This document shows positions 1 through 49,049 of a DNA stretch of 49,049 bases, in pieces. Source of the stretch: a virus; IMG/VR virus record IMGVR_UViG_3300024346_000110, positions 1-49,049 of that record. One strand, 5' to 3'. Under the pieces are notes generated by a model. It saw only the letters and a program-made list of their open reading frames with translations. It was not told the DNA's origin and made no database searches. The position numbers were made by a program, and so were the translations under genes. How positions within the stretch are numbered: the first letter of the stretch is position 1; the number at the start of each line of letters is the position of its first letter.

Positions 1-101
1 ATCTAGTGAGTCGCATCCAGAAGCTGTCTGTACAATTGAGCAATTTGAAAGGTGAGCTGGCAGAGGCTGAATCAGGAGTCAAAGCATTTCCAGCCGCATA
101 A
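1..101 (+). CDS. 3' end of an unknown protein (partial)
   Basis: An open frame enters from the left edge and stops at TAA (99-101). The visible 32 residues include IQKLSVQLSNLKGELAEAES, a hydrophilic heptad-like stretch typical of a coiled coil. A strong hairpin terminator follows about 25 bases later, which supports this being the true end of a plus-strand gene. The fragment is too short to assign a family or function. Confidence 0.5.
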   Translation, partial: LVSRIQKLSVQLSNLKGELAEAESGVKAFPAA

Positions 102-123
102 CTTTCCATTCCATAACTGATCC

Positions 124-162
124 AAGGACGGGGGTTGCAACACGCGCCCCCGTTCTCTTTTG
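124..162 (+). terminator. Rho-independent terminator
   Basis: A 7-bp G/C stem (ACGGGGG at 128-134 pairing with CCCCCGT at 147-153) is followed by TCTCTTTT. It ends the transcript of the partial gene at the left edge. From here to 322 no gene or clear signal was recognised. Confidence 0.75.
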
Positions 163-309
163 CACACCCGCTCTCTGAGCCGACCCGCTGTCTAGAACAC
201 AGGCGTGCGAGAAAACAAATAGTCTAGAGCAAACACCGTTAACGGCAGATATGCATGCTCCAAATTTTTTTGCGCGTGGTCCCCCACATTTGCCATATAC
301 GACCCGGTG

Positions 310-317
310 GCTAAATA
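310..317 (+). promoter_or_regulatory. Late-promoter-like octamer (GCTAAATA)
   Basis: GCTAAATA lies 5 bases before the ATG at 323. It differs at one of the conserved positions from the NATAAATA octamer found before many other genes here. The position, more than the sequence, supports it and the choice of start for the next gene. Confidence 0.4.
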
Positions 318-322
318 TTCAC

Positions 323-664
323 ATGAGTCGAGATTTCATACCAGTGTTGAATCTGATGTTGTTCTTGCTGATCATGTTGTGGATGATCATGACATGTGTT
401 GGATGCAGCATGAGTCGGTTCCCTGCGAAGCAGACAACAAAAACAACATCTTCCCAAATGCAGATCATCAGCTCGGTCCCAACATCCACAATAGATGCAG
501 ATGGAGATGGCACCATAACTGCACAAGAGAGCAACAAGCTCATGTTGCAGCATCAAGGTGTGTTGCCCACGTTCATCAGCATCGTGGCGGCTGTGGTGGT
601 GGTGTGCATCATGAGCTCCTGGATCAGCAATCGCTCCAAGCACCCACCCTCTGGAACCAGCTAG
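323..664 (+). CDS. Two-TM membrane protein with an EF-hand calcium-binding loop
   Basis: A 113-residue protein read from ATG 323; an in-frame ATG at 251 exists but has no promoter or ribosome site. It has a hydrophobic segment at about residues 6-26 ending in a Cys (VGC), a Thr/Ser-rich linker, a canonical EF-hand loop at about 58-69 (DADGDGTITAQE: Asp at loop positions 1, 3 and 5, Gly 6, Ile 8, Glu 12), a second hydrophobic segment at about 82-101, and a short basic tail. The VGC may be a weak lipobox. An envelope location and Ca2+ binding are inferred. Its place near a possible holin gene makes a lysis or envelope role possible, but no family was recognised. Overlapping frames on both strands look like shadows. 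Confidence 0.5.
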   Translation: MSRDFIPVLNLMLFLLIMLWMIMTCVGCSMSRFPAKQTTKTTSSQMQIISSVPTSTIDADGDGTITAQESNKLMLQHQGVLPTFISIVAAVVVVCIMSSWISNRSKHPPSGTS

Positions 665-712
665 AATAGCACACGGTGCGGTGTTGATCGGTTGGAAAAC
701 CTGGGTGATCCG

Positions 713-753
713 GCGGAGCCTGCGGCTCAACCGCGGAAGCGCCTGCGGCGCTT
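713..753. repeat. Tandem GC-rich hairpins with identical TGC loops
   Basis: Two adjacent perfect hairpins share the loop TGC: GAGCC-TGC-GGCTC (716-728) and AAGCGCC-TGC-GGCGCTT (737-753). They are far more GC-rich than their surroundings and sit between two plus-strand genes. The second is followed by a T-containing stretch (TGTATTGATTT), so it may act as a terminator. They also resemble REP-type palindromes. Confidence 0.6.
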
Positions 754-777
754 GTATTGATTTATGTTGTTGATGAG

Positions 778-785
778 CATAAATA
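778..785 (+). promoter_or_regulatory. Late promoter octamer (CATAAATA)
   Basis: CATAAATA sits 5 bases upstream of ATG 791. It matches seven of eight bases of the T4 late promoter TATAAATA. The spacing implies a transcript that starts at or next to the start codon. Confidence 0.6.
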
Positions 786-790
786 AGCAT

Positions 791-979
791 ATGGATAAAT
801 GGCAGATAGACAAGGTCAATGAACTGTATCAACAGATAGACCAATTACAAGCGCAAGTGATCACACGTGACAATCAGCAGGAGTTGTTGATCAAGAGACT
901 TGATGATATCGATTGCAAGTTGCAACAGCTTGTGGATCGAGAGCAAACAACCAAGACCACTCGTAGCAAGGGCAAATGA
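791..979 (+). CDS. Small coiled-coil protein, unknown function
   Basis: A 62-residue protein beginning MDKWQIDKVNELYQQ. Almost the whole length is a charged, Leu/Ile heptad pattern (DQLQAQ, LLIKRLDDIDCKLQQL), so a coiled coil is likely, and the C-terminus is basic (RSKGK). The start at 791 is preferred over 764 because the late-type octamer ends 5 bases before it. The stop overlaps the next start as ATGA, indicating translational coupling. No family was recognised. Confidence 0.55.
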   Translation: MDKWQIDKVNELYQQIDQLQAQVITRDNQQELLIKRLDDIDCKLQQLVDREQTTKTTRSKGK

Positions 980-1512
980 ACTTCGAGCTCAAGATCTTGA
1001 GTGTGAGTCGTGTCAAGGAACGCAACCTGTTGAAGCCAAGCGAGCGTGCGATGAACAAGCCTGACACTGGTGTGGAGATCAAGAACAAGAGTGCTTATTA
1101 TGTGATTCGAGATTGTGCCACTCTGGCGCATGACTACATACCTCACAAGTGTTATTCCAGTCTGGACGACCCGATTGCTGCATTGCAAGGTGCGTTCACC
1201 ATGGATGATATCGAGAACTTTGTCAACAGATGTGCCAATCAATCACACACCAGACAGTTGCTCAACATAATATTCAGTGACATATACCGCAAAGAGGCTG
1301 AACAATGGAAACCTCCGGTGCCTGAAGCTCCACAAGTGTTGGAGATAGATGCAGACGCGGATGGTGAGGATATATACCAGGACTATGGATACAGTGATGC
1401 TCAAGACCTTGACGCGACACATGTGGATATACCTGTTGAAGCACCTATGGATCTGAATGACAGTGACGCTGTGTCTGTCAAGCTGGCACAAGCGTTTGGT
1501 CTGAACGTTTAA
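976..1512 (+). CDS. Hypothetical protein
   Basis: A 178-residue hydrophilic protein starting in an ATGA overlap with the gene before it. The N-terminal half is basic (SRVKERNLLKPSERAMNK) and the C-terminal third is very acidic (IDADADGEDIYQDY). The acidic run resembles a degenerate EF-hand loop, but its hydrophobic residue is one position out of register. No signal peptide, membrane segment or known domain was seen. It ends convergently with the minus-strand membrane gene, overlapping by 4 bases. Coupling to the upstream coiled-coil gene suggests a shared task. Confidence 0.6.
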   Translation: MNFELKILSVSRVKERNLLKPSERAMNKPDTGVEIKNKSAYYVIRDCATLAHDYIPHKCYSSLDDPIAALQGAFTMDDIENFVNRCANQSHTRQLLNIIFSDIYRKEAEQWKPPVPEAPQVLEIDADADGEDIYQDYGYSDAQDLDATHVDIPVEAPMDLNDSDAVSVKLAQAFGLNV

Positions 1513-1943
1513 CGACTCTTGCTTGGCACGGCGTAAAATCCAATCACCATGAAACACAAGTCGAAGAAGCTTGTTAGCAACAAACCTCCAGTCATCTGCA
1601 CCAGATCCCACTCTCTGGCTCCAAACACCCAGCTGAATATGCCCCATTTGGCTGAATCACCCTTGGGCACCACCACATCGTATGTGATGTGTGGATTCAT
1701 CGCGTAGTACAACATCAAGAAGCACAGCGTGAATGTGATGCTCAAAAACAACACACGTCGTGTGCTCTGCACGAATGGATCACTGGCTTGCTTGGTCTGA
1801 TTGTCTATGAGTGCTTGCAACATGGAGTTGTCACGTGCCGCTAGAATCATTTGATCCTGTCTTTTTTGCTCCAACCAACAGTTTATCATATTGACACCGA
1901 GCTTGATACCAGCACCTATTATTGTGTTTAATATTGGTCCCAT
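1509..1943 (-). CDS. Membrane protein, candidate holin
   Basis: A 144-residue protein. It begins with a glycine-rich, mildly hydrophobic helix (MGPILNTIIGAGIKLGVNMI) and a charged segment. Two clear membrane helices follow at about residues 63-82 and 115-138, with a short basic tail (PSKSR). Size, topology and isolated position fit phage holins, including three-helix holins with an amphipathic first helix, but no diagnostic motif proves this. Upstream on the minus strand, AATAAGTA ends 5 bases before the ATG, a one-base variant of the late octamer, which would fit late expression. Alternatives are any small envelope protein. No endolysin gene is seen nearby. Confidence 0.6.
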   Translation of the reverse strand: MGPILNTIIGAGIKLGVNMINCWLEQKRQDQMILAARDNSMLQALIDNQTKQASDPFVQSTRRVLFLSITFTLCFLMLYYAMNPHITYDVVVPKGDSAKWGIFSWVFGAREWDLVQMTGGLLLTSFFDLCFMVIGFYAVPSKSR

Positions 1944-1956
1944 ATAAATACTTATT
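1943..1956. promoter_or_regulatory. Overlapping divergent late-promoter octamers
   Basis: TATAAATA (1943-1950, plus) is an exact T4-type late octamer 9 bases before ATG 1960. On the minus strand AATAAGTA (1949-1956) lies 5 bases before ATG 1943. The two share two bases, so polymerases could not occupy both at once. Confidence 0.6.
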
Positions 1957-1959
1957 CAT

Positions 1960-2256
1960 ATGGTGTGTTTCAATTTGAGATTGTATGATTATTTAGAACA
2001 GTATATCATGAACAAAGATACTGAACATGTGAACTGCTGCCCGGTTTGTTATGACAGGCATTTGAATGTTGATCACACAAGACCTGCAGTGCATGACATT
2101 GTTGATTGCTACAAAAGCAAATTGTTACAAGATGTTATAGCTGAATATCGTGTCAAGTACAATCAGGAACCGGATATCACCGAACATTTCATATATCAAG
2201 TGTGGAAACATGTGAGTGAAGAGATGATAGACTATCAGAAACTCAACAAGCGGTGA
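1960..2256 (+). CDS. Small Cys/His (zinc-finger-like) protein
   Basis: A 98-residue protein preceded by an exact TATAAATA octamer. It contains a CPVC knuckle at about residues 27-30 followed by His34 and His39, a plausible single zinc site. The rest is hydrophilic and probably helical, ending in a basic KLNKR. ATG 2008 (residue 17, MNKDTEHV) is an alternative start just before the Cys cluster. The 3' end overlaps the convergent Clp gene by 14 bases. Metal binding is inferred and no family was recognised. Confidence 0.6.
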   Translation: MVCFNLRLYDYLEQYIMNKDTEHVNCCPVCYDRHLNVDHTRPAVHDIVDCYKSKLLQDVIAEYRVKYNQEPDITEHFIYQVWKHVSEEMIDYQKLNKR

Positions 2257-4711
2257 ACAGCAGTTTTTCACCATCCACTGTTATTTTGATTTTGTTGATT
2301 GGTTCAGGTGAGTCTATCAACATCTCAGCCAATGGGGTCTCGATCTGATCGACAATCACACGTCTCAGTGGCCTGGCACCATATTCATGCTGCTTGTTGG
2401 CTCGTGCCACAAACTCACACACATCACCACTGTAGCTTATCATGCATCCATTGTTGCTTCTGGCGTTTGATCTCAACTCTCGAAGCAATAGTTTAGCGAC
2501 CTCTGTCAACTCATCATCATTCAATCGATCAAACACAATCAGATTGTCCAACCGGTTGATGAATTCTGGTGCGTACATCTTTCTGAGCTCGTCTATCACC
2601 GCGGTGTGAGTGTCATTTTGTTGTGTGAATCCAACAGTGTTGAGCTTATCAAACTTGTGGGCTCCGACGTTGCTGGTCATCACTATTATGGTGTTTTTAA
2701 AATTGACACTCAAGCCATCACTGTCTGTGAGACATCCATATTCCAACACTTGTAGAAACACTTGAAGTACATCTGGATGTGCTTTTTCAATCTCATCCAG
2801 AAGCAACACGCTGTATGGGTTGTGCCGGATGAATTCAGTCAGATCACCCCCTTCTCCTGAACCAACATAACCTGGCGGGCTGCCTATCAACTTGCTGACG
2901 CTGTGTTTCTCACTAAACTCACTCATGTCATATTGCTTGAAATTGCCGTCCGAAAACATCTCTGTGCCCAAGATTCGCGCCAGGTGTGTTTTTCCAACAC
3001 CAGTGGGTCCTAGAAATAACAATGAACATATAGGTCTGTCTGGATTTGTCAGACCAGCTCTGCTACGTTTGATCGCGGAACATATTGTGTCTATCGCAGC
3101 CTCTTGACCTATAACTTGCTTCTTCATATTACACGCAAGATCTCTCAAAACATCTGCTTCTGATCTGTTTATGTTGTTCACAGGCACGCCGGTTCGGTCA
3201 CTTACTAGTGATCGCACGTGATCTATATCAACACGCTCAGCTTTGCCTGGATTATCATATAAATCCTCACGCTCTTTTATTGCAGCATTCAATTCCTCGA
3301 TGTATTGTTGTTCTGTTTCCCTGTAACCTAATGCTGTGTCAAATTCATGTGACTCGACGGCTATATTTTTATGCTTGATCACTTGTTCGATGTTGGTGAG
3401 CAAGTCTCTCACACACCTTGGTTGCAACTTACGCACTTTAATGCGCGCTCCAACTTCATCCAGTATATCAATAGCCTTGTCCGGAAAGCGTTTGTCTGGT
3501 AAATATCTATTACACATATCAACTATCTCTCTCAACACACCTAAATTGTATTTGACATTATGATATGTTTCATATTTATGTTTGATACCTCTCAATATTT
3601 GCAACGTTTCATCTTGCGTGGGTTCATCTACATACACATTTTGAAATCTCCGATCAAGTGCACCGTCACTTTCAATAAACTCCTTATATTCCTGTAATGT
3701 TGTTGCTCCAATGCAGCTAATTTTGCCTCGAGCTAGTGCGGGTTTTAGTATGTTGCTTGCATCCATGCTTCCAGATGTAGAACCTGCTCCTACAAGCATG
3801 TGTAATTCATCTATAAACAAGATAATATCCGGTTGTTGTTGAGCATAGTTTATCACTTCCTTGAGTCTCTCTTCAAATTGACCTCTGTATATAGTACCTG
3901 CAACCAATTGAGCTAGATCCAAGGAGTATATTTGTTTGTGGAACATGTTGATAGGCACTTGTTGTGAGACAATCCGTTGAGCGAGCAGCTCTACTACAGC
4001 TGTTTTACCCACACCTGGCTCACCAACCAATACAGGATTGTTCTTGGTGCGGCGACTCAGTATCTCCAACATATATCTAACATCATCTTCTCTTCCGATC
4101 ACAGGATCCAGCTGGTCCTCGTATGCCATTCGCGTCAAGTTAGTAGCATATTTCTCTATCACACTCTCTTTGTGATCTGTGCTGGTCATCTCTTCATCAC
4201 CACCACCGGAAGAAGATGTCTTTTGCTTTGTTTTGCGCTTGCGTCTCTTGGGTAATGTTACTATTCTACTATAGATGTCTTCATACAGGACATCAACATC
4301 GATGTTTTTGAGTTTGAATAAATTGTTACCGGTTCCACTATCACTAACTAGGATGCTCAATAACATATGATCAACACTCACAAACGTTGAATCCATCTCA
4401 TGTGCGATGCTCGCAGCATAAGAGACCATGGTCAATACCCGACCACTCGGTTCAATTTCATCCATCTTAGGCTTTTTATCACCTTTGTATTTTTTAAGAT
4501 TTGAAATAACGAAGGATCTGAAGCTATCGATATCAATTGAGTGTATATCTCTCATGATCTGCACACTACTGGGCAGTTTATCATACTCGAATATGCTCAA
4601 CAATATATGCTCGGTCGTTATAAAATCGTGTAAATAATCACATGCGATTTGTTTCGCATGCGACATAATCTTTCTACCACTAGGTGACAATTCCGGTTGG
4701 TTGTTCATCAT
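2243..4711 (-). CDS. clpA: ClpA/ClpC-type AAA+ unfoldase (Clp protease ATP-binding subunit)
   Basis: An 822-residue protein of full family length. An N-terminal Clp_N double repeat (about residues 8-150) is followed by a basic, Gly/Ser linker (about 155-175). AAA domain 1 has Walker A GEPGVGKT (about 230-237) and Walker B ILFIDE (about 297-302). AAA domain 2 has Walker A GPTGVGKT (about 568-575), Walker B LLLDEIEKAH and the GYVG pore loop. A VGF tripeptide (about 693-695), where ClpA and ClpC carry the ClpP-docking loop, suggests it can bind a ClpP peptidase, whereas ClpB disaggregases lack that loop. No UVR motif is seen between the domains, so it is closer to ClpA in layout. The start is set at the ATGATG (4711 or 4708) just after TATAAATA; an in-frame ATG at 4756 lies upstream of that promoter. 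No clpP is in the window, so a host ClpP partner is inferred. Confidence 0.93.
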   Translation of the reverse strand: MMNNQPELSPSGRKIMSHAKQIACDYLHDFITTEHILLSIFEYDKLPSSVQIMRDIHSIDIDSFRSFVISNLKKYKGDKKPKMDEIEPSGRVLTMVSYAASIAHEMDSTFVSVDHMLLSILVSDSGTGNNLFKLKNIDVDVLYEDIYSRIVTLPKRRKRKTKQKTSSSGGGDEEMTSTDHKESVIEKYATNLTRMAYEDQLDPVIGREDDVRYMLEILSRRTKNNPVLVGEPGVGKTAVVELLAQRIVSQQVPINMFHKQIYSLDLAQLVAGTIYRGQFEERLKEVINYAQQQPDIILFIDELHMLVGAGSTSGSMDASNILKPALARGKISCIGATTLQEYKEFIESDGALDRRFQNVYVDEPTQDETLQILRGIKHKYETYHNVKYNLGVLREIVDMCNRYLPDKRFPDKAIDILDEVGARIKVRKLQPRCVRDLLTNIEQVIKHKNIAVESHEFDTALGYRETEQQYIEELNAAIKEREDLYDNPGKAERVDIDHVRSLVSDRTGVPVNNINRSEADVLRDLACNMKKQVIGQEAAIDTICSAIKRSRAGLTNPDRPICSLLFLGPTGVGKTHLARILGTEMFSDGNFKQYDMSEFSEKHSVSKLIGSPPGYVGSGEGGDLTEFIRHNPYSVLLLDEIEKAHPDVLQVFLQVLEYGCLTDSDGLSVNFKNTIIVMTSNVGAHKFDKLNTVGFTQQNDTHTAVIDELRKMYAPEFINRLDNLIVFDRLNDDELTEVAKLLLRELRSNARSNNGCMISYSGDVCEFVARANKQHEYGARPLRRVIVDQIETPLAEMLIDSPEPINKIKITVDGEKLLFTAC

Positions 4712-4715
4712 AAAA

Positions 4716-4723
4716 TATTTATA
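4716..4723 (-). promoter_or_regulatory. Late promoter octamer (TATAAATA)
   Basis: An exact TATAAATA on the minus strand, 4 or 7 bases before the tandem start codons of the Clp gene. It implies late expression and an almost leaderless mRNA. Confidence 0.65.
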
Positions 4724-4740
4724 TATGTTACACTTTAATG

Positions 4741-4769
4741 TTGATATATGCAACATTTTATCGTATAAT
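4741..4769 (+). promoter_or_regulatory. Sigma70-type promoter for the DNA-modification operon
   Basis: TTGATA (4741-4746), a 17-base spacer and TATAAT (4764-4769). This is five of six and six of six matches at ideal spacing. The expected start, about 7 bases after the -10 box, falls on the ATG at 4776, so the operon mRNA is probably leaderless. A host-type promoter suggests expression early in infection. Confidence 0.7.
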
Positions 4770-4775
4770 AATACT

Positions 4776-5609
4776 ATGTATATAGAAGTTTCACATGAAA
4801 GTCCAATCAGTATGTTGGAACACTCATTAACGTATAATGATTATGCTTACGCGTTGGTTCATTTATTTGAAACACATCCTAGATATTACAATTTTTTTAA
4901 GAACCTCACACAGAGCTCAGATGTACCGGTCTTATTAGATAATAGTATTTTTGAATTGAAAAAGGCCTTTGACCCTAAAAAGTATTGTGAGTGGATAAGC
5001 AAATTGAAACCAAATTATTATATTGTACCAGATGTTCTGGAGGATTATACAGGAACACGTGATGCGTGGAATGATTGGATGTTGAGGTATACTGATAATA
5101 GCCACACATTAGGTGAAGGTGCTCTCAAGATTGGTGTTGTGCAAGGTGTAAATTGGAACGACCTTGTAGAGTGTTATAAGTTTATGGCTGAACACGCTGA
5201 ATATGTTGCGATAAGTTTTGACTACTCATATTATCAACACACAGGATATAGTGCAAACTCATCATACCCACACAGGCTAGCCAAGATGAAATCCGGTAGA
5301 ATTAGATTCATACAACAGTTGATAGATGAAGGTATATGGTGCTGGGAAAAACCTCATCATTTACTGGGTTGTAGTTTAGCCAGTGAGTTCAGGTGGTATG
5401 TTGATAATAGTGTACGCAATATAAAGAGCTGTGACACAAGCAACCCTGTTGTTGCATCTATCAAAGGCTTGAGATACAATGATGACATGGGGTTAAATAT
5501 CAAGCCATCTACACTGTTAGCGGATTTGATTGATCACGAAATGACTGATGATCAGATTGATGATCTTGAATATAATACTAAAATGTTTAAAAAAATAATA
5601 AGAAGATAG
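4776..5609 (+). CDS. dpdA: TGT-like DNA guanine transglycosylase (DpdA family)
   Basis: A 277-residue protein with the signature pieces of the tRNA-guanine transglycosylase superfamily: a strand ending in LLDNSIFEL (about 53-61, matching the LDSGAFQ segment that carries a catalytic Asp), VPDVLED (about 84-90), and GVVQG (about 120-124, the G-x-V-Q-G substrate loop). A later LLGCSLASEF segment resembles other phage DpdA-type proteins. It is shorter than bacterial Tgt (about 375 aa) and lacks the C-terminal CxCxxC zinc site, as expected for an enzyme acting on DNA rather than tRNA. DpdA enzymes swap guanine in DNA for a 7-deazaguanine base. QueF and a formyltransferase in the same operon strongly support that reading. 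An upstream in-frame ATG at 4701 precedes the promoter and is rejected. A tRNA-directed role is the main alternative. Confidence 0.75.
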   Translation: MYIEVSHESPISMLEHSLTYNDYAYALVHLFETHPRYYNFFKNLTQSSDVPVLLDNSIFELKKAFDPKKYCEWISKLKPNYYIVPDVLEDYTGTRDAWNDWMLRYTDNSHTLGEGALKIGVVQGVNWNDLVECYKFMAEHAEYVAISFDYSYYQHTGYSANSSYPHRLAKMKSGRIRFIQQLIDEGIWCWEKPHHLLGCSLASEFRWYVDNSVRNIKSCDTSNPVVASIKGLRYNDDMGLNIKPSTLLADLIDHEMTDDQIDDLEYNTKMFKKIIRR

Positions 5610-5610
5610 A

Positions 5611-6165
5611 ATGTTAATAGAAAATAAGAAATGGGTAGCTATGTTTAGCCACACCGGTAATGAAATATACAACATATCAAGAATGATAGGCCGGTTTCCT
5701 GATCGTGTCATAACAAACAAGACACCTGGTGATAAAAGTATCAATAAGAAATTAATATCCAAAACAGATGTTGTTTACGTCAAAGATCGACCAGATGTAC
5801 AGGATTACAATAGAGTGTTGTGGAGTGATTGTGTTCTAACACTGCATGGGTGGATGAGAGTGTTACCTAAAACTGTATGTAAGGAGTATGAGATATACAA
5901 TTTACATCCAGGTTTAATAACAAAATATCCAGACTTGAAAGGTGCAGATCCACAACGACGTGTCTTTGAGTGTGATTACCCAGAGCAATATGAACATGTT
6001 GGGTGTGTTATACATCATGTGTCTCCGGAGGTTGATTCCGGTAAAGTTGTAATGGAGAGATCCACATCCAACACATTTGCAGGGTGTGGTGTATTGACGG
6101 AATATCTACACAAGATGGCTACAGACATGTGGGTAGATTTCATGATGTTAAGTGTATCGGATTAG
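5611..6165 (+). CDS. dpdN: PurN-like formyltransferase, candidate preQ1 N-formyltransferase (DpdN-like)
   Basis: A 184-residue protein of the N10-formyltetrahydrofolate-dependent formyltransferase fold. It has LHGWMRVLP (about 78-86, like the GFMRIL segment of PurN), the catalytic N-L-H-P motif (Asn97, His99), LITKYPDLKGADPQRRVF, and HHVSPEVDSG with Asp142 matching the third catalytic residue. All three catalytic positions of PurN are therefore kept, while the N-terminal nucleotide-binding part is shortened and diverged. It starts one base after the dpdA stop. Phage DNA carrying 7-(formylamino)methyl-7-deazaguanine has been reported, with a formyltransferase (DpdN) predicted to make it. This gene between dpdA and queF fits that role. 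A purine-synthesis GART is the alternative, less likely given the neighbours. Confidence 0.8.
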   Translation: MLIENKKWVAMFSHTGNEIYNISRMIGRFPDRVITNKTPGDKSINKKLISKTDVVYVKDRPDVQDYNRVLWSDCVLTLHGWMRVLPKTVCKEYEIYNLHPGLITKYPDLKGADPQRRVFECDYPEQYEHVGCVIHHVSPEVDSGKVVMERSTSNTFAGCGVLTEYLHKMATDMWVDFMMLSVSD

Positions 6166-6171
6166 AAACTA

Positions 6172-6714
6172 ATGCTTTGGAAGTTTAGAGTACTATTTAA
6201 TGTTCCGATTGAGATTGGATCAATTGTGAAATATAAAGATAGTAGATCAACAGATCGTAAGGGTGTTGGTGAGGTTTGTGGTATTATTGGAACTGGTGAA
6301 AATATAAAGTATGAGATATATGTATTGACCAAACGCCTACAACCCAGAATGACGAGTGACGACAAGTACATAACACGCAAGATTCACTCAAAATACTGCA
6401 AACATATCGACATCAGTAAAACGATAGTCAATAAAAATAACTTTGAACTGGGTGATTTTGTTTGTTATAAATTTTTAACAATCAAAAAATATGGCGTGAT
6501 AACTGGTTTCGTTCACCCAGACGGTCTAGACACAACATCATACTACTGTGGATACAACGGAACTGATTTGATACAGTGTGTGCAAATCGACAAGAACAAT
6601 TTAACACGTTGCAGAGACAATCAGCGTAACATTAAAAAATTCACCGCACATAAAAAGAGACTGAGGATATGTGAAGTGGATCTATGGAACGAGAAAGGTG
6701 TTAATATTAAATAG
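6172..6714 (+). CDS. Unknown protein of the modification operon with two SH3-like repeats
   Basis: A 180-residue basic protein starting 6 bases after the formyltransferase stop, with its own stop directly abutting the next ATG. Two segments look like copies of one small beta module: IGSIVKYKD...GEVCGIIGTG (about 15-45) and LGDFVCYKF...YGVITGF (about 90-115). Each has a G-x-x-V-x-Y strand and a G-x-I-x-G turn, as in SH3-like or KOW-type barrels. Many Lys/Arg and Cys residues suggest nucleic acid or metal contact. No family was recognised. Its place among dpdA, dpdN and queF suggests an accessory role in DNA modification, such as targeting, but this is guilt by association. Confidence 0.7.
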   Translation: MLWKFRVLFNVPIEIGSIVKYKDSRSTDRKGVGEVCGIIGTGENIKYEIYVLTKRLQPRMTSDDKYITRKIHSKYCKHIDISKTIVNKNNFELGDFVCYKFLTIKKYGVITGFVHPDGLDTTSYYCGYNGTDLIQCVQIDKNNLTRCRDNQRNIKKFTAHKKRLRICEVDLWNEKGVNIK

Positions 6715-6924
6715 ATGGCTCCGTGGCGATTATTAAATTCCAAGGGAAAATTTTTAGTTGTGGCATGCTGTTTAAATGTTTACGTGGCTGGTTTGGTTGG
6801 TTTTGGTGGATCGTGGTTTGCAGTATGTTCGATTTGTTTAGCAGCGCTTTGTGGTATGATGACATTCAATAGCAATTATCAAATAACAACAGCAGAAGAT
6901 ATTAATGAAGAGAGAAAAAAATAA
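6715..6924 (+). CDS. Small two-TM membrane protein
   Basis: A 69-residue protein whose ATG directly follows the upstream TAG. A basic N-terminus (APWRLLNSKGK) precedes two hydrophobic helices (FLVVACCLNVYVAGLVGF, then SWFAVCSICLAALCGMM) and a polar tail ending in ERKK. It overlaps the next gene by 20 bases in another frame. The topology suggests a hairpin in the inner membrane with both ends in the cytoplasm. The function is unknown, and no lysis or transport motif was seen. Confidence 0.6.
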   Translation: MAPWRLLNSKGKFLVVACCLNVYVAGLVGFGGSWFAVCSICLAALCGMMTFNSNYQITTAEDINEERKK

Positions 6925-7267
6925 CAGACAGTTTGATTCAGGAGCACAAAGAGATACCGGTGATGGTAAGTTACGCATGAGCTTGTTACCACAACAAGAA
7001 ATGAAACGTGTGTTGAAGAGATATCTAGATGGTGCAGAAAAATATGGTGAGAACAACTGGATGAAGGGCATGCCGTTGAGTGTGTATTTTGACTGCGCGC
7101 ATCGGCATCTTGAGGCTTGGTGGCGGGGTGAAGATTCAGAAGACCATGCTGCAGCTGTGGTGTGGAACATATTATGTGCTATGCATACAGAAACACGAGC
7201 TTCAGAATCAGGTACATCTTCAGAAGAATATCAACTGGATGACCGTACTAAATATCCAAAAGATTAG
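6905..7267 (+). CDS. dATP/dGTP diphosphohydrolase-like protein (DUF5664 family)
   Basis: A 120-residue protein carrying the hallmark pattern of this small phage family: DTGDGKLRMSLLPQQEMKRV, then LDGAEKYGENNWMKG, then YFDCAHRHLEAWWRGED and a final helix HAAAVVWNILCAM. The pattern K-Y-G-x-x-N-W and R-H-L-x-A-W-W-x-G-E-D matches proteins annotated as dATP/dGTP diphosphohydrolases (all-alpha, MazG-like) that hydrolyse dNTPs to dNMPs. The Glu/Asp residues would bind Mg2+. The protein is cytoplasmic. In this operon it may tune the deoxyguanosine nucleotide pool, which is inference. The family is also common in phages without modified DNA. Confidence 0.75.
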   Translation: MKREKNNRQFDSGAQRDTGDGKLRMSLLPQQEMKRVLKRYLDGAEKYGENNWMKGMPLSVYFDCAHRHLEAWWRGEDSEDHAAAVVWNILCAMHTETRASESGTSSEEYQLDDRTKYPKD

Positions 7268-7296
7268 TGGATAATATCTTCTAGATAGGATATAAT
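7268..7296 (+). promoter_or_regulatory. Sigma70-like internal promoter
   Basis: TGGATA (7268-7273), a 17-base spacer and TATAAT (7291-7296), followed by ATG at 7302. It is a second host-type promoter inside the operon, placed in its only sizeable gene gap, and again would give a nearly leaderless message for the kinase-queF pair. Confidence 0.5.
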
Positions 7297-7301
7297 GTGG
7301 T

Positions 7302-7895
7302 ATGTTAATTAGTTTCACAGGTGCACAATGCACAGGTAAGACAACACTATTAAAGGAGTGTATGTCTAAGTTTCAAGAAGGAGAACATTTCTTTCAATGG
7401 AATTTTGTTAATGAGGTCACAAGAAAGGTCAAACGTAGTGGGTTTTCGATTAATGAACAAGGTGATAATACAACACAACTACACATATTAAGCGAACATT
7501 TAATCAACCACACACAATCTGTAGGTAACACGATGTTGGATAGATGTATATTAGATGGTTATGTATATTCATGTTATCTGGCATCCAGAGGTATAGTAGA
7601 CGAGTGGGTTTGTGAGTATGCAGGCAATTTGATGAACGAGTTGGTCGGGAGATTGGATCATATCTTTTACACACAACCAGAAGATATACAACTTGTTGAT
7701 GACGGAGAGAGGAGCCTAGATCATGATTTTAGGCAAGGCATAATTGATAGATATGAGGAACTATTCGATAAAAAATATTTTTGGTACAACAAGATAGTCA
7801 GATTATATGGCGATGAACAAGAGCGTATGCTAACAATTTTACAAACAATAAATGAACATGACAACAGCAACATTAGACAACTCCAGAATATCTAA
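7302..7895 (+). CDS. P-loop kinase/ATPase (NadR-like, AAA_28 type)
   Basis: A 197-residue protein beginning with a textbook Walker A (FTGAQCTGKTTLL, residues 4-16). NEVTRKV is followed later by TMLDRCILDGYVYS, the D-R lid or Walker B strand of nucleoside and ribosylnicotinamide kinases. This pattern matches small AAA_28/NadR-kinase-like proteins widespread in T4-like phages. The expected activity is ATP-dependent phosphorylation of a nucleoside or nucleotide in the cytoplasm, but the substrate cannot be read from the sequence. It overlaps queF by 44 bases and may share the promoter at 7268-7296. A kinase for a modified deoxynucleoside is possible but unsupported. Confidence 0.8.
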   Translation: MLISFTGAQCTGKTTLLKECMSKFQEGEHFFQWNFVNEVTRKVKRSGFSINEQGDNTTQLHILSEHLINHTQSVGNTMLDRCILDGYVYSCYLASRGIVDEWVCEYAGNLMNELVGRLDHIFYTQPEDIQLVDDGERSLDHDFRQGIIDRYEELFDKKYFWYNKIVRLYGDEQERMLTILQTINEHDNSNIRQLQNI

Positions 7896-8796
7896 ACATC
7901 TAGGACAGGTATCACAGTACAAAGATCAATACGACTCATCGTTACTTGTTAGTGAACCCAGACAGAACAACAGAACGCATCTTGATATCAGTGATGATAA
8001 TTTACCATTTGTAGGGTATGATACATGGAATGCATATGAAGTAAGTGCACTCACTAACAATGGATTGCCAGTTGCAGGTGTTGCAAAGATTGTTTATCCA
8101 TGCAATAACAAGTATATCGTTGAGAGCAAAAGTATAAAACTATATTTCAACTCATTTAATATGTATAAGTGTGGTGACCAGCCGGTAGATGTGTTGGATT
8201 TTATTGACAAAAAGGCATCAGAAGACTTATCTAAACTCCTAGGAGCAATTGTTCACGTGCACACTCATCCAGCGAGCTTCAGAGCTAAGGGAGATCAAGT
8301 TTTGGATCCATTTCAATATACCACTTTAGAGGACACATTCTCTCAAGAGGAACTAGGTAAGATGCATTTGGATACATATAGTGAGACTCCAGAATTACTC
8401 TCATTAGAAGAGTCTAGTAAAAAAGGTGTGATGTCAGAGGAGGTTCGATGGCACAGTAGTTTGCTTAAAAGCAATTGTAGGGTAACTAGCCAACCAGATT
8501 GGGGTGATGTTTATATAATGTATAAAGCTCAAACTCATGTATGTCCGGAGAGCTTGTTAGCTTACATCATATCATTCAGAGACGAGTGTCATTTCCATGA
8601 AGAAATTTGTGAGACTATATATAAACGATTACATGACGCTCTATCACCAGAAGAGTTAGTTGTTACATGTTTATATGCAAGACGTGGTGGTATTGACATC
8701 AATCCTGTACGTGCTTCGAATACTGCCTTGATCGCACGTGAGTGTCAAGATCTCGTGGACCCTTTTGTAATGCATGTGAAGACAGCAAAGCAATAA
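7852..8796 (+). CDS. queF: QueF, NADPH-dependent 7-cyano-7-deazaguanine (preQ0) reductase
   Basis: A 314-residue protein of the bimodular E. coli-type QueF family, somewhat longer than the usual 280 aa because of an acidic insert at about 145-190. The first half has LGQVSQYKDQYDSSLL, VGYDTWNAYEVS and the diagnostic ESKSIKLY motif (about 91-98, NADPH binding). The second half has LLKSNCRVTSQPDWG with the nucleophilic Cys (about 209) and Asp (about 216), FHEEICE (His/Glu about 249-250, substrate binding) and RRGGIDINP. QueF reduces preQ0 to preQ1, the last step before base exchange in the queuosine route. With dpdA and dpdN it points to preQ1-type DNA modification. ATG 7858 is an alternative start. 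A terminator facing the opposite way follows. Confidence 0.95.
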   Translation: MNMTTATLDNSRISKHLGQVSQYKDQYDSSLLVSEPRQNNRTHLDISDDNLPFVGYDTWNAYEVSALTNNGLPVAGVAKIVYPCNNKYIVESKSIKLYFNSFNMYKCGDQPVDVLDFIDKKASEDLSKLLGAIVHVHTHPASFRAKGDQVLDPFQYTTLEDTFSQEELGKMHLDTYSETPELLSLEESSKKGVMSEEVRWHSSLLKSNCRVTSQPDWGDVYIMYKAQTHVCPESLLAYIISFRDECHFHEEICETIYKRLHDALSPEELVVTCLYARRGGIDINPVRASNTALIARECQDLVDPFVMHVKTAKQ

Positions 8797-8800
8797 GCAC

Positions 8801-8840
8801 AAAAAAAACGACTCACCAGCATCACCTGTGAGAGTCGAAA
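8801..8840 (-). terminator. Rho-independent terminator of the virion transcript
   Basis: On the minus strand, CGACTCTCAC pairs with GTGAGTCG (a short bulge in one arm), followed by a run of eight T. It lies about 60 bases past the gp23 stop and between the convergent queF and capsid genes. Confidence 0.8.
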
Positions 8841-8900
8841 AATTGTTTTTATCACCGGATGTATCATTTCACCGGTTGTTGAGTTGCATCTAACTAATGA

Positions 8901-10334
8901 TCAGAAGTACACCGACTGAGTGCCGGGTGTGAACGATTCACCTAAGTCTGAGATTACGATAACGTGGTAGTAAAGATCTGCACCAAAGATGTTGTCTACA
9001 ACACCATAACGTGTTAATAGTCCAACTCGTGGAGCAAAATCATTAGGACCAACCGTGCGCTGTACCATCACTGGGATGTACGGACAATAAATGATACCTG
9101 TGTCGTAAAACTCAGGTCCTTTATAACCCAATAGAATGTACTCGAGGCGAGTTTCGCCTCGTTTACCATCTTCATATTGTGCTTCAGTCCGGGTGTCGCG
9201 ATATACATTAAACCTTCCACCAAGATTCCCAACACGAGCAATTCCTACTGGTTGGGTGTTTACATTGCCTTGAACCTGCATCCACTGAAATTCAGGGAGC
9301 ATTTCAAGAATCGCACAAACACGAGGTGTAGCAACTAAAAAGTTAGCAGCACCACGACGATTGCGGATAGCGATACGATTCGCTTCAACAATGATCTTAG
9401 CATAAAGGTCACGATTACGTTCGGCCATCCAACGTCCGTCTGCGCTTGCGGGGCTCCAGGTGCTAACACCTTTTCCAGCTCCAGCATTTGCAGCTACTTG
9501 AACCATCCTCATGAGCATTTCCCGGTCGATTTCGGCCTGAATTTCATACGACATAGCGTTTGTCAATTCAGTATCGATATCAATACCGTTCATGTTCTTA
9601 AGGTCTTGTTCAAGTTCAACACTCCAACGAGCAGCAAGTCTACGAGTTCCAGCTTCAACAGCAGTCTTTTCAAATGAAACGACCATCTGTGGAATATTAC
9701 CGGTTAGCTCATAGTCTTTGAGCAACTTCGCAACTCCAGCATCTTCATCGATAAAATCGATTCCTGCTCCACCGCTCAATGCGGCAGATGATGCTCCGGT
9801 GAAACGTGTATCAAGAGTTTGATACCCTGCTTCAGTCCCGTCATTTGTGCGAGGTTGTCCATCGTTACCGACTACAGAACTTCCGTACGTGTGTCCGTCG
9901 ATTCCTGTCGATCCGAGACTTTCAGTCTCGTACTTGTAACGCATTGCAAAAGCGAGTCCAACTGGACCGCTCATGGGTTGAACGCCTACGATCTCATTAG
10001 TGATAAGTTCAGGGAATGTACGACGAATCATTGGGATCAAGATCTTGGGCAGACGGCTATCTCCTGTGGCGTAATGATCTCCTGTTGGAGAAGATTGTCC
10101 ACCGAGCTGTCCGAAAGAACTGCCTCCACCAAGAGCACCACCAGCATACGAATTTTCTCTTAAGCACCAATTCTCTTGATTTTCCAAGAGAATCGCGGTG
10201 TTTAGGCGAGAGTGATCGTCTGTGATAGCCTTGACGTTGTCAGAACTGTAGTCCAAAACTGGAGCCCATTTTTCAAGAAGCACTCCTGCGCGTTCTTGAT
10301 CGATATATGATTGTGCGGGTTTTACCTGTGACAT
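8901..10334 (-). CDS. gp23: Major capsid protein (T4 gp23-like)
   Basis: A 477-residue protein aligning along its length with T4 gp23. Landmarks are RRTFPELITNEIVGVQPMSGPVG, SVELEQDLKNMNGIDIDTEL, EIQAEIDREM, FNVYRDT, ILLGYKGPEFYDTGIIYCPY and VGLLTRYGVVDNIFGADLYYH. It forms the hexamers of the head. The N-terminal approximately 60 residues are a helical propeptide ending WCLRE-NSYAGG. The LxE at 58-60 matches the gp21 cleavage consensus, so mature capsid protein probably begins at Asn61. A good ribosome site (AAGGAAA) and a TATAATAA box lie upstream, consistent with high expression. It is the last gene of the long minus-strand block and is followed by a terminator. It is slightly shorter than T4 gp23 (521 aa). 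Confidence 0.95.
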   Translation of the reverse strand: MSQVKPAQSYIDQERAGVLLEKWAPVLDYSSDNVKAITDDHSRLNTAILLENQENWCLRENSYAGGALGGGSSFGQLGGQSSPTGDHYATGDSRLPKILIPMIRRTFPELITNEIVGVQPMSGPVGLAFAMRYKYETESLGSTGIDGHTYGSSVVGNDGQPRTNDGTEAGYQTLDTRFTGASSAALSGGAGIDFIDEDAGVAKLLKDYELTGNIPQMVVSFEKTAVEAGTRRLAARWSVELEQDLKNMNGIDIDTELTNAMSYEIQAEIDREMLMRMVQVAANAGAGKGVSTWSPASADGRWMAERNRDLYAKIIVEANRIAIRNRRGAANFLVATPRVCAILEMLPEFQWMQVQGNVNTQPVGIARVGNLGGRFNVYRDTRTEAQYEDGKRGETRLEYILLGYKGPEFYDTGIIYCPYIPVMVQRTVGPNDFAPRVGLLTRYGVVDNIFGADLYYHVIVISDLGESFTPGTQSVYF

Positions 10335-10354
10335 ATTTCTAATGTTTCCTTTTC

Positions 10355-10362
10355 TTATTATA
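10355..10362 (-). promoter_or_regulatory. Promoter box upstream of the capsid gene (TATAATAA)
   Basis: TATAATAA on the minus strand lies 20 bases before ATG 10334, with AAGGAAA between. It could be a variant of the late octamer or a sigma70 -10 box. Unlike most promoters here it leaves room for a ribosome-binding site, as expected for the most abundant protein. Confidence 0.45.
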
Positions 10363-10388
10363 ACTCAGGCTTATTGCCTCAACGTTGA

Positions 10389-11318
10389 TTACCACCGGGT
10401 GAGTTCACCCATGTAGTTATCAAAAAGTCCTCTATCCTGCATACTATCAGGATTTGTTTGTTCAATTTGCTGTTCGACGCTCTCACTAACAACATGTTTC
10501 TTGCCCTGTACAGGACGGTCAGCAATCTTTTTAGATTGTGTTGCTTGTTGCTTTAGTTCGGTCATTTTATCAGCTTCTGTCTTTTCGAACATATCTAATG
10601 TGTATTGATAGTTCTCTTTTATAAATTTTACACTCTTGCCATCTAATACTTTATATATGTGTCTCTTTTTGGATGAAGGTAAACCTTCTGTGAGTCTCTC
10701 TAGTGCTAGATTTGCTTCTTTTTTGTTGATCGACTCTCTTAGTACTCGATTCTCCTCTGTCAACTTACTATTTACAGCGGATGCTTCGTCTATCTGTCTT
10801 TTTCCATCAATGACAGCATCACGTACATGATCGCTTGCTAGCGCACTGTCAATACTTAAATTTTTTCTCAATCCCTCTAAAATTGTGACGGCATGTCTGT
10901 TTTTAACTGCTTCTCGTATGTCTTTGGTTGGTACAGCCTTTTCTACATATAAGTCGAGATAGTTACTAATATTATCTATCAAGCTCTCCTTAAACATGTT
11001 TGCATCACCATTCATGTCATTCTTGAATTTCTTAACAATTTGTATCAATTTGTCAGAATGTATTCTATCGAGTGATTCTACTACCTTATGTAATTTAGAG
11101 GTATGGTCGGAATCGATTGCTTCTAACAATCTCTCCAATTTGATAGCATGAGCTTCATCTTGCTCAACTAGCGCTTTCTCTACGCGCAGTGCTGCTAGTT
11201 CATCTGCTTTGTTTGATACAGATTCATTAAAAGCGGTTTCAATTTCTTGTAGCACTTCCTCAGATAATACATCAGATGCAACTTTTCTTAATTGTTCGGT
11301 TATTGTGTTATCACTCAT
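10389..11318 (-). CDS. gp22: Prohead core scaffolding protein (gp22-like)
   Basis: A 309-residue, very charged and almost entirely helical protein with long heptad stretches (LVEQDEAHAIKLERLLEAID, ESINKKEANLALERLTEGLP). It lacks membrane segments and has few aromatic residues, as expected for a scaffold. Its place between the gp21 protease and gp23 is exactly that of T4 gene 22. The scaffold forms the inner core of the prohead and is later cut by gp21. Several L/I-x-E sites that gp21 could cut are present, for example LLEAID. It starts in an ATGA overlap with a small core peptide gene and has its own late octamer 10 bases upstream. T4 gp22 is 269 aa. Confidence 0.85.
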   Translation of the reverse strand: MSDNTITEQLRKVASDVLSEEVLQEIETAFNESVSNKADELAALRVEKALVEQDEAHAIKLERLLEAIDSDHTSKLHKVVESLDRIHSDKLIQIVKKFKNDMNGDANMFKESLIDNISNYLDLYVEKAVPTKDIREAVKNRHAVTILEGLRKNLSIDSALASDHVRDAVIDGKRQIDEASAVNSKLTEENRVLRESINKKEANLALERLTEGLPSSKKRHIYKVLDGKSVKFIKENYQYTLDMFEKTEADKMTELKQQATQSKKIADRPVQGKKHVVSESVEQQIEQTNPDSMQDRGLFDNYMGELTRW

Positions 11319-11476
11319 CGTTTAAAAATATTTATGTTCTTGTACTTACTTATTTTATTAATCAGCTTATTTTCTACAGTTTTTTGTAAACTCTTACTGG
11401 CTGCTGCGTAATTTTTTTCACTCAAACTCTTAATAAAATTGGTGATTTCTGCTCTATTTTTGTCTTCGCTGTTCAT
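11315..11476 (-). CDS. Small prohead-core-like peptide between gp21 and gp22
   Basis: A 53-residue frame starting MNSEDKNRAEITNFIKSL and ending KYKNINIFKR, flanked by ATGA overlaps with gp21 (upstream) and gp22 (downstream), so it is almost certainly translated. It is basic and helical, with ITNFIKSLSEKNYAAASKSL and VENKLINKI segments. T4 has two small core proteins (gp67, gp68) next to gp21 and gp22. Small genes of this form lie in the same place in other T4-like phages. Sequence similarity to either cannot be claimed, so the assignment rests on position and character. The gp22 late octamer lies inside its 3' end. Confidence 0.75.
   Translation of the reverse strand: MNSEDKNRAEITNFIKSLSEKNYAAASKSLQKTVENKLINKISKYKNINIFKR
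11329..11336 (-). promoter_or_regulatory. Late promoter octamer (CATAAATA)
   Basis: CATAAATA on the minus strand, 10 bases upstream of the gp22-like start and inside the small core gene. It could boost scaffold expression relative to the protease. Confidence 0.55.
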
Positions 11477-12153
11477 TTAATTTTTATTGCCTCTATAAAT
11501 TCGAGTATGTTTTGCTTGATATATGTTTCAACGTCTTTACGTGGTAGGTCGGAGAGTCCTAGCTCAAGATTATGATAAGCTTCCTCATATTCACCGAATG
11601 TATTCAATACATATTGCTTACTCTCTAAAATGCCATTAACAAATGCTTCACCGAAACTCGGATCTGCTACACAGTCTATCGCTACCAGTCTCATATTCTT
11701 AACATGACTAACATCAGAACCACCTTCATTAACAAGTTTTCCTAAAGATCTAGTGCTCATCCCAACACTACAACCATCTCGGATTAACGATCTGACAATC
11801 ATACCGGTTGGTGTTGATAATACCTTTGATTTACCAATATAGACGTTAGGATTACCTTTAGAGGGCTTGAGTTCAGTCACAAGATGGCATGCTCGCTCGA
11901 GATCTACATCTGCACTTGTGGGGTGATTTAACTCTCCTAATGCTCTTTTCGTGTTTATCATTTGCTCATTGTACCTCTTAACTTCAATCAACATTTCCTT
12001 CTCACAGTATATACGTTGATTTTTGTTTTTCTCTTTTGCCATCGCATAAGGTCCTTTTATATATACATCTGGATCTGTATTATTATTTTTCTCTTCTATA
12101 ATATATTCAAATTCAGAAGGATCGGTTGTTTCAACTAATAGTTTCGCGTGCAT
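11473..12153 (-). CDS. gp21: Prohead core maturation protease (T4 gp21-like)
   Basis: A 226-residue serine protease of the T4 prohead protease family (MEROPS S77). The catalytic His lies in GELNHPTS (His77) and the nucleophilic Ser in SVGMSTRSLG (Ser133), with the typical CHLVTELK strand between them and AIDCVADPSFGEAF after. T4 gp21 has the same elements at His85 and Ser140 in 212 residues. The enzyme sits in the scaffold core, cuts core proteins and capsid protein at L/I-x-E sites and destroys itself during maturation. It is followed by overlapping core-peptide and gp22 genes and preceded by a late octamer. Confidence 0.92.
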   Translation of the reverse strand: MHAKLLVETTDPSEFEYIIEEKNNNTDPDVYIKGPYAMAKEKNKNQRIYCEKEMLIEVKRYNEQMINTKRALGELNHPTSADVDLERACHLVTELKPSKGNPNVYIGKSKVLSTPTGMIVRSLIRDGCSVGMSTRSLGKLVNEGGSDVSHVKNMRLVAIDCVADPSFGEAFVNGILESKQYVLNTFGEYEEAYHNLELGLSDLPRKDVETYIKQNILEFIEAIKIK

Positions 12154-12163
12154 GATTATTAAG

Positions 12164-12171
12164 TATTTATG
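12164..12171 (-). promoter_or_regulatory. Late promoter octamer (CATAAATA)
   Basis: CATAAATA on the minus strand, 10 bases before the gp21 ATG. It lies in the 37-base gap between the gp4-like gene and gp21. Confidence 0.6.
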
Positions 12172-12190
12172 CTTCTCGGGAGAATTTCTA

Positions 12191-12661
12191 CTACCTAGTA
12201 AATAAGTTAAATTGTTTTTCTGTAACTAACTGAAATATATAACCATTCTTATCAGCCCAATCCTTGGCAGCGATCCATTTTGCTTGATTTGTCTGCCACG
12301 TATAATTTTCATGTATGATTGTACTTCTCTTTTTATTTCCATGATTTACAGGTGGTATTGTTTGTTTGTATGGCTTTATCTCGATTAGATATTTAACTAG
12401 TTTATCTTTACCTTCACGTATGAATACCGTGTTATCTACAATATATTTATGTAGTTTACCATCCACTGGAGATATATACGGTATGTAAACATTCTCACTC
12501 GTCCACTGCTCCACATGTGGATTTCGATCACACCACCGGAAGAACTTCAACTCCCAACTACTTAAATATTTTGGATTCTTACTACCCTTATACTTGTGTC
12601 TGTTCACGGGTTTATATACACCCTGTCTGTACTCCTTGTATTTCTTATACGGCTTCTTCAC
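12191..12661 (-). CDS. gp4: Head completion protein (T4 gp4-like)
   Basis: A 156-residue basic protein that matches T4 gp4. Landmarks are YLSSWELKFFRWCDRNPHVEQW, then SENVYIPYISPVDGKLHKYIVDN and LIEIKPYKQ. In T4 the equivalents are SSWECKFMYFCD, IPYIKPTDGKIHRY and LEIKPKAQ. The E...D...EIK arrangement is that of a restriction-endonuclease-like (TnsA-type) fold, and the protein is thought to trim or protect packaged DNA ends as heads are completed. The start is GTG, overlapping the preceding stop as GTGA. It follows the SNase-like gene, so two nuclease-like proteins are coupled in the neck operon. Confidence 0.88.
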   Translation of the reverse strand: MKKPYKKYKEYRQGVYKPVNRHKYKGSKNPKYLSSWELKFFRWCDRNPHVEQWTSENVYIPYISPVDGKLHKYIVDNTVFIREGKDKLVKYLIEIKPYKQTIPPVNHGNKKRSTIIHENYTWQTNQAKWIAAKDWADKNGYIFQLVTEKQFNLFTR

Positions 12662-13002
12662 CTCATGTATACTACAGCATGTCCTTCTTCAACTAACAGA
12701 TCATTTATACTTGTATCAAAGTCTCTCTCAAACAGAACACCGATACATCTTCCGAATTTTCCTTGGTCCACTGATTTTAAATACAATTCATTATTTTGAG
12801 ATTTAACAATCTCTATTAATCTCTCTTTAGCTGCAAGGCCTTTTATTTTCTCTTGTTTGTCTCTAGTACGTGTTTCTGGTGTATTTATACCATACAATCT
12901 TATTATCTTTTTGAGCTTGATGTTAAATCCTAGGTCAATTTCAGCATCAATAGTATCACCATCAATTACACGTATGACTTTAATTGTATAAATGTAATCC
13001 AT
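12658..13002 (-). CDS. Staphylococcal nuclease-like (SNase) protein
   Basis: A 114-residue minimal SNase domain (thermonuclease family). It has VIRVIDGDTIDAEI with the Ca2+-binding Asp (about 16), IIRLYGINTPET with Arg35 and Glu43, and GKFGRCIGVLF with the second catalytic Arg (about 85). These match Asp21, Arg35, Glu43 and Arg87 of the staphylococcal enzyme, so activity against DNA or RNA is expected. No signal peptide is visible, so it acts in the cytoplasm or in the virion. Start and stop overlap the neck gene (TGATG) and the gp4 gene (GTGA), so it is translated with head-completion proteins. A role in DNA-end trimming or host-DNA breakdown is possible. Confidence 0.88.
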   Translation of the reverse strand: MDYIYTIKVIRVIDGDTIDAEIDLGFNIKLKKIIRLYGINTPETRTRDKQEKIKGLAAKERLIEIVKSQNNELYLKSVDQGKFGRCIGVLFERDFDTSINDLLVEEGHAVVYMR

Positions 13003-13994
13003 CAGCCTACGAAAAAGAGTGGTGGTTGACCATCACCAAAACCTGGTACACCTTCATATAATTTTGTCTCAAGCTTTTCTTTCTCTTGATTACCCTCAGA
13101 TAACAACTCACTATAATTCGGCACACCACCGCCAAATAAATTTGTACCACTATATTTTCCACGAATTCGACCAATTACAATTTTTGTCAATGCGAGAGTG
13201 TATTGATATACCCACTGTTCACTTACTAACTGATGCACAGGTCTCTCGACATATGCTCCAACAATACCATAAAAGTGCGTCCTCCTAGCACCACCACCTG
13301 GCTCAGGTGTTAGAAACATTGTTTGTGTGCGATCATCAAATCTATAGTAGTAGTCTTGTGATAGCAATTTTCTTCGTGTGTCAAGCCAATTTTTCATCGT
13401 AAACCAACTTATCAAGTCAAAACCATATTTACCTAAGGCATAACTAAAATATGTTTGTTGTGCTAATGTTTGCTCTAATGTGAATAATGTATTTATACCA
13501 CTACTACTACCCTCTTCAAACGCGAAAAGGTCTATAACCTTTCTGTAATTGTCAGTCAAGTAATCATAACCTCTCATCGATGGATTTCCATCTTTGTATG
13601 ATACTGCAAAGTTCTTAGGGCTTTCACCTATTGTACTTTTTCCTACCTCATATAAATCTGTATCTAATGTAGCCACATCATCACTTGGTGTTGATGTTTT
13701 GAGTTGCTCTGTTGCAGTAAACAAAACATCCATTCGAAGACCTTTACCAGGTTCATACAACCGAGAGTTGAATGTCAAGAGCTCTTCTGTGTAACCAGCG
13801 AACTTGCTGAACATTTCGATCGCGATGCTGATATTTTCAAATACTTGATTTTGGTGTGCTTCTATGTTTATCTGCGGATAGCCGAGTGTGTATGCTATAC
13901 GAGTCGCGAGCTTCTCGTAGGAGTCTACTATAGGATTTAAATTGGTACTATAAAATGCGCTCAGTGGTTTTGTTGGTATAGATTCTTGACTCAT
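13002..13994 (-). CDS. gp13: Neck protein (T4 gp13-like)
   Basis: A 330-residue protein. Residues about 25-80 match the start of T4 gp13: an amphipathic helix (YEKLATRIAYTLGYPQINIEA), H-x-N-Q-V-F-E-N-I-S-I-A-I-E-M-F, then a beta region. gp13 (309 aa in T4) joins gp14 to seal the head and receive the tail. The C-terminal half has aromatic segments (FGFDLISWF-like, FYGIVGAYVERPVHQLV) consistent with neck proteins. It overlaps the 637 aa fibre gene upstream (ATGA) and the SNase gene downstream (TGATG). gp14 was not recognised in the window. Similarity is moderate, so another neck protein cannot be excluded. Confidence 0.75.
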   Translation of the reverse strand: MSQESIPTKPLSAFYSTNLNPIVDSYEKLATRIAYTLGYPQINIEAHQNQVFENISIAIEMFSKFAGYTEELLTFNSRLYEPGKGLRMDVLFTATEQLKTSTPSDDVATLDTDLYEVGKSTIGESPKNFAVSYKDGNPSMRGYDYLTDNYRKVIDLFAFEEGSSSGINTLFTLEQTLAQQTYFSYALGKYGFDLISWFTMKNWLDTRRKLLSQDYYYRFDDRTQTMFLTPEPGGGARRTHFYGIVGAYVERPVHQLVSEQWVYQYTLALTKIVIGRIRGKYSGTNLFGGGVPNYSELLSEGNQEKEKLETKLYEGVPGFGDGQPPLFFVG

Positions 13995-15904
13995 GTTTCA
14001 TCTGTTACTCCTACAATTATACCATTCACAATGTGTAATATGTTACCACCAACATTAACATCCTTGGTTATACCATTCACAATGTCTCCGGCTGTGTTCT
14101 TTGTCGCGTATGAACTAGCATTCATTACACCATCAACCATAAAGGTACCAATCGCAGCTAGATTATCGCCTCTCACCCAAAAAGTGTCTCTTAAATCTAT
14201 ACCACCAGACAATAACCTGGCGGTTGTGTCCAAGTCACCCGTCATTGTGTCACCGGTGACGTTAATATATGTATCATCAAGTTGTTCGATGGTTTGCTTC
14301 TCTGCAACTGTCATCCACTTGTTGTCATTATCAACATCAGATATGTTGTCTGACACTAACTCAACGTGTCCAGACTGATCATTCACACTCGTCACGTATG
14401 CATCCGGCTTGGCAAGCTTGCTGTAACCAGAATATGCTTTTGTTGATGAGTTGTATGTACCTGCAGGTGTATCAGTTTTAGCAATTAAATTGTCGTATGT
14501 ACTTGTCACTATAACAATGTCTCCACGCTGTATACCTTCAGCTGGGTTCAGGGTCGCGACTTCTTCTGGATTTTGTACTGTGTATGTTTGTGTGATACTC
14601 AGCTCCGGAATTTGGCCTTCCATCAACACACCGTTACTATCCAGCACAGCCCAATTGGAACTAACAGCTTTGACATGTGTGTATGTGTCTTCCCAATTAC
14701 CACTGTTACTCACCAGGGCTGACGTTATGTCTGACACGTCTGTCACATACCCAGCTGCACCATGATCACCCCAGTTGTGTGCCGCGGTCCAATTGTCAAT
14801 GTTTGTTTGTGTTATGTTGTTAGCAACATGGGCTGTAAAAATTGGATCTGTCTCGATTGTTAAATATCCTGCTGCACCATGATCACCCCAGCTGTGTGCT
14901 GTGGTCCAATTGTCAATGTTTGTTTGTGTTATGTTGTTAGCAACATGGGCTGTAAAAATTGGATCTGTCTCGTTGTAGTTGGTTATATATCCAGCTTGTG
15001 AATGGTCACCCCAGCTGTGTGCCGTGGCCCAACTTCCACTGTTGTTCTCTACTACTGTCTCAATATCTGTAAAATCATCTCTCAACCGATTGAACTCAAT
15101 ATCATTCAATAATGAACTGAACATCAACCCACCTCCTCCTGGTTTGATTGTCACATACTCTCCTGGATTACCACTATCATAACTAACTGGTGTGTCATGT
15201 AGCTCAACAAACGTGTCAACATGTTGACCCTCTCCATGTAAATCTCTAGCCGCATACCAAGTGTTGTCCGCAGTGTTATACTTCAACACGTCATTGTTTT
15301 CAACTGATGTTATGTCAACATCCAACAGATCAGTCAATTTGTTTGTGTCTGTGTTTGTATCGATATCAATTATCCAATCTGCACTGTTGGTGTTAACCGT
15401 GGATCGTACGTCGGACAACTCGGTCAATATTGTGTCAACATTGGTTTGATTGGCCCATTCCGCACTATTTGTATCAACAGTGGTGCGTACATCAGACAAC
15501 TCGGTCAATATTGTGTCAACATTGGTATGGTTGGCCCATTCAGCGCTGTTCGTTGCCACCACAGATGTTGTCGCATTCCATGTTGAACTGACGTTTTCTA
15601 TCAATGTCACCCGGTCAGAGACACCTTGTATCTCATCACTCTCCTCCCAGGTTGAACGTAGAGTGTTGACATCATTATAAACACTGTCTAGCTTGGCTCC
15701 GTCAGCGGATATATCACGTCCGTTGATAGTTGTATCTGTAGTTACTACACCTTGTACACTCAACATACCAGTTATGGTTGTGTCTGTTATGTGTCGAGTG
15801 TTGTGACAACTGTCAATCAATCGTGCGAAATCATCACCAGTGGGACGATCTCCATCTTCAAATCGACCTTTTAAATATTCTAAATTTTTATGTTCTGTTG
15901 TCAT
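13991..15904 (-). CDS. Tail-fibre-like structural protein (637 aa)
   Basis: The N-terminus (LKGRFEDGDRPTGDDFARLIDS) is of the type seen in phage fibre genes that attach to the virion. Residues about 50-230 hold repeats such as TNSAEWANQTNVDTILTELSD. Residues about 290-400 hold three copies of WGDHxxAGY(I/L)T, a motif common in trimeric fibre shafts. The C-terminus ends GNILHIVNGIIVGVTDET, like the final strands of other fibre proteins in this window. The whole is low in Cys and rich in Thr, Asn, Asp and Val, as expected for beta-structured fibres. It has a late octamer 6 bases upstream and overlaps the gp13 gene. The receptor is unknown. Confidence 0.8.
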   Translation of the reverse strand: MTTEHKNLEYLKGRFEDGDRPTGDDFARLIDSCHNTRHITDTTITGMLSVQGVVTTDTTINGRDISADGAKLDSVYNDVNTLRSTWEESDEIQGVSDRVTLIENVSSTWNATTSVVATNSAEWANHTNVDTILTELSDVRTTVDTNSAEWANQTNVDTILTELSDVRSTVNTNSADWIIDIDTNTDTNKLTDLLDVDITSVENNDVLKYNTADNTWYAARDLHGEGQHVDTFVELHDTPVSYDSGNPGEYVTIKPGGGGLMFSSLLNDIEFNRLRDDFTDIETVVENNSGSWATAHSWGDHSQAGYITNYNETDPIFTAHVANNITQTNIDNWTTAHSWGDHGAAGYLTIETDPIFTAHVANNITQTNIDNWTAAHNWGDHGAAGYVTDVSDITSALVSNSGNWEDTYTHVKAVSSNWAVLDSNGVLMEGQIPELSITQTYTVQNPEEVATLNPAEGIQRGDIVIVTSTYDNLIAKTDTPAGTYNSSTKAYSGYSKLAKPDAYVTSVNDQSGHVELVSDNISDVDNDNKWMTVAEKQTIEQLDDTYINVTGDTMTGDLDTTARLLSGGIDLRDTFWVRGDNLAAIGTFMVDGVMNASSYATKNTAGDIVNGITKDVNVGGNILHIVNGIIVGVTDET

Positions 15905-15910
15905 CGTAAA

Positions 15911-15918
15911 TATTTATG
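15911..15918 (-). promoter_or_regulatory. Late promoter octamer (CATAAATA)
   Basis: CATAAATA on the minus strand, with only 6 bases (TTTACG) before ATG 15904. It leaves no space for a ribosome site. Confidence 0.6.
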
Positions 15919-15919
15919 C

Positions 15920-18900
15920 TTACAACAAGCCAGGTATCACGCTTGTGTTGTTTTTGATTGCTTGTACGTCTGATTTGACCACACTCATGTCAGTCGCACT
16001 AGCCACTTGATTACCAATCGCGGCTTCCACCTGTGGTGCGATATATTGTAACAGAAAACCTGTGTCGTGTGTGAAGCTACCGGAGCCGGCGCCCGTACCA
16101 CTACTCGTGTCAATCACACTGGTGTTATCATCTCTGTACAATCTCCCTCCTTTGAGTATGGTGTCTGTGTCTGTCGTGTTTTGAATTTTAATATTCACCA
16201 CACCGGTGTTGATACGATAGTTCATCGAATCCACTGGTGTTATCGCTCCGAAGAAATTTTGTATACCCTGTGTAGTTGTGACAATATATGCATAGAACGC
16301 GTAAATCTCTTGCACAGTCACTACACCATCTGTTTCGGTTGAATCAATTTGTAAGTTTGTATAATCTGCAGTAAAATCTTCCGTGATCGCAGTTCCGCTT
16401 CCATCAATACCATTACTATTGTATATAGTATCTGCCTGCTGATTCACTTTGAAACTTATACCTGAGGATTGTGCCACACCAAACGCTTCATACGGTAGCA
16501 TCGCTTGAGCGCCTGATTGACACGTAACACGCAATCTAATCTCATCGCCTGGTTCTGCTTTCGAGTTCTCGTATGTACCGGTGGATGTCAACGTTCCGGA
16601 TGTACCTCCCACAACAAAGTTAGCAATCTCTGTTTCACTACCAGCTTCAACATTGTACAATTGTACTGTGCTACCCGCTTCAATGTTTGTCAATGTGTAT
16701 GGTAACACACTAACATCACCATATGTACCGACAATCTGAGCTCCACTTTGCAGTGTGATCGAGCCACCGGTTGTGGTTATGTTTCCGGTGTACGTTTCCG
16801 CTTTGACTGTAATTGTACCTTCGAGTGTTACACCAACAAGTTCTATCTCTTGTACTGCTAGCATAGTCTGACTTGTGTCAACACGTGTGGGAAAAATTAT
16901 TTTGTAACTAGTGTATCTTTCTGTGTTTTTGAAATAAAATGTATTTGTCTGTTTTCTGGCTGTGAACCTCTTTATATCGGCACTGCTTATCAATGTCCAG
17001 TTGCTCGCGTCGTTTGACCCGTACAGCTCGTAACTAGCAGGATCTCTTGTTTGTATATCTGCACTAGTTATTTTGAGACTTGTTACCAACGAGCTGTCGA
17101 ATCCTGTTATTTGAACACCACTGTTGCTACCAGGATCAGATACCAACCACTTATCAATATTGGTCTCGATGCTGTCATCTATTATTTTACTAGCAGGGTG
17201 GGAGCTATTTGGTGTACCGTCTCCAACAGCTGTCACAGTCAATCCAGTCGCGCCTGTCAGATCGCTCGTTGTGTTCTTTTGGTATGTGAACACGGAGGCT
17301 TGTGAATCGTTTGTTACAACAACATTTTTATATCCAGCTGCGATCGTGTTTCCGCTGATATCAACAATTGTATCCAACTCTCCAGCGTAATTGTCATATA
17401 GATGTGATTTAGCTCGATCATAAAATTTACCCGGGGAATCAATCTCTGTATAAGCATCCACAGACGCTTTGCTTGTTTGCGTTAACGAGCGATCCGAAAA
17501 CATCAACCAATCGACCTCTAACTCTCCGATGCCTTTGAGCATCTGTGTGTTGGATGCGAGCATATGATTATATGAACAAAAGCAAAATGTAAAATCATCT
17601 GAATTAGTATTGGAGCTTGATCTTCTGTCCACCTTGTAGAATCTACTAAATCTATCAGTATCCCAATCGCTGTATTCTACCTTGGTGAGATCAGAACTAC
17701 TCACTCTCCATTGACCGTTCTGCAGATATATTCCATATGCAGTTGCACCATCCGCGTCTTGAGCCACATACTCTTTGATCTGTACACCTGTAACAACTTC
17801 AAACGTCGCGATGTGTCCGGTGGAATCTGCCGTTTTTTGATAAATCTCCGGGGTGGTGTAATCATACACCCTGTCACCATTTGAGTTGGTGACTCCTCGT
17901 GTGATTTGCGAATCGGAGGATGAAGAGAATCCAGCACCACCGGTGGAGTCAGCAGCCAGGAATATCGCATGTTTAGCAAAAGATGATGGTGTGTCCATGC
18001 TGTACAATTTGACACTGTCAATTGCTTGTCGATTCACATCGATGAAGTTGTACGAAACTTCCTTCTTGGTGACCAGCACACCACGCTGACCGTTTGACCC
18101 TCTCGTGTTACGCCACATGTGCCGGACACTCGAACCAGTACCAGAGTTGACCACCTCCCATTCCCGGAAATTTTCAGATTTTTGACCGTCAGTACCTACA
18201 TCGTAATCACCTATATTGCTTGATGTGTCAAAATCACGGAGTGTGTGGTAACCGATAGCGCCTTGGTTGATAACTTCACCTATGGATCCACTGGTTATAT
18301 TGAATTTTGCAGTGAAGCTAGGTAACAACACAGTATAGTCGGCAAGTTTACCATCAAATGAACTACTAGCTGTTCCGAAATTGTTTCTCCATTCTAGTCC
18401 ATTTGTTGTACCTTTCCATGCAGTACCAACAACATCTAAATCACAGTTCATGTTCATTGGTCGAGAGAGATTGATCACTCCGCCTCTTCCGATAAAATGC
18501 GCGTTTCCACCTCCGGCAGCAATGGCAGAATCACCCGGGTGCCAGTTGGACACTCTGTCACCCACGAAAAACAAACCGGTGCCTGTCGAGTTGGTGGATG
18601 TACCGGCGAATGTGTTGGTTCTTGTCACACCATAGTAGTAATTAGCTGGATCGCTCGCATTTCCGGCAATGGAAAAAGCAGACCTAAGCTGATTGTTTGG
18701 TGGATTGCTATAGCTCGGTGATTCAACCGTGCCGGTGTTTTGCATATTTTTATTGGTGTGGTGTAAGATCAAGACTTCTTTATCTGGATCATGATACAAC
18801 GTGCCACTGATCAATATCCGGATGTCCTCATCAATCTCATAAACATCAATATGGTCTTTGTTTATATAATGCGTCACACCTGTCATTCCAATCAATCCAC

Positions 18901-18991
18901 TAAGGTCGTTCTCAGTGGTTTTACTGACAAGCTCCAGGGTATTTCTGTTGAGATATTGTGTGTCAGTGCTATTTATATATGACCAGCTCAT
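15920..18991 (-). CDS. Large virion structural protein with a discoidin-like domain (1023 aa)
   Basis: The N-terminal 600 residues are an unusual beta-rich region with no recognised family (for example NAHFIGRGGVINLSRPMNMN, VLVTKKEVSYNFIDVNRQAI). Residues about 590-715 look like an F5/8 type C (discoidin) carbohydrate-binding domain: HPASKIIDDSIETN, then YELYGSNDASNWTLI, YTSYKIIFP and VQEIELVG. Residues about 740-1023 repeat the neighbouring 275 aa protein in sequence: RLRVTCQSGAQAMLP, FFGAITPVDSMNYRIN, GFLLQYIAPQVEAAIG, ATDMSVVKSDVQAIK. It starts in an ATGA overlap with that paralogue. It is probably a tail or fibre component that binds surface glycans, which is inferred. Confidence 0.75.
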   Translation of the reverse strand: MSWSYINSTDTQYLNRNTLELVSKTTENDLSGLIGMTGVTHYINKDHIDVYEIDEDIRILISGTLYHDPDKEVLILHHTNKNMQNTGTVESPSYSNPPNNQLRSAFSIAGNASDPANYYYGVTRTNTFAGTSTNSTGTGLFFVGDRVSNWHPGDSAIAAGGGNAHFIGRGGVINLSRPMNMNCDLDVVGTAWKGTTNGLEWRNNFGTASSSFDGKLADYTVLLPSFTAKFNITSGSIGEVINQGAIGYHTLRDFDTSSNIGDYDVGTDGQKSENFREWEVVNSGTGSSVRHMWRNTRGSNGQRGVLVTKKEVSYNFIDVNRQAIDSVKLYSMDTPSSFAKHAIFLAADSTGGAGFSSSSDSQITRGVTNSNGDRVYDYTTPEIYQKTADSTGHIATFEVVTGVQIKEYVAQDADGATAYGIYLQNGQWRVSSSDLTKVEYSDWDTDRFSRFYKVDRRSSSNTNSDDFTFCFCSYNHMLASNTQMLKGIGELEVDWLMFSDRSLTQTSKASVDAYTEIDSPGKFYDRAKSHLYDNYAGELDTIVDISGNTIAAGYKNVVVTNDSQASVFTYQKNTTSDLTGATGLTVTAVGDGTPNSSHPASKIIDDSIETNIDKWLVSDPGSNSGVQITGFDSSLVTSLKITSADIQTRDPASYELYGSNDASNWTLISSADIKRFTARKQTNTFYFKNTERYTSYKIIFPTRVDTSQTMLAVQEIELVGVTLEGTITVKAETYTGNITTTGGSITLQSGAQIVGTYGDVSVLPYTLTNIEAGSTVQLYNVEAGSETEIANFVVGGTSGTLTSTGTYENSKAEPGDEIRLRVTCQSGAQAMLPYEAFGVAQSSGISFKVNQQADTIYNSNGIDGSGTAITEDFTADYTNLQIDSTETDGVVTVQEIYAFYAYIVTTTQGIQNFFGAITPVDSMNYRINTGVVNIKIQNTTDTDTILKGGRLYRDDNTSVIDTSSGTGAGSGSFTHDTGFLLQYIAPQVEAAIGNQVASATDMSVVKSDVQAIKNNTSVIPGLL

Positions 18992-19815
18992 GATGTGTAA
19001 ATTGCTGTTATAAGGTTTAAATTAGGGTCTGATTTGATCGCTGCCACATCTGCTTTGACTGTAGACATGTCGGTGGCACTAGCCACTATATCACCAAGAG
19101 CAGTCTCCACTTGTGGTTGTATGAACTGCAACAAAAATCCTGTGTCATGTGTGATGGTTCCGTAATTTTGGGTACTATCTGTGTACACGACGGTTGTTTC
19201 GTTCGAACGAAACAATCTACCACCCATCAGATTGATATCATTTGTACCGGTGTTTTGTATTTTGAGATCCACATGATCAACATTGATACGAAAATTGAGA
19301 CCATCGACAGGTGTGATGGCGTTATAAAATGTTGTGATACCAGTTGCTTCGGTTTGTAAATATGCAAAGTAGCTGTATATTTGTTGTACAGTTACTTGAT
19401 ACGGTGGTACAGAGTCAGATAATGTTATCAATATATTTGTACCATCAGGTGTCATGGTCAGACCTGATGTGGTGTCCCCTCCATTTGATGAATCGAATAT
19501 ACTACCATCTATGCCAATACCATCATACACTGTGTCGCTCTGCTGTGATTGTGGAAACGTTAATCCTGCACTATTTATCGTGCCTATCACTTCAAGTGGC
19601 AACAACGCGGTTGCTCCGGCTTGGCATGTGACTCTCATGCGTATCGTGTCACCATTATCTACATCATTACTGTCTAGATCAACCGTGGTGCTGAATGTGG
19701 TACTCGTTAGGTCTGGTTGTTGGTTGTACAATTCAACGCTCTTGGTTATATTGTATAATTGTATACGCGATCCGTTTTCTATTCCCGGTGCTGTGATGTT
19801 TACGTTTGTTGCCAT
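18988..19815 (-). CDS. Structural protein paralogous to the C-terminus of the 1023 aa protein
   Basis: A 275-residue protein from ATG 19815 (a GTG at 19842 is possible; an AGGA ribosome site favours 19815). Almost every segment matches the last 280 residues of the next gene: GSRIQLYN/GSTVQLYN, MRVTCQAGATALLPLE/LRVTCQSGAQAMLPYE, TTFYNAITPVDGLNFRIN/QNFFGAITPVDSMNYRIN, DTGFLLQFIQPQVETALG/DTGFLLQYIAPQVEAAIG, ATDMSTVKADVAAIK/ATDMSVVKSDVQAIK. This indicates a tandem duplication, one copy alone and the other fused to a large N-terminal region. The module may be an oligomerisation or attachment domain. The last 30 residues look helical. Function is unknown beyond a likely virion role. Confidence 0.75.
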   Translation of the reverse strand: MATNVNITAPGIENGSRIQLYNITKSVELYNQQPDLTSTTFSTTVDLDSNDVDNGDTIRMRVTCQAGATALLPLEVIGTINSAGLTFPQSQQSDTVYDGIGIDGSIFDSSNGGDTTSGLTMTPDGTNILITLSDSVPPYQVTVQQIYSYFAYLQTEATGITTFYNAITPVDGLNFRINVDHVDLKIQNTGTNDINLMGGRLFRSNETTVVYTDSTQNYGTITHDTGFLLQFIQPQVETALGDIVASATDMSTVKADVAAIKSDPNLNLITAIYTS

Positions 19816-19902
19816 CAGTTGTAGGTCCTGGTTGTAGAACACAACACTCTAGTGAAGGAGCGTGTTGAATTTATTGTCAATACAGTGTTCATATGAGATT
19901 GT

Positions 19903-22080
19903 TTATACAACAGGAGGGTAAGATTTCCATGGGTGGTCTGCAGGTAGTTTGGATGCTACACCCCATTTGTGAGCGAGATATCCTTCCGCTTTTTGTCGAT
20001 CAGATGTGGATGTGGAGTTGATCACAATAAATTCACCTATTTTTCCATCAAGAGACGTGTTTGTGTTGCTGAGTAAGGTTCCGATTTGATTGAATGTTGA
20101 AAGTAAATTTCCACCGGTGAGTTTGCTCTGCTCACTGTCTTCAAAAGTACCGTTGATCGAGAATCTGAGAGTACTACCAAGAGTGTAACAAATGACTTCA
20201 ATTGTGTCACCTGCAACAGTCCCGGTGGATTTGGTGTTGTTAGTGTACAGTGGAGAACTTGAAGCGTATCCAATCACATCGTTTCCATCGGTTGTAGTCA
20301 TTCTTATTTGAACGTTGTCCGTATTGCTTGCGAAGAGTTGCTGATTTCTACCCAAACCCGCTGCATCCAATTGGAAAGCAAGCAACAGCATCTTATCCTC
20401 CATGTCAATGTCATTGATTGTAGCCACTTTATCCGTAGAGAAATCTATTGCTGGATTACCACTCATTCCACTAGCCGTGTAAGCTGGTTTAACTGCCGCA
20501 TTACTTTGAACGACATGATTGTCATTTCCACTCTTGTCCTGCCATTCACTAACCAAATTGGAACCGTCTTTAGTTATGGTGTCTGAGTCAGCAGCATCCA
20601 ACCACAACACTGATGAGCTGTTTGTTGGAATCCATTGTGCCGGTTCGCTGTATGCTCTGGTTACTGTCGCGACCTTGCCATCAACATCATACGCAAGATT
20701 TTTTGTCAATTGTTGCCGGATGGTACCACCTTGTATGTCACGTGTGATTACACTGGTCAATTGACTGTTAACATTGTATGTTAACGTGCGCTCGAACAGA
20801 GTAGTGGTCTTTGAATTATTCACCCACACATTCACCCCAGTCAGTTGTGCAGTGGTTGAATAGCTCATCTCACTGTAAAAATTCACGTTTGCGTAATTGT
20901 ACATGTCATCCAATGCAGCGCGATCCTTTTTATTCTGCCATTTTTGTGTGACACCGTTCACATACACCAATGCATCACCTGCTAGTGGTGTGCTTATGTC
21001 AGTGTCGGTGGCATCGACGATTGAAGATATACCCTCACCTGTGTATGCTGATAATGAAATTGAATTTTGTGACCCTTCCTCGTCTGTATATGTTAATGTG
21101 TCAGTATCACCAGCCAATGTGAGTGTAGTGTTTGTCTCGCTTGTTAAGTATCCCGCACCACTATGGTCCCAGCTAGCACTGCTTGAACTAACTGTTGTGT
21201 ATGTGCTGTCCCAGTCGGATATTTTTTGTGTGGTTACATTGCTAGCCGCATGTGCACTGAATATTGGATCTGTCTCTGTGTAACTCGTTAAGTATCCCGC
21301 ACTACTGTGGTCCCAGCTAGCACTGCTTGAACTAACTGTTGTGTATGTGCTGTCCCAGTTGGATATTTTGGTGTTGTCTGGTGTCCATTTGGTACCTATT
21401 GCTGTTGTTACAGTGGTTGAAAAATTTGCATCATCACCAAGCGCGGCAGCTAATTCGTTCAAGGTATCTAGTGCTGCAGGTGCACTGTCAACAAGACTAG
21501 AAACTTTATAGTCAACATACGCACTGGTAGCATAATTTTGTGTGCTGTGATCATCCCATCCATATGCTGTGTTCCAATCACCACTAGTTGCCAACACATA
21601 AGCATAAACACTATCCCACGTAGCACTTGTACCTACAACGCTCGCGTATGTGCTGTCCCAGTTGGATATTTTGGTGTTGTCTTTTGTCCATTTGGTGTCT
21701 ATTGCTGTTGTTACAGTGGTTGAAAAATTTGCATCATCACCAAGTGCAGCCGCCAGTTCATTTAGTGTGTCGAGTGCAGCAGGTGCACCGTCAACAAGAT
21801 TAGAAACTTTATAGTCAACATACGCACTGGTGGCGTAGTTTTGTGTGCTATGGTCATCCCATCCGTACGCTGTGTTCCAATTACCACTGTTTGCCGCGAG
21901 CAGTGTTTCAATATCAGATAAATCAAACAGATCTCTTAAGTCGCTACCTCCGCTCAATATAGTACCGGTGGTGCAAGTGATGTCACTACCGCTAAGTGCA
22001 CCATTCACGTCAAGCACTAAGTGCTTGTTCGAGCCTACGGTCATGCCGTTTCTCACATTAAATTCTATATCTGCTGCCAT
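19903..22080 (-). CDS. Tail-fibre protein with LamG-like C-terminal domain (725 aa)
   Basis: An N-terminal attachment-type module (IEFNVRNGMTVGSNKHLVLD, then LSGGSDLRDLFDL) is shared with the two genes upstream. The shaft holds two near-identical copies of a block of about 100 residues (AYGWDDHSTQNYATSAYVDY, LDTLNELAAALGDDANFSTT). WDHSSAGYLTSYTETDP repeats follow. The C-terminal approximately 240 residues form a LamG/concanavalin-like domain: LWLDAADSDTITKDG, SEWQDKSGNDNHV, then GEFIVIN and EGYLAHKWGVASKLPADHPW. The same domain ends the 4086 aa protein, so both may display a glycan-binding tip. A GATAAGTA box and AGGGGA-type ribosome site lie upstream. Confidence 0.85.
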   Translation of the reverse strand: MAADIEFNVRNGMTVGSNKHLVLDVNGALSGSDITCTTGTILSGGSDLRDLFDLSDIETLLAANSGNWNTAYGWDDHSTQNYATSAYVDYKVSNLVDGAPAALDTLNELAAALGDDANFSTTVTTAIDTKWTKDNTKISNWDSTYASVVGTSATWDSVYAYVLATSGDWNTAYGWDDHSTQNYATSAYVDYKVSSLVDSAPAALDTLNELAAALGDDANFSTTVTTAIGTKWTPDNTKISNWDSTYTTVSSSSASWDHSSAGYLTSYTETDPIFSAHAASNVTTQKISDWDSTYTTVSSSSASWDHSGAGYLTSETNTTLTLAGDTDTLTYTDEEGSQNSISLSAYTGEGISSIVDATDTDISTPLAGDALVYVNGVTQKWQNKKDRAALDDMYNYANVNFYSEMSYSTTAQLTGVNVWVNNSKTTTLFERTLTYNVNSQLTSVITRDIQGGTIRQQLTKNLAYDVDGKVATVTRAYSEPAQWIPTNSSSVLWLDAADSDTITKDGSNLVSEWQDKSGNDNHVVQSNAAVKPAYTASGMSGNPAIDFSTDKVATINDIDMEDKMLLLAFQLDAAGLGRNQQLFASNTDNVQIRMTTTDGNDVIGYASSSPLYTNNTKSTGTVAGDTIEVICYTLGSTLRFSINGTFEDSEQSKLTGGNLLSTFNQIGTLLSNTNTSLDGKIGEFIVINSTSTSDRQKAEGYLAHKWGVASKLPADHPWKSYPPVV

Positions 22081-22108
22081 AATTTAGGTTCCCTATCCCC
22101 TACATATA

Positions 22109-22116
22109 TACTTATC
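22109..22116 (-). promoter_or_regulatory. Variant late octamer (GATAAGTA)
   Basis: GATAAGTA on the minus strand, 28 bases before ATG 22080. It carries the same A-to-G change as the box before the 640 aa gene. The leader has AGGGGA and AGGGAA, possible ribosome sites. Confidence 0.4.
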
Positions 22117-22151
22117 ATTAAAATTATTTTTTTCCAACAGTTTCATTACAA

Positions 22152-24583
22152 TTATATAACTTTCATTGCGGTTCCGGTTATCATTATTTTGGTGTACTGT
22201 TTGACATTAATTTTCAGCAAATAATACCCATTAGAGATCACACAATCAACATTATTGATCGGATCAATACCAGTTGTAGCATTACCGTATACAGTACCTC
22301 CTATATTCACACCATCACACACATACTCAGCATTTATGGTTGATGTGCCGGTTGCATTTGTCGTGAGTATATAAAATTTTACAGATTGATAATCCGTTGT
22401 GAATGTTTGTTGTAATTTGTCGTTTGATGTATTTTGTAGATTTTCCTTTCTCCAGATGTTATCAACTTTATAAATTTGCTCTGTATTGCTGATAATCTTA
22501 CGTTGTGTATGTTCACCGCTGATAGTTAAATCAACTGCTACAATATTACCACTTGCATTTATATCTCTAGTGTATATGGTTCTCCATCTCCGGCTCAAGC
22601 TACCCAAATCATATGTATTTGTCGGGTATGGTAATATATCTGAACCAACATCTGCGTGAAATATGATCTCATCTACTTGATCATCTCCGAGATTTATCTG
22701 ACCAGCTTGACCCCCAAACCCGAAGTACGCATGACCATCAACAACAATACTACCCTTAATATACACATCTTGATCAATCATCACATCACTCAACAAATGT
22801 GTATTGCTAGTGACACTCAACTCACCTGTCAATGTTGTATCACCAACAACATTCAGTCCACTCACTGCACTCACACGTCCGGTAAATGTGCCATCACCAC
22901 TAACACTTAAATTATTATCTACAAATATATCATTTGTGGCGCTAACGTCTTGTACGTACAGCTCACGCCACTGTTGTGTGCTTGTACCCAAATCAAACAT
23001 TATATTATTGTCAGGTATTATATTACTATCTATATCAGCTCGAAACACAACGTTATCGGTATTAGTATCACCTACATATATGTTACCGTCGACACCAGCG
23101 CTCAAGTACGCATTGCCATCAACATACAAGTCACCACAGACACTCAGATCGTCGTGTAATGTTGTGAACTCTCTGACATCTAGCGTACCACTCAATGTGG
23201 TGTTACCACTGACTGTTGTGTTACTAGTTACAAATAAATTTGAATGCAACTGTGTGTCGAGATCTACATTTAGTGTATCATACACATATGTTGCATCATC
23301 AACATCTAGTGTACCACTCAACACCGTGTCACCACCAACTGTGGTGTGACCACTCACTATAAAATCCTCACCTATAGTACCGTTTGCGCTAACCAACAGA
23401 TCGTTGTCAACGAATATGTCGTTTGAGGCGCTGATGTCTTGTACAAACAACTCACGCCATTGTTGCGTGCCTGTACCCAAGTCAAATGTTACGTTTCTAT
23501 TAGGTGTCAATCCACTGTCAATATCTGCATGAAACACAACATTGTCAGTGTTTGTGTCACCAACATATATGTTACCATCCACACCGGCACTCAAGTATGC
23601 ATTACCATCAACATACAAATCACCACACACACTAACATCATTATAAAACGTAGCAAACTCCTCAACATCTAATGTACCACTGAGCACCGTGTCGCCACCA
23701 ACTGTTGTATGACCACTCACGTACATATCATCATGTAGTGTTGCGGTCCGTTTGACATCTAACGTATCATTTATGTTTGTAGCGTTATCAACATCCAGTG
23801 TGCCACTGAGCACCGTGTCGCCACCAACTGTTGTATGACCACTCACATGAAAATTAGTACCAATTGTACCATTAGCACTTACATGCAAATCATTGCCAAC
23901 AAAAATATCACTACTTGCACTAATATCATGTACAAATAATTCACGCCACTGCTGTGCGATTGTTCCTAAATCAAATGTTGTGTCATGATTTGGTATAAAG
24001 TTGCTGCTCACACCCGCAACGAACACTATATTATCATCGCTCGTAGCACCCACATATACAACCTTAGGATACACTCCTTCAACAGCTAACCAAACATCAC
24101 CATCCACCCGAAGGTTGCCCATCACGTGTGCATCGTTCTCGACATACATGGCCGCACTCAAATATGTGTGTCCATCAACACTCAAGCTACCTTCTAGGTC
24201 TGTGTTGCTAACAACATTTAACTCTCCAGATATACCTAAACTACCTGTCACAATATCACCAGAAACATTTACATATGTATTCCTGTTATATTCCGTGTCA
24301 ATTGTGGCACTTTCAGTGTTTATCCAGCTATACATGCCGTCCCAACCAGGAGCAGATGAAGCAACTTATCATGTGTGTTGTTCCATGCGTTGGTTGAAAC
24401 AGGTGGTACACCTTGTGTGCTTATTAGATCATATAAATCTACACCGGCACTCAAGTATCTACCTCCAGAATTTAGCGTGAAATAATTCGCGGTTATTCTA
24501 CCATCACTATCCAATACCTGGTGCCTACCAGTACCCACACTCAATCCATTTTTTATATTAAAATTATTATCTTCAACTGTCAT
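22152..24583 (-). CDS. Tail-fibre protein interrupted by a frameshift (about 810 aa)
   Basis: Two frames make one fibre gene. The first (ATG 24583, stop 24320-24322) carries the shared attachment module: DNNFNIKNGLSVGTGRHQVLD and YLSAGVDLYDLIS. The second is open from 24371 to 22152 and carries DGMYSWINTESATIDTEYN, then many repeats of VSGHTTVGGDTVLSGTLDV and QWRELFVQDISASNDIFV, typical of beta-helical fibre shafts, and a unique C-terminus. Joining them near 24364-24367 by adding back one G gives WNNTHDKVASSAPGWDGMYSW, which restores the 14-residue W-to-W period of its paralogues. No slippery heptamer is seen, so a single-base deletion or a sequence error is more likely than programmed frameshifting. 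A start at GTG 24592 is also possible. Confidence 0.75.
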
Positions 24584-24605
24584 TAGGTTCACTGTCCCCT
24601 AATAT

Positions 24606-24613
24606 TATTTAGT
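24606..24613 (-). promoter_or_regulatory. Possible late octamer (ACTAAATA)
   Basis: ACTAAATA on the minus strand, 22 bases upstream of ATG 24583 and just after a strong terminator, where a new promoter is needed. AGGGGA follows as a ribosome site. Confidence 0.4.
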
Positions 24614-24639
24614 CGCGCATACAGCTTAAAACACACACA

Positions 24640-24675
24640 AAAAAAAGACCGGTCAATTAAGACCGGCCTTTTTAA
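24640..24675 (-). terminator. Rho-independent terminator
   Basis: On the minus strand AAAGGCCGGTC, a 6-base loop (TTAATT), GACCGGTC and then eight T. It ends the 640 aa fibre transcript and is the only strong terminator inside the virion block. It should cut read-through into the following fibre, neck and head genes. Confidence 0.88.
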
Positions 24676-24694
24676 AGCATTGTTTGGTTATCGT

Positions 24695-26617
24695 TTAGTT
24701 GTAATAACCGGTACCGAACACTGTCACTGCAGCTCCTGCTGTACCGGATACTGTAATACCAACAGTATTGTTTGATGCAGCGATGTCAATGTCAACAATT
24801 TGTGCTGTTCCTACATCAACCTGACCATATGCTGTACCATCTAATTCTCCATTTTCCTTCTGGGCTACCAACAATTCAATAACTGACTTGCCGTCGGATC
24901 CATCGTCAACCGATATGATGAACTTGGCTGCGTTCAGGTTTGCTACTGGTAATGTGTCTGTGTAACTTGCAGCCTCACCTGATGCGACTGCTGCTCCAAC
25001 ATACACATAATCCACACTGCTTGCTGTTGTACCGGCACCACTGAGTGTCACTGTGTTGTTGATGGTGGTTGCACCGTCAATCTCAACTGTTCCACTGATT
25101 GTGTTTGCACTACCTGTGGATGTGATATCACCACTGACAGTCAATGTGTTCAATGTGGTGTTACCATCTACATCCAACGCTCCATCAATGTCAACACCTT
25201 TGGCACTAAGTGTACCGCTGGTGACAACATCACCGGAGGCTTGTGTTATTTTAAGTTTTTCTACTTCTGCATCTGTACTGATTACAAAATCACCACTGAG
25301 ACTTGTTGTTCCGTTGATGTCTACATTACCATTTGTAAAGAGATTACCGGTGTCTTTCTGTACTGTGAATTGATCAATTCCAATCGCCAACTGCGTGCCA
25401 TTGAATGTCAAGTTAGCATCATCCACAATTGCGGAACCTGCTCCTGCAAGAACAATTCTGGTGTCAGTAAGATCTTCTATAATCGCGCTAGCGAGTGTAG
25501 ATTCACCATCAACATGTAAGGTGGTTCCAGCACTAACAGCACTACCAAATGTAGCAACACCAGAGACGTTCAAAGTTTGACTCAGTAATGTGGTTCCACT
25601 TACTTCAAGATTTGTGTTTAAATCTGTTAATGTACCATCAACTTGCAAACTACCACCGAGTTTTGTTTGTTTGTTACCAACAACAGTCAATGTGTCGTTC
25701 AGTATAGTTGTGCCTTGAATCTCAAGAAAACTAGATGCACTTAAACCACCAGTGACGTTTACTGATTTGTTGAAATCAAATTTTGAATTGGTAGCATCAT
25801 ATAATATAGTAGCAGTGTTTGAACTTCCGAGATCGATAACAATACCAGCACCATCACCATTCGCGTCCTCTATCGCTCCTTTGTTGAGTACAATTGTTTT
25901 GTCATCAACTTCTAGTGTTGTACTGTTGATTGTGGTTGTTACACCATCAACCTGAAAATTACCTTTGATAACAACTGTACCGAGGTTATCACCATCGTTT
26001 TTAGGATCAATGTAAAATGTGTTAGCAGCACTTAATGTTGCAGAACCGTCTGCAAATCCATCACCACTTAACGTGAGGTTTGTGAAGATTGGACTGTCAT
26101 AACCTTGTACTCCGAGAGCCTCAATTGTAGACCACTTACCATTAGATACCCAGTCAGTACCATCATACAAAGCACTACCGTTGTTCTGTGTACGAATTTG
26201 TATACTTCCTTGATATGGAGCTTCTAAATCACCAGCCTGATCTGTTTGCGCTAGACTTGGAATTGTAACTGGTCCGCTAGCGGAGGCTGGTACTATGTCC
26301 CAATCGATGGCGTTCCCACCTTGTGTGGGTGTTCCGAATGTAGATTGAAATCCCTCAGCTTCTGCAAGTGCACGTACTGTTAATGTATCATCAGGTGTGA
26401 TTGAACCACCAGCAACAACTGTTTCTCTGATGGAATCAATTCCATCACCAATGAACATGCTCAGATCTCTACCACCTGATAATATTGGTCCCCAGGCATC
26501 AATCGCTGGGTCTGCGCTAAGGTATGTACCGTCTCCGATCTGAACAGTGTTTCCGAATAACCCGCTCTGACCGACGGTGATCGTGTCTTTTACTTTGAAG
26601 TGTTTATTAAGTGCCAT
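24695..26617 (-). CDS. Tail-fibre-like protein (640 aa)
   Basis: The N-terminus (KHFKVKDTITVGQSGLFG, then ILSGGRDLSMFIGDG) is a version of the attachment module of the 725 aa and frameshifted fibres. The middle has repeated strands such as LTVVGNKQTKLGGSLQVDGT, VSGTTLLSQTLNVSGVATFG and DGALDVDGNTTLNTLTVSGD, a beta-helix-like shaft. The last 90 residues (SGEAASYTDTLPVANLNAAK, FIISVDDGSDGKSVIELLVA) form a compact tip of a type seen in other marine T4-like phage fibres, but its function is unknown. A late-type box lies 5 bases upstream and a strong terminator lies just after the stop, so it may be transcribed as a single gene or with the giant fibre. Confidence 0.8.
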   Translation of the reverse strand: MALNKHFKVKDTITVGQSGLFGNTVQIGDGTYLSADPAIDAWGPILSGGRDLSMFIGDGIDSIRETVVAGGSITPDDTLTVRALAEAEGFQSTFGTPTQGGNAIDWDIVPASASGPVTIPSLAQTDQAGDLEAPYQGSIQIRTQNNGSALYDGTDWVSNGKWSTIEALGVQGYDSPIFTNLTLSGDGFADGSATLSAANTFYIDPKNDGDNLGTVVIKGNFQVDGVTTTINSTTLEVDDKTIVLNKGAIEDANGDGAGIVIDLGSSNTATILYDATNSKFDFNKSVNVTGGLSASSFLEIQGTTILNDTLTVVGNKQTKLGGSLQVDGTLTDLNTNLEVSGTTLLSQTLNVSGVATFGSAVSAGTTLHVDGESTLASAIIEDLTDTRIVLAGAGSAIVDDANLTFNGTQLAIGIDQFTVQKDTGNLFTNGNVDINGTTSLSGDFVISTDAEVEKLKITQASGDVVTSGTLSAKGVDIDGALDVDGNTTLNTLTVSGDITSTGSANTISGTVEIDGATTINNTVTLSGAGTTASSVDYVYVGAAVASGEAASYTDTLPVANLNAAKFIISVDDGSDGKSVIELLVAQKENGELDGTAYGQVDVGTAQIVDIDIAASNNTVGITVSGTAGAAVTVFGTGYYN

Positions 26618-26622
26618 AATAA

Positions 26623-26630
26623 TACTTATG
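26623..26630 (-). promoter_or_regulatory. Variant late octamer (CATAAGTA)
   Basis: CATAAGTA on the minus strand, 5 bases before ATG 26617. One base differs from CATAAATA. Confidence 0.5.
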
Positions 26631-26669
26631 CAAGTCTATATGTAATTTGATATATTTTCAGTACATTTA

Positions 26670-29600
26670 TCAGAATAGGTTGGTTCGATTACCTTTAAAT
26701 GTACACACAGCTTGTGGTGGACGTGATTTGTATGCATGATCATCTGGTAGCTTGTGCTCTAATCCCCACTTCCACGCTAAATATCCTTCCGTGTGCACTC
26801 TCTGGTAGTCTTCCAAAACTATGAATTCTGCTAAATAACCGTCCGTAAATTGTGAACCTAACCAATTTGCATTTAATCTGAACATATGCTCTGCTGTTTT
26901 TGGAAACTCATAATCACTCTCACCGGTAGCAACTAACATACCATTCAAATATATCTTGACAATATTATTAACAGGATTCATCTCCACCTCGAATATATTC
27001 CATTGGTTGGTTAAGTCGGTGTCACTGAAGCTTTTAGTCAATGGATATGGTCCATTGCCCAGCTCATTTTCTTTCATCCAAACTTTACCGAAAAACTCAT
27101 CATTATCTCCTGGTACGATCGCTAGATTCATACCTGTTGATTGTTCAAACCAGATCATATAATCATGAAAGTTGTTAACACCTGTTGGTTTGAAGACGAG
27201 GTACCAAACAACCGGATCTTCATTCCACTTATCTCTAGAATCATTAGAGTCATAAGCTGATTCTAAATAATCACTATCACCTGTGAATTTAAATACATTC
27301 TTGTCATTGAGCAATTCATCACCACTGGTGATATACTCCGGTTCTGCTCCTGCATTAGTCCACATATACAAGTCTGTCTTACCACTATTGTTCCATCTAG
27401 TGAATGTACCGGAGTTATCAACATCAACTTTAGTGCTATCAGCTGCATCTAACCAAGTGAATGGCTGAGAACTCAATGCTGCTGGTGACCATATTGTTTG
27501 ATCATTTGGTATCTCTTTAAATATCAATTCACATTCATTTGTTTGTTGATTTAAATTGACTTCAAACTCAACGAATGGATCATCAGTTGTGTGATTAATA
27601 CAGTATTCAACTAATGTTGCTTTGTTACCATTTGTTATCATGCTAACCTCTGTAAACATAACCTCACCAGCACTCTCCACTTCAATTGAGTATTTTGCGG
27701 TTTTGTATCTTGTAATATCAATCACATCAAGAGTCGCTCCATCAATTAAATTGGTTCTATAAAATAATGTATTTGGTTTTGAGTTAACCACCACCCAATC
27801 ATTCACACTCAAGCCGTCATTTTTGGCTAGTACATATACTGTATTAGTAGCAGCTATTATAACCGTATCACCTAAGTTTATTGCTCCTGATGTATGTTCA
27901 TCGGTAATGTATGATTCAAGGCTAGGTTCATATGTTAATGTTGAGTTGTCGAAATTACTAATTGTATATTGATATAACGTCTCAACTTTATCTGTCAAAA
28001 CTTCCGTTTCACCGGTCAATCTAACTGTATGTGTATATGAATCATTCCAGTTCGCACTAGCATCTGAAACAGATGTTAATACCTCCTGCACACCATCCAG
28101 ATCGTCTGATGTTAATACAAGATCTCCTAATACCAAACTCTCAGTATATACATTATTCCATGTGTTGTTGATGCTTCCTAAATTTCGTGTTGCAGACTGT
28201 AGTGGGTAGATGTCACTATCAACAGGGGCTTGAAACATTATTATATTGTCTGCAGATTCACCAACGTTAACTACATCACCAATACCCGCCAACAACCACA
28301 CATTACCATCAACACGCAAATCACCTTTGATGTAAACATTATCTTCAGCGGTAACACCGGTGTTGAATGTTGTATGACCGTCTATGTATAACTCACTGCT
28401 CAACATCGTAACACCAGTTATTACGACATCATCAGTAACACAAAGACTACCTGTTATCGTATCACCACTCAAATTAACAAATGATGTTCTGTTATAATCT
28501 GTATTGTTTGTAGCACTATCACTACTCACAAAACTGTAAACACTATCCCACAACCCGCTATTAGCGTTTACACTTATATATGTTTGATCATGATTATATA
28601 AATCATTGCTTGTAACTACCATTGAACCCCTGTTCCATATCTCTCGGTTGGCGAATCCGTATATATTCCATGTTGAGTTTGGTTCAGGTGAAATTATTAT
28701 TTCAATGGTAGTATCATTTGCAGTATATGTATATTCAAATATTTGACCATCACTTTGATTGTTACTAAATTCGTTTTGATTTACAGGTAATATTTGTGTG
28801 CTTGTGGTACTTGAAATTACAGCATTCTTTGGAACATTATCTGTGTCCCATGCTTGTGAGAATAATATAAACGCATACTGCTTACCAATTGTCAACCCAT
28901 GTAGTATTATTCTCTGTTCATCGACTACATACCTGTAATTATCATCTAATATGTTTGAAATGAACCCACTAGTGGTTGTCGTTTCTGTTGTGTTAGAAAT
29001 CCCAGTTGCATTTGTTATCTCCCAATTAACATCACTTGTCGACTCTTTACTGAAAGTAACATCGTTGATGTTAACATCCGAATCACCATTTACATTAATC
29101 GCATGCGTATAAACATAAGCGCGGGAAACATCTGTAGAGTCATCGTTTATTAAATTGCGTGTGCGTGGAGATGTTACTACAGCTAATGGATCGTCAACCT
29201 CTGTGAGTCGTAGTATATCTGTTGTCGTTGTACCATCTACTCTTAAATCACCATCGATTATATCATATCCACTTAATTCACGTACCTTGATATCGATGAC
29301 ATCAACAACACTACTCAGAGCTGTGATGCTCGTGAACACGGCTGTTGTTCCTGATAGATGGCCTACTATTTCAAGATTTCCATCAATCGTATCACCACTT
29401 GTGTTTACAAAATTTGTTCTGTTATAGTCGGTGTTGTTAGTAGCACTGTCACTATTGATCCAGCTGTAAACACTATCCCAATCTGAGCTAGTCGCCAACA
29501 CGCTGGCATGTGTACTATCCCAGTTGCTGCTTGTAGCTAACACGCTTGCATGTGTGCTGTTCCAATCACCGCTTGTCGCTAACACGCTGGCATGTGTACT

Positions 29601-32600
29601 ATCCCAATCACCACTTGTTGCAAGAACACTTGCGTGTGTGCTGTTCCAATCACCGCTTGTCGCTAACACGCTAGCATGCGTGCTGTTCCAATCTGAACTC
29701 GTTGCAAGAACACTCGCATGCGTGCTGTTCCAATCACCGCTTGTCGCTAACACACTCGCATGAGTACTATCCCAATCACCGCTTGTTGCGAGAACACTGG
29801 CATATGTACTATCCCAATCCGAGCTAGTAGTTAACACACTTGCATGCGTGCTGTCCCAGTTGCTGCTTGTAGCTAACACACTTGCGTGTGTGCTGTTCCA
29901 ATCACCGCTTGTCGCTAACACACTCGCATGAGTGCTGTTCCAGTCACCACTGGTGTTGTACACACTTGCGTGTGTGCTGTCCCAATCACCGCTTGTCGCT
30001 AACACACTCGCATGAGTACTGTTCCAGTCACCACTGGTGTTAAAAACACTTGCATGTGTGCTGTCCCAATCGGCACTTGTTGCTAACACGCTTGCATATG
30101 TACTGTCCCAATCACCGCTAGTCGCTAACACACTCGCATGAGTACTGTTCCAATCGGCGCTTGTTGCTAATATGCTAATATACACACTTTTGAAATCACG
30201 TACATCTTGTCTTGATAAATGTTCAATCTCTTCAGGTGTGTGTATGTGTCCATGTGCGAGATGACTGTCACCGAATATCAAGTCTCCGGTCGTTACATAT
30301 AAATTATTCTCAGCTGATACGTCACCACCAACACTCAAATCACCATCAATAATGTCATAACCGCTTAATTCACGTACTTTGATATCGATAACATCAACGT
30401 AACTGCTCAGAGCTGTCAAGCTCGTGAATACAGCTTCATTACCAGTTATCCTGTTGACCACTTCCAACGATTTTATCGTGTCACCACTAGTGTTTATAAA
30501 ATTTGTTCTGTTATAGTCGGTGTTGTTAGTAGCACTGTCACTATTGACCCAGCTGTAAACATTATTCCAATCTGCACTCGTTCTGCTAACATCCGTATAA
30601 ACATTGTCCCAATCTGCACTTGCACCATAGACGCTGTTACGTGTACTATCCCAATCTGCACTCGTTCTGCTAACATCCGTATAAACATTGTCCCAATCTG
30701 CACTTGCACCATAGACGCTGTTACGTGTACTATCCCAATCTGCACTCGTTCTGCTAACATCCGTATAAACATTCTTAAAATTCCTTACATCTTGTTTCGT
30801 TAAGTTTTCTAGTGAACCTGTACCGTTGAATGTAATATCACCAACCTTCACATTACCAGTGACATATGCATCTCCATCAATAGTAGTTTTACCATGAACT
30901 GATAACATGCTATTGTCAATCGCAGTTATATCACCTATAATAAAATTCTGCTGATCAACATCAATACGTAACATCCATGGATTGTTACCATCGACAGGAT
31001 CAAATACATCACCAATAAACAAATTGTCAGCATGCAACATCAATCGGTTGTCATGACTACTGTTACCTTGATTGCCACCAAACAACTCTATTCTAGCACC
31101 GGTGGTATTATCTGAACCACCATATAACCGTAATCTATCGGTTGGGTCGTTTGTTCTGATATTTTTGGTAACAACATTTTGTTGTACTTCGAGGCTACCG
31201 GTTATTGTGTCACCTGCAACATTAACATATGTTGTATTGTTGTACGTACTGTTATTCGTGGCACTATCGGATTTGACCCAACTGTAAACACTATCCCAAT
31301 CAGCGCTGTTAACACTCACATCAGTATACACATTGTTCCAATCTGCACTTGTATTATACACGCTAACATTTGTACTCATCCAATCAGCACTGTTAACACT
31401 CACATCAGTATACACATTGTTCCAATCTGCGCTTGTGCTGTTAACGCTAACATTTGTACTCATCCAATCAGCACTGTTGACACTCACATCAGTATACACA
31501 TTGTTCCAATCTGCACTTGTATTATACACGCTAACATTTGTACTCTTAAAATCACGCACATCTTGTTTGGATAGATGTTCAATATGCTCTGGTGTATGGG
31601 CATGTCCATGTGCAAAATTACTGTCACCGAATATGATATCACCATGTTCTACATACAAGTCGTTCAAAAATGACCCAGTACCCTCCACACCAAAATCACC
31701 ATCAATGATATCATATCCGCTCAGCTCTCGTACCTTTATATCAATAACATCAACAACACTGCTCAGAGCTGTGATGCTCGTGAACACGGCTGTTGTTCCT
31801 GATAGATGACCAGTAATACTCAAATCACCGTTAATAGTGTCACCACTAGTGTTTACATAATTCGTTCTGTTGTAATCAGTGTTGTTGGTAGCACTATCAC
31901 TTTGTGTGAAACTATATGCACTATCCCATGTAGCACTGGTATCAAAAACACTAGTATAAGCGCTCCACCAACTAGTCATACCATGACTCACATGTGTTGC
32001 AGTATTATCCCAATCGGAACTATATATATCAACTTTTACATGCGTGTCATTCCAATTACCACTAGCATTAGAAACAACAGCATGAGTGCTGTCCCATGCA
32101 GCGCTTGTATCTAATACGCTATTATAAACACTGTCCCATGTAGCACTTGTATCGAATACACTCGAGTGTGTGTCACTCCAATCTGAGCTAGTAGCTAACA
32201 CACTCGCGTATGTTGAGTTCCAATCAGCACTAGTATCAAGCACACTGGTGTATGTGCTCTTTAGATTTCTCAAATCTTCTCTCGAAAATCTCTCTACTTC
32301 TTCCGGTGTGTGTGGATAACCATGTGATATTCCATCATCACCAAACACTATGTCACCGTAATATATGTTTAAATCTGAATCAATATTCAGCTCATCAATA
32401 ATATTAAGAGTACCTGTTATTGTATCACCGGTTACATTTACAAATGTTGTGTTGTTGTAATCAGTGCTGTTTGTAGCACTATCACTATTAACCCAACTAT
32501 AAACACTGTTCCAATCACTACTTGTTGCTAACACACTCGCATGCGTGTTATTCCAATCACTACTAGTCGCCAACACGCTGACATATGTGCTATTCCAATT

Positions 32601-35600
32601 GGAGCTTGTTGCTAACACACTTGCGTGTGTGCTGTCCCATTTAGCACTTGTCGTTAATATGCTAGTATGTACGCTCTTGAAATCGCGTACATCTTGTTTG
32701 GATAGATGTTCTATCTCCTCAGGTGTGTGTATGTGTCCATGTGCTAGATGATTGTCACCAAATATTAAATCCCCTGTCGTTACATATAAACTATTCTCAG
32801 CTGATATGTCACCACCAACGCTCAAGTCACCATCAATAATGTCATAGCCACTGAGCTCTCTCACCTTTATGTCTATAACATCAACGTAACTACTCAGGGC
32901 CGTCAAGCTCGTGAATACAGCTTCATTACCAGTTATCCTGTTGACAACCTCTAATGATTTTATTGTGTCACCGCTCGTGTTTACAAATGTTGTGTTGTTA
33001 TAATGTGTGTTGTTTGTAGCACTGTCACTATTGACCCAGCTGTAAACACTATCCCAGTCTGAACTTGTCGCAAGAACGCTTGCATGTGTACTGTCCCAGT
33101 CTGAACTTGTCGCAAGAACGCTGGCGTGTGTGCTGTCCCAGTTGCTGCTTGTTGTGTTTACACTTGTGTGTGTACTGTCCCAGTCTGAACTTGTCGCAAG
33201 AACGCTGGCGTGTGTGTTGTTCCAGTTGCTGCTTGTTGCAAAAACGCTTGCATGTGTACTGTCCCAATCTGAACTCGTTGCAAGAACGCTGGCGTGTGTG
33301 CTGTCCCAGTTGCTGCTTGTTGTGTTTACACTAGTATGAGTGCTGTCCCAATCTGAGCTAGTAGCCAACACACTAGCATGAGTGCTGTTCCAATCACCGC
33401 TTGTCGCAAGAACGCTTGCATGAGTACTGTCCCAATCACCGCTTGTCGTTAACACGCTAGCATGAGTGTTGTTCCAATCACCACTGACGTTAAGAACACT
33501 AGCATAAACACTGTTCCAATCACTACTAGTAGCTAATACGTTAGCATAAACACTGTTCCAGTCGCCACTTGTAGCTAACACACTTGCGTGCACGCTCTTA
33601 AAATCTCGAACATCTTGCTTAGATAGATGTTCAATCTGCTCTGGTGTGTGCGCATGTCCGTGATCAATATTGCTGTCACCGAATATAATTTCACCATGTG
33701 TTACATATATGTTTGTATCAGCTGCAATATTACCTCCAACACCAAGATCACCATCAATGATATCATATCCACTCAATTCACGTACCTTGATGTCGATTAC
33801 GTCAACAACACTGCTCAGAGCTGTGATGCTCGTGAACACGGCTGTCGTTCCGGTTAAGTGACCTGTAATCTCGAGATCACCGGTGATGGTATCACCACTG
33901 GTGTTAACAAATGTTGTGTTGTTGTAATCTGTGTTGTTTGTAGCACTGTCACTATTGACAAAATTATAAACACTATCCCAATCTGAGCTAGTAGCTAGCA
34001 CACTCGCATGAGTATTATCCCAATTGGAACTGGTAGCTAACACGCTGGCATGTGTACTGTCCCAATTGGAACTTGTCGCAAGAACGCTAGCATGAGTATT
34101 GTTCCAATCACCACTGGTGTTGAGAACACTCGTGTATGTACTGTTCCAATCTGAGCTAGTAGCTAACACGCTGGCATGTGTGCTGTTCCAATCTGAGCTA
34201 GTAGCTAACACGCTGGCATGTGTACTGTCCCAATCACCGCTAGTCACCAACACGCTGGCATGTGTACTATCCCAATCACCACTAGTCACCAACACGCTGG
34301 CATGTGTGCTGTCCCAATCTCCACTAGTGTTGAGAACGCTAGCATGTGTGCTGTCCCAATCTCCACTAGTGTTGAGAACGCTAGCATGTGCACTATTCCA
34401 ATCGCTGCTTGTAGCTAACACGCTTGCATGTGTGCTGTCCCAATCCCCACTAGTCACCAACACGCTTGCATGAGTGCTGTCCCAGTCTGAACTCGTTGCA
34501 AGAACGCTTGCATGAGTGCTGTTCCAATCACCACTAGTCACCAACACGCTTGCATGAGTGCTGTTCCAGTCTGAACTTGTTGCAAGAACGCTTGTATGTG
34601 TGTTGTTCCAGTTGCTGCTTGTTGCAAAAACGCTTGCATGTGTACTGTCCCAATCGGCACTTGTTGCTAACACACTTGCGTGTGTACTGTCCCAATCGGC
34701 ACTCGTTGCAAGAACACTGGCATGAGTGCTGTTCCAATCAGCACTTGTCGCCAACACATTGCCATATACACGCTTAAAATCTCTTATATCTTGATCTGTT
34801 AGAGGCTCATTAGCTACAACCAATCTGTTAACCGTTGTGTTACCCTCAACATTGAGATCTCCATCAATGATATCATACCCGCTCAGCTCCCGTACTTTGA
34901 TATCGATGACATCAACAACACTGCTCAGAGCTGTGATGCTCGTGAACACAGCTGTTGTTCCTGATAAGTGTCCGGATATATCTAGATCACCACTAATTGT
35001 ATCACCACTAGTGTTAACAAATGTTGTATTGTTATAGTCAGTATTATTGGTCGCGCTGTCACTAACAACCCAGCTATAGGCTGAATTCCATTGACCTGTG
35101 AGAGGTGTTAGTATATTCTCCAAGTCTATTAAATTCGACTCTACTCCATCAACACGTGTGTCTACTCCATCTATACGTGTGTCTACTCCATCTATACGTG
35201 TGTCTACTCCATCAACACGTGTGTTCAAATCTGTTATGCTTTGATCCACTCCATCAACACGTGTGTCTAAATCTGTTATGCTTTGATCCACTCCATCAAC
35301 ACGTGTGTCTAAATCTGTTATGCTTTGATCCACTCCATCAACACGTGTGTCTACTCCATCTATGCGTGTGTCTACTCCATCAACACGTGTGTCTAAATCT
35401 GTTATGCTTTGATCCACTCCATCAACACGTGTGTCTAAATCTGTTATGCTTTGATCCACTCCATCAACACGTGTGTCTACTCCATCGATACGCGTGTCTA
35501 CTCCATCAACACGTGTGTCTAAATCTGTTATGCTTTGATCCACTCCATCAACACGTGTGTCTACTCCATCGATACGCGTGTCTACTCCATCAACACGTGT

Positions 35601-38600
35601 GTCTACTGCATCTATATCTACTGATTCCTCCCAGCTAGAACTTAAGGACGACACCACACTCACAACATCATCCCATGTGCCACTATTTGACATTACGGTA
35701 TTGTATGTGTTATTCCAATTGCCTGAAGAAGATTGTAATAATGCTGTCAGTTCTGGTGGAGAAAACCAATCACCACTATTTGACATTACGGTATTGTATG
35801 TGTTATTCCAATTGCCTGAAGAAGATTGTAATAATGCTGTCAGTTCTGGTGGAGAAAACCAATCACCACTATTTGACATTACGGTATTGTATGTGTTGCT
35901 CCAATTACTAGAATTGGTTGATAATATTGTCGTTAATTCTGGTGGAGAAAACCAATCACCACTGTTTGATACAACGCTGACCTGTACAGACTTAAAGTCT
36001 ATTATATTTTGTTTGGTTAAACTCTCAACCTCATCTTCACTATGTAATATACCATGCGCTAAATCACCATCACCAAATATTATATCACCATGCAATATAT
36101 TTAAATTTGAGTTTATTGATAAATCCTGTACAACACTCAACTCACCAGTGATGGTATCACCACTTACTGCTACAACAGTTGCAGGGTCTATTGTTTCAGC
36201 CCATTGACCGCTGTTTATGTTAACTGTGCTAGTTAAATCAGTTATGTCAGTTTGTTGTGCCCATTGGCCACTGTTTATGCTAACTGTGCTAGTTAAATCT
36301 GTTATGTCAGTTTGTTGTGCCCATTGACCGCTGTTTGCAGCAACTGTGCTAGTTAGATCAGTTATGTCTGTATGTTGTGACCATTGACCGCTGTTTGCAG
36401 CAACTGTGCTAGTTAAATCAGTTATGTCAGTTTGTTGTGCCCATTGGCCACTGTTTATGCTAACTGTGCTAGTTAAATCTGTTATGTCTGTATGTTGTGA
36501 CCATTGACCACTATTTGCAGCAACTGTGCTAGTTAAATCTGTTATGTCAGTTTGTTGTGCCCATTGACCGCTGTTTGCAGCAACGGTGCTAGTTAGATCA
36601 GTTATGTCAGTTTGTTGTGCCCATTGACCGCTGTTTATGCTAACAGTTGTATATGTATCATCCCATTTTTGCCCAGACGTTGAAACTTTATTATGTGTTT
36701 GATCCCAATCACTCTGTTTGCTGTTGAGTGTTGTGACTGCTGTATCCCATTCATCCGCATCTTGATCAACTCTCGTCTTGATATTATCCCAACCAGCTTT
36801 GCTCGAGTTCAGGGTATTGTAAGTATAATTCCATTCATCCTTATTGGCTATTACAATATCTTTAGTATCATCCCAATCATCTCCAGATAGTTCTACACGT
36901 GTTTTCGTTGCATTCCAGTCATCCTGCTTGGTTAATATTGTTGTGTATGCTGTGTTCCAGTTACTAGAGTTTTGATTAATCGTTGCAACCGCCGCGTCCC
37001 ATGTAGTTTTATTAGTCTGTATAGTATTAAACGCGAAATTCCAATCTGACTTATTATTTGTAACTGTATTTTCAGTATCCGACCAACCACCTGCATCTGA
37101 CTGTATTCTATTATATGCACTATTCCATTTTATTTCATTCTCAATGATGACCGAATATGTTGTATTCCAGCTAGCTTCATTATTTTGTACAGTATTGTAT
37201 GTCTCGTTCCAAACACTACTATTGGATGTGAATGTGTTATAAACACTTTTCGAATCTTTTGCATCCTGACTACTAAACTTCTCATCATCCGAGAATATGA
37301 TACTATTCTTATTGACATACAAATCACCAGTTGCATGTATGTCACCTGCAATCGTAATGTCACCAGTAACATTTGCTCCACTTTCAAATGTCGCTGACCC
37401 TGTAACTGATATATCACCTTCAATCTGATCACCTGTAAGTGCTACATAACTACTCAATCTCGATTCAACAGCATCAATACTTTGCTGCAACTGATCTACA
37501 ACAGCACTTTCATCCCACGTACCACTCAACGCTCGTACGGTGTTGTATGTGCTGTTCCAAATAACACCACTATCATCTATAGTAGATACCGCCCGGTTCC
37601 ATTCAGACTTATTATTTGATACAACATCACGTGTTTCCGTCCACCCGACTGCGTTTAATGTTATGCTTTCATATGCATCATCCCAATCATCCGCATCAGC
37701 TACTATTCTGTTGTATGCGTTATTCCAGTTATTTGAGTTTATTGTTATTGCAGTGTATGCAGCACTCCAATCATCCGCGTCCGCTACTATCCTGCTATAA
37801 GCTGTATCCCAATTACCACCACTACCAAGTACTCTGTTGTATGTATTATCCCAATTTGTTGAACCGTTATTAACCTTAGTGTGAGTAGTATCCCACTTTG
37901 ATGCATCACTAACTATCTTACTATATGCAGTGTCCCAATTAGTTTTATTATTCGACACAATACCAGCTGTATCATCCCAATTATCTCCGTACGTTTCAAC
38001 TCGCGAGTAGGCTATATCCCAATTATTACTCGATGTGTTTATTTTATTGTAGGTGTTGTTCCAATTTTGCTCATTAGTGGTTATACTCTCATAAGCATAA
38101 TCCCACTGTTGATCTCTTGTGTCCAGATAATCAACACGCTGCTCTAATAGTGTTATTCTACTCTCAACACTACTAGGTATACTCGGTTCAGACCAGTATG
38201 ATGAATTTGCAGACACATTTGTATATATATCGTTTATTCTTTGTTCAATCTCTACAGGTATATCAATTTCACTCCATCTTGCAGAATTAGTTAATACAGT
38301 CGCATACACGCTCTGAAAAGCTCCACCTGGATCATCTCCCGACACTGTACCTCCACCACCACTACTACCCGAACCACCGAACATATATGTATACCAGGGT
38401 GAATGTTGTATTAATTCTAATGCTTCATGTATTGCAGCTAAACCATTCTGTGATGCTGTGTACGCACTATCCCAATTCGCTTGTGATGTTATGACTATAT
38501 CAGAAGCTGTATCCCACCTATCTGACTTACTTGAAATTATAGAAGTTGTATTATCCCAAGCACCACTGTTCAATTGCATTGTGGTTGTTGCGGCAGTCCA

Positions 38601-38930
38601 TGTGTCTATATTTTCAGTTATATCATCTATTAAGCTGGTACTAAGTGTTGAGGCTAATGATTGCCATGTTGCTGAATTGGTGTAAACAGTATTGTATGTA
38701 CTAGTCCAGTCACCTGAGTTTGCATTAAATGTTACTGTCAACTCATCAACATCATTTATTAGTTCAACTATTTCCGGATAAAAATCTATATTATCAGCAC
38801 CTAGTACTAGATCTGAAACTAAAACTCTGCTAGTAACATTACTATTATATACTAACAAATAGTCGTCTGTATTGATTATCTCCCTGGTAGGTAAACTCTC
38901 AATAGTAATATTATTATTACACTTGGCCAT
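26670..38930 (-). CDS. Giant repetitive tail-fibre protein (4086 aa)
   Basis: One uninterrupted 12.3-kb gene. A short N-terminus (NITIESLPTREIINTDDYLLVYN) resembles virion-attachment starts. Residues about 50-760 are degenerate 14-residue units starting with Trp. Residues about 760-915 are eight 20-residue units (SGQWAQQTDITDLTSTVAAN). Residues about 1105-1265 are a DTRVDGV/DQSITDL heptad array, probably a trimeric coiled coil. From about 1290 to 3240 long runs of W-x-S-T-H-A-S-V-L-A-T-S-S-D alternate with six copies of a module containing VVDVIDIKVRELSGYDIIDG. The last approximately 270 residues form a LamG-like domain ending EGYLAWKWGLEHKLPDDHAY. It must be an extended fibre or whisker reaching far from the particle with a binding tip. 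A late octamer lies 6 bases upstream. Copy numbers could differ from the true genome if repeats were misassembled. Confidence 0.85.
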   Translation of the reverse strand: MAKCNNNITIESLPTREIINTDDYLLVYNSNVTSRVLVSDLVLGADNIDFYPEIVELINDVDELTVTFNANSGDWTSTYNTVYTNSATWQSLASTLSTSLIDDITENIDTWTAATTTMQLNSGAWDNTTSIISSKSDRWDTASDIVITSQANWDSAYTASQNGLAAIHEALELIQHSPWYTYMFGGSGSSGGGGTVSGDDPGGAFQSVYATVLTNSARWSEIDIPVEIEQRINDIYTNVSANSSYWSEPSIPSSVESRITLLEQRVDYLDTRDQQWDYAYESITTNEQNWNNTYNKINTSSNNWDIAYSRVETYGDNWDDTAGIVSNNKTNWDTAYSKIVSDASKWDTTHTKVNNGSTNWDNTYNRVLGSGGNWDTAYSRIVADADDWSAAYTAITINSNNWNNAYNRIVADADDWDDAYESITLNAVGWTETRDVVSNNKSEWNRAVSTIDDSGVIWNSTYNTVRALSGTWDESAVVDQLQQSIDAVESRLSSYVALTGDQIEGDISVTGSATFESGANVTGDITIAGDIHATGDLYVNKNSIIFSDDEKFSSQDAKDSKSVYNTFTSNSSVWNETYNTVQNNEASWNTTYSVIIENEIKWNSAYNRIQSDAGGWSDTENTVTNNKSDWNFAFNTIQTNKTTWDAAVATINQNSSNWNTAYTTILTKQDDWNATKTRVELSGDDWDDTKDIVIANKDEWNYTYNTLNSSKAGWDNIKTRVDQDADEWDTAVTTLNSKQSDWDQTHNKVSTSGQKWDDTYTTVSINSGQWAQQTDITDLTSTVAANSGQWAQQTDITDLTSTVAANSGQWSQHTDITDLTSTVSINSGQWAQQTDITDLTSTVAANSGQWSQHTDITDLTSTVAANSGQWAQQTDITDLTSTVSINSGQWAQQTDITDLTSTVNINSGQWAETIDPATVVAVSGDTITGELSVVQDLSINSNLNILHGDIIFGDGDLAHGILHSEDEVESLTKQNIIDFKSVQVSVVSNSGDWFSPPELTTILSTNSSNWSNTYNTVMSNSGDWFSPPELTALLQSSSGNWNNTYNTVMSNSGDWFSPPELTALLQSSSGNWNNTYNTVMSNSGTWDDVVSVVSSLSSSWEESVDIDAVDTRVDGVDTRIDGVDTRVDGVDQSITDLDTRVDGVDTRIDGVDTRVDGVDQSITDLDTRVDGVDQSITDLDTRVDGVDTRIDGVDTRVDGVDQSITDLDTRVDGVDQSITDLDTRVDGVDQSITDLNTRVDGVDTRIDGVDTRIDGVDTRVDGVESNLIDLENILTPLTGQWNSAYSWVVSDSATNNTDYNNTTFVNTSGDTISGDLDISGHLSGTTAVFTSITALSSVVDVIDIKVRELSGYDIIDGDLNVEGNTTVNRLVVANEPLTDQDIRDFKRVYGNVLATSADWNSTHASVLATSADWDSTHASVLATSADWDSTHASVFATSSNWNNTHTSVLATSSDWNSTHASVLVTSGDWNSTHASVLATSSDWDSTHASVLVTSGDWDSTHASVLATSSDWNSAHASVLNTSGDWDSTHASVLNTSGDWDSTHASVLVTSGDWDSTHASVLVTSGDWDSTHASVLATSSDWNSTHASVLATSSDWNSTYTSVLNTSGDWNNTHASVLATSSNWDSTHASVLATSSNWDNTHASVLATSSDWDSVYNFVNSDSATNNTDYNNTTFVNTSGDTITGDLEITGHLTGTTAVFTSITALSSVVDVIDIKVRELSGYDIIDGDLGVGGNIAADTNIYVTHGEIIFGDSNIDHGHAHTPEQIEHLSKQDVRDFKSVHASVLATSGDWNSVYANVLATSSDWNSVYASVLNVSGDWNNTHASVLTTSGDWDSTHASVLATSGDWNSTHASVLATSSDWDSTHTSVNTTSSNWDSTHASVLATSSDWDSTHASVFATSSNWNNTHASVLATSSDWDSTHTSVNTTSSNWDSTHASVLATSSDWDSTHASVLATSSDWDSVYSWVNSDSATNNTHYNNTTFVNTSGDTIKSLEVVNRITGNEAVFTSLTALSSYVDVIDIKVRELSGYDIIDGDLSVGGDISAENSLYVTTGDLIFGDNHLAHGHIHTPEEIEHLSKQDVRDFKSVHTSILTTSAKWDSTHASVLATSSNWNSTYVSVLATSSDWNNTHASVLATSSDWNSVYSWVNSDSATNSTDYNNTTFVNVTGDTITGTLNIIDELNIDSDLNIYYGDIVFGDDGISHGYPHTPEEVERFSREDLRNLKSTYTSVLDTSADWNSTYASVLATSSDWSDTHSSVFDTSATWDSVYNSVLDTSAAWDSTHAVVSNASGNWNDTHVKVDIYSSDWDNTATHVSHGMTSWWSAYTSVFDTSATWDSAYSFTQSDSATNNTDYNRTNYVNTSGDTINGDLSITGHLSGTTAVFTSITALSSVVDVIDIKVRELSGYDIIDGDFGVEGTGSFLNDLYVEHGDIIFGDSNFAHGHAHTPEHIEHLSKQDVRDFKSTNVSVYNTSADWNNVYTDVSVNSADWMSTNVSVNSTSADWNNVYTDVSVNSADWMSTNVSVYNTSADWNNVYTDVSVNSADWDSVYSWVKSDSATNNSTYNNTTYVNVAGDTITGSLEVQQNVVTKNIRTNDPTDRLRLYGGSDNTTGARIELFGGNQGNSSHDNRLMLHADNLFIGDVFDPVDGNNPWMLRIDVDQQNFIIGDITAIDNSMLSVHGKTTIDGDAYVTGNVKVGDITFNGTGSLENLTKQDVRNFKNVYTDVSRTSADWDSTRNSVYGASADWDNVYTDVSRTSADWDSTRNSVYGASADWDNVYTDVSRTSADWNNVYSWVNSDSATNNTDYNRTNFINTSGDTIKSLEVVNRITGNEAVFTSLTALSSYVDVIDIKVRELSGYDIIDGDLSVGGDVSAENNLYVTTGDLIFGDSHLAHGHIHTPEEIEHLSRQDVRDFKSVYISILATSADWNSTHASVLATSGDWDSTYASVLATSADWDSTHASVFNTSGDWNSTHASVLATSGDWDSTHASVYNTSGDWNSTHASVLATSGDWNSTHASVLATSSNWDSTHASVLTTSSDWDSTYASVLATSGDWDSTHASVLATSGDWNSTHASVLATSSDWNSTHASVLATSGDWNSTHASVLATSGDWDSTHASVLATSGDWNSTHASVLATSSNWDSTHASVLATSSDWDSVYSWINSDSATNNTDYNRTNFVNTSGDTIDGNLEIVGHLSGTTAVFTSITALSSVVDVIDIKVRELSGYDIIDGDLRVDGTTTTDILRLTEVDDPLAVVTSPRTRNLINDDSTDVSRAYVYTHAINVNGDSDVNINDVTFSKESTSDVNWEITNATGISNTTETTTTSGFISNILDDNYRYVVDEQRIILHGLTIGKQYAFILFSQAWDTDNVPKNAVISSTTSTQILPVNQNEFSNNQSDGQIFEYTYTANDTTIEIIISPEPNSTWNIYGFANREIWNRGSMVVTSNDLYNHDQTYISVNANSGLWDSVYSFVSSDSATNNTDYNRTSFVNLSGDTITGSLCVTDDVVITGVTMLSSELYIDGHTTFNTGVTAEDNVYIKGDLRVDGNVWLLAGIGDVVNVGESADNIIMFQAPVDSDIYPLQSATRNLGSINNTWNNVYTESLVLGDLVLTSDDLDGVQEVLTSVSDASANWNDSYTHTVRLTGETEVLTDKVETLYQYTISNFDNSTLTYEPSLESYITDEHTSGAINLGDTVIIAATNTVYVLAKNDGLSVNDWVVVNSKPNTLFYRTNLIDGATLDVIDITRYKTAKYSIEVESAGEVMFTEVSMITNGNKATLVEYCINHTTDDPFVEFEVNLNQQTNECELIFKEIPNDQTIWSPAALSSQPFTWLDAADSTKVDVDNSGTFTRWNNSGKTDLYMWTNAGAEPEYITSGDELLNDKNVFKFTGDSDYLESAYDSNDSRDKWNEDPVVWYLVFKPTGVNNFHDYMIWFEQSTGMNLAIVPGDNDEFFGKVWMKENELGNGPYPLTKSFSDTDLTNQWNIFEVEMNPVNNIVKIYLNGMLVATGESDYEFPKTAEHMFRLNANWLGSQFTDGYLAEFIVLEDYQRVHTEGYLAWKWGLEHKLPDDHAYKSRPPQAVCTFKGNRTNLF
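29470..30180 (-). repeat. Array of 42-bp (14-residue) repeats
   Basis: About 17 tandem copies of a 42-base unit encoding W-(N/D)-S-T-H-A-S-V-L-A-T-S-(G/S)-D. Neighbouring units often differ only at silent or Asn/Asp and Gly/Ser positions, suggesting recent expansion by slippage or recombination. Confidence 0.85.
33050..34760 (-). repeat. Two arrays of 42-bp repeats
   Basis: The same 14-residue unit is repeated in two blocks (about 33050-33600 and 33960-34760) separated by one copy of the dispersed module. Several adjacent units are identical at DNA level, for example units carrying CACTAGTCACCAACACGCTGG around 34230-34310. Confidence 0.85.
35130..35625 (-). repeat. Array of 21-bp (7-residue) heptad repeats
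   Basis: Alternating units encode VDTRVDG/VDTRIDG and VDQSITDLDTRVDG, all in strict seven-residue register. DNA identity between units is nearly complete. The protein pattern (Val/Ile at regular a and d positions) predicts a coiled coil of about 160 residues. Confidence 0.85.
36215..36655 (-). repeat. Array of 60-bp (20-residue) repeats
   Basis: Eight tandem units encode NSGQWAQQTDITDLTSTVAA or close variants (SQHTDITD; VSI or VNI in place of VAA). It is a different repeat class from the 14- and 7-residue arrays, in the same gene. Confidence 0.85.
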
Positions 38931-38936
38931 TATGAT

Positions 38937-38944
38937 TATTTATG
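38937..38944 (-). promoter_or_regulatory. Late promoter octamer (CATAAATA)
   Basis: CATAAATA on the minus strand, 6 bases before the giant fibre ATG, in the 46-base gap after the gp15-like gene. Confidence 0.6.
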
Positions 38945-38976
38945 CGCGGAGTCGTGTTTACGCAATGTTGTCAATA

Positions 38977-40065
38977 CTATTTCAATGGTATTACTTTACC
39001 ATGATCTGGTGTGGATATGGCGGTACTGTATCCACCTGCATTCTGTATGATCAAATCACCTGTCAAATCACTATCAATTTCCGGGAGAAAATATTTTATT
39101 TGATTATCATTTATGATCTCGAACTCTATAGGAACACCTACAAATTGTGGGAAGTGCTTCTGCATCTCACCGTCAAACATATCAACACTCGTCCCGCTCA
39201 CACTGTTTACGTTACTGGCTGATATGTAAACGCTCGTTGTTCGTGCGAAGTTATATCCTAGTACAGTATCGTTACCAACGTGTGTTATATGTGGGGCTGC
39301 TGTTAATGGTGGTCCAAATGACTCTAAGTATGACCTCTCAGTTACTTCATCATAGTATGGTAGAATATATTTCATATCACTTGTTATATCATCAACAGGT
39401 GTCATGTTGGTTGTGATTTTATATATATTTTTAGTTGTTTCAGGTGTTGATTTAAATAACCATGTCTTTATTGTGAATGATGTGTCACAACTCAATCTGA
39501 ATGGATCTGTATTATTGAGAGCTTCAGGATAATCAATATTCAAATCTCCGGACCATAAAACTTCTGATCGTATCTCCATATCTTTAGGAAAAAATTGTTT
39601 AGGTAATTTCCATGAAATTATAATGTATGGGTCATTATAAGGTACAAAGTTGCTTATTATCTGCTCAATGTCCGTCTGATAACGCGCCATGATTGACATG
39701 TTCACGCTTATATTTACCGGTACAGGTTGTGGTATGTTATAAGATGTCGCAGCGCTATTATTTGAGGTTGCATTTATGTTCCTCTCAAACTCTGACATGT
39801 AAGCTCCATGTATCTTATTGAAAACTCTACCTTGATCTCTACTTATACCAGACATATTCACTGCCACCACCGGTAAAGTCAAGTGTCTTGCTTTATTGGT
39901 TAGATCGTGGATCACTCTCTGCTTTGGTGCATATACATATCGCACCTTAACTTTAGATTTTACATTTCTTTCACGATCATGCCTCTTTATTATAACATCA
40001 TTAAAAGCTGCTACAAATTGTGTCATAACATCCTTTACCTCAAAAAAGTATGGAGATTCCTTCAT
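38977..40065 (-). CDS. gp15: Tail sheath stabiliser/completion protein (T4 gp15-like) with a C-terminal TIG-like extension
   Basis: A 362-residue protein. The first approximately 250 residues follow the T4 gp15 layout: an aromatic start and helix (FFEVKDVMTQFVAAFNDVII), VRYVYAPKQRV, LPVVAVNMSGI, PVPVNISVNMSIMARYQTDI, EQIISNFVPYNDPYIIISW, then DTSFTIKTWLF. In T4, gp15 (272 aa) caps the contracted-tail tube and connects to the neck. The extra C-terminal 95 residues (ITHVGNDTVLGYNFARTTSV, then FLPEIDSDLTGDLIIQNAGG) look like an IPT/TIG immunoglobulin-like domain. It has a late octamer 7 bases upstream. It lies among fibre genes rather than beside gp13/gp14. Confidence 0.82.
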   Translation of the reverse strand: MKESPYFFEVKDVMTQFVAAFNDVIIKRHDRERNVKSKVKVRYVYAPKQRVIHDLTNKARHLTLPVVAVNMSGISRDQGRVFNKIHGAYMSEFERNINATSNNSAATSYNIPQPVPVNISVNMSIMARYQTDIEQIISNFVPYNDPYIIISWKLPKQFFPKDMEIRSEVLWSGDLNIDYPEALNNTDPFRLSCDTSFTIKTWLFKSTPETTKNIYKITTNMTPVDDITSDMKYILPYYDEVTERSYLESFGPPLTAAPHITHVGNDTVLGYNFARTTSVYISASNVNSVSGTSVDMFDGEMQKHFPQFVGVPIEFEIINDNQIKYFLPEIDSDLTGDLIIQNAGGYSTAISTPDHGKVIPLK

Positions 40066-40072
40066 ATATTGT

Positions 40073-40080
40073 TATTTATG
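40073..40080 (-). promoter_or_regulatory. Late promoter octamer (CATAAATA)
   Basis: CATAAATA on the minus strand, 7 bases before the gp15-like ATG and at the edge of the putative structured RNA region. Confidence 0.6.
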
Positions 40081-40099
40081 GTTGATTTCTGTATTTTGT

Positions 40100-40500
40100 A
40101 GCTTATCATATATAAGTACACAAGTGCGAAATAACGCTACAGTATACCCATCAGCATTTTCGGTACACGAGTGTGAGTAGTGGTTGACTCAAAGATGGTT
40201 TGTAACTCGGCAGAGAGAACTGCTGGAAGAGGTAAAGCTAAATTAAACACAACTGCTGAGCGGCAGATGAAAAACGGCGATGTAAGAAATCGCATAGCAC
40301 CGAACCGCGACTTAATTGTCGGCATGTCTAAGCGGTCGAAAGACCGGAGTTTATAGGTCGGGATTCTCCATAAAGTTTAGATCTCAAACGAGTGACGCTC
40401 TAGTGTAGTGGATTCAAACTGGATATAACTACCTAACTCAATGTTTACCTGTTACTGTTATATAGGTGCATTGTAGGTGTACGGCCTCTCCTGGAGAAAA
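40100..40500 (+). ncRNA. Candidate structured non-coding RNA
   Basis: The longest gene-free stretch of the window (40066-40510) is rich in hairpins. The clearest is GCGGTCGAAAGACCGG (40332-40347), a 5-bp stem closed by a GAAA (GNRA) tetraloop on the plus strand. Others are GGCAG-CTGC (about 40209-40223), CTGC-GCAG (about 40254-40266), GCGAT-ATCGC (about 40277-40293), CGAC-GTCG (about 40307-40321), an outer TCTAA-TTAGA enclosing the tetraloop hairpin, and TCTCC-GGAGA near 40490. The tetraloop favours the plus strand, antisense to the surrounding genes. A basic 54-codon plus-strand frame (ATG 40195, stop 40354-40356) is the coding alternative, without a ribosome site. No known RNA family was recognised. 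Confidence 0.5.
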
Positions 40501-40510
40501 CTACCGTGAC

Positions 40511-42202
40511 TTACTGTCTCCATTCAATTAATATTCCATTAACGAATATCAATGTATCTTGACCTAAAGGAATTGTGGCGGTGATACCTTCTTTCCATTC
40601 ACCTGCACTGAGTACATACACATCGTTGCTGAAGCTCGCATCTCCTGTGGCGGTCAAGTCGTGTGTTGTTACTGTTGTTAAATCCGCTATACCTGGTTCT
40701 AGATGCTGATGTGCACCAAATTCATCGAGTTTGTTGTTGACGCTAGCTTGCCACTCACCACTGTTCAGTTGTGTTGTTGTGTATGTGTCATTCCAATTGC
40801 CACTGGTGTTGCTCACGTCAGTGTATACATTATTCCAATCACCACTAGTGTCGTGCACACTTGTGTGAGTGCTGTCCCAATCACCACTGGTGTTGTACAC
40901 ACTTGTATGTGTGCTGTCCCAAATGGAGCTTGTTGCTAACACACTAGTATGAGTGCTGTCCCAATCACCACTGGTGTTGTACACACTCGTGTATGTGCTG
41001 TCCCAATCACCACTAGTCGTCTGCATCTTGGTTATTGTAGCATCACGTTGCGCACTCACCTGCTGTACATTGGATCTCACATCATCGAGATTAGGTATGA
41101 CCGTGCCTCTGTATTCAAGTTCATCTGCCGTGCTCCAATAATCCGGATATACACTATGATATGAATCACGCACGTGTGTATCATTCAGATCACTGTTATC
41201 ATCACCGTTGAATAAATTCTTGTTTACACCTCTGATTGAAGTGAGTCTATCATGTTGTGCGGATGTAACTTTAACGAAAGTTGTGTCAACAAATCCTGTC
41301 CAAGGTCCGTCCAGAACATCGTTGTATGTTATGTCGGCACTATGATCAGCTGTTTTGTCAGAGTGATACTCGACAGATCGTAACTTGGTCACCGATTGAT
41401 CACCAACACCGTTGCCGGCACCACTGCTCAGCTCTGGAATTTTGGTGTATATATCACCTTGTTCAATCAAATCATACGCTTTGATCGGTGTGATTGTTGA
41501 GTATTCAGGTGCGTTTTGTTGAAGACTTGTCATGTGATTGAACAAATCTCCAAGCACATTGCTTGTCACATCTGCCCATGGTTGGATGTTGTCCAGTTTA
41601 CCACCATCTTGCTGCAAATATCTACCATTGATAGCTCCAGTTGATTCAATCTCCCCAGCAACAGTTGCATCACCACCTACAGTCAATAGTGTGTTTATGT
41701 CACCCGCAACACCAACACCAACTGTGCCATGCTGTGTGATGTCAAGTGCCAGTTCATCACCATTATAAAATCTAGAAACACTGTGAGTTGTACCGAATTG
41801 CTTGACTTCCAATCCGATATCAGTACCGTAATTGGTTATATCAAACGAACTTGTCGCGATGCTGTTGGTGTTCAATTGTGTTGTTTCACCCTCAACAACA
41901 AGATCACCATGCACGAACATGTTGTCAGCTGATGTGTGTCCTGTGAGTGTTGTGTCGTTCAGCAAAAACTGATTGCTGACATTGTCCACATTCTCTAAAC
42001 CGACGTGATATTTATCAGCTGCAAGCAACACACTCTCGATGGTGTATTGTCTCTCACCATCTGGTGAATCTGTATCATATCCTACTAGATACATGCTTGA
42101 TGTCGCATCTGTCACTGTACCACCAGTCATGCTACCATCATTAGTTGCCGGAGCTGTGTATGCTCCTGTTACTTGTTGAAAATCCGTGAAGTTCTTAGCC
42201 AT
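40511..42202 (-). CDS. Tail-fibre-like protein (563 aa)
   Basis: The N-terminus (FTDFQQVTGAYTAPATNDGS) differs from the other fibres and suggests another attachment point. Residues about 85-215 have beta-helix-like strands (TSADNMFVHGDLVVEGETTQ) ending in INGRYLQQDGGKLDNI, close to INGRDISADGAKLDSV of the 637 aa protein. Residues about 400-510 carry seven or so 14-residue W-D-S-T-x-T-S-V units like those of the giant fibre. The C-terminus (IPLGQDTLIFVNGILIEWRQ) is a short beta tip. A late octamer lies 8 bases upstream. A 445-base non-coding gap follows. Confidence 0.8.
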   Translation of the reverse strand: MAKNFTDFQQVTGAYTAPATNDGSMTGGTVTDATSSMYLVGYDTDSPDGERQYTIESVLLAADKYHVGLENVDNVSNQFLLNDTTLTGHTSADNMFVHGDLVVEGETTQLNTNSIATSSFDITNYGTDIGLEVKQFGTTHSVSRFYNGDELALDITQHGTVGVGVAGDINTLLTVGGDATVAGEIESTGAINGRYLQQDGGKLDNIQPWADVTSNVLGDLFNHMTSLQQNAPEYSTITPIKAYDLIEQGDIYTKIPELSSGAGNGVGDQSVTKLRSVEYHSDKTADHSADITYNDVLDGPWTGFVDTTFVKVTSAQHDRLTSIRGVNKNLFNGDDNSDLNDTHVRDSYHSVYPDYWSTADELEYRGTVIPNLDDVRSNVQQVSAQRDATITKMQTTSGDWDSTYTSVYNTSGDWDSTHTSVLATSSIWDSTHTSVYNTSGDWDSTHTSVHDTSGDWNNVYTDVSNTSGNWNDTYTTTQLNSGEWQASVNNKLDEFGAHQHLEPGIADLTTVTTHDLTATGDASFSNDVYVLSAGEWKEGITATIPLGQDTLIFVNGILIEWRQ

Positions 42203-42210
42203 ATCATAAT

Positions 42211-42218
42211 TATTTATT
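42211..42218 (-). promoter_or_regulatory. Late promoter octamer (AATAAATA)
   Basis: AATAAATA on the minus strand, 8 bases before ATG 42202, in the 42-base gap after the 671 aa gene. Confidence 0.55.
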
Positions 42219-42244
42219 CATCACACATAGTAATTTCGAATTAA

Positions 42245-44260
42245 TCATGTGTAGAAGTTTTGATAGAAATCTAAATCATTCTCCACCCATTGAATCACGT
42301 TGTTGGTTTTGGATAGATACAGAGTGACACCATGTGTGAGCCAATCTGTATACATGTAACTATGACCAAGAATATATTGACCGGTTGCATATGGTCTGTA
42401 CAGGTTGTCACTGACGTTGAATGGAACAACATAATGGTAATGACGTTCTGTGGTTGAGCCATTCTGCCACCATTGATCATAATATATTGAAACACCTTCC
42501 GCCACATTGCCATTGTATGACATCCCATCACGTTGACATTTGGTTTTGGTGCTACTGTCAGATCCTAGGTTCCCCCACGTGCCTACTCTAAACTTGTTAT
42601 TAACTCCATTTGTTGTGCTGGCACTGTGATCGCCTGCCACAATTTGCATGCGCCAGATGCCCACAGCAGCATAACCATACTGTATCTCGAATAAGACACC
42701 ATTGAGAACACCTTGCCACGTGCGTGTTACTGGATACAAAGCATCCAACGTTGATGTGTTTGGTAGTGGTATGGCGATCGGTTCACTTCCTTCTGGTTGA
42801 ACCCACCAGTGTCCCCACTGATCAAAAATATCATCACCCCAATCATTAAAACGGTAGGCAGTACCTATGTTCTTATCCACGTCAAACGGACCAGCATCCG
42901 CTGGTAATATGGCATTGGTTGTGGTGCCTAAATCATGTGTTGGTGATGCACCTACTGTGTAACCTTGAGTATTGATGTTAAAGCTGGATCTCACTTGGTG
43001 TGGCCATTGTGAATAGTTCAATCCACCACCCCTCTCGAGCCATCGATATTCATATGGAAATGTACTACCGTAAAATCTTCGATTCGCATGACCAGGTGTT
43101 CTCATCTCTAGAGTTGATCCAGCGAATGGACTAGCGTAAGGCCAGTCAGTTCGAACTCGATGAAGCCTAGTAGTATTTATATTGAAATCCGCAACAGTTG
43201 CATTTTCAATGAGATCATAAAAGTTCCAACCCAATACAACCTCTGGTGGACAATTGAGTGCATTCACCACAAAAGTGTTGCTGTCCCATCCTAACAGAGC
43301 CATTGTTGGCATGATATAAGAACTTCTCCATGCACCTAGGCTCGCGTCAATAGGATTGTTGGCCGGGTTTTCTGGATACAGATATGGGCCTTTGCCGGAA
43401 CCTTGCTGCCAGTTTCCATCACTGTCTTCCCATCCAGGTAAGATGGTGTACCACCGGGCGTTGTCTATCAAGTTTTCTTTGAGTGACACGTTTTGTAACA
43501 CCGGTGGGTCAACATACTCAATCATCATCTCAACTGGCGTTGTGTCATACGCCTGCTCACCATCTGGTCCTATAGCCAACATGTACCAGTCTGATTGGTT
43601 GGCGGTCACATCCGTCTCGAAATCGAAACTACCAATACCATCAATTCTGGTGTTTCCACCATCATGATACTGTCTCCAGATGCCAGCACCTCCAGCCAAT
43701 GTGGTAGGATTTCCTACCATTTTTGCGATCCACCAATTCACACCAGTTGCATCAGTGGTGTTGTACATGTCAGTTTTATGACCATCAAAAATCATTCCAC
43801 GTATTCGTACTCGGCCAGTGTATTTGGGTTGCCATTTGAGATAGATTATCATGTTTGTGCCAGTTACATTGTGTCTTCCTGGGTGCACCTCTCCGGCGTA
43901 ATTCATGAACGGTAAATCTGCAGCATTCTCGGTTGTGGCTGTATGACCTTCGTCTCCATGATCCCACCTGATAAACAAATGTGTATCACCCCATGCGTCT
44001 CTTATATACACATCATCATTGATGAAATCTTGACATGTTAAATTTGCACCATGTGTGTATCCATAGGCCCACCCTTTGTATGTGTCTATATCTTGGAGAG
44101 AGCTATTACCTACAGCTTTATTGTATTTGATGATCGCTTTATAATCTCCAGGCCAATGATACGTGAACTTACCACCTCGGTTTGTTGTTTCACCCAAACT
44201 TATGTCTTGATCTCTGAAATAGAAATCCCGAGTGCTGCGTGACTCTTCATGACGAGCCAT
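42245..44260 (-). CDS. Non-repetitive virion or adhesin protein (671 aa)
   Basis: A 671-residue protein rich in Trp, Tyr, Gly and His, without the repeats of its neighbours. Segments such as KFTYHWPGDYKAIIKYNKAV, FIRWDHGDEGHT, YLKWQPKYTGRVRIRGMIFD and WYTILPGWEDSDGNWQQGSG suggest several beta-sandwich domains of a carbohydrate-binding kind, but none was identified. It starts two bases after the S74 fibre stop (TAACATG), with GGAGAAG as ribosome site, so the two are co-translated. A receptor-binding tip or a protein assembling on the S74 fibre is a reasonable inference from this coupling. Confidence 0.7.
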   Translation of the reverse strand: MARHEESRSTRDFYFRDQDISLGETTNRGGKFTYHWPGDYKAIIKYNKAVGNSSLQDIDTYKGWAYGYTHGANLTCQDFINDDVYIRDAWGDTHLFIRWDHGDEGHTATTENAADLPFMNYAGEVHPGRHNVTGTNMIIYLKWQPKYTGRVRIRGMIFDGHKTDMYNTTDATGVNWWIAKMVGNPTTLAGGAGIWRQYHDGGNTRIDGIGSFDFETDVTANQSDWYMLAIGPDGEQAYDTTPVEMMIEYVDPPVLQNVSLKENLIDNARWYTILPGWEDSDGNWQQGSGKGPYLYPENPANNPIDASLGAWRSSYIMPTMALLGWDSNTFVVNALNCPPEVVLGWNFYDLIENATVADFNINTTRLHRVRTDWPYASPFAGSTLEMRTPGHANRRFYGSTFPYEYRWLERGGGLNYSQWPHQVRSSFNINTQGYTVGASPTHDLGTTTNAILPADAGPFDVDKNIGTAYRFNDWGDDIFDQWGHWWVQPEGSEPIAIPLPNTSTLDALYPVTRTWQGVLNGVLFEIQYGYAAVGIWRMQIVAGDHSASTTNGVNNKFRVGTWGNLGSDSSTKTKCQRDGMSYNGNVAEGVSIYYDQWWQNGSTTERHYHYVVPFNVSDNLYRPYATGQYILGHSYMYTDWLTHGVTLYLSKTNNVIQWVENDLDFYQNFYT

Positions 44261-44261
44261 G

Positions 44262-47200
44262 TTACTTCTCCAGGCGCTCCACTCTTTTCAAGAGCTGCTC
44301 TATTTGTTGTTGTTGTTTGTCTATATGTGATTGCTGTTCTTTGATGCTCTGCACCAAGAGTGGAATCATTTTTTCATAACGAACTGACTTGTATCCACTA
44401 TCATTCGTTCGGACCGCTTGTGGTACAACCTGTTCCACATCTTGTGCTATCAAGCCGACGTCTGATCCTTGATGTGTTGACTGTTTATCATTCCAATCGA
44501 ACTCACAACCATTTAATGTCAACACTTTGTCAATAGCATTATCGATTGATTTGATGTTGTCTTTTAACCTCACATCCGAGCTGCTATAAGCTATGATATC
44601 ACCTGTGGATCGAAAAGATCCATCAGCAGCATTGAAGCTAATAACACCACCGGAGCCTTGAAACACTCGCCAGATCATAGCACTAGAGCCATGCCCATAT
44701 ACATTATTAACGTCTTTGTATATATCTAAGGAATAGTTTGTCTGTAGATATGCTGTAAGTTGCAACTCACCATTCTCATTACTGGTATTGCTAGGGTTAC
44801 CCACTTGTAATGTGCCGCTGGATTTGGTACGAAATACCTCATTACTGTCATGATAACCTCTTATATGTGCATCACCTGTCGTGTCAGAGTATAGATACAA
44901 TAAAGCTTTATTACCACCGGAAGGGTCTTCACCTTGGAAATAGATGTTACCATTCGCGTGAGCATAATTTCTGAAATATGTGTGATTACCATCAAACCAC
45001 ATCCGGAAATCACTACTTGTACCCAATCTAAATTCTTTGCTATCATTCATCACCGTGTAACCGTTGCCCCACTCCATCTGCTCTGAGCCACCGGTGACTA
45101 CACGAAACTGGTTATCGTTATGAAAACCTATGTATGTGTCTGTGTCACCGTTGTGATATATGTTTCCATTGACATAAAAGGTTGGTGCTCTGAATGATCC
45201 AGGTGCGTATACATAGCTGTTATACACATACAACTCAGGATTGTTGTCACACTGCAATGTTAGAGGTTCAGCATCTATACCTACCTTGACAGCCCAATTA
45301 CCATCATCATCCAAAAAACCAAGCCTACCAGATCCATCCCCGTAAACATATCCATGAAGCTTATCATTACCATCCAAAAACTTGATACCACCAGCGCCAG
45401 TGTCAGCCCACTTGAAGTTGAGAAACTGATCATTACCATCATCAAAGAAACGAACATTATCATTGAAATGCAACTGATTGACATAGTTGATGTCTCTGTT
45501 GTTCATGTCGATAGTCGCAACACCATCAACTCTTGCGAATGCTGTTGAATCAAGATTGTCTAACTTATCTGCATTATCTGCATTGGTAGCTGTAGTAGCT
45601 GTAGCAGCATTGCCAGTGATGTCGCTGCTGATGCTGCCTGGCAATAGTGCGTCACTTATGGTTCCTGCGTTCAAATTGCTTGCACTTCTGTAATAACTAC
45701 CATGTTGCCCATCGAGCAAATCAGAATCTAAACCACTACTACTACCATCATTTCCAGCATGCCACACTGTGTTGCTCCCAACCCTCATTCCATTTGCATG
45801 CCAGACATAGTCGTACCCAATAGCACCTCGAGCCACCCCGTTGTTACACCACACCATCTGATGGCTACCACCCATGTTACCACCTGTTGCGTTGTTTGTA
45901 TGTTTGTATGCTAATCCGTATAAATTTCCGAAACTAGAACCATCATTCGGTATAGCATATGCTGTGCCCATGCTCCAGATCTGTCCTGTTTTAGCAGAAT
46001 CATATATACCATATATTCCAGCGGACCGTAAACTCGTGCTACCTACACTTAATTTACCTGTAAATGTATCTGATGCATCTGATCTCAAAAAACTACCAGA
46101 ACTCAGACCATCGAGCATATCTGCATCCAATCCACTGCCGCTACCATCATTGCCGGCATGCCAGATCTCATAAAATGTTGTGCCCTCGTAACTAAAATCA
46201 AAGGTGTCTCTAACTCGAATACCTGAACCATCCTCTTGATTGCGTATGTACATGTAACCTCCATCATTCCATTGCACATATGCTTTGTCTGTATCACCTT
46301 CTCGAAAGCGGATGTATGGGTTGGTCGCACCTTGTAATACTATTTTCTCGTTTGTTGTGCTGCTGAATGAGTATGTACTACCAGTGAGTGTGTCACTCAT
46401 GTCGCTCCGCGCAAAGCTACTTGCTTGTAAACTATCAACCGTATCAGCATCCAGACCCGAACCACTGCCATCATTACCAGCATGCCACACCGTATAATCC
46501 GTGCCACCGTTATTCCACTTTAAACCACCTGCACCGTTACCTACACTGAGATACTCATCATACACATCATTGAATAATCTTAAAGTGTTAGTTGCGTCGT
46601 GAAATTGTATATATGCTCTGCGATCATCACCCTGATAAAATGTAAGATATGGGCTGGAGGTGGTAGTTGGACTTCTAAGTCTCAAGGACTCATTATCTCT
46701 ATTTAAGGTCAATAGACCTGTGACTGTATCGTTTGCATCGCTGCGCACAAAACTACTCGCTTGTAAGCCATCAACCGTATCAGCATCCAAACCTGAACCA
46801 GATCCATCGTTACTAGATCCCCAGAGAGTTCCTTGTGATGTTGTGCTTAATGAACCAGTTGTACCCAATGTAGCGCGCACCGTACCACCTGTTATAAATT
46901 CAAGTTTATGGTCACTCATGGTACCAATCCTACCAGCAGCACCACCGGTATGGGCATACATTGTGGTGATGATCCCATCTAATACACATTTAGTGTCTAT
47001 TCTCGCATGCGACCATCCTGCGACATTCACTCTAGCATTCCAAGTACCGTCGTTCGAAACCGAACCGGTCCTGTCACCAAATGCATAGTAGTTGCTTGTG
47101 AAATTGATACTACCAGTCGCACTGTCTCCAGCGTCTGATCTCAAAAAGCTACTCGCTTGTATACCATCAACCTTGTCTGCGTCCAATCCACTCCCACTGC

Positions 47201-48335
47201 CGTCATTGCCGGTGTTCCAGACGGTCGCTCCATTTACTGATAATTGTTTGTTGAAGTAAAAATCAGCCCGATCCGTGTATATGTGTGCATGGCTGGTGTT
47301 TTTTGGTCCTAGCTCGATCCAACCATGATCGGTTTTGAATCTTGTCGTATCAAATCTATCGGTACCTGTGCTCTCAATATACAATATATCTCCAGGACCA
47401 TCATATCTGATCTGCACTCCACCGTAACCGTATTGATGAAATTGTAGGGCTGGATTGCGTGCGTTTTGAGCTGCATTGCCACTCTGAATCTGAATGGCTG
47501 TAGAAGCTGTTATTGATGGATCACTCCAATTGGAGTCTCCAGTCCAGTATGAACCTCCAGCTCTATAGCTTCTGTACCCGCTGTAATCATCAGCATAATA
47601 ATCATACTCATCAATATAACCACCTTTGACTCGAAGACCACCATCAATTGCCAACATGCTACTATCAGCTGCGTCACCACTGTGCCACTTTCCTAATCTG
47701 TAACCATTGTTGACATTATCATCTAGAGTAACAGCAAACGTCACACCTCTGTCGTGAGTCGCATCAGACACCATGGTGGTGATCAGCAGATCATGTGCTT
47801 GACTAGCATCTGCAGCTAAACCACTTGCTTGTGTTTTGGAGTTTGCGGTGCCTGTGAACCACGTACCATTTCCTGCACCTATCCAGAATCTTTGATGCGC
47901 ATTGAGAAGCAACCGTGATGGGCCTGTTGTACCAACGGTGTCCCAATCTGCTGTACCGAACCAACTCATCTTGGATTTTGATATAAAATTAATTCCCTCC
48001 ACCTCAACATTACCTGTAGGTTCTAAACTAAGTTTAGCTGAATTTGAACTCAATGACAATGGATGGTATGTGCTTGTGACTCTATCATATGCCAAAACCC
48101 AACCTCTACCACCACTAATACCAATTTCTAGAGCCAATGGATTGTCACTCGAGTTGCCTGTGAACCATCCAGTTGCGCGGATTTGGTTTGTGGATTTGAT
48201 GTTACCCACAACATCCATTCCTGTCCCATTGTGTAGAGTCAACAACGTGACAGGATTGTCCGGATGGTTGTGCTGTACGTACATTTGACTGCCATTGAAG
48301 GACAATCCGTGATCTGTTTGTGTTGTAATTCCCAT
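44262..48335 (-). CDS. Tail fibre/spike with C-terminal S74 intramolecular chaperone (1357 aa)
   Basis: The N-terminal approximately 400 residues are beta-rich strands without long repeats. Residues about 380-940 contain repeated VWHAGNDGSGSGLDADTVDG followed by LQASSFVRSD units (about six), the linker motif of many phage fibres. The C-terminal approximately 110 residues are a Peptidase_S74 chaperone domain: SSSDVRLKDNIKSIDNAIDK, LNGCEFDWND, DVGLIAQDVEQVVPQAV, YEKMIPLLVQSIKEQ and a final coiled coil. In this family the domain trimerises the fibre and then cuts itself off just before the S-D-x-R-L-K motif, and Ser, Asp and Lys are all present here. The stop lies 2 bases before the next start. 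It begins 7 bases after the partial upstream fibre gene. Confidence 0.92.
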   Translation of the reverse strand: MGITTQTDHGLSFNGSQMYVQHNHPDNPVTLLTLHNGTGMDVVGNIKSTNQIRATGWFTGNSSDNPLALEIGISGGRGWVLAYDRVTSTYHPLSLSSNSAKLSLEPTGNVEVEGINFISKSKMSWFGTADWDTVGTTGPSRLLLNAHQRFWIGAGNGTWFTGTANSKTQASGLAADASQAHDLLITTMVSDATHDRGVTFAVTLDDNVNNGYRLGKWHSGDAADSSMLAIDGGLRVKGGYIDEYDYYADDYSGYRSYRAGGSYWTGDSNWSDPSITASTAIQIQSGNAAQNARNPALQFHQYGYGGVQIRYDGPGDILYIESTGTDRFDTTRFKTDHGWIELGPKNTSHAHIYTDRADFYFNKQLSVNGATVWNTGNDGSGSGLDADKVDGIQASSFLRSDAGDSATGSINFTSNYYAFGDRTGSVSNDGTWNARVNVAGWSHARIDTKCVLDGIITTMYAHTGGAAGRIGTMSDHKLEFITGGTVRATLGTTGSLSTTSQGTLWGSSNDGSGSGLDADTVDGLQASSFVRSDANDTVTGLLTLNRDNESLRLRSPTTTSSPYLTFYQGDDRRAYIQFHDATNTLRLFNDVYDEYLSVGNGAGGLKWNNGGTDYTVWHAGNDGSGSGLDADTVDSLQASSFARSDMSDTLTGSTYSFSSTTNEKIVLQGATNPYIRFREGDTDKAYVQWNDGGYMYIRNQEDGSGIRVRDTFDFSYEGTTFYEIWHAGNDGSGSGLDADMLDGLSSGSFLRSDASDTFTGKLSVGSTSLRSAGIYGIYDSAKTGQIWSMGTAYAIPNDGSSFGNLYGLAYKHTNNATGGNMGGSHQMVWCNNGVARGAIGYDYVWHANGMRVGSNTVWHAGNDGSSSGLDSDLLDGQHGSYYRSASNLNAGTISDALLPGSISSDITGNAATATTATNADNADKLDNLDSTAFARVDGVATIDMNNRDINYVNQLHFNDNVRFFDDGNDQFLNFKWADTGAGGIKFLDGNDKLHGYVYGDGSGRLGFLDDDGNWAVKVGIDAEPLTLQCDNNPELYVYNSYVYAPGSFRAPTFYVNGNIYHNGDTDTYIGFHNDNQFRVVTGGSEQMEWGNGYTVMNDSKEFRLGTSSDFRMWFDGNHTYFRNYAHANGNIYFQGEDPSGGNKALLYLYSDTTGDAHIRGYHDSNEVFRTKSSGTLQVGNPSNTSNENGELQLTAYLQTNYSLDIYKDVNNVYGHGSSAMIWRVFQGSGGVISFNAADGSFRSTGDIIAYSSSDVRLKDNIKSIDNAIDKVLTLNGCEFDWNDKQSTHQGSDVGLIAQDVEQVVPQAVRTNDSGYKSVRYEKMIPLLVQSIKEQQSHIDKQQQQIEQLLKRVERLEK

Positions 48336-48342
48336 TTTCGTA

Positions 48343-49049
48343 TTATGTTAAAGTGTATGTGTGACTAGCACCGTAAAACTCTGTGATTCTCACCGTCATT
48401 TTTTCGAATGAACCACTAGTGTAATTGTGTTGTATGGTCAATTTACCATTTTGCTCGTCACCTCCGTTATGTGTGTTTGTGATAACCAACGCGCTGTTAG
48501 TCATGGAACCCACATTCTCGAGTTCATTCCATTCATGATTGGTGTAGTTGTTGCTCCAGATACCACGAATGTATATATTGTTTGAGTTACCACTGTTTGT
48601 TTGATGTGCTGTTATCACCACTTCAGCTTGAAAGTAACTGCCGCAGGCGAAAGTGAGTGTGTGGTTGGCCTGACCTGTGACAACATAGTGTGATGTTATG
48701 TCATTACCAAACTTTGTTATTTTAGAACCGCCTGTTGGTATGGGTACGTCCAGGGTAGCACCAGGATTTACACTACCAATACCCACTCTGCCATTAGGCA
48801 TGACTCTCATTTTTGTACTGTTATTGGTCCGAAGATCTAACCATCCACCAGGACCAACAGCTTCAAGACGTAGATCCGTGTTTGCACCACCAGCTTTAAT
48901 TGTAGGCACTTCACCAGAACGTCCTAGTGTCAATGTTGTTGCAGCACTAGTTGGATCATGTATGTCAAGAATAGAACCTGGGTTTGATTCTCCGATACCC
49001 ACTCTGCCTGAGGAAGTGATGCGCACTTTTTCAGTTAATCCTCCTCCAC
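48343..49049 (-). CDS. Tail-fibre protein, 5' part beyond the window (partial)
   Basis: The frame is open to the right edge; the first visible codons read GGGLTEKVRITSSGRVGIGE, so the GTG at 49026 is internal and not a start. It has two copies of the G-R-V-G-I-G-x-x-N-P-G-x-x-L-D-V motif, which is very common in fibre and spike proteins of marine phages and often precedes S74 domains. The C-terminal approximately 130 residues (YVVTGQANHTLTFACGSYFQ, then KMTVRITEFYGASHTYTLT) form a beta domain of unknown binding target. The following S74 fibre gene starts after only 7 bases, so the two belong to one operon. Confidence 0.8.
   Translation of the reverse strand, partial: GGGLTEKVRITSSGRVGIGESNPGSILDIHDPTSAATTLTLGRSGEVPTIKAGGANTDLRLEAVGPGGWLDLRTNNSTKMRVMPNGRVGIGSVNPGATLDVPIPTGGSKITKFGNDITSHYVVTGQANHTLTFACGSYFQAEVVITAHQTNSGNSNNIYIRGIWSNNYTNHEWNELENVGSMTNSALVITNTHNGGDEQNGKLTIQHNYTSGSFEKMTVRITEFYGASHTYTLT

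Follow-up and report, generated by a model that had tools for sequence, protein, structure and literature searches.

A phage operon pairing a TGT-fold transglycosylase with QueF and a nucleos(t)ide kinase: a possible free-nucleotide route to 7-deazaguanine in DNA

The window analyzed here, a 49,049-nucleotide stretch of DNA (IMG/VR record IMGVR_UViG_3300024346_000110), belongs to a T4-like, marine-type phage. At positions 4,776 to 8,796 its plus strand carries an operon encoding a guanine transglycosylase of the TGT fold, a PurN-like formyltransferase, a pyrophosphohydrolase, a P-loop kinase, and the preQ0 reductase QueF. We infer from this gene content that the virion DNA very likely carries a 7-deazaguanine modification. 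We tentatively propose, with close to an even chance of being right, that the phage replaces guanine with a preQ1-derived 7-deazaguanine through exchange on free dGMP, aided by a dedicated kinase and the removal of dGTP. In its general form, the idea that this TGT-fold family exchanges guanine on free deoxynucleotides and, with the kinase and a dGTP pyrophosphohydrolase, makes up a modified-dGTP pathway for 7-deazaguanine genomes is likewise put forward tentatively, at slightly less than an even chance.

An earlier note had placed the transglycosylase, PurN-like, and QueF genes in one plus-strand operon, in agreement with the positions and strand of the open reading frames. It overlooked four further genes within the same interval (6,172 to 6,714, 6,715 to 6,924, 6,905 to 7,267, and 7,302 to 7,895). 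Intergenic spacing along the operon is 1, 6, 0, −20, 34, and −44 bp. The first of the additional plus-strand genes (6,172 to 6,714) encodes a 180-aa protein without an assigned family, for which Pfam and PHROG searches gave no match; it is restricted to the window's own clade and present in 11 to 12 loci. The second (6,715 to 6,924), recognized as an open reading frame, encodes a 69-aa hydrophobic, membrane-like protein found in 14 loci. Within the window, an Rfam search detected neither a preQ1 riboswitch nor any other Rfam family, and a search for tRNA genes found none. A DNA-level search of positions 3,000 to 15,000 against phage records gave no match. The T4-type late promoter TATAAATA was observed 6 times against 2.6 expected, which is unconvincing.

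The transglycosylase (4,776 to 5,609, plus strand; 277 aa from the ATG) appears from its fold model and relatives to be a DpdA-like enzyme of a new subfamily. Its sequence had no match in Pfam or NCBIfam, and a PDB sequence search returned nothing; the link to TGT comes from the predicted fold. The AlphaFold model (pLDDT 91) bears out the earlier description of the protein as TGT/DpdA-like: the top rows of a PDB structure search were all TGT (Z = 17.9 over 234 residues), and the modeled TIM barrel places the protein in the TGT superfamily. Candidate catalytic residues are D55 (TGT Asp102), D86 (Asp156), and D220 (the nucleophile Asp280), all invariant in 25 of 25 diverse relatives; Q123-G124 and H195-L-L-G are further candidate motif residues. 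The D220 region aligns with FDCVLP of TGT, and both the catalytic pair (102/280) and the base-recognition Asp156 have counterparts in the sequence alignment. The protein shares 41% identity with the protein annotated as "DpdA" in Flavobacterium phage immuto and 40% with Campylobacter Firehammervirus proteins. The DpdA label held for the TGT fold and failed, in profile comparisons, for membership in the sequence families of phage 9g DpdA (no HMM match at E = 100; motifs left unaligned by hhalign) or nt-1 DpdA2 (no HMM match at E = 10; hhalign probability 1.2). The 9g and nt-1 systems share TGT-type motifs (D-S/N, D280-like) and a preQ0 pathway with the window, but their enzymes (317 and 464 aa) have no detectable sequence similarity to its transglycosylase, and they lack a kinase of this family.

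The identification of QueF (7,852 to 8,796, plus strand) proved certain. The protein is a bimodular, NADPH-dependent preQ0 reductase with both Pfam domains (QueF_N, 3.8e-31; QueF, 1.5e-22) and a close PDB match (3bp1, 8e-43); against NCBIfam TIGR03138 it reached 2.6e-73, but with 247 bits compared to a curated cutoff of 293. Its NADPH motif, ESKS(h)K, reads ESKSIKLYFNSFN, which like SNCRVTSQPDWG aligns to 3bp1; the catalytic Cys lies in SNCRVTSQPDW, and the catalytic Asp also aligns to 3bp1, as befits a bimodular nitrile reductase. The preQ0 substrate had been expected to come from outside the operon, and the contigs of relatives bear this out, encoding FolE (9 of 15), QueD (9 of 15), QueC (8 of 15), and also QueE elsewhere in the genome; preQ0 is thus phage-made.

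The PurN-like protein (5,611 to 6,165, plus strand) belongs to the formyltransferase N-terminal family (PF00551, 1.1e-9, above the cutoff; TIGR00639, 1.4e-9) and matches GAR transformylases in the PDB. The catalytic Asn-His-Asp has its counterparts in N97, H99, and D142, residues kept in 98% of 60 relatives. Because the end that binds GAR phosphate stayed unaligned, the protein offers no support for a nucleotide substrate. We take it to be a candidate for the enzyme named DpdN. Since the operon includes a formyltransferase, fdPreQ1 is a better prediction than the plain dPreQ1 previously considered simplest; plain dPreQ1 would fit loci without PurN.

The grouping of transglycosylase, PurN, and QueF is not a chance arrangement, having been found again in dozens of distinct contigs. 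The transglycosylase cassette was found in immuto and in no fewer than 100 IMG/VR contigs; Campylobacter phage CP220 has it without PurN and QueF. Across 89 nonredundant loci with the transglycosylase, the most constant partner is the kinase (86 loci), ahead of QueF (83) and PurN (74). In 71 of the 89 loci the cassette also includes a member of one of three families with no detectable mutual relation (PF18909, DUF1599-like, and PRA-PH), two of them annotated as pyrophosphohydrolases; the other 18 loci have no recognized pyrophosphohydrolase within 4 kb. A relation between PF18909 and the 115-aa DUF1599-like protein of other loci was unsupported (hhalign probability 0.5), and PRA-PH and PF18909 profiles gave no useful match in the PDB. 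GMP reductase is present in the cassette of 11 loci. The queuosine-type cluster of immuto (vB_FspM_immuto, NC_055915) has the identical gene order of DpdA-like protein (so labeled by its submitters), PurN, kinase, and QueF, with identities to the window of 41%, 41%, 33%, and 45%, respectively. It differs in that PRA-PH replaces PF18909 and that FolE, QueD, QueE, and PolA are adjacent.

In the window, the pyrophosphohydrolase (6,905 to 7,267, plus strand; 120 aa) is a clear member of PF18909/DUF5664 (2.6e-22; 79 bits versus a cutoff of 27), a family that hydrolyzes dATP and dGTP (PMC12884076). The kinase (7,302 to 7,895, plus strand; 197 aa) matches phrog_2107 (8e-25), and its structure model (pLDDT 91.5) resembles NadR kinase (Z = 17.9), TMK (16.8), and dCK (16.5). 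With its P-loop kinase fold, Walker A, and DR motif it is of the TMK/dNK/NadR-kinase type, whose fold acts on free nucleosides or nucleotides. A profile search of 9g, nt-1, pf16, and Vibrio 2.275.O found no such kinase. In CP220 and CC_R7 a second kinase adjoins the dUTPase, and the dpdA-linked copy therefore looks dedicated. The kinase could instead supply dNTPs in general, its conserved adjacency being guilt by association.

The PF18909 enzyme and the constant kinase partner in the operon hint at base exchange at the level of free nucleotides. On this proposal, phage FolE, QueD, QueE, and QueC, encoded elsewhere in the genome, would make preQ0; QueF would reduce it to preQ1, which the PurN-like enzyme would then formylate, most likely giving an N-formyl derivative of preQ1 as the final base. 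The PF18909 enzyme would convert dGTP to dGMP, both removing the normal precursor and supplying substrate, and the small transglycosylase would swap guanine for the modified base on dGMP (or deoxyguanosine). The kinase would phosphorylate the modified deoxynucleotide, with a host kinase and the phage polymerase finishing the route. Such a scheme would parallel the Z-genome phages (PurZ/MazZ/DatZ; DmtZ/DutZ/DUF5664), which share the PF18909 (DUF5664) enzyme and resemble the proposal in clearing the pool and exchanging the base on a dNMP, DmtZ acting on dAMP (PMC12884076, PMC8342488). They differ in replacing adenine with 2-aminoadenine, in using PurZ or NDT-family enzymes without a TGT fold, and in relying on host kinases. 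We slightly favor exchange on free dGMP over exchange in DNA.

We know of no TGT-superfamily enzyme that acts on free nucleotides, and in 2019 Crippen reportedly did not find dADG phosphates in infected cells. The transglycosylase could act as a classical DpdA on finished DNA, inserting preQ1 or fpreQ1 for guanine while the kinase and pyrophosphohydrolase only tune the dNTP pool; this reading, with the same end product, is a serious contender that we rate somewhat below an even chance. Every characterized DpdA and TGT enzyme works on polymers (PMC6884629, PMC12707154), and 9g DpdA modifies DNA in Escherichia coli without such a kinase (PMC6884629). Neither charge nor size counts against it: the family's median pI of 5.5 is uninformative given that DNA-modifying 9g DpdA has the same acidic character (5.64), and small size is weak evidence for a small substrate when 9g DpdA has only 317 aa. 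Exchange in DNA leaves unexplained, however, why one kinase family tracks this subfamily, and not DpdA or DpdA2, across several phage lineages and why a dGTP pyrophosphohydrolase recurs. Nor does it easily explain the 100% replacement of dG by dADG in CP220, also seen in CPt10 (PMC8306585). In these two phages the transglycosylase is 39 to 40% identical to that of the window and a related kinase adjoins it; they differ in having no PurN or QueF beside it and in making dADG rather than a preQ1 derivative. That the kinase accompanies the transglycosylase even in CP220 suggests the nucleotide route.

It is improbable that the genes instead act in the host's tRNA queuosine pathway or in folate/purine metabolism, with QueF raising preQ1, PurN acting in purine synthesis, and the transglycosylase modifying tRNA. 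Such functions are known for bacterial QueF and PurN, and PurN occurs in cyanophages. Affiliation with tRNA-acting Tgt, named in the earlier note as the outcome that would count against DNA modification, was not found: the transglycosylase has no match to PF01702, which is also absent from the seven phage contigs searched, and its alignment lacks the C-terminal CxCxxC...H zinc site whose Cys residues are present in the real TGTs compared. The PurN-like protein scores 37.8, far below the NCBIfam PurN cutoff of 150, and the CP220 relative belongs to a phage with fully dADG DNA (PMC8306585). Least probable, and by a wide measure unlikely, is a role of the TGT-fold protein as hydrolase or sensor, removing guanine or modified bases, as the divergent motif surroundings (DNS for DSGG, CDTSNP for FDCVLP) and the hydrolase nature of DmtZ (PMC12884076) might suggest, since co-occurrence with QueF, PurN, and a full preQ0 pathway favors base insertion.

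The 2019 survey grouped CP220 and CPt10 as lacking DpdA and suggested a modified-dGTP route for them (PMC6884629); their inserting enzyme went unrecognized there. The CP220 "hypothetical protein" 40% identical to the window's transglycosylase is likely that enzyme, the adjoining nucleos(t)ide kinase is its likely partner, and the family is abundant in environmental T4-like phages. If exchange on free dGMP is correct, this pair would explain complete dG replacement in the Campylobacter Firehammerviruses, and a nucleotide-level TGT would be a practical source of 7-deaza-dG precursors. Whether exchange takes place in DNA or on free dNMP becomes directly testable.

In Weizmannia phage Youna2, for whose dpdA-like gene an IMG/VR search found no relatives, a different P-loop kinase-like protein is encoded directly upstream of that gene and PolA immediately after it, an arrangement that speaks for the nucleotide route. 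PRA-PH also lies near the pf16 cluster, which is of the DpdA2 type; a pyrophosphohydrolase is thus not exclusive to the kinase-linked cassette.

The 49,049 bases of the window, an IMG/VR record taken whole, form a linear fragment whose minus strand carries tail genes and the gene for the major capsid protein, gp23 (PF07068, 3.7e-94). Against isolates, the capsid reaches only ~35% identity at best, with T4-like cyanophages at the top. Seven closely packed plus-strand genes at 4776 to 8796 encode a transglycosylase, a PurN-like protein, two proteins of no assigned function, a PF18909 protein, a kinase, and QueF. The three-gene operon described in the earlier note (transglycosylase, PurN-like protein, and QueF) is present here, but four genes within it had been overlooked. 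Adjoining the operon is a divergent gene for an 837-aa ClpA/ClpB-like AAA+ protein (2243 to 4756), an arrangement found in 18 loci; an ORF of 4,086 aa lies on the minus strand (26670 to 38930).

The transglycosylase had no match in Pfam, NCBIfam, or PDB sequences, and its sole PHROG match (phrog_19058) has no assigned function. In its predicted structure, built with 48 relatives (pLDDT 91, pTM 0.89), the best PDB structure matches were without exception tRNA-guanine transglycosylases (TGTs) (Foldseek E 1e-8; VIA Z 17.9 across 234 residues). The TGT motif order is conserved (family/TGT): LLDNSIFE/LTDSGGFQ (Asp102), IVPDVLED (Asp156), GVVQG/GIQQG, KPHHLLG/KPRYLMG, and SCDTSNP/MFDCVLP (Asp280). 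Even the remotest members retain D55, D86, and D220 unchanged; the zinc-binding cysteines of TGT are absent from the family. Profile alignment with two true TGTs paired the last three motifs (pairwise E 0.0055, weak taken alone). Profile comparisons found neither DpdA of phage 9g nor DpdA2 of nt-1, so that, judged by sequence, the transglycosylase is a subfamily apart from both. Relatives were detected by tblastn in 21 phage records: those of Flavobacterium phages immuto (41%; the depositors named the protein DpdA), those of Campylobacter Firehammerviruses (39 to 40%, labeled "hypothetical protein"), and, more distantly, Campylobacter CC_R7, Rhizobium RHph_I1_18, and Weizmannia Youna2. A pattern-based scan of 84,980 bacterial and archaeal genomes returned only three MAG contigs (L114, L115, and L116); the family therefore looks like a phage family, and these contigs may be phage placed in the wrong bin. 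The TGT gene of the genome binned with L115 (L121) has 13 in-frame TGA codons, which suggests a recoded bacterium.

Two IMG/VR scans, in which loci were picked on transglycosylase similarity with neighborhood ignored, yielded ~160 loci in two clades. Window-like loci (51 to 96% identity) run transglycosylase, PurN (often), PF18909 or a 115-aa DUF1599-like protein, kinase, QueF, and usually gp23; the third slot is at times accompanied by GMP reductase and at times empty. Immuto-like loci (65 to 100%) run QueD, QueE, phosphoribosyltransferase, FolE, PRA-PH hydrolase, transglycosylase, PurN, kinase, QueF, and PolA. The 115-aa protein, weakly similar to PF07659 (nucleotide modification associated domain 1), takes the PF18909 position in a cluster of 31 loci (L060, 10355 to 10699). 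GMP reductase (NF003966, ~1e-101) lies between PurN and the DUF1599-like gene in L060 (9390 to 10346) and ten other loci, where it perhaps recycles guanine set free by exchange. The phosphoribosyltransferase, between QueE and FolE (L011, 6840 to 7235), is kept in almost every immuto-like locus. After removal of loci >90% identical and with 3.5 kb downstream required, 89 loci remained, which are not 89 independent events because loci of one clade share ancestry: 86 carry the kinase (two of the other three have it further downstream), 83 QueF, 74 PurN, and 71 any of three pyrophosphohydrolase-like families. A stronger argument is the persistence of the transglycosylase-kinase pair at 26 to 41% identity between lineages with differing surroundings (CP220, CC_R7, immuto, and the window). 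The 19 Flavobacterium and Campylobacter records of the phage collection that contain the transglycosylase also contain a kinase relative, and further, distant relatives are Streptomyces phage kinases with no transglycosylase nearby; the kinase profile matched nothing in 9g, nt-1, pf16, or Vibrio phage 2.275.O. We conclude that the cassette, very likely one for 7-deazaguanine genome modification, is real and widespread.

The catalytic Asn, His, and Asp of the PurN-like protein are kept in 98% of 60 relatives. Its score falls well under the PurN cutoff, so its formyl acceptor is probably not GAR; a 2023 paper, the source of the name DpdN, reportedly describes formylated preQ1 in phage DNA (fdPreQ1). 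Both halves of QueF are present, together with its NADPH motif and catalytic Cys and Asp residues, which makes a preQ1-producing nitrile reductase the sound reading. Sequence alone hardly separates QueF from QueF-L (PMC6884629). QueF genes of many phages (KVP40 group, pf16, and immuto) are annotated as GTP cyclohydrolase. The suggestion of the earlier note that preQ0 genes may lie elsewhere was borne out in relatives: by gene content, the pathway is phage encoded there, tens of kilobases from the cassette. Across 15 records (14 relatives plus the window), FolE and QueD each occur in 9 and QueC in 8, with QueE in most of the longer records; FolE, QueD, and QueC are all missing from the window fragment. 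A second kinase paralogue of ~250 aa (L209, 5833 to 6579, with QueE at 6618 to 7367; L210, 5050 to 5820) is present in 9 of 11 window-like contigs, close to QueE, in the preQ0 gene region, in the two examined in detail.

Among the overlooked partners, the 120-aa PF18909 protein (6905 to 7267, plus strand) scores 79 bits against a cutoff of 27. PF18909 (DUF5664) of Z-genome phages converts dATP and dGTP to monophosphates, and their DmtZ exchanges bases on dAMP (2026 paper, PMC12884076). The plus-strand gene at 7302 to 7895 encodes a predicted nucleoside or nucleotide kinase (pLDDT 91.5), whose almost equal matches to NadR kinase (Z 17.9), TMK (16.8), and dCK (16.5) favor neither substrate. By the same logic as in Z-genome phages, the window pyrophosphohydrolase would convert dGTP to dGMP, the TGT-fold enzyme would exchange the base on dGMP, and the kinase would act before the polymerase. 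We give this exchange on free nucleotides, by analogy, very nearly an even chance. The main counterevidence is that dADG phosphates were reportedly not detected in infected cells (Crippen abstract) and that no TGT is known to work on free nucleotides. Exchange in DNA instead is a real possibility that we rate only a little lower. Protein charge and size do not discriminate between the levels. 7-Deazaguanine genome modification is already known as a kind of system; what is new here is that the transglycosylase forms its own subfamily and is accompanied by a kinase and a dNTP pyrophosphohydrolase that look dedicated to it.

In Campylobacter phages CP220 and CPt10, dADG replaces 100% of dG (PMC8306585). 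A 2019 survey grouped both as lacking DpdA and weighed two explanations, a route through modified dGTP and a deoxyribosyltransferase that had escaped detection (PMC6884629). CP220 gp056 (NC_027997, 54675 to 55451; L012, 9004 to 9780), a "hypothetical protein," is 39 to 40% identical to the window TGT-fold protein and adjoins a thymidylate-kinase-like gene; the family now gives CP220 a TGT-fold enzyme and a neighboring kinase, which, taken with the window pyrophosphohydrolase, fit the Z-genome logic. In Youna2 (L096, 5387 to 6705), the distant dpdA-like gene begins within the gene for a P-loop kinase-like protein of another kind, which carries no annotation; the dpdA-like gene in turn overlaps PolA. 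RHph_I1_18 (L095, 6004 to 7788) has a distant dpdA-like domain fused to DUF3310, followed by a dUTPase gene; in Z-phages, DutZ is a dATP/dGTP hydrolase of the dUTPase family.

Follow-up and report, generated by a model that had tools for sequence, protein, structure and literature searches.

Two fibres of phage T4 offer the closest described parallels to the giant fibre gene reported here. The neck fibre fibritin (gp wac) is described as a trimeric coiled coil divided into segments by breaks, which contacts gp15 (PMC3797505, PMC3004832) and measures 53 nm (PMC3004832). The long tail fibre is assembled from four proteins, gp34 to gp37, extends for about 144-145 nm according to the account in PMC5537660, is trimeric over most of its length, carries beta domains along its shaft and binds the host with its end. 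The fibre that we describe would share features with both. As in fibritin, a segmented coiled coil is suggested by predicted helix and a 3.50-residue period; unlike fibritin, the fibre would extend for an estimated ~400 nm, it is interrupted by nodes of roughly 60-150 residues rather than by small loops, and it terminates in a lectin-like end. In contrast to the four-protein long tail fibre, it is a single chain of 4086 amino acids, about half of which is predicted coiled coil, and no match to the gp34 or gp37 families was found in its ORF with Pfam or PHROG.

The window, that is, the whole stretch of DNA that was analysed, comprises all 49,049 bases of IMG/VR record IMGVR_UViG_3300024346_000110, and its gene content indicates that the source is an uncultured, T4-like phage. 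Among the matches listed for its major capsid protein gp23, twelve records of cultured phages, most of them cyanophages, show ~34-36% identity, and no match of at least 60% was found among 2494 matching cultured-phage records, which places the phage in a clade without a close cultured member in that collection. The giant fibre ORF begins 46 nt after the gp15 homologue and lies between the gp15 and gp13 homologues, among further fibre-like genes (Table 1). The N-terminal domain of the giant fibre is weakly similar to the N-terminus of ORF 40511-42202, which has four to five further 14-residue units at 40835-41017, so that the shaft repeat is common to at least two genes of this phage. The interval from gp15 to this ORF is 445 bases long in the window (40066-40510); its counterpart in a related contig, G001 (L047 11369 to L002 3574), holds at least six ORFs of at least 150 aa, and a scan of five of these extra ORFs gave almost no matches. 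The window also encodes a ClpA/B-like ATP-dependent protease ATPase at 2243-4756 (phrog_4871, 4e-234).

Table 1. Segments of the giant fibre gene and structural genes of the window (positions in the window; nodes and arrays listed from the N-terminus of the fibre).
Feature	Coordinates	Strand	Basis or remark
Major capsid gp23	8901-10334		phrog_138, 6e-88
Protease gp21	11473-12153		
gp13-like neck (head-tail adaptor) homologue, far end of fibre cluster	13002..13994	-	phrog_211 E=5.1e-15
gp15 tail sheath stabiliser homologue, directly upstream of giant fibre gene	38977..40065	-	PF16724 E=1.3e-20; phrog_227
Giant fibre gene, 4086 aa	26670..38930	-	ATG start, no internal stop; G001 orthologue P0002, 4484 aa
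N-terminal domain, residues 1-72, likely anchor	38715..38930	-	residues 1-64 58% identical in G001
14-residue array 1, residues 276-490	37461..38105	-	W spacing 14; period 3.50
Node with GDQI entry, about residues 499-560	37251..37436	-	entry motif
14-residue array 2, residues 574-770	36621..37211	-	W spacing; period 3.50
20-residue array, 7 units, residues 770-909	36204..36623	-	repeat units; period not 3.5
GDTI-class node without DVIDIKV core, about residues 923-985	35976..36164	-	motif
31-residue array, 3 units, residues 993-1085	35676..35954	-	repeat units
Heptad array, residues 1109-1276	35103..35606	-	24 heptads listed; PDB trimeric coiled-coil matches
DVIDIKV-class node 1	34860..35063	-	
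14-residue array, residues 1399-1651, 18 units	33978..34736	-	
DVIDIKV-class node 2	33750..33953	-	part of modelled piece
14-residue array, residues 1791-1959	33054..33560	-	
DVIDIKV-class node 3	32829..33029	-	
14-residue array, residues 2098-2140	32511..32639	-	W spacing
GDTI-class node, about residues 2167-2225	32256..32432	-	
14-residue array, residues 2237-2321	31968..32222	-	
DVIDIKV-class node 4	31698..31901	-	
14-residue array, residues 2475-2545	31296..31508	-	
Larger node, residues 2572-2720	30771..31217	-	69% identical in G001
14-residue array, residues 2732-2788	30567..30737	-	W spacing
DVIDIKV-class node 5	30342..30542	-	
14-residue array, residues 2927-3151, 16 units	29478..30152	-	
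DVIDIKV-class node 6	29250..29453	-	
Distal non-repeat region, residues 3225-3809	27504..29258	-	53-64% identical in G001
C-terminal ConA/LamG-like tip (likely), residues 3810-4086	26673..27503	-	PF13385 E=1.5e-5, below cut-off

The fibre protein contains 156 tryptophans, and 100 of the 155 successive Trp spacings are exactly 14 residues, whereas 1000 shuffles yielded 3.6 such spacings on average and never more than 10. The fourteen-residue units number 101 in total. All have the Trp, since this residue defines them; V or I occupies position 7 in 98 units, and S occupies position 11 in 77. Eleven nodes are recognised by a shared entry motif (GDTI in ten, GDQI in one), the final GDTI node falling within the distal non-repeat region at residue 3488. 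The preliminary description of this locus had counted six nodes, and these correspond to the DVIDIKVRELSGYDIIDG module, which is present six times and makes up the DVIDIKV class only. It had also distinguished three classes of repeat, and the 14-residue, 20-residue (seven units) and 7-residue (24 heptads) arrays are indeed present, but a fourth array, of three 31-residue units, had been missed.

Periodicity and modelling point to a fibre that is most likely a series of coiled-coil rods. The strongest hydrophobic period is 3.50 in each of the five 14-residue arrays that were analysed, as it is in the 7-residue array, and a unit of 14 residues, matching this period, amounts to two heptads; the 31-residue array peaks at 3.44, the 20-residue array peaks at 2.86 and lacks a 3.5 period, and no strong period was found in a node. 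Structure prediction of one array had been put forward as a check, and AlphaFold2, applied to a 215-residue array-node-array piece with an alignment of 22 pieces from the window and two related contigs (G001 and G002), gives helix in both arrays flanking the node (residues 2-41 and 148-213 of the piece), with pLDDT blocks of 66-75 in the first array and 82-88 in the second, and a node of low confidence, with blocks of about 45-60 in its first half. The 14-residue arrays are hence predicted to be continuous alpha-helix. The heptad array combines heptad periodicity with kinship to solved trimers, its PDB profile matches including reovirus sigma-1 (1.1e-8), P22 gp26 (1.8e-7) and a trimeric autotransporter fragment (6e-4), with low-complexity bias possible; the 14-residue array also hit the RNA polymerase II tail in the PDB, which was discounted as an effect of composition. 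The long rod envisaged earlier is thus supported by the predicted helix, the 3.50 period and these matches to three kinds of trimeric coiled coil. A heptad pattern leaves the number of chains unfixed, and a trimer is the state that we would favour; a core Trp every 14 residues is unusual for trimers.

The rise of an alpha-helical coiled coil is 0.1485 nm per residue. The length estimate applies this rise to the helical segments, with segment limits placed by hand from motifs, and assigns 30 nm per 546 residues to the remainder; T4 gp34 residues 744-1289 are described as spanning just over 30 nm (PMC5537660). The estimated extended length is 399-422 nm for the window fibre and about 409 nm for that of G001, so that the extended fibre would measure roughly 400 nm (~0.4 micrometres).

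The tip is likely to be LamG/ConA-like. The last 277 residues alone reach 25.6 bits against PF13385, short of the curated cut-off of 27.6, and the structure model of the tip has a mean pLDDT of 37; the tip is therefore filed as LamG-like only, and the LamG-like tip of the preliminary description stands in this weaker form. It is 72% identical to the tip in G001 and 98% identical to that in G003, a third related contig. When four related tips were compared with PF13385, the sole match was that of Pseudanabaena phage PA-SR01, again below cut-off, and none was obtained for the tips of G001, of ORF 19903-22080 or of cyanophage KBS-S-2A. The KBS-S-2A relative is a stand-alone protein (L050 2965-3726; phrog_10356, 2.3e-69), annotated as a virion structural protein and encoded beside neck genes. 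The neighbouring fibre ORF at 19903-22080 of the window ends in a second LamG-like tip, and its homologues in G003 (882 aa) and G001 (493 aa) are without the GYLA.KW tip signature, which suggests a recent tip exchange in this ORF.

We posit that the gene product is probably a fibre on the virion of this T4-like phage and that it forms a parallel homotrimer of coiled-coil rods and nodes with a ConA/LamG-like tip. The three chains would lie alongside one another, with a small anchor at their N-terminal end and the tip at their C-terminal end. The 14-residue units, as pairs of heptads with core positions W0, H/Y4, V7 and S11, would form left-handed coiled-coil rods, and the 7-residue array would be a classical coiled coil. 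The 11 compact nodes (GDTI...DVIDIKV... modules), probably of intertwined beta-structure, would interrupt the rods and act as joints, register resets and trimer locks, probably allowing a very long coil to bend, and the 20-residue unit, read as 14+6, may tentatively form a rod to which every repeat contributes a beta-layer. The tip would bind a glycan or glycoprotein of the host surface, and the extended fibre would act as a long tether, catching the host while it is still out of reach of the tail. The protein is known from metagenome contigs alone, and we infer the trimer, the node fold, the tip fold and its ligand, the length and the site of attachment, be it tail or neck. Pfam detected no known trimerisation or chaperone domain in the fibre ORF, and when the whole protein was scanned with Pfam and PHROG, all matches were of a coiled-coil or compositional nature, most of them falling on the heptad array.

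Three related contigs bear on how this gene has evolved. G001 (IMGVR_UViG_3300044723_010080; 59,423 bases) was assembled independently; its gp23 is 91% and its gp15 63% identical to those of the window, and its fibre orthologue P0002 lies directly after gp15. Comparison of copy number among relatives, another of the checks proposed at the outset, gives about 20 nodes and 68 units in P0002 against 11 nodes and 101 units in the window. An orthologue of 4484 aa with the same place and the same ends, and with different node and unit counts, indicates that the gene is real and that its interior has been rebuilt between lineages. The 20-residue region finds a weak 31% match in G001 and the heptad region none, neither the 20- nor the 7-residue array being found there as such. 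G003, whose gp23 is 99% identical to that of the window, ends within the last node, which limits comparison of copies to the last 899 fibre codons; these are 97.0% identical in DNA, with 63 synonymous and 14 nonsynonymous codon differences, which indicates purifying selection. The fibre of G002 has the same nodes and units as that of the window and a different N-terminus. In a tree of nodes, the DVIDIKV nodes of G001, seven in number, group together as a single clade (support 100/99) and the six of the window mix with the three of G002; this clustering implies that nodes turn over within lineages, and different fibre genes apparently have nodes in common. Arrays and nodes have been gained and lost between lineages. 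Across 47 units of the G002 fibre (L003 4301-13273), pS is 0.75 and pN 0.15; the repeat protein there is strongly conserved and nearly invariant while its silent sites are saturated, a pattern that would fit either favoured silent substitution or great age of the array.

It is very improbable that the giant gene is an artefact in which arrays were collapsed or expanded by assembly, or several genes fused. Assemblies do break in this region, as the G003 contig does inside the last node, and the longest exact DNA repeat, 125 bp within the 31-residue array, is close to the usual k-mer limits of assemblers. Against this, 98 of the 101 units are distinct in DNA, which is difference enough for assembly, the reading frame is unbroken across 12.3 kb, and the independent assembly of G001 contains one ORF in the same location with related ends. 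The proposal of a single 4086-residue gene was accordingly borne out by one intact ORF, several genes or a collapsed assembly being mostly rejected, and the full-length G001 orthologue largely refutes a fusion of several genes; the excess of synonymous over nonsynonymous differences to G003 likewise speaks for one gene. It is a genuine gene of unusual length and architecture. The same DNA comparisons bear on a second claim, that the units are nearly identical and that array length can therefore change quickly by recombination. Near identity did not hold, and the recombination argument is unsupported in that form: mean unit identity is 0.47-0.77 by array, and pairwise pS averages 0.79 and pN 0.38. 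The differences in arrays and nodes between lineages do fit length change, and the unequal counts in the window and G001, the single clade of G001 nodes, which implies that nodes multiply or homogenise within lineages, and short higher-order repeats (84-bp units at 99%) all speak for fast unequal recombination that tunes fibre length within populations. We nevertheless consider such tuning rather unlikely: synonymous sites are saturated in the majority of units, and over 300 nt the gene matches itself at 0.873 (87%) at best, which mark the arrays as old, selected repeats with a few young patches, and G001, with its gp15 at 63%, is a distant comparison that gives no rate. ORF 19903-22080, considered as a case of unit slippage by comparison with G003 and G001, was rejected because it differs by domain exchange and not by a clean number of units.

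The nature of the rods and their mounting also admit other readings. The 14-residue units are rich in Ser, Thr, Asp, Asn and Val and poor in classical helix formers, as might befit a beta-spiral or solenoid, but the 3.50 period and the predicted helix, the exact correspondence of 14 residues to two heptads and the heptad pattern of the neighbouring 7-residue array make a beta-structured shaft quite improbable. As for mounting, the fibre might be a neck (collar) whisker, an enlarged fibritin on the gp13/gp15 neck that restrains or guides other fibres and senses the surroundings. The gene directly follows gp15 in a cluster that ends at gp13, T4 fibritin is a segmented trimeric coiled coil in contact with gp15, and a cultured Anabaena myophage is described with neck fibres of about 100 nm that resemble chains of beads (PMC10966104). 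However, no fibritin domain was detected by Pfam or PDB profile search (no fibritin family among 20 Pfam matches at E<=1, and no PDB chain at E<=5 with the N-terminal profile), and the conserved lectin-like tip suggests host binding. In the cultured marine phage P-HM2, moreover, gp7, a baseplate gene, also lies in the region before gp13 together with further structural genes, so that gene position does not decide mounting. We regard the neck whisker as possible and somewhat doubtful, and retain the host-catching tether as the preferred reading.

Arrays similar to the Trp-ringed shaft occur beyond this clade. An exact search pattern of one unit plus the start of the next is found in 37 stretches in 30 IMG/VR contigs (hand count), including G001, G002 and G003, and at least three strict units lie in one frame in 33 of the 37 loci and 27 of the 30 contigs, one locus, L039, being doubtful. 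Outside the clade, frames with such arrays span about 175 to 2049 aa, many of them cut by locus ends; among the matching contigs, full ORFs of more than 4000 aa with the pattern occur in the window and G001 only. One exact repeat pattern had no match in 84,980 species genomes. Among the cultured phages of INPHARED, no match was found for the N-terminus, for one node, for either of two arrays or for the L009 fibre as proteins, or for the L009 fibre as DNA; BLAST masks low-complexity arrays, so this negative does not show that arrays are absent, and another IMG/VR fibre, L016, reached 27 INPHARED records, Klebsiella phage fibres among them. A short-peptide search of IMG/VR with gp15 likewise found nothing, yet G001 has a gp15 at 63% identity, and such a search evidently misses relatives. 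Queries of open PMC papers, made in terms other than peptide strings, found no description of the 14-residue Trp repeat. Fibres L009 7586-10093 and L003 4301-13273 have a common N-terminus (MAGN...HHTLP...) unlike that of the window, and such differing N-termini imply that the shaft is mounted on several anchors. The contig of G002 also carries glycosyltransferase-like genes (L051 6847-9787; phrog_2644, phrog_2835, phrog_22739, phrog_2456), and its giant Ser/Thr-rich fibre may possibly be glycosylated.

We tentatively suggest, as an idea that may well need revision, that Trp-ringed rods are a widespread, unnamed shaft of uncultured phages, borne on various anchors, and that in this clade copyable nodes join them into single-chain tethers of ~400 nm. 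Such tethers would exceed the virion in length, and cassettes of node plus array, as they are gained or lost, would determine how long they are and how many hinges they have. If so, the phage could sample a volume far beyond the reach of its tail and make contact with distant hosts, a matter of interest for encounters with sparse hosts. The node-plus-array build would provide a route to a longer trimeric fibre that requires no additional genes, and the 14-residue repeat with its Trp ring, unrecognised here by Pfam and PHROG models, would be a simple, testable coiled-coil building block.

Comparison with other described systems narrows what is new. The YadA-type membrane anchor of trimeric autotransporter adhesins was not found at the C-terminus by Pfam, and the gene lies in a phage structural cluster; Peptidase_S74, the mark of S74-chaperoned tail fibres, is absent from the giant fibre ORF by Pfam and present in the neighbouring ORF 44262-48335. 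Six-residue insertions into the heptads of trimeric coiled coils are described as forming beta-layers (Hartmann et al. 2016, PMC4786415), and the 20-residue unit, as 14+6 with loss of the 3.5 period, may resemble these alpha/beta coiled coils, although the published motif [aliphatic]-A-T-K-[polar]-[DE] is absent from it as such. PHM2_096 of P-HM2 ('YapH', 3677 aa) is likewise a giant fibre-like gene before gp13 in a T4-like phage, so giant fibre-like genes in this part of the genome are already known, but it has only 23 Trp, no 14-residue period and no GDTI or GDTM motif. The L-shaped or side tail fibres of Klebsiella phages Sugarland and NJS2 (1588 aa, cut, and 971 aa), matched at about 31-35% and only by way of the IMG/VR fibre L016, possess a 14-residue double-heptad array with 14 as the strongest self-periodicity, and their units, unlike those of the giant fibre, are rich in Ala, Ser, Glu and Lys and lack the Trp ring; double-heptad shafts are thus of an already known kind. 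Cultured phages thus already provide examples of such shafts and of giant fibre genes alike, and what is new, and rather extreme, is the Trp-ringed, noded form.
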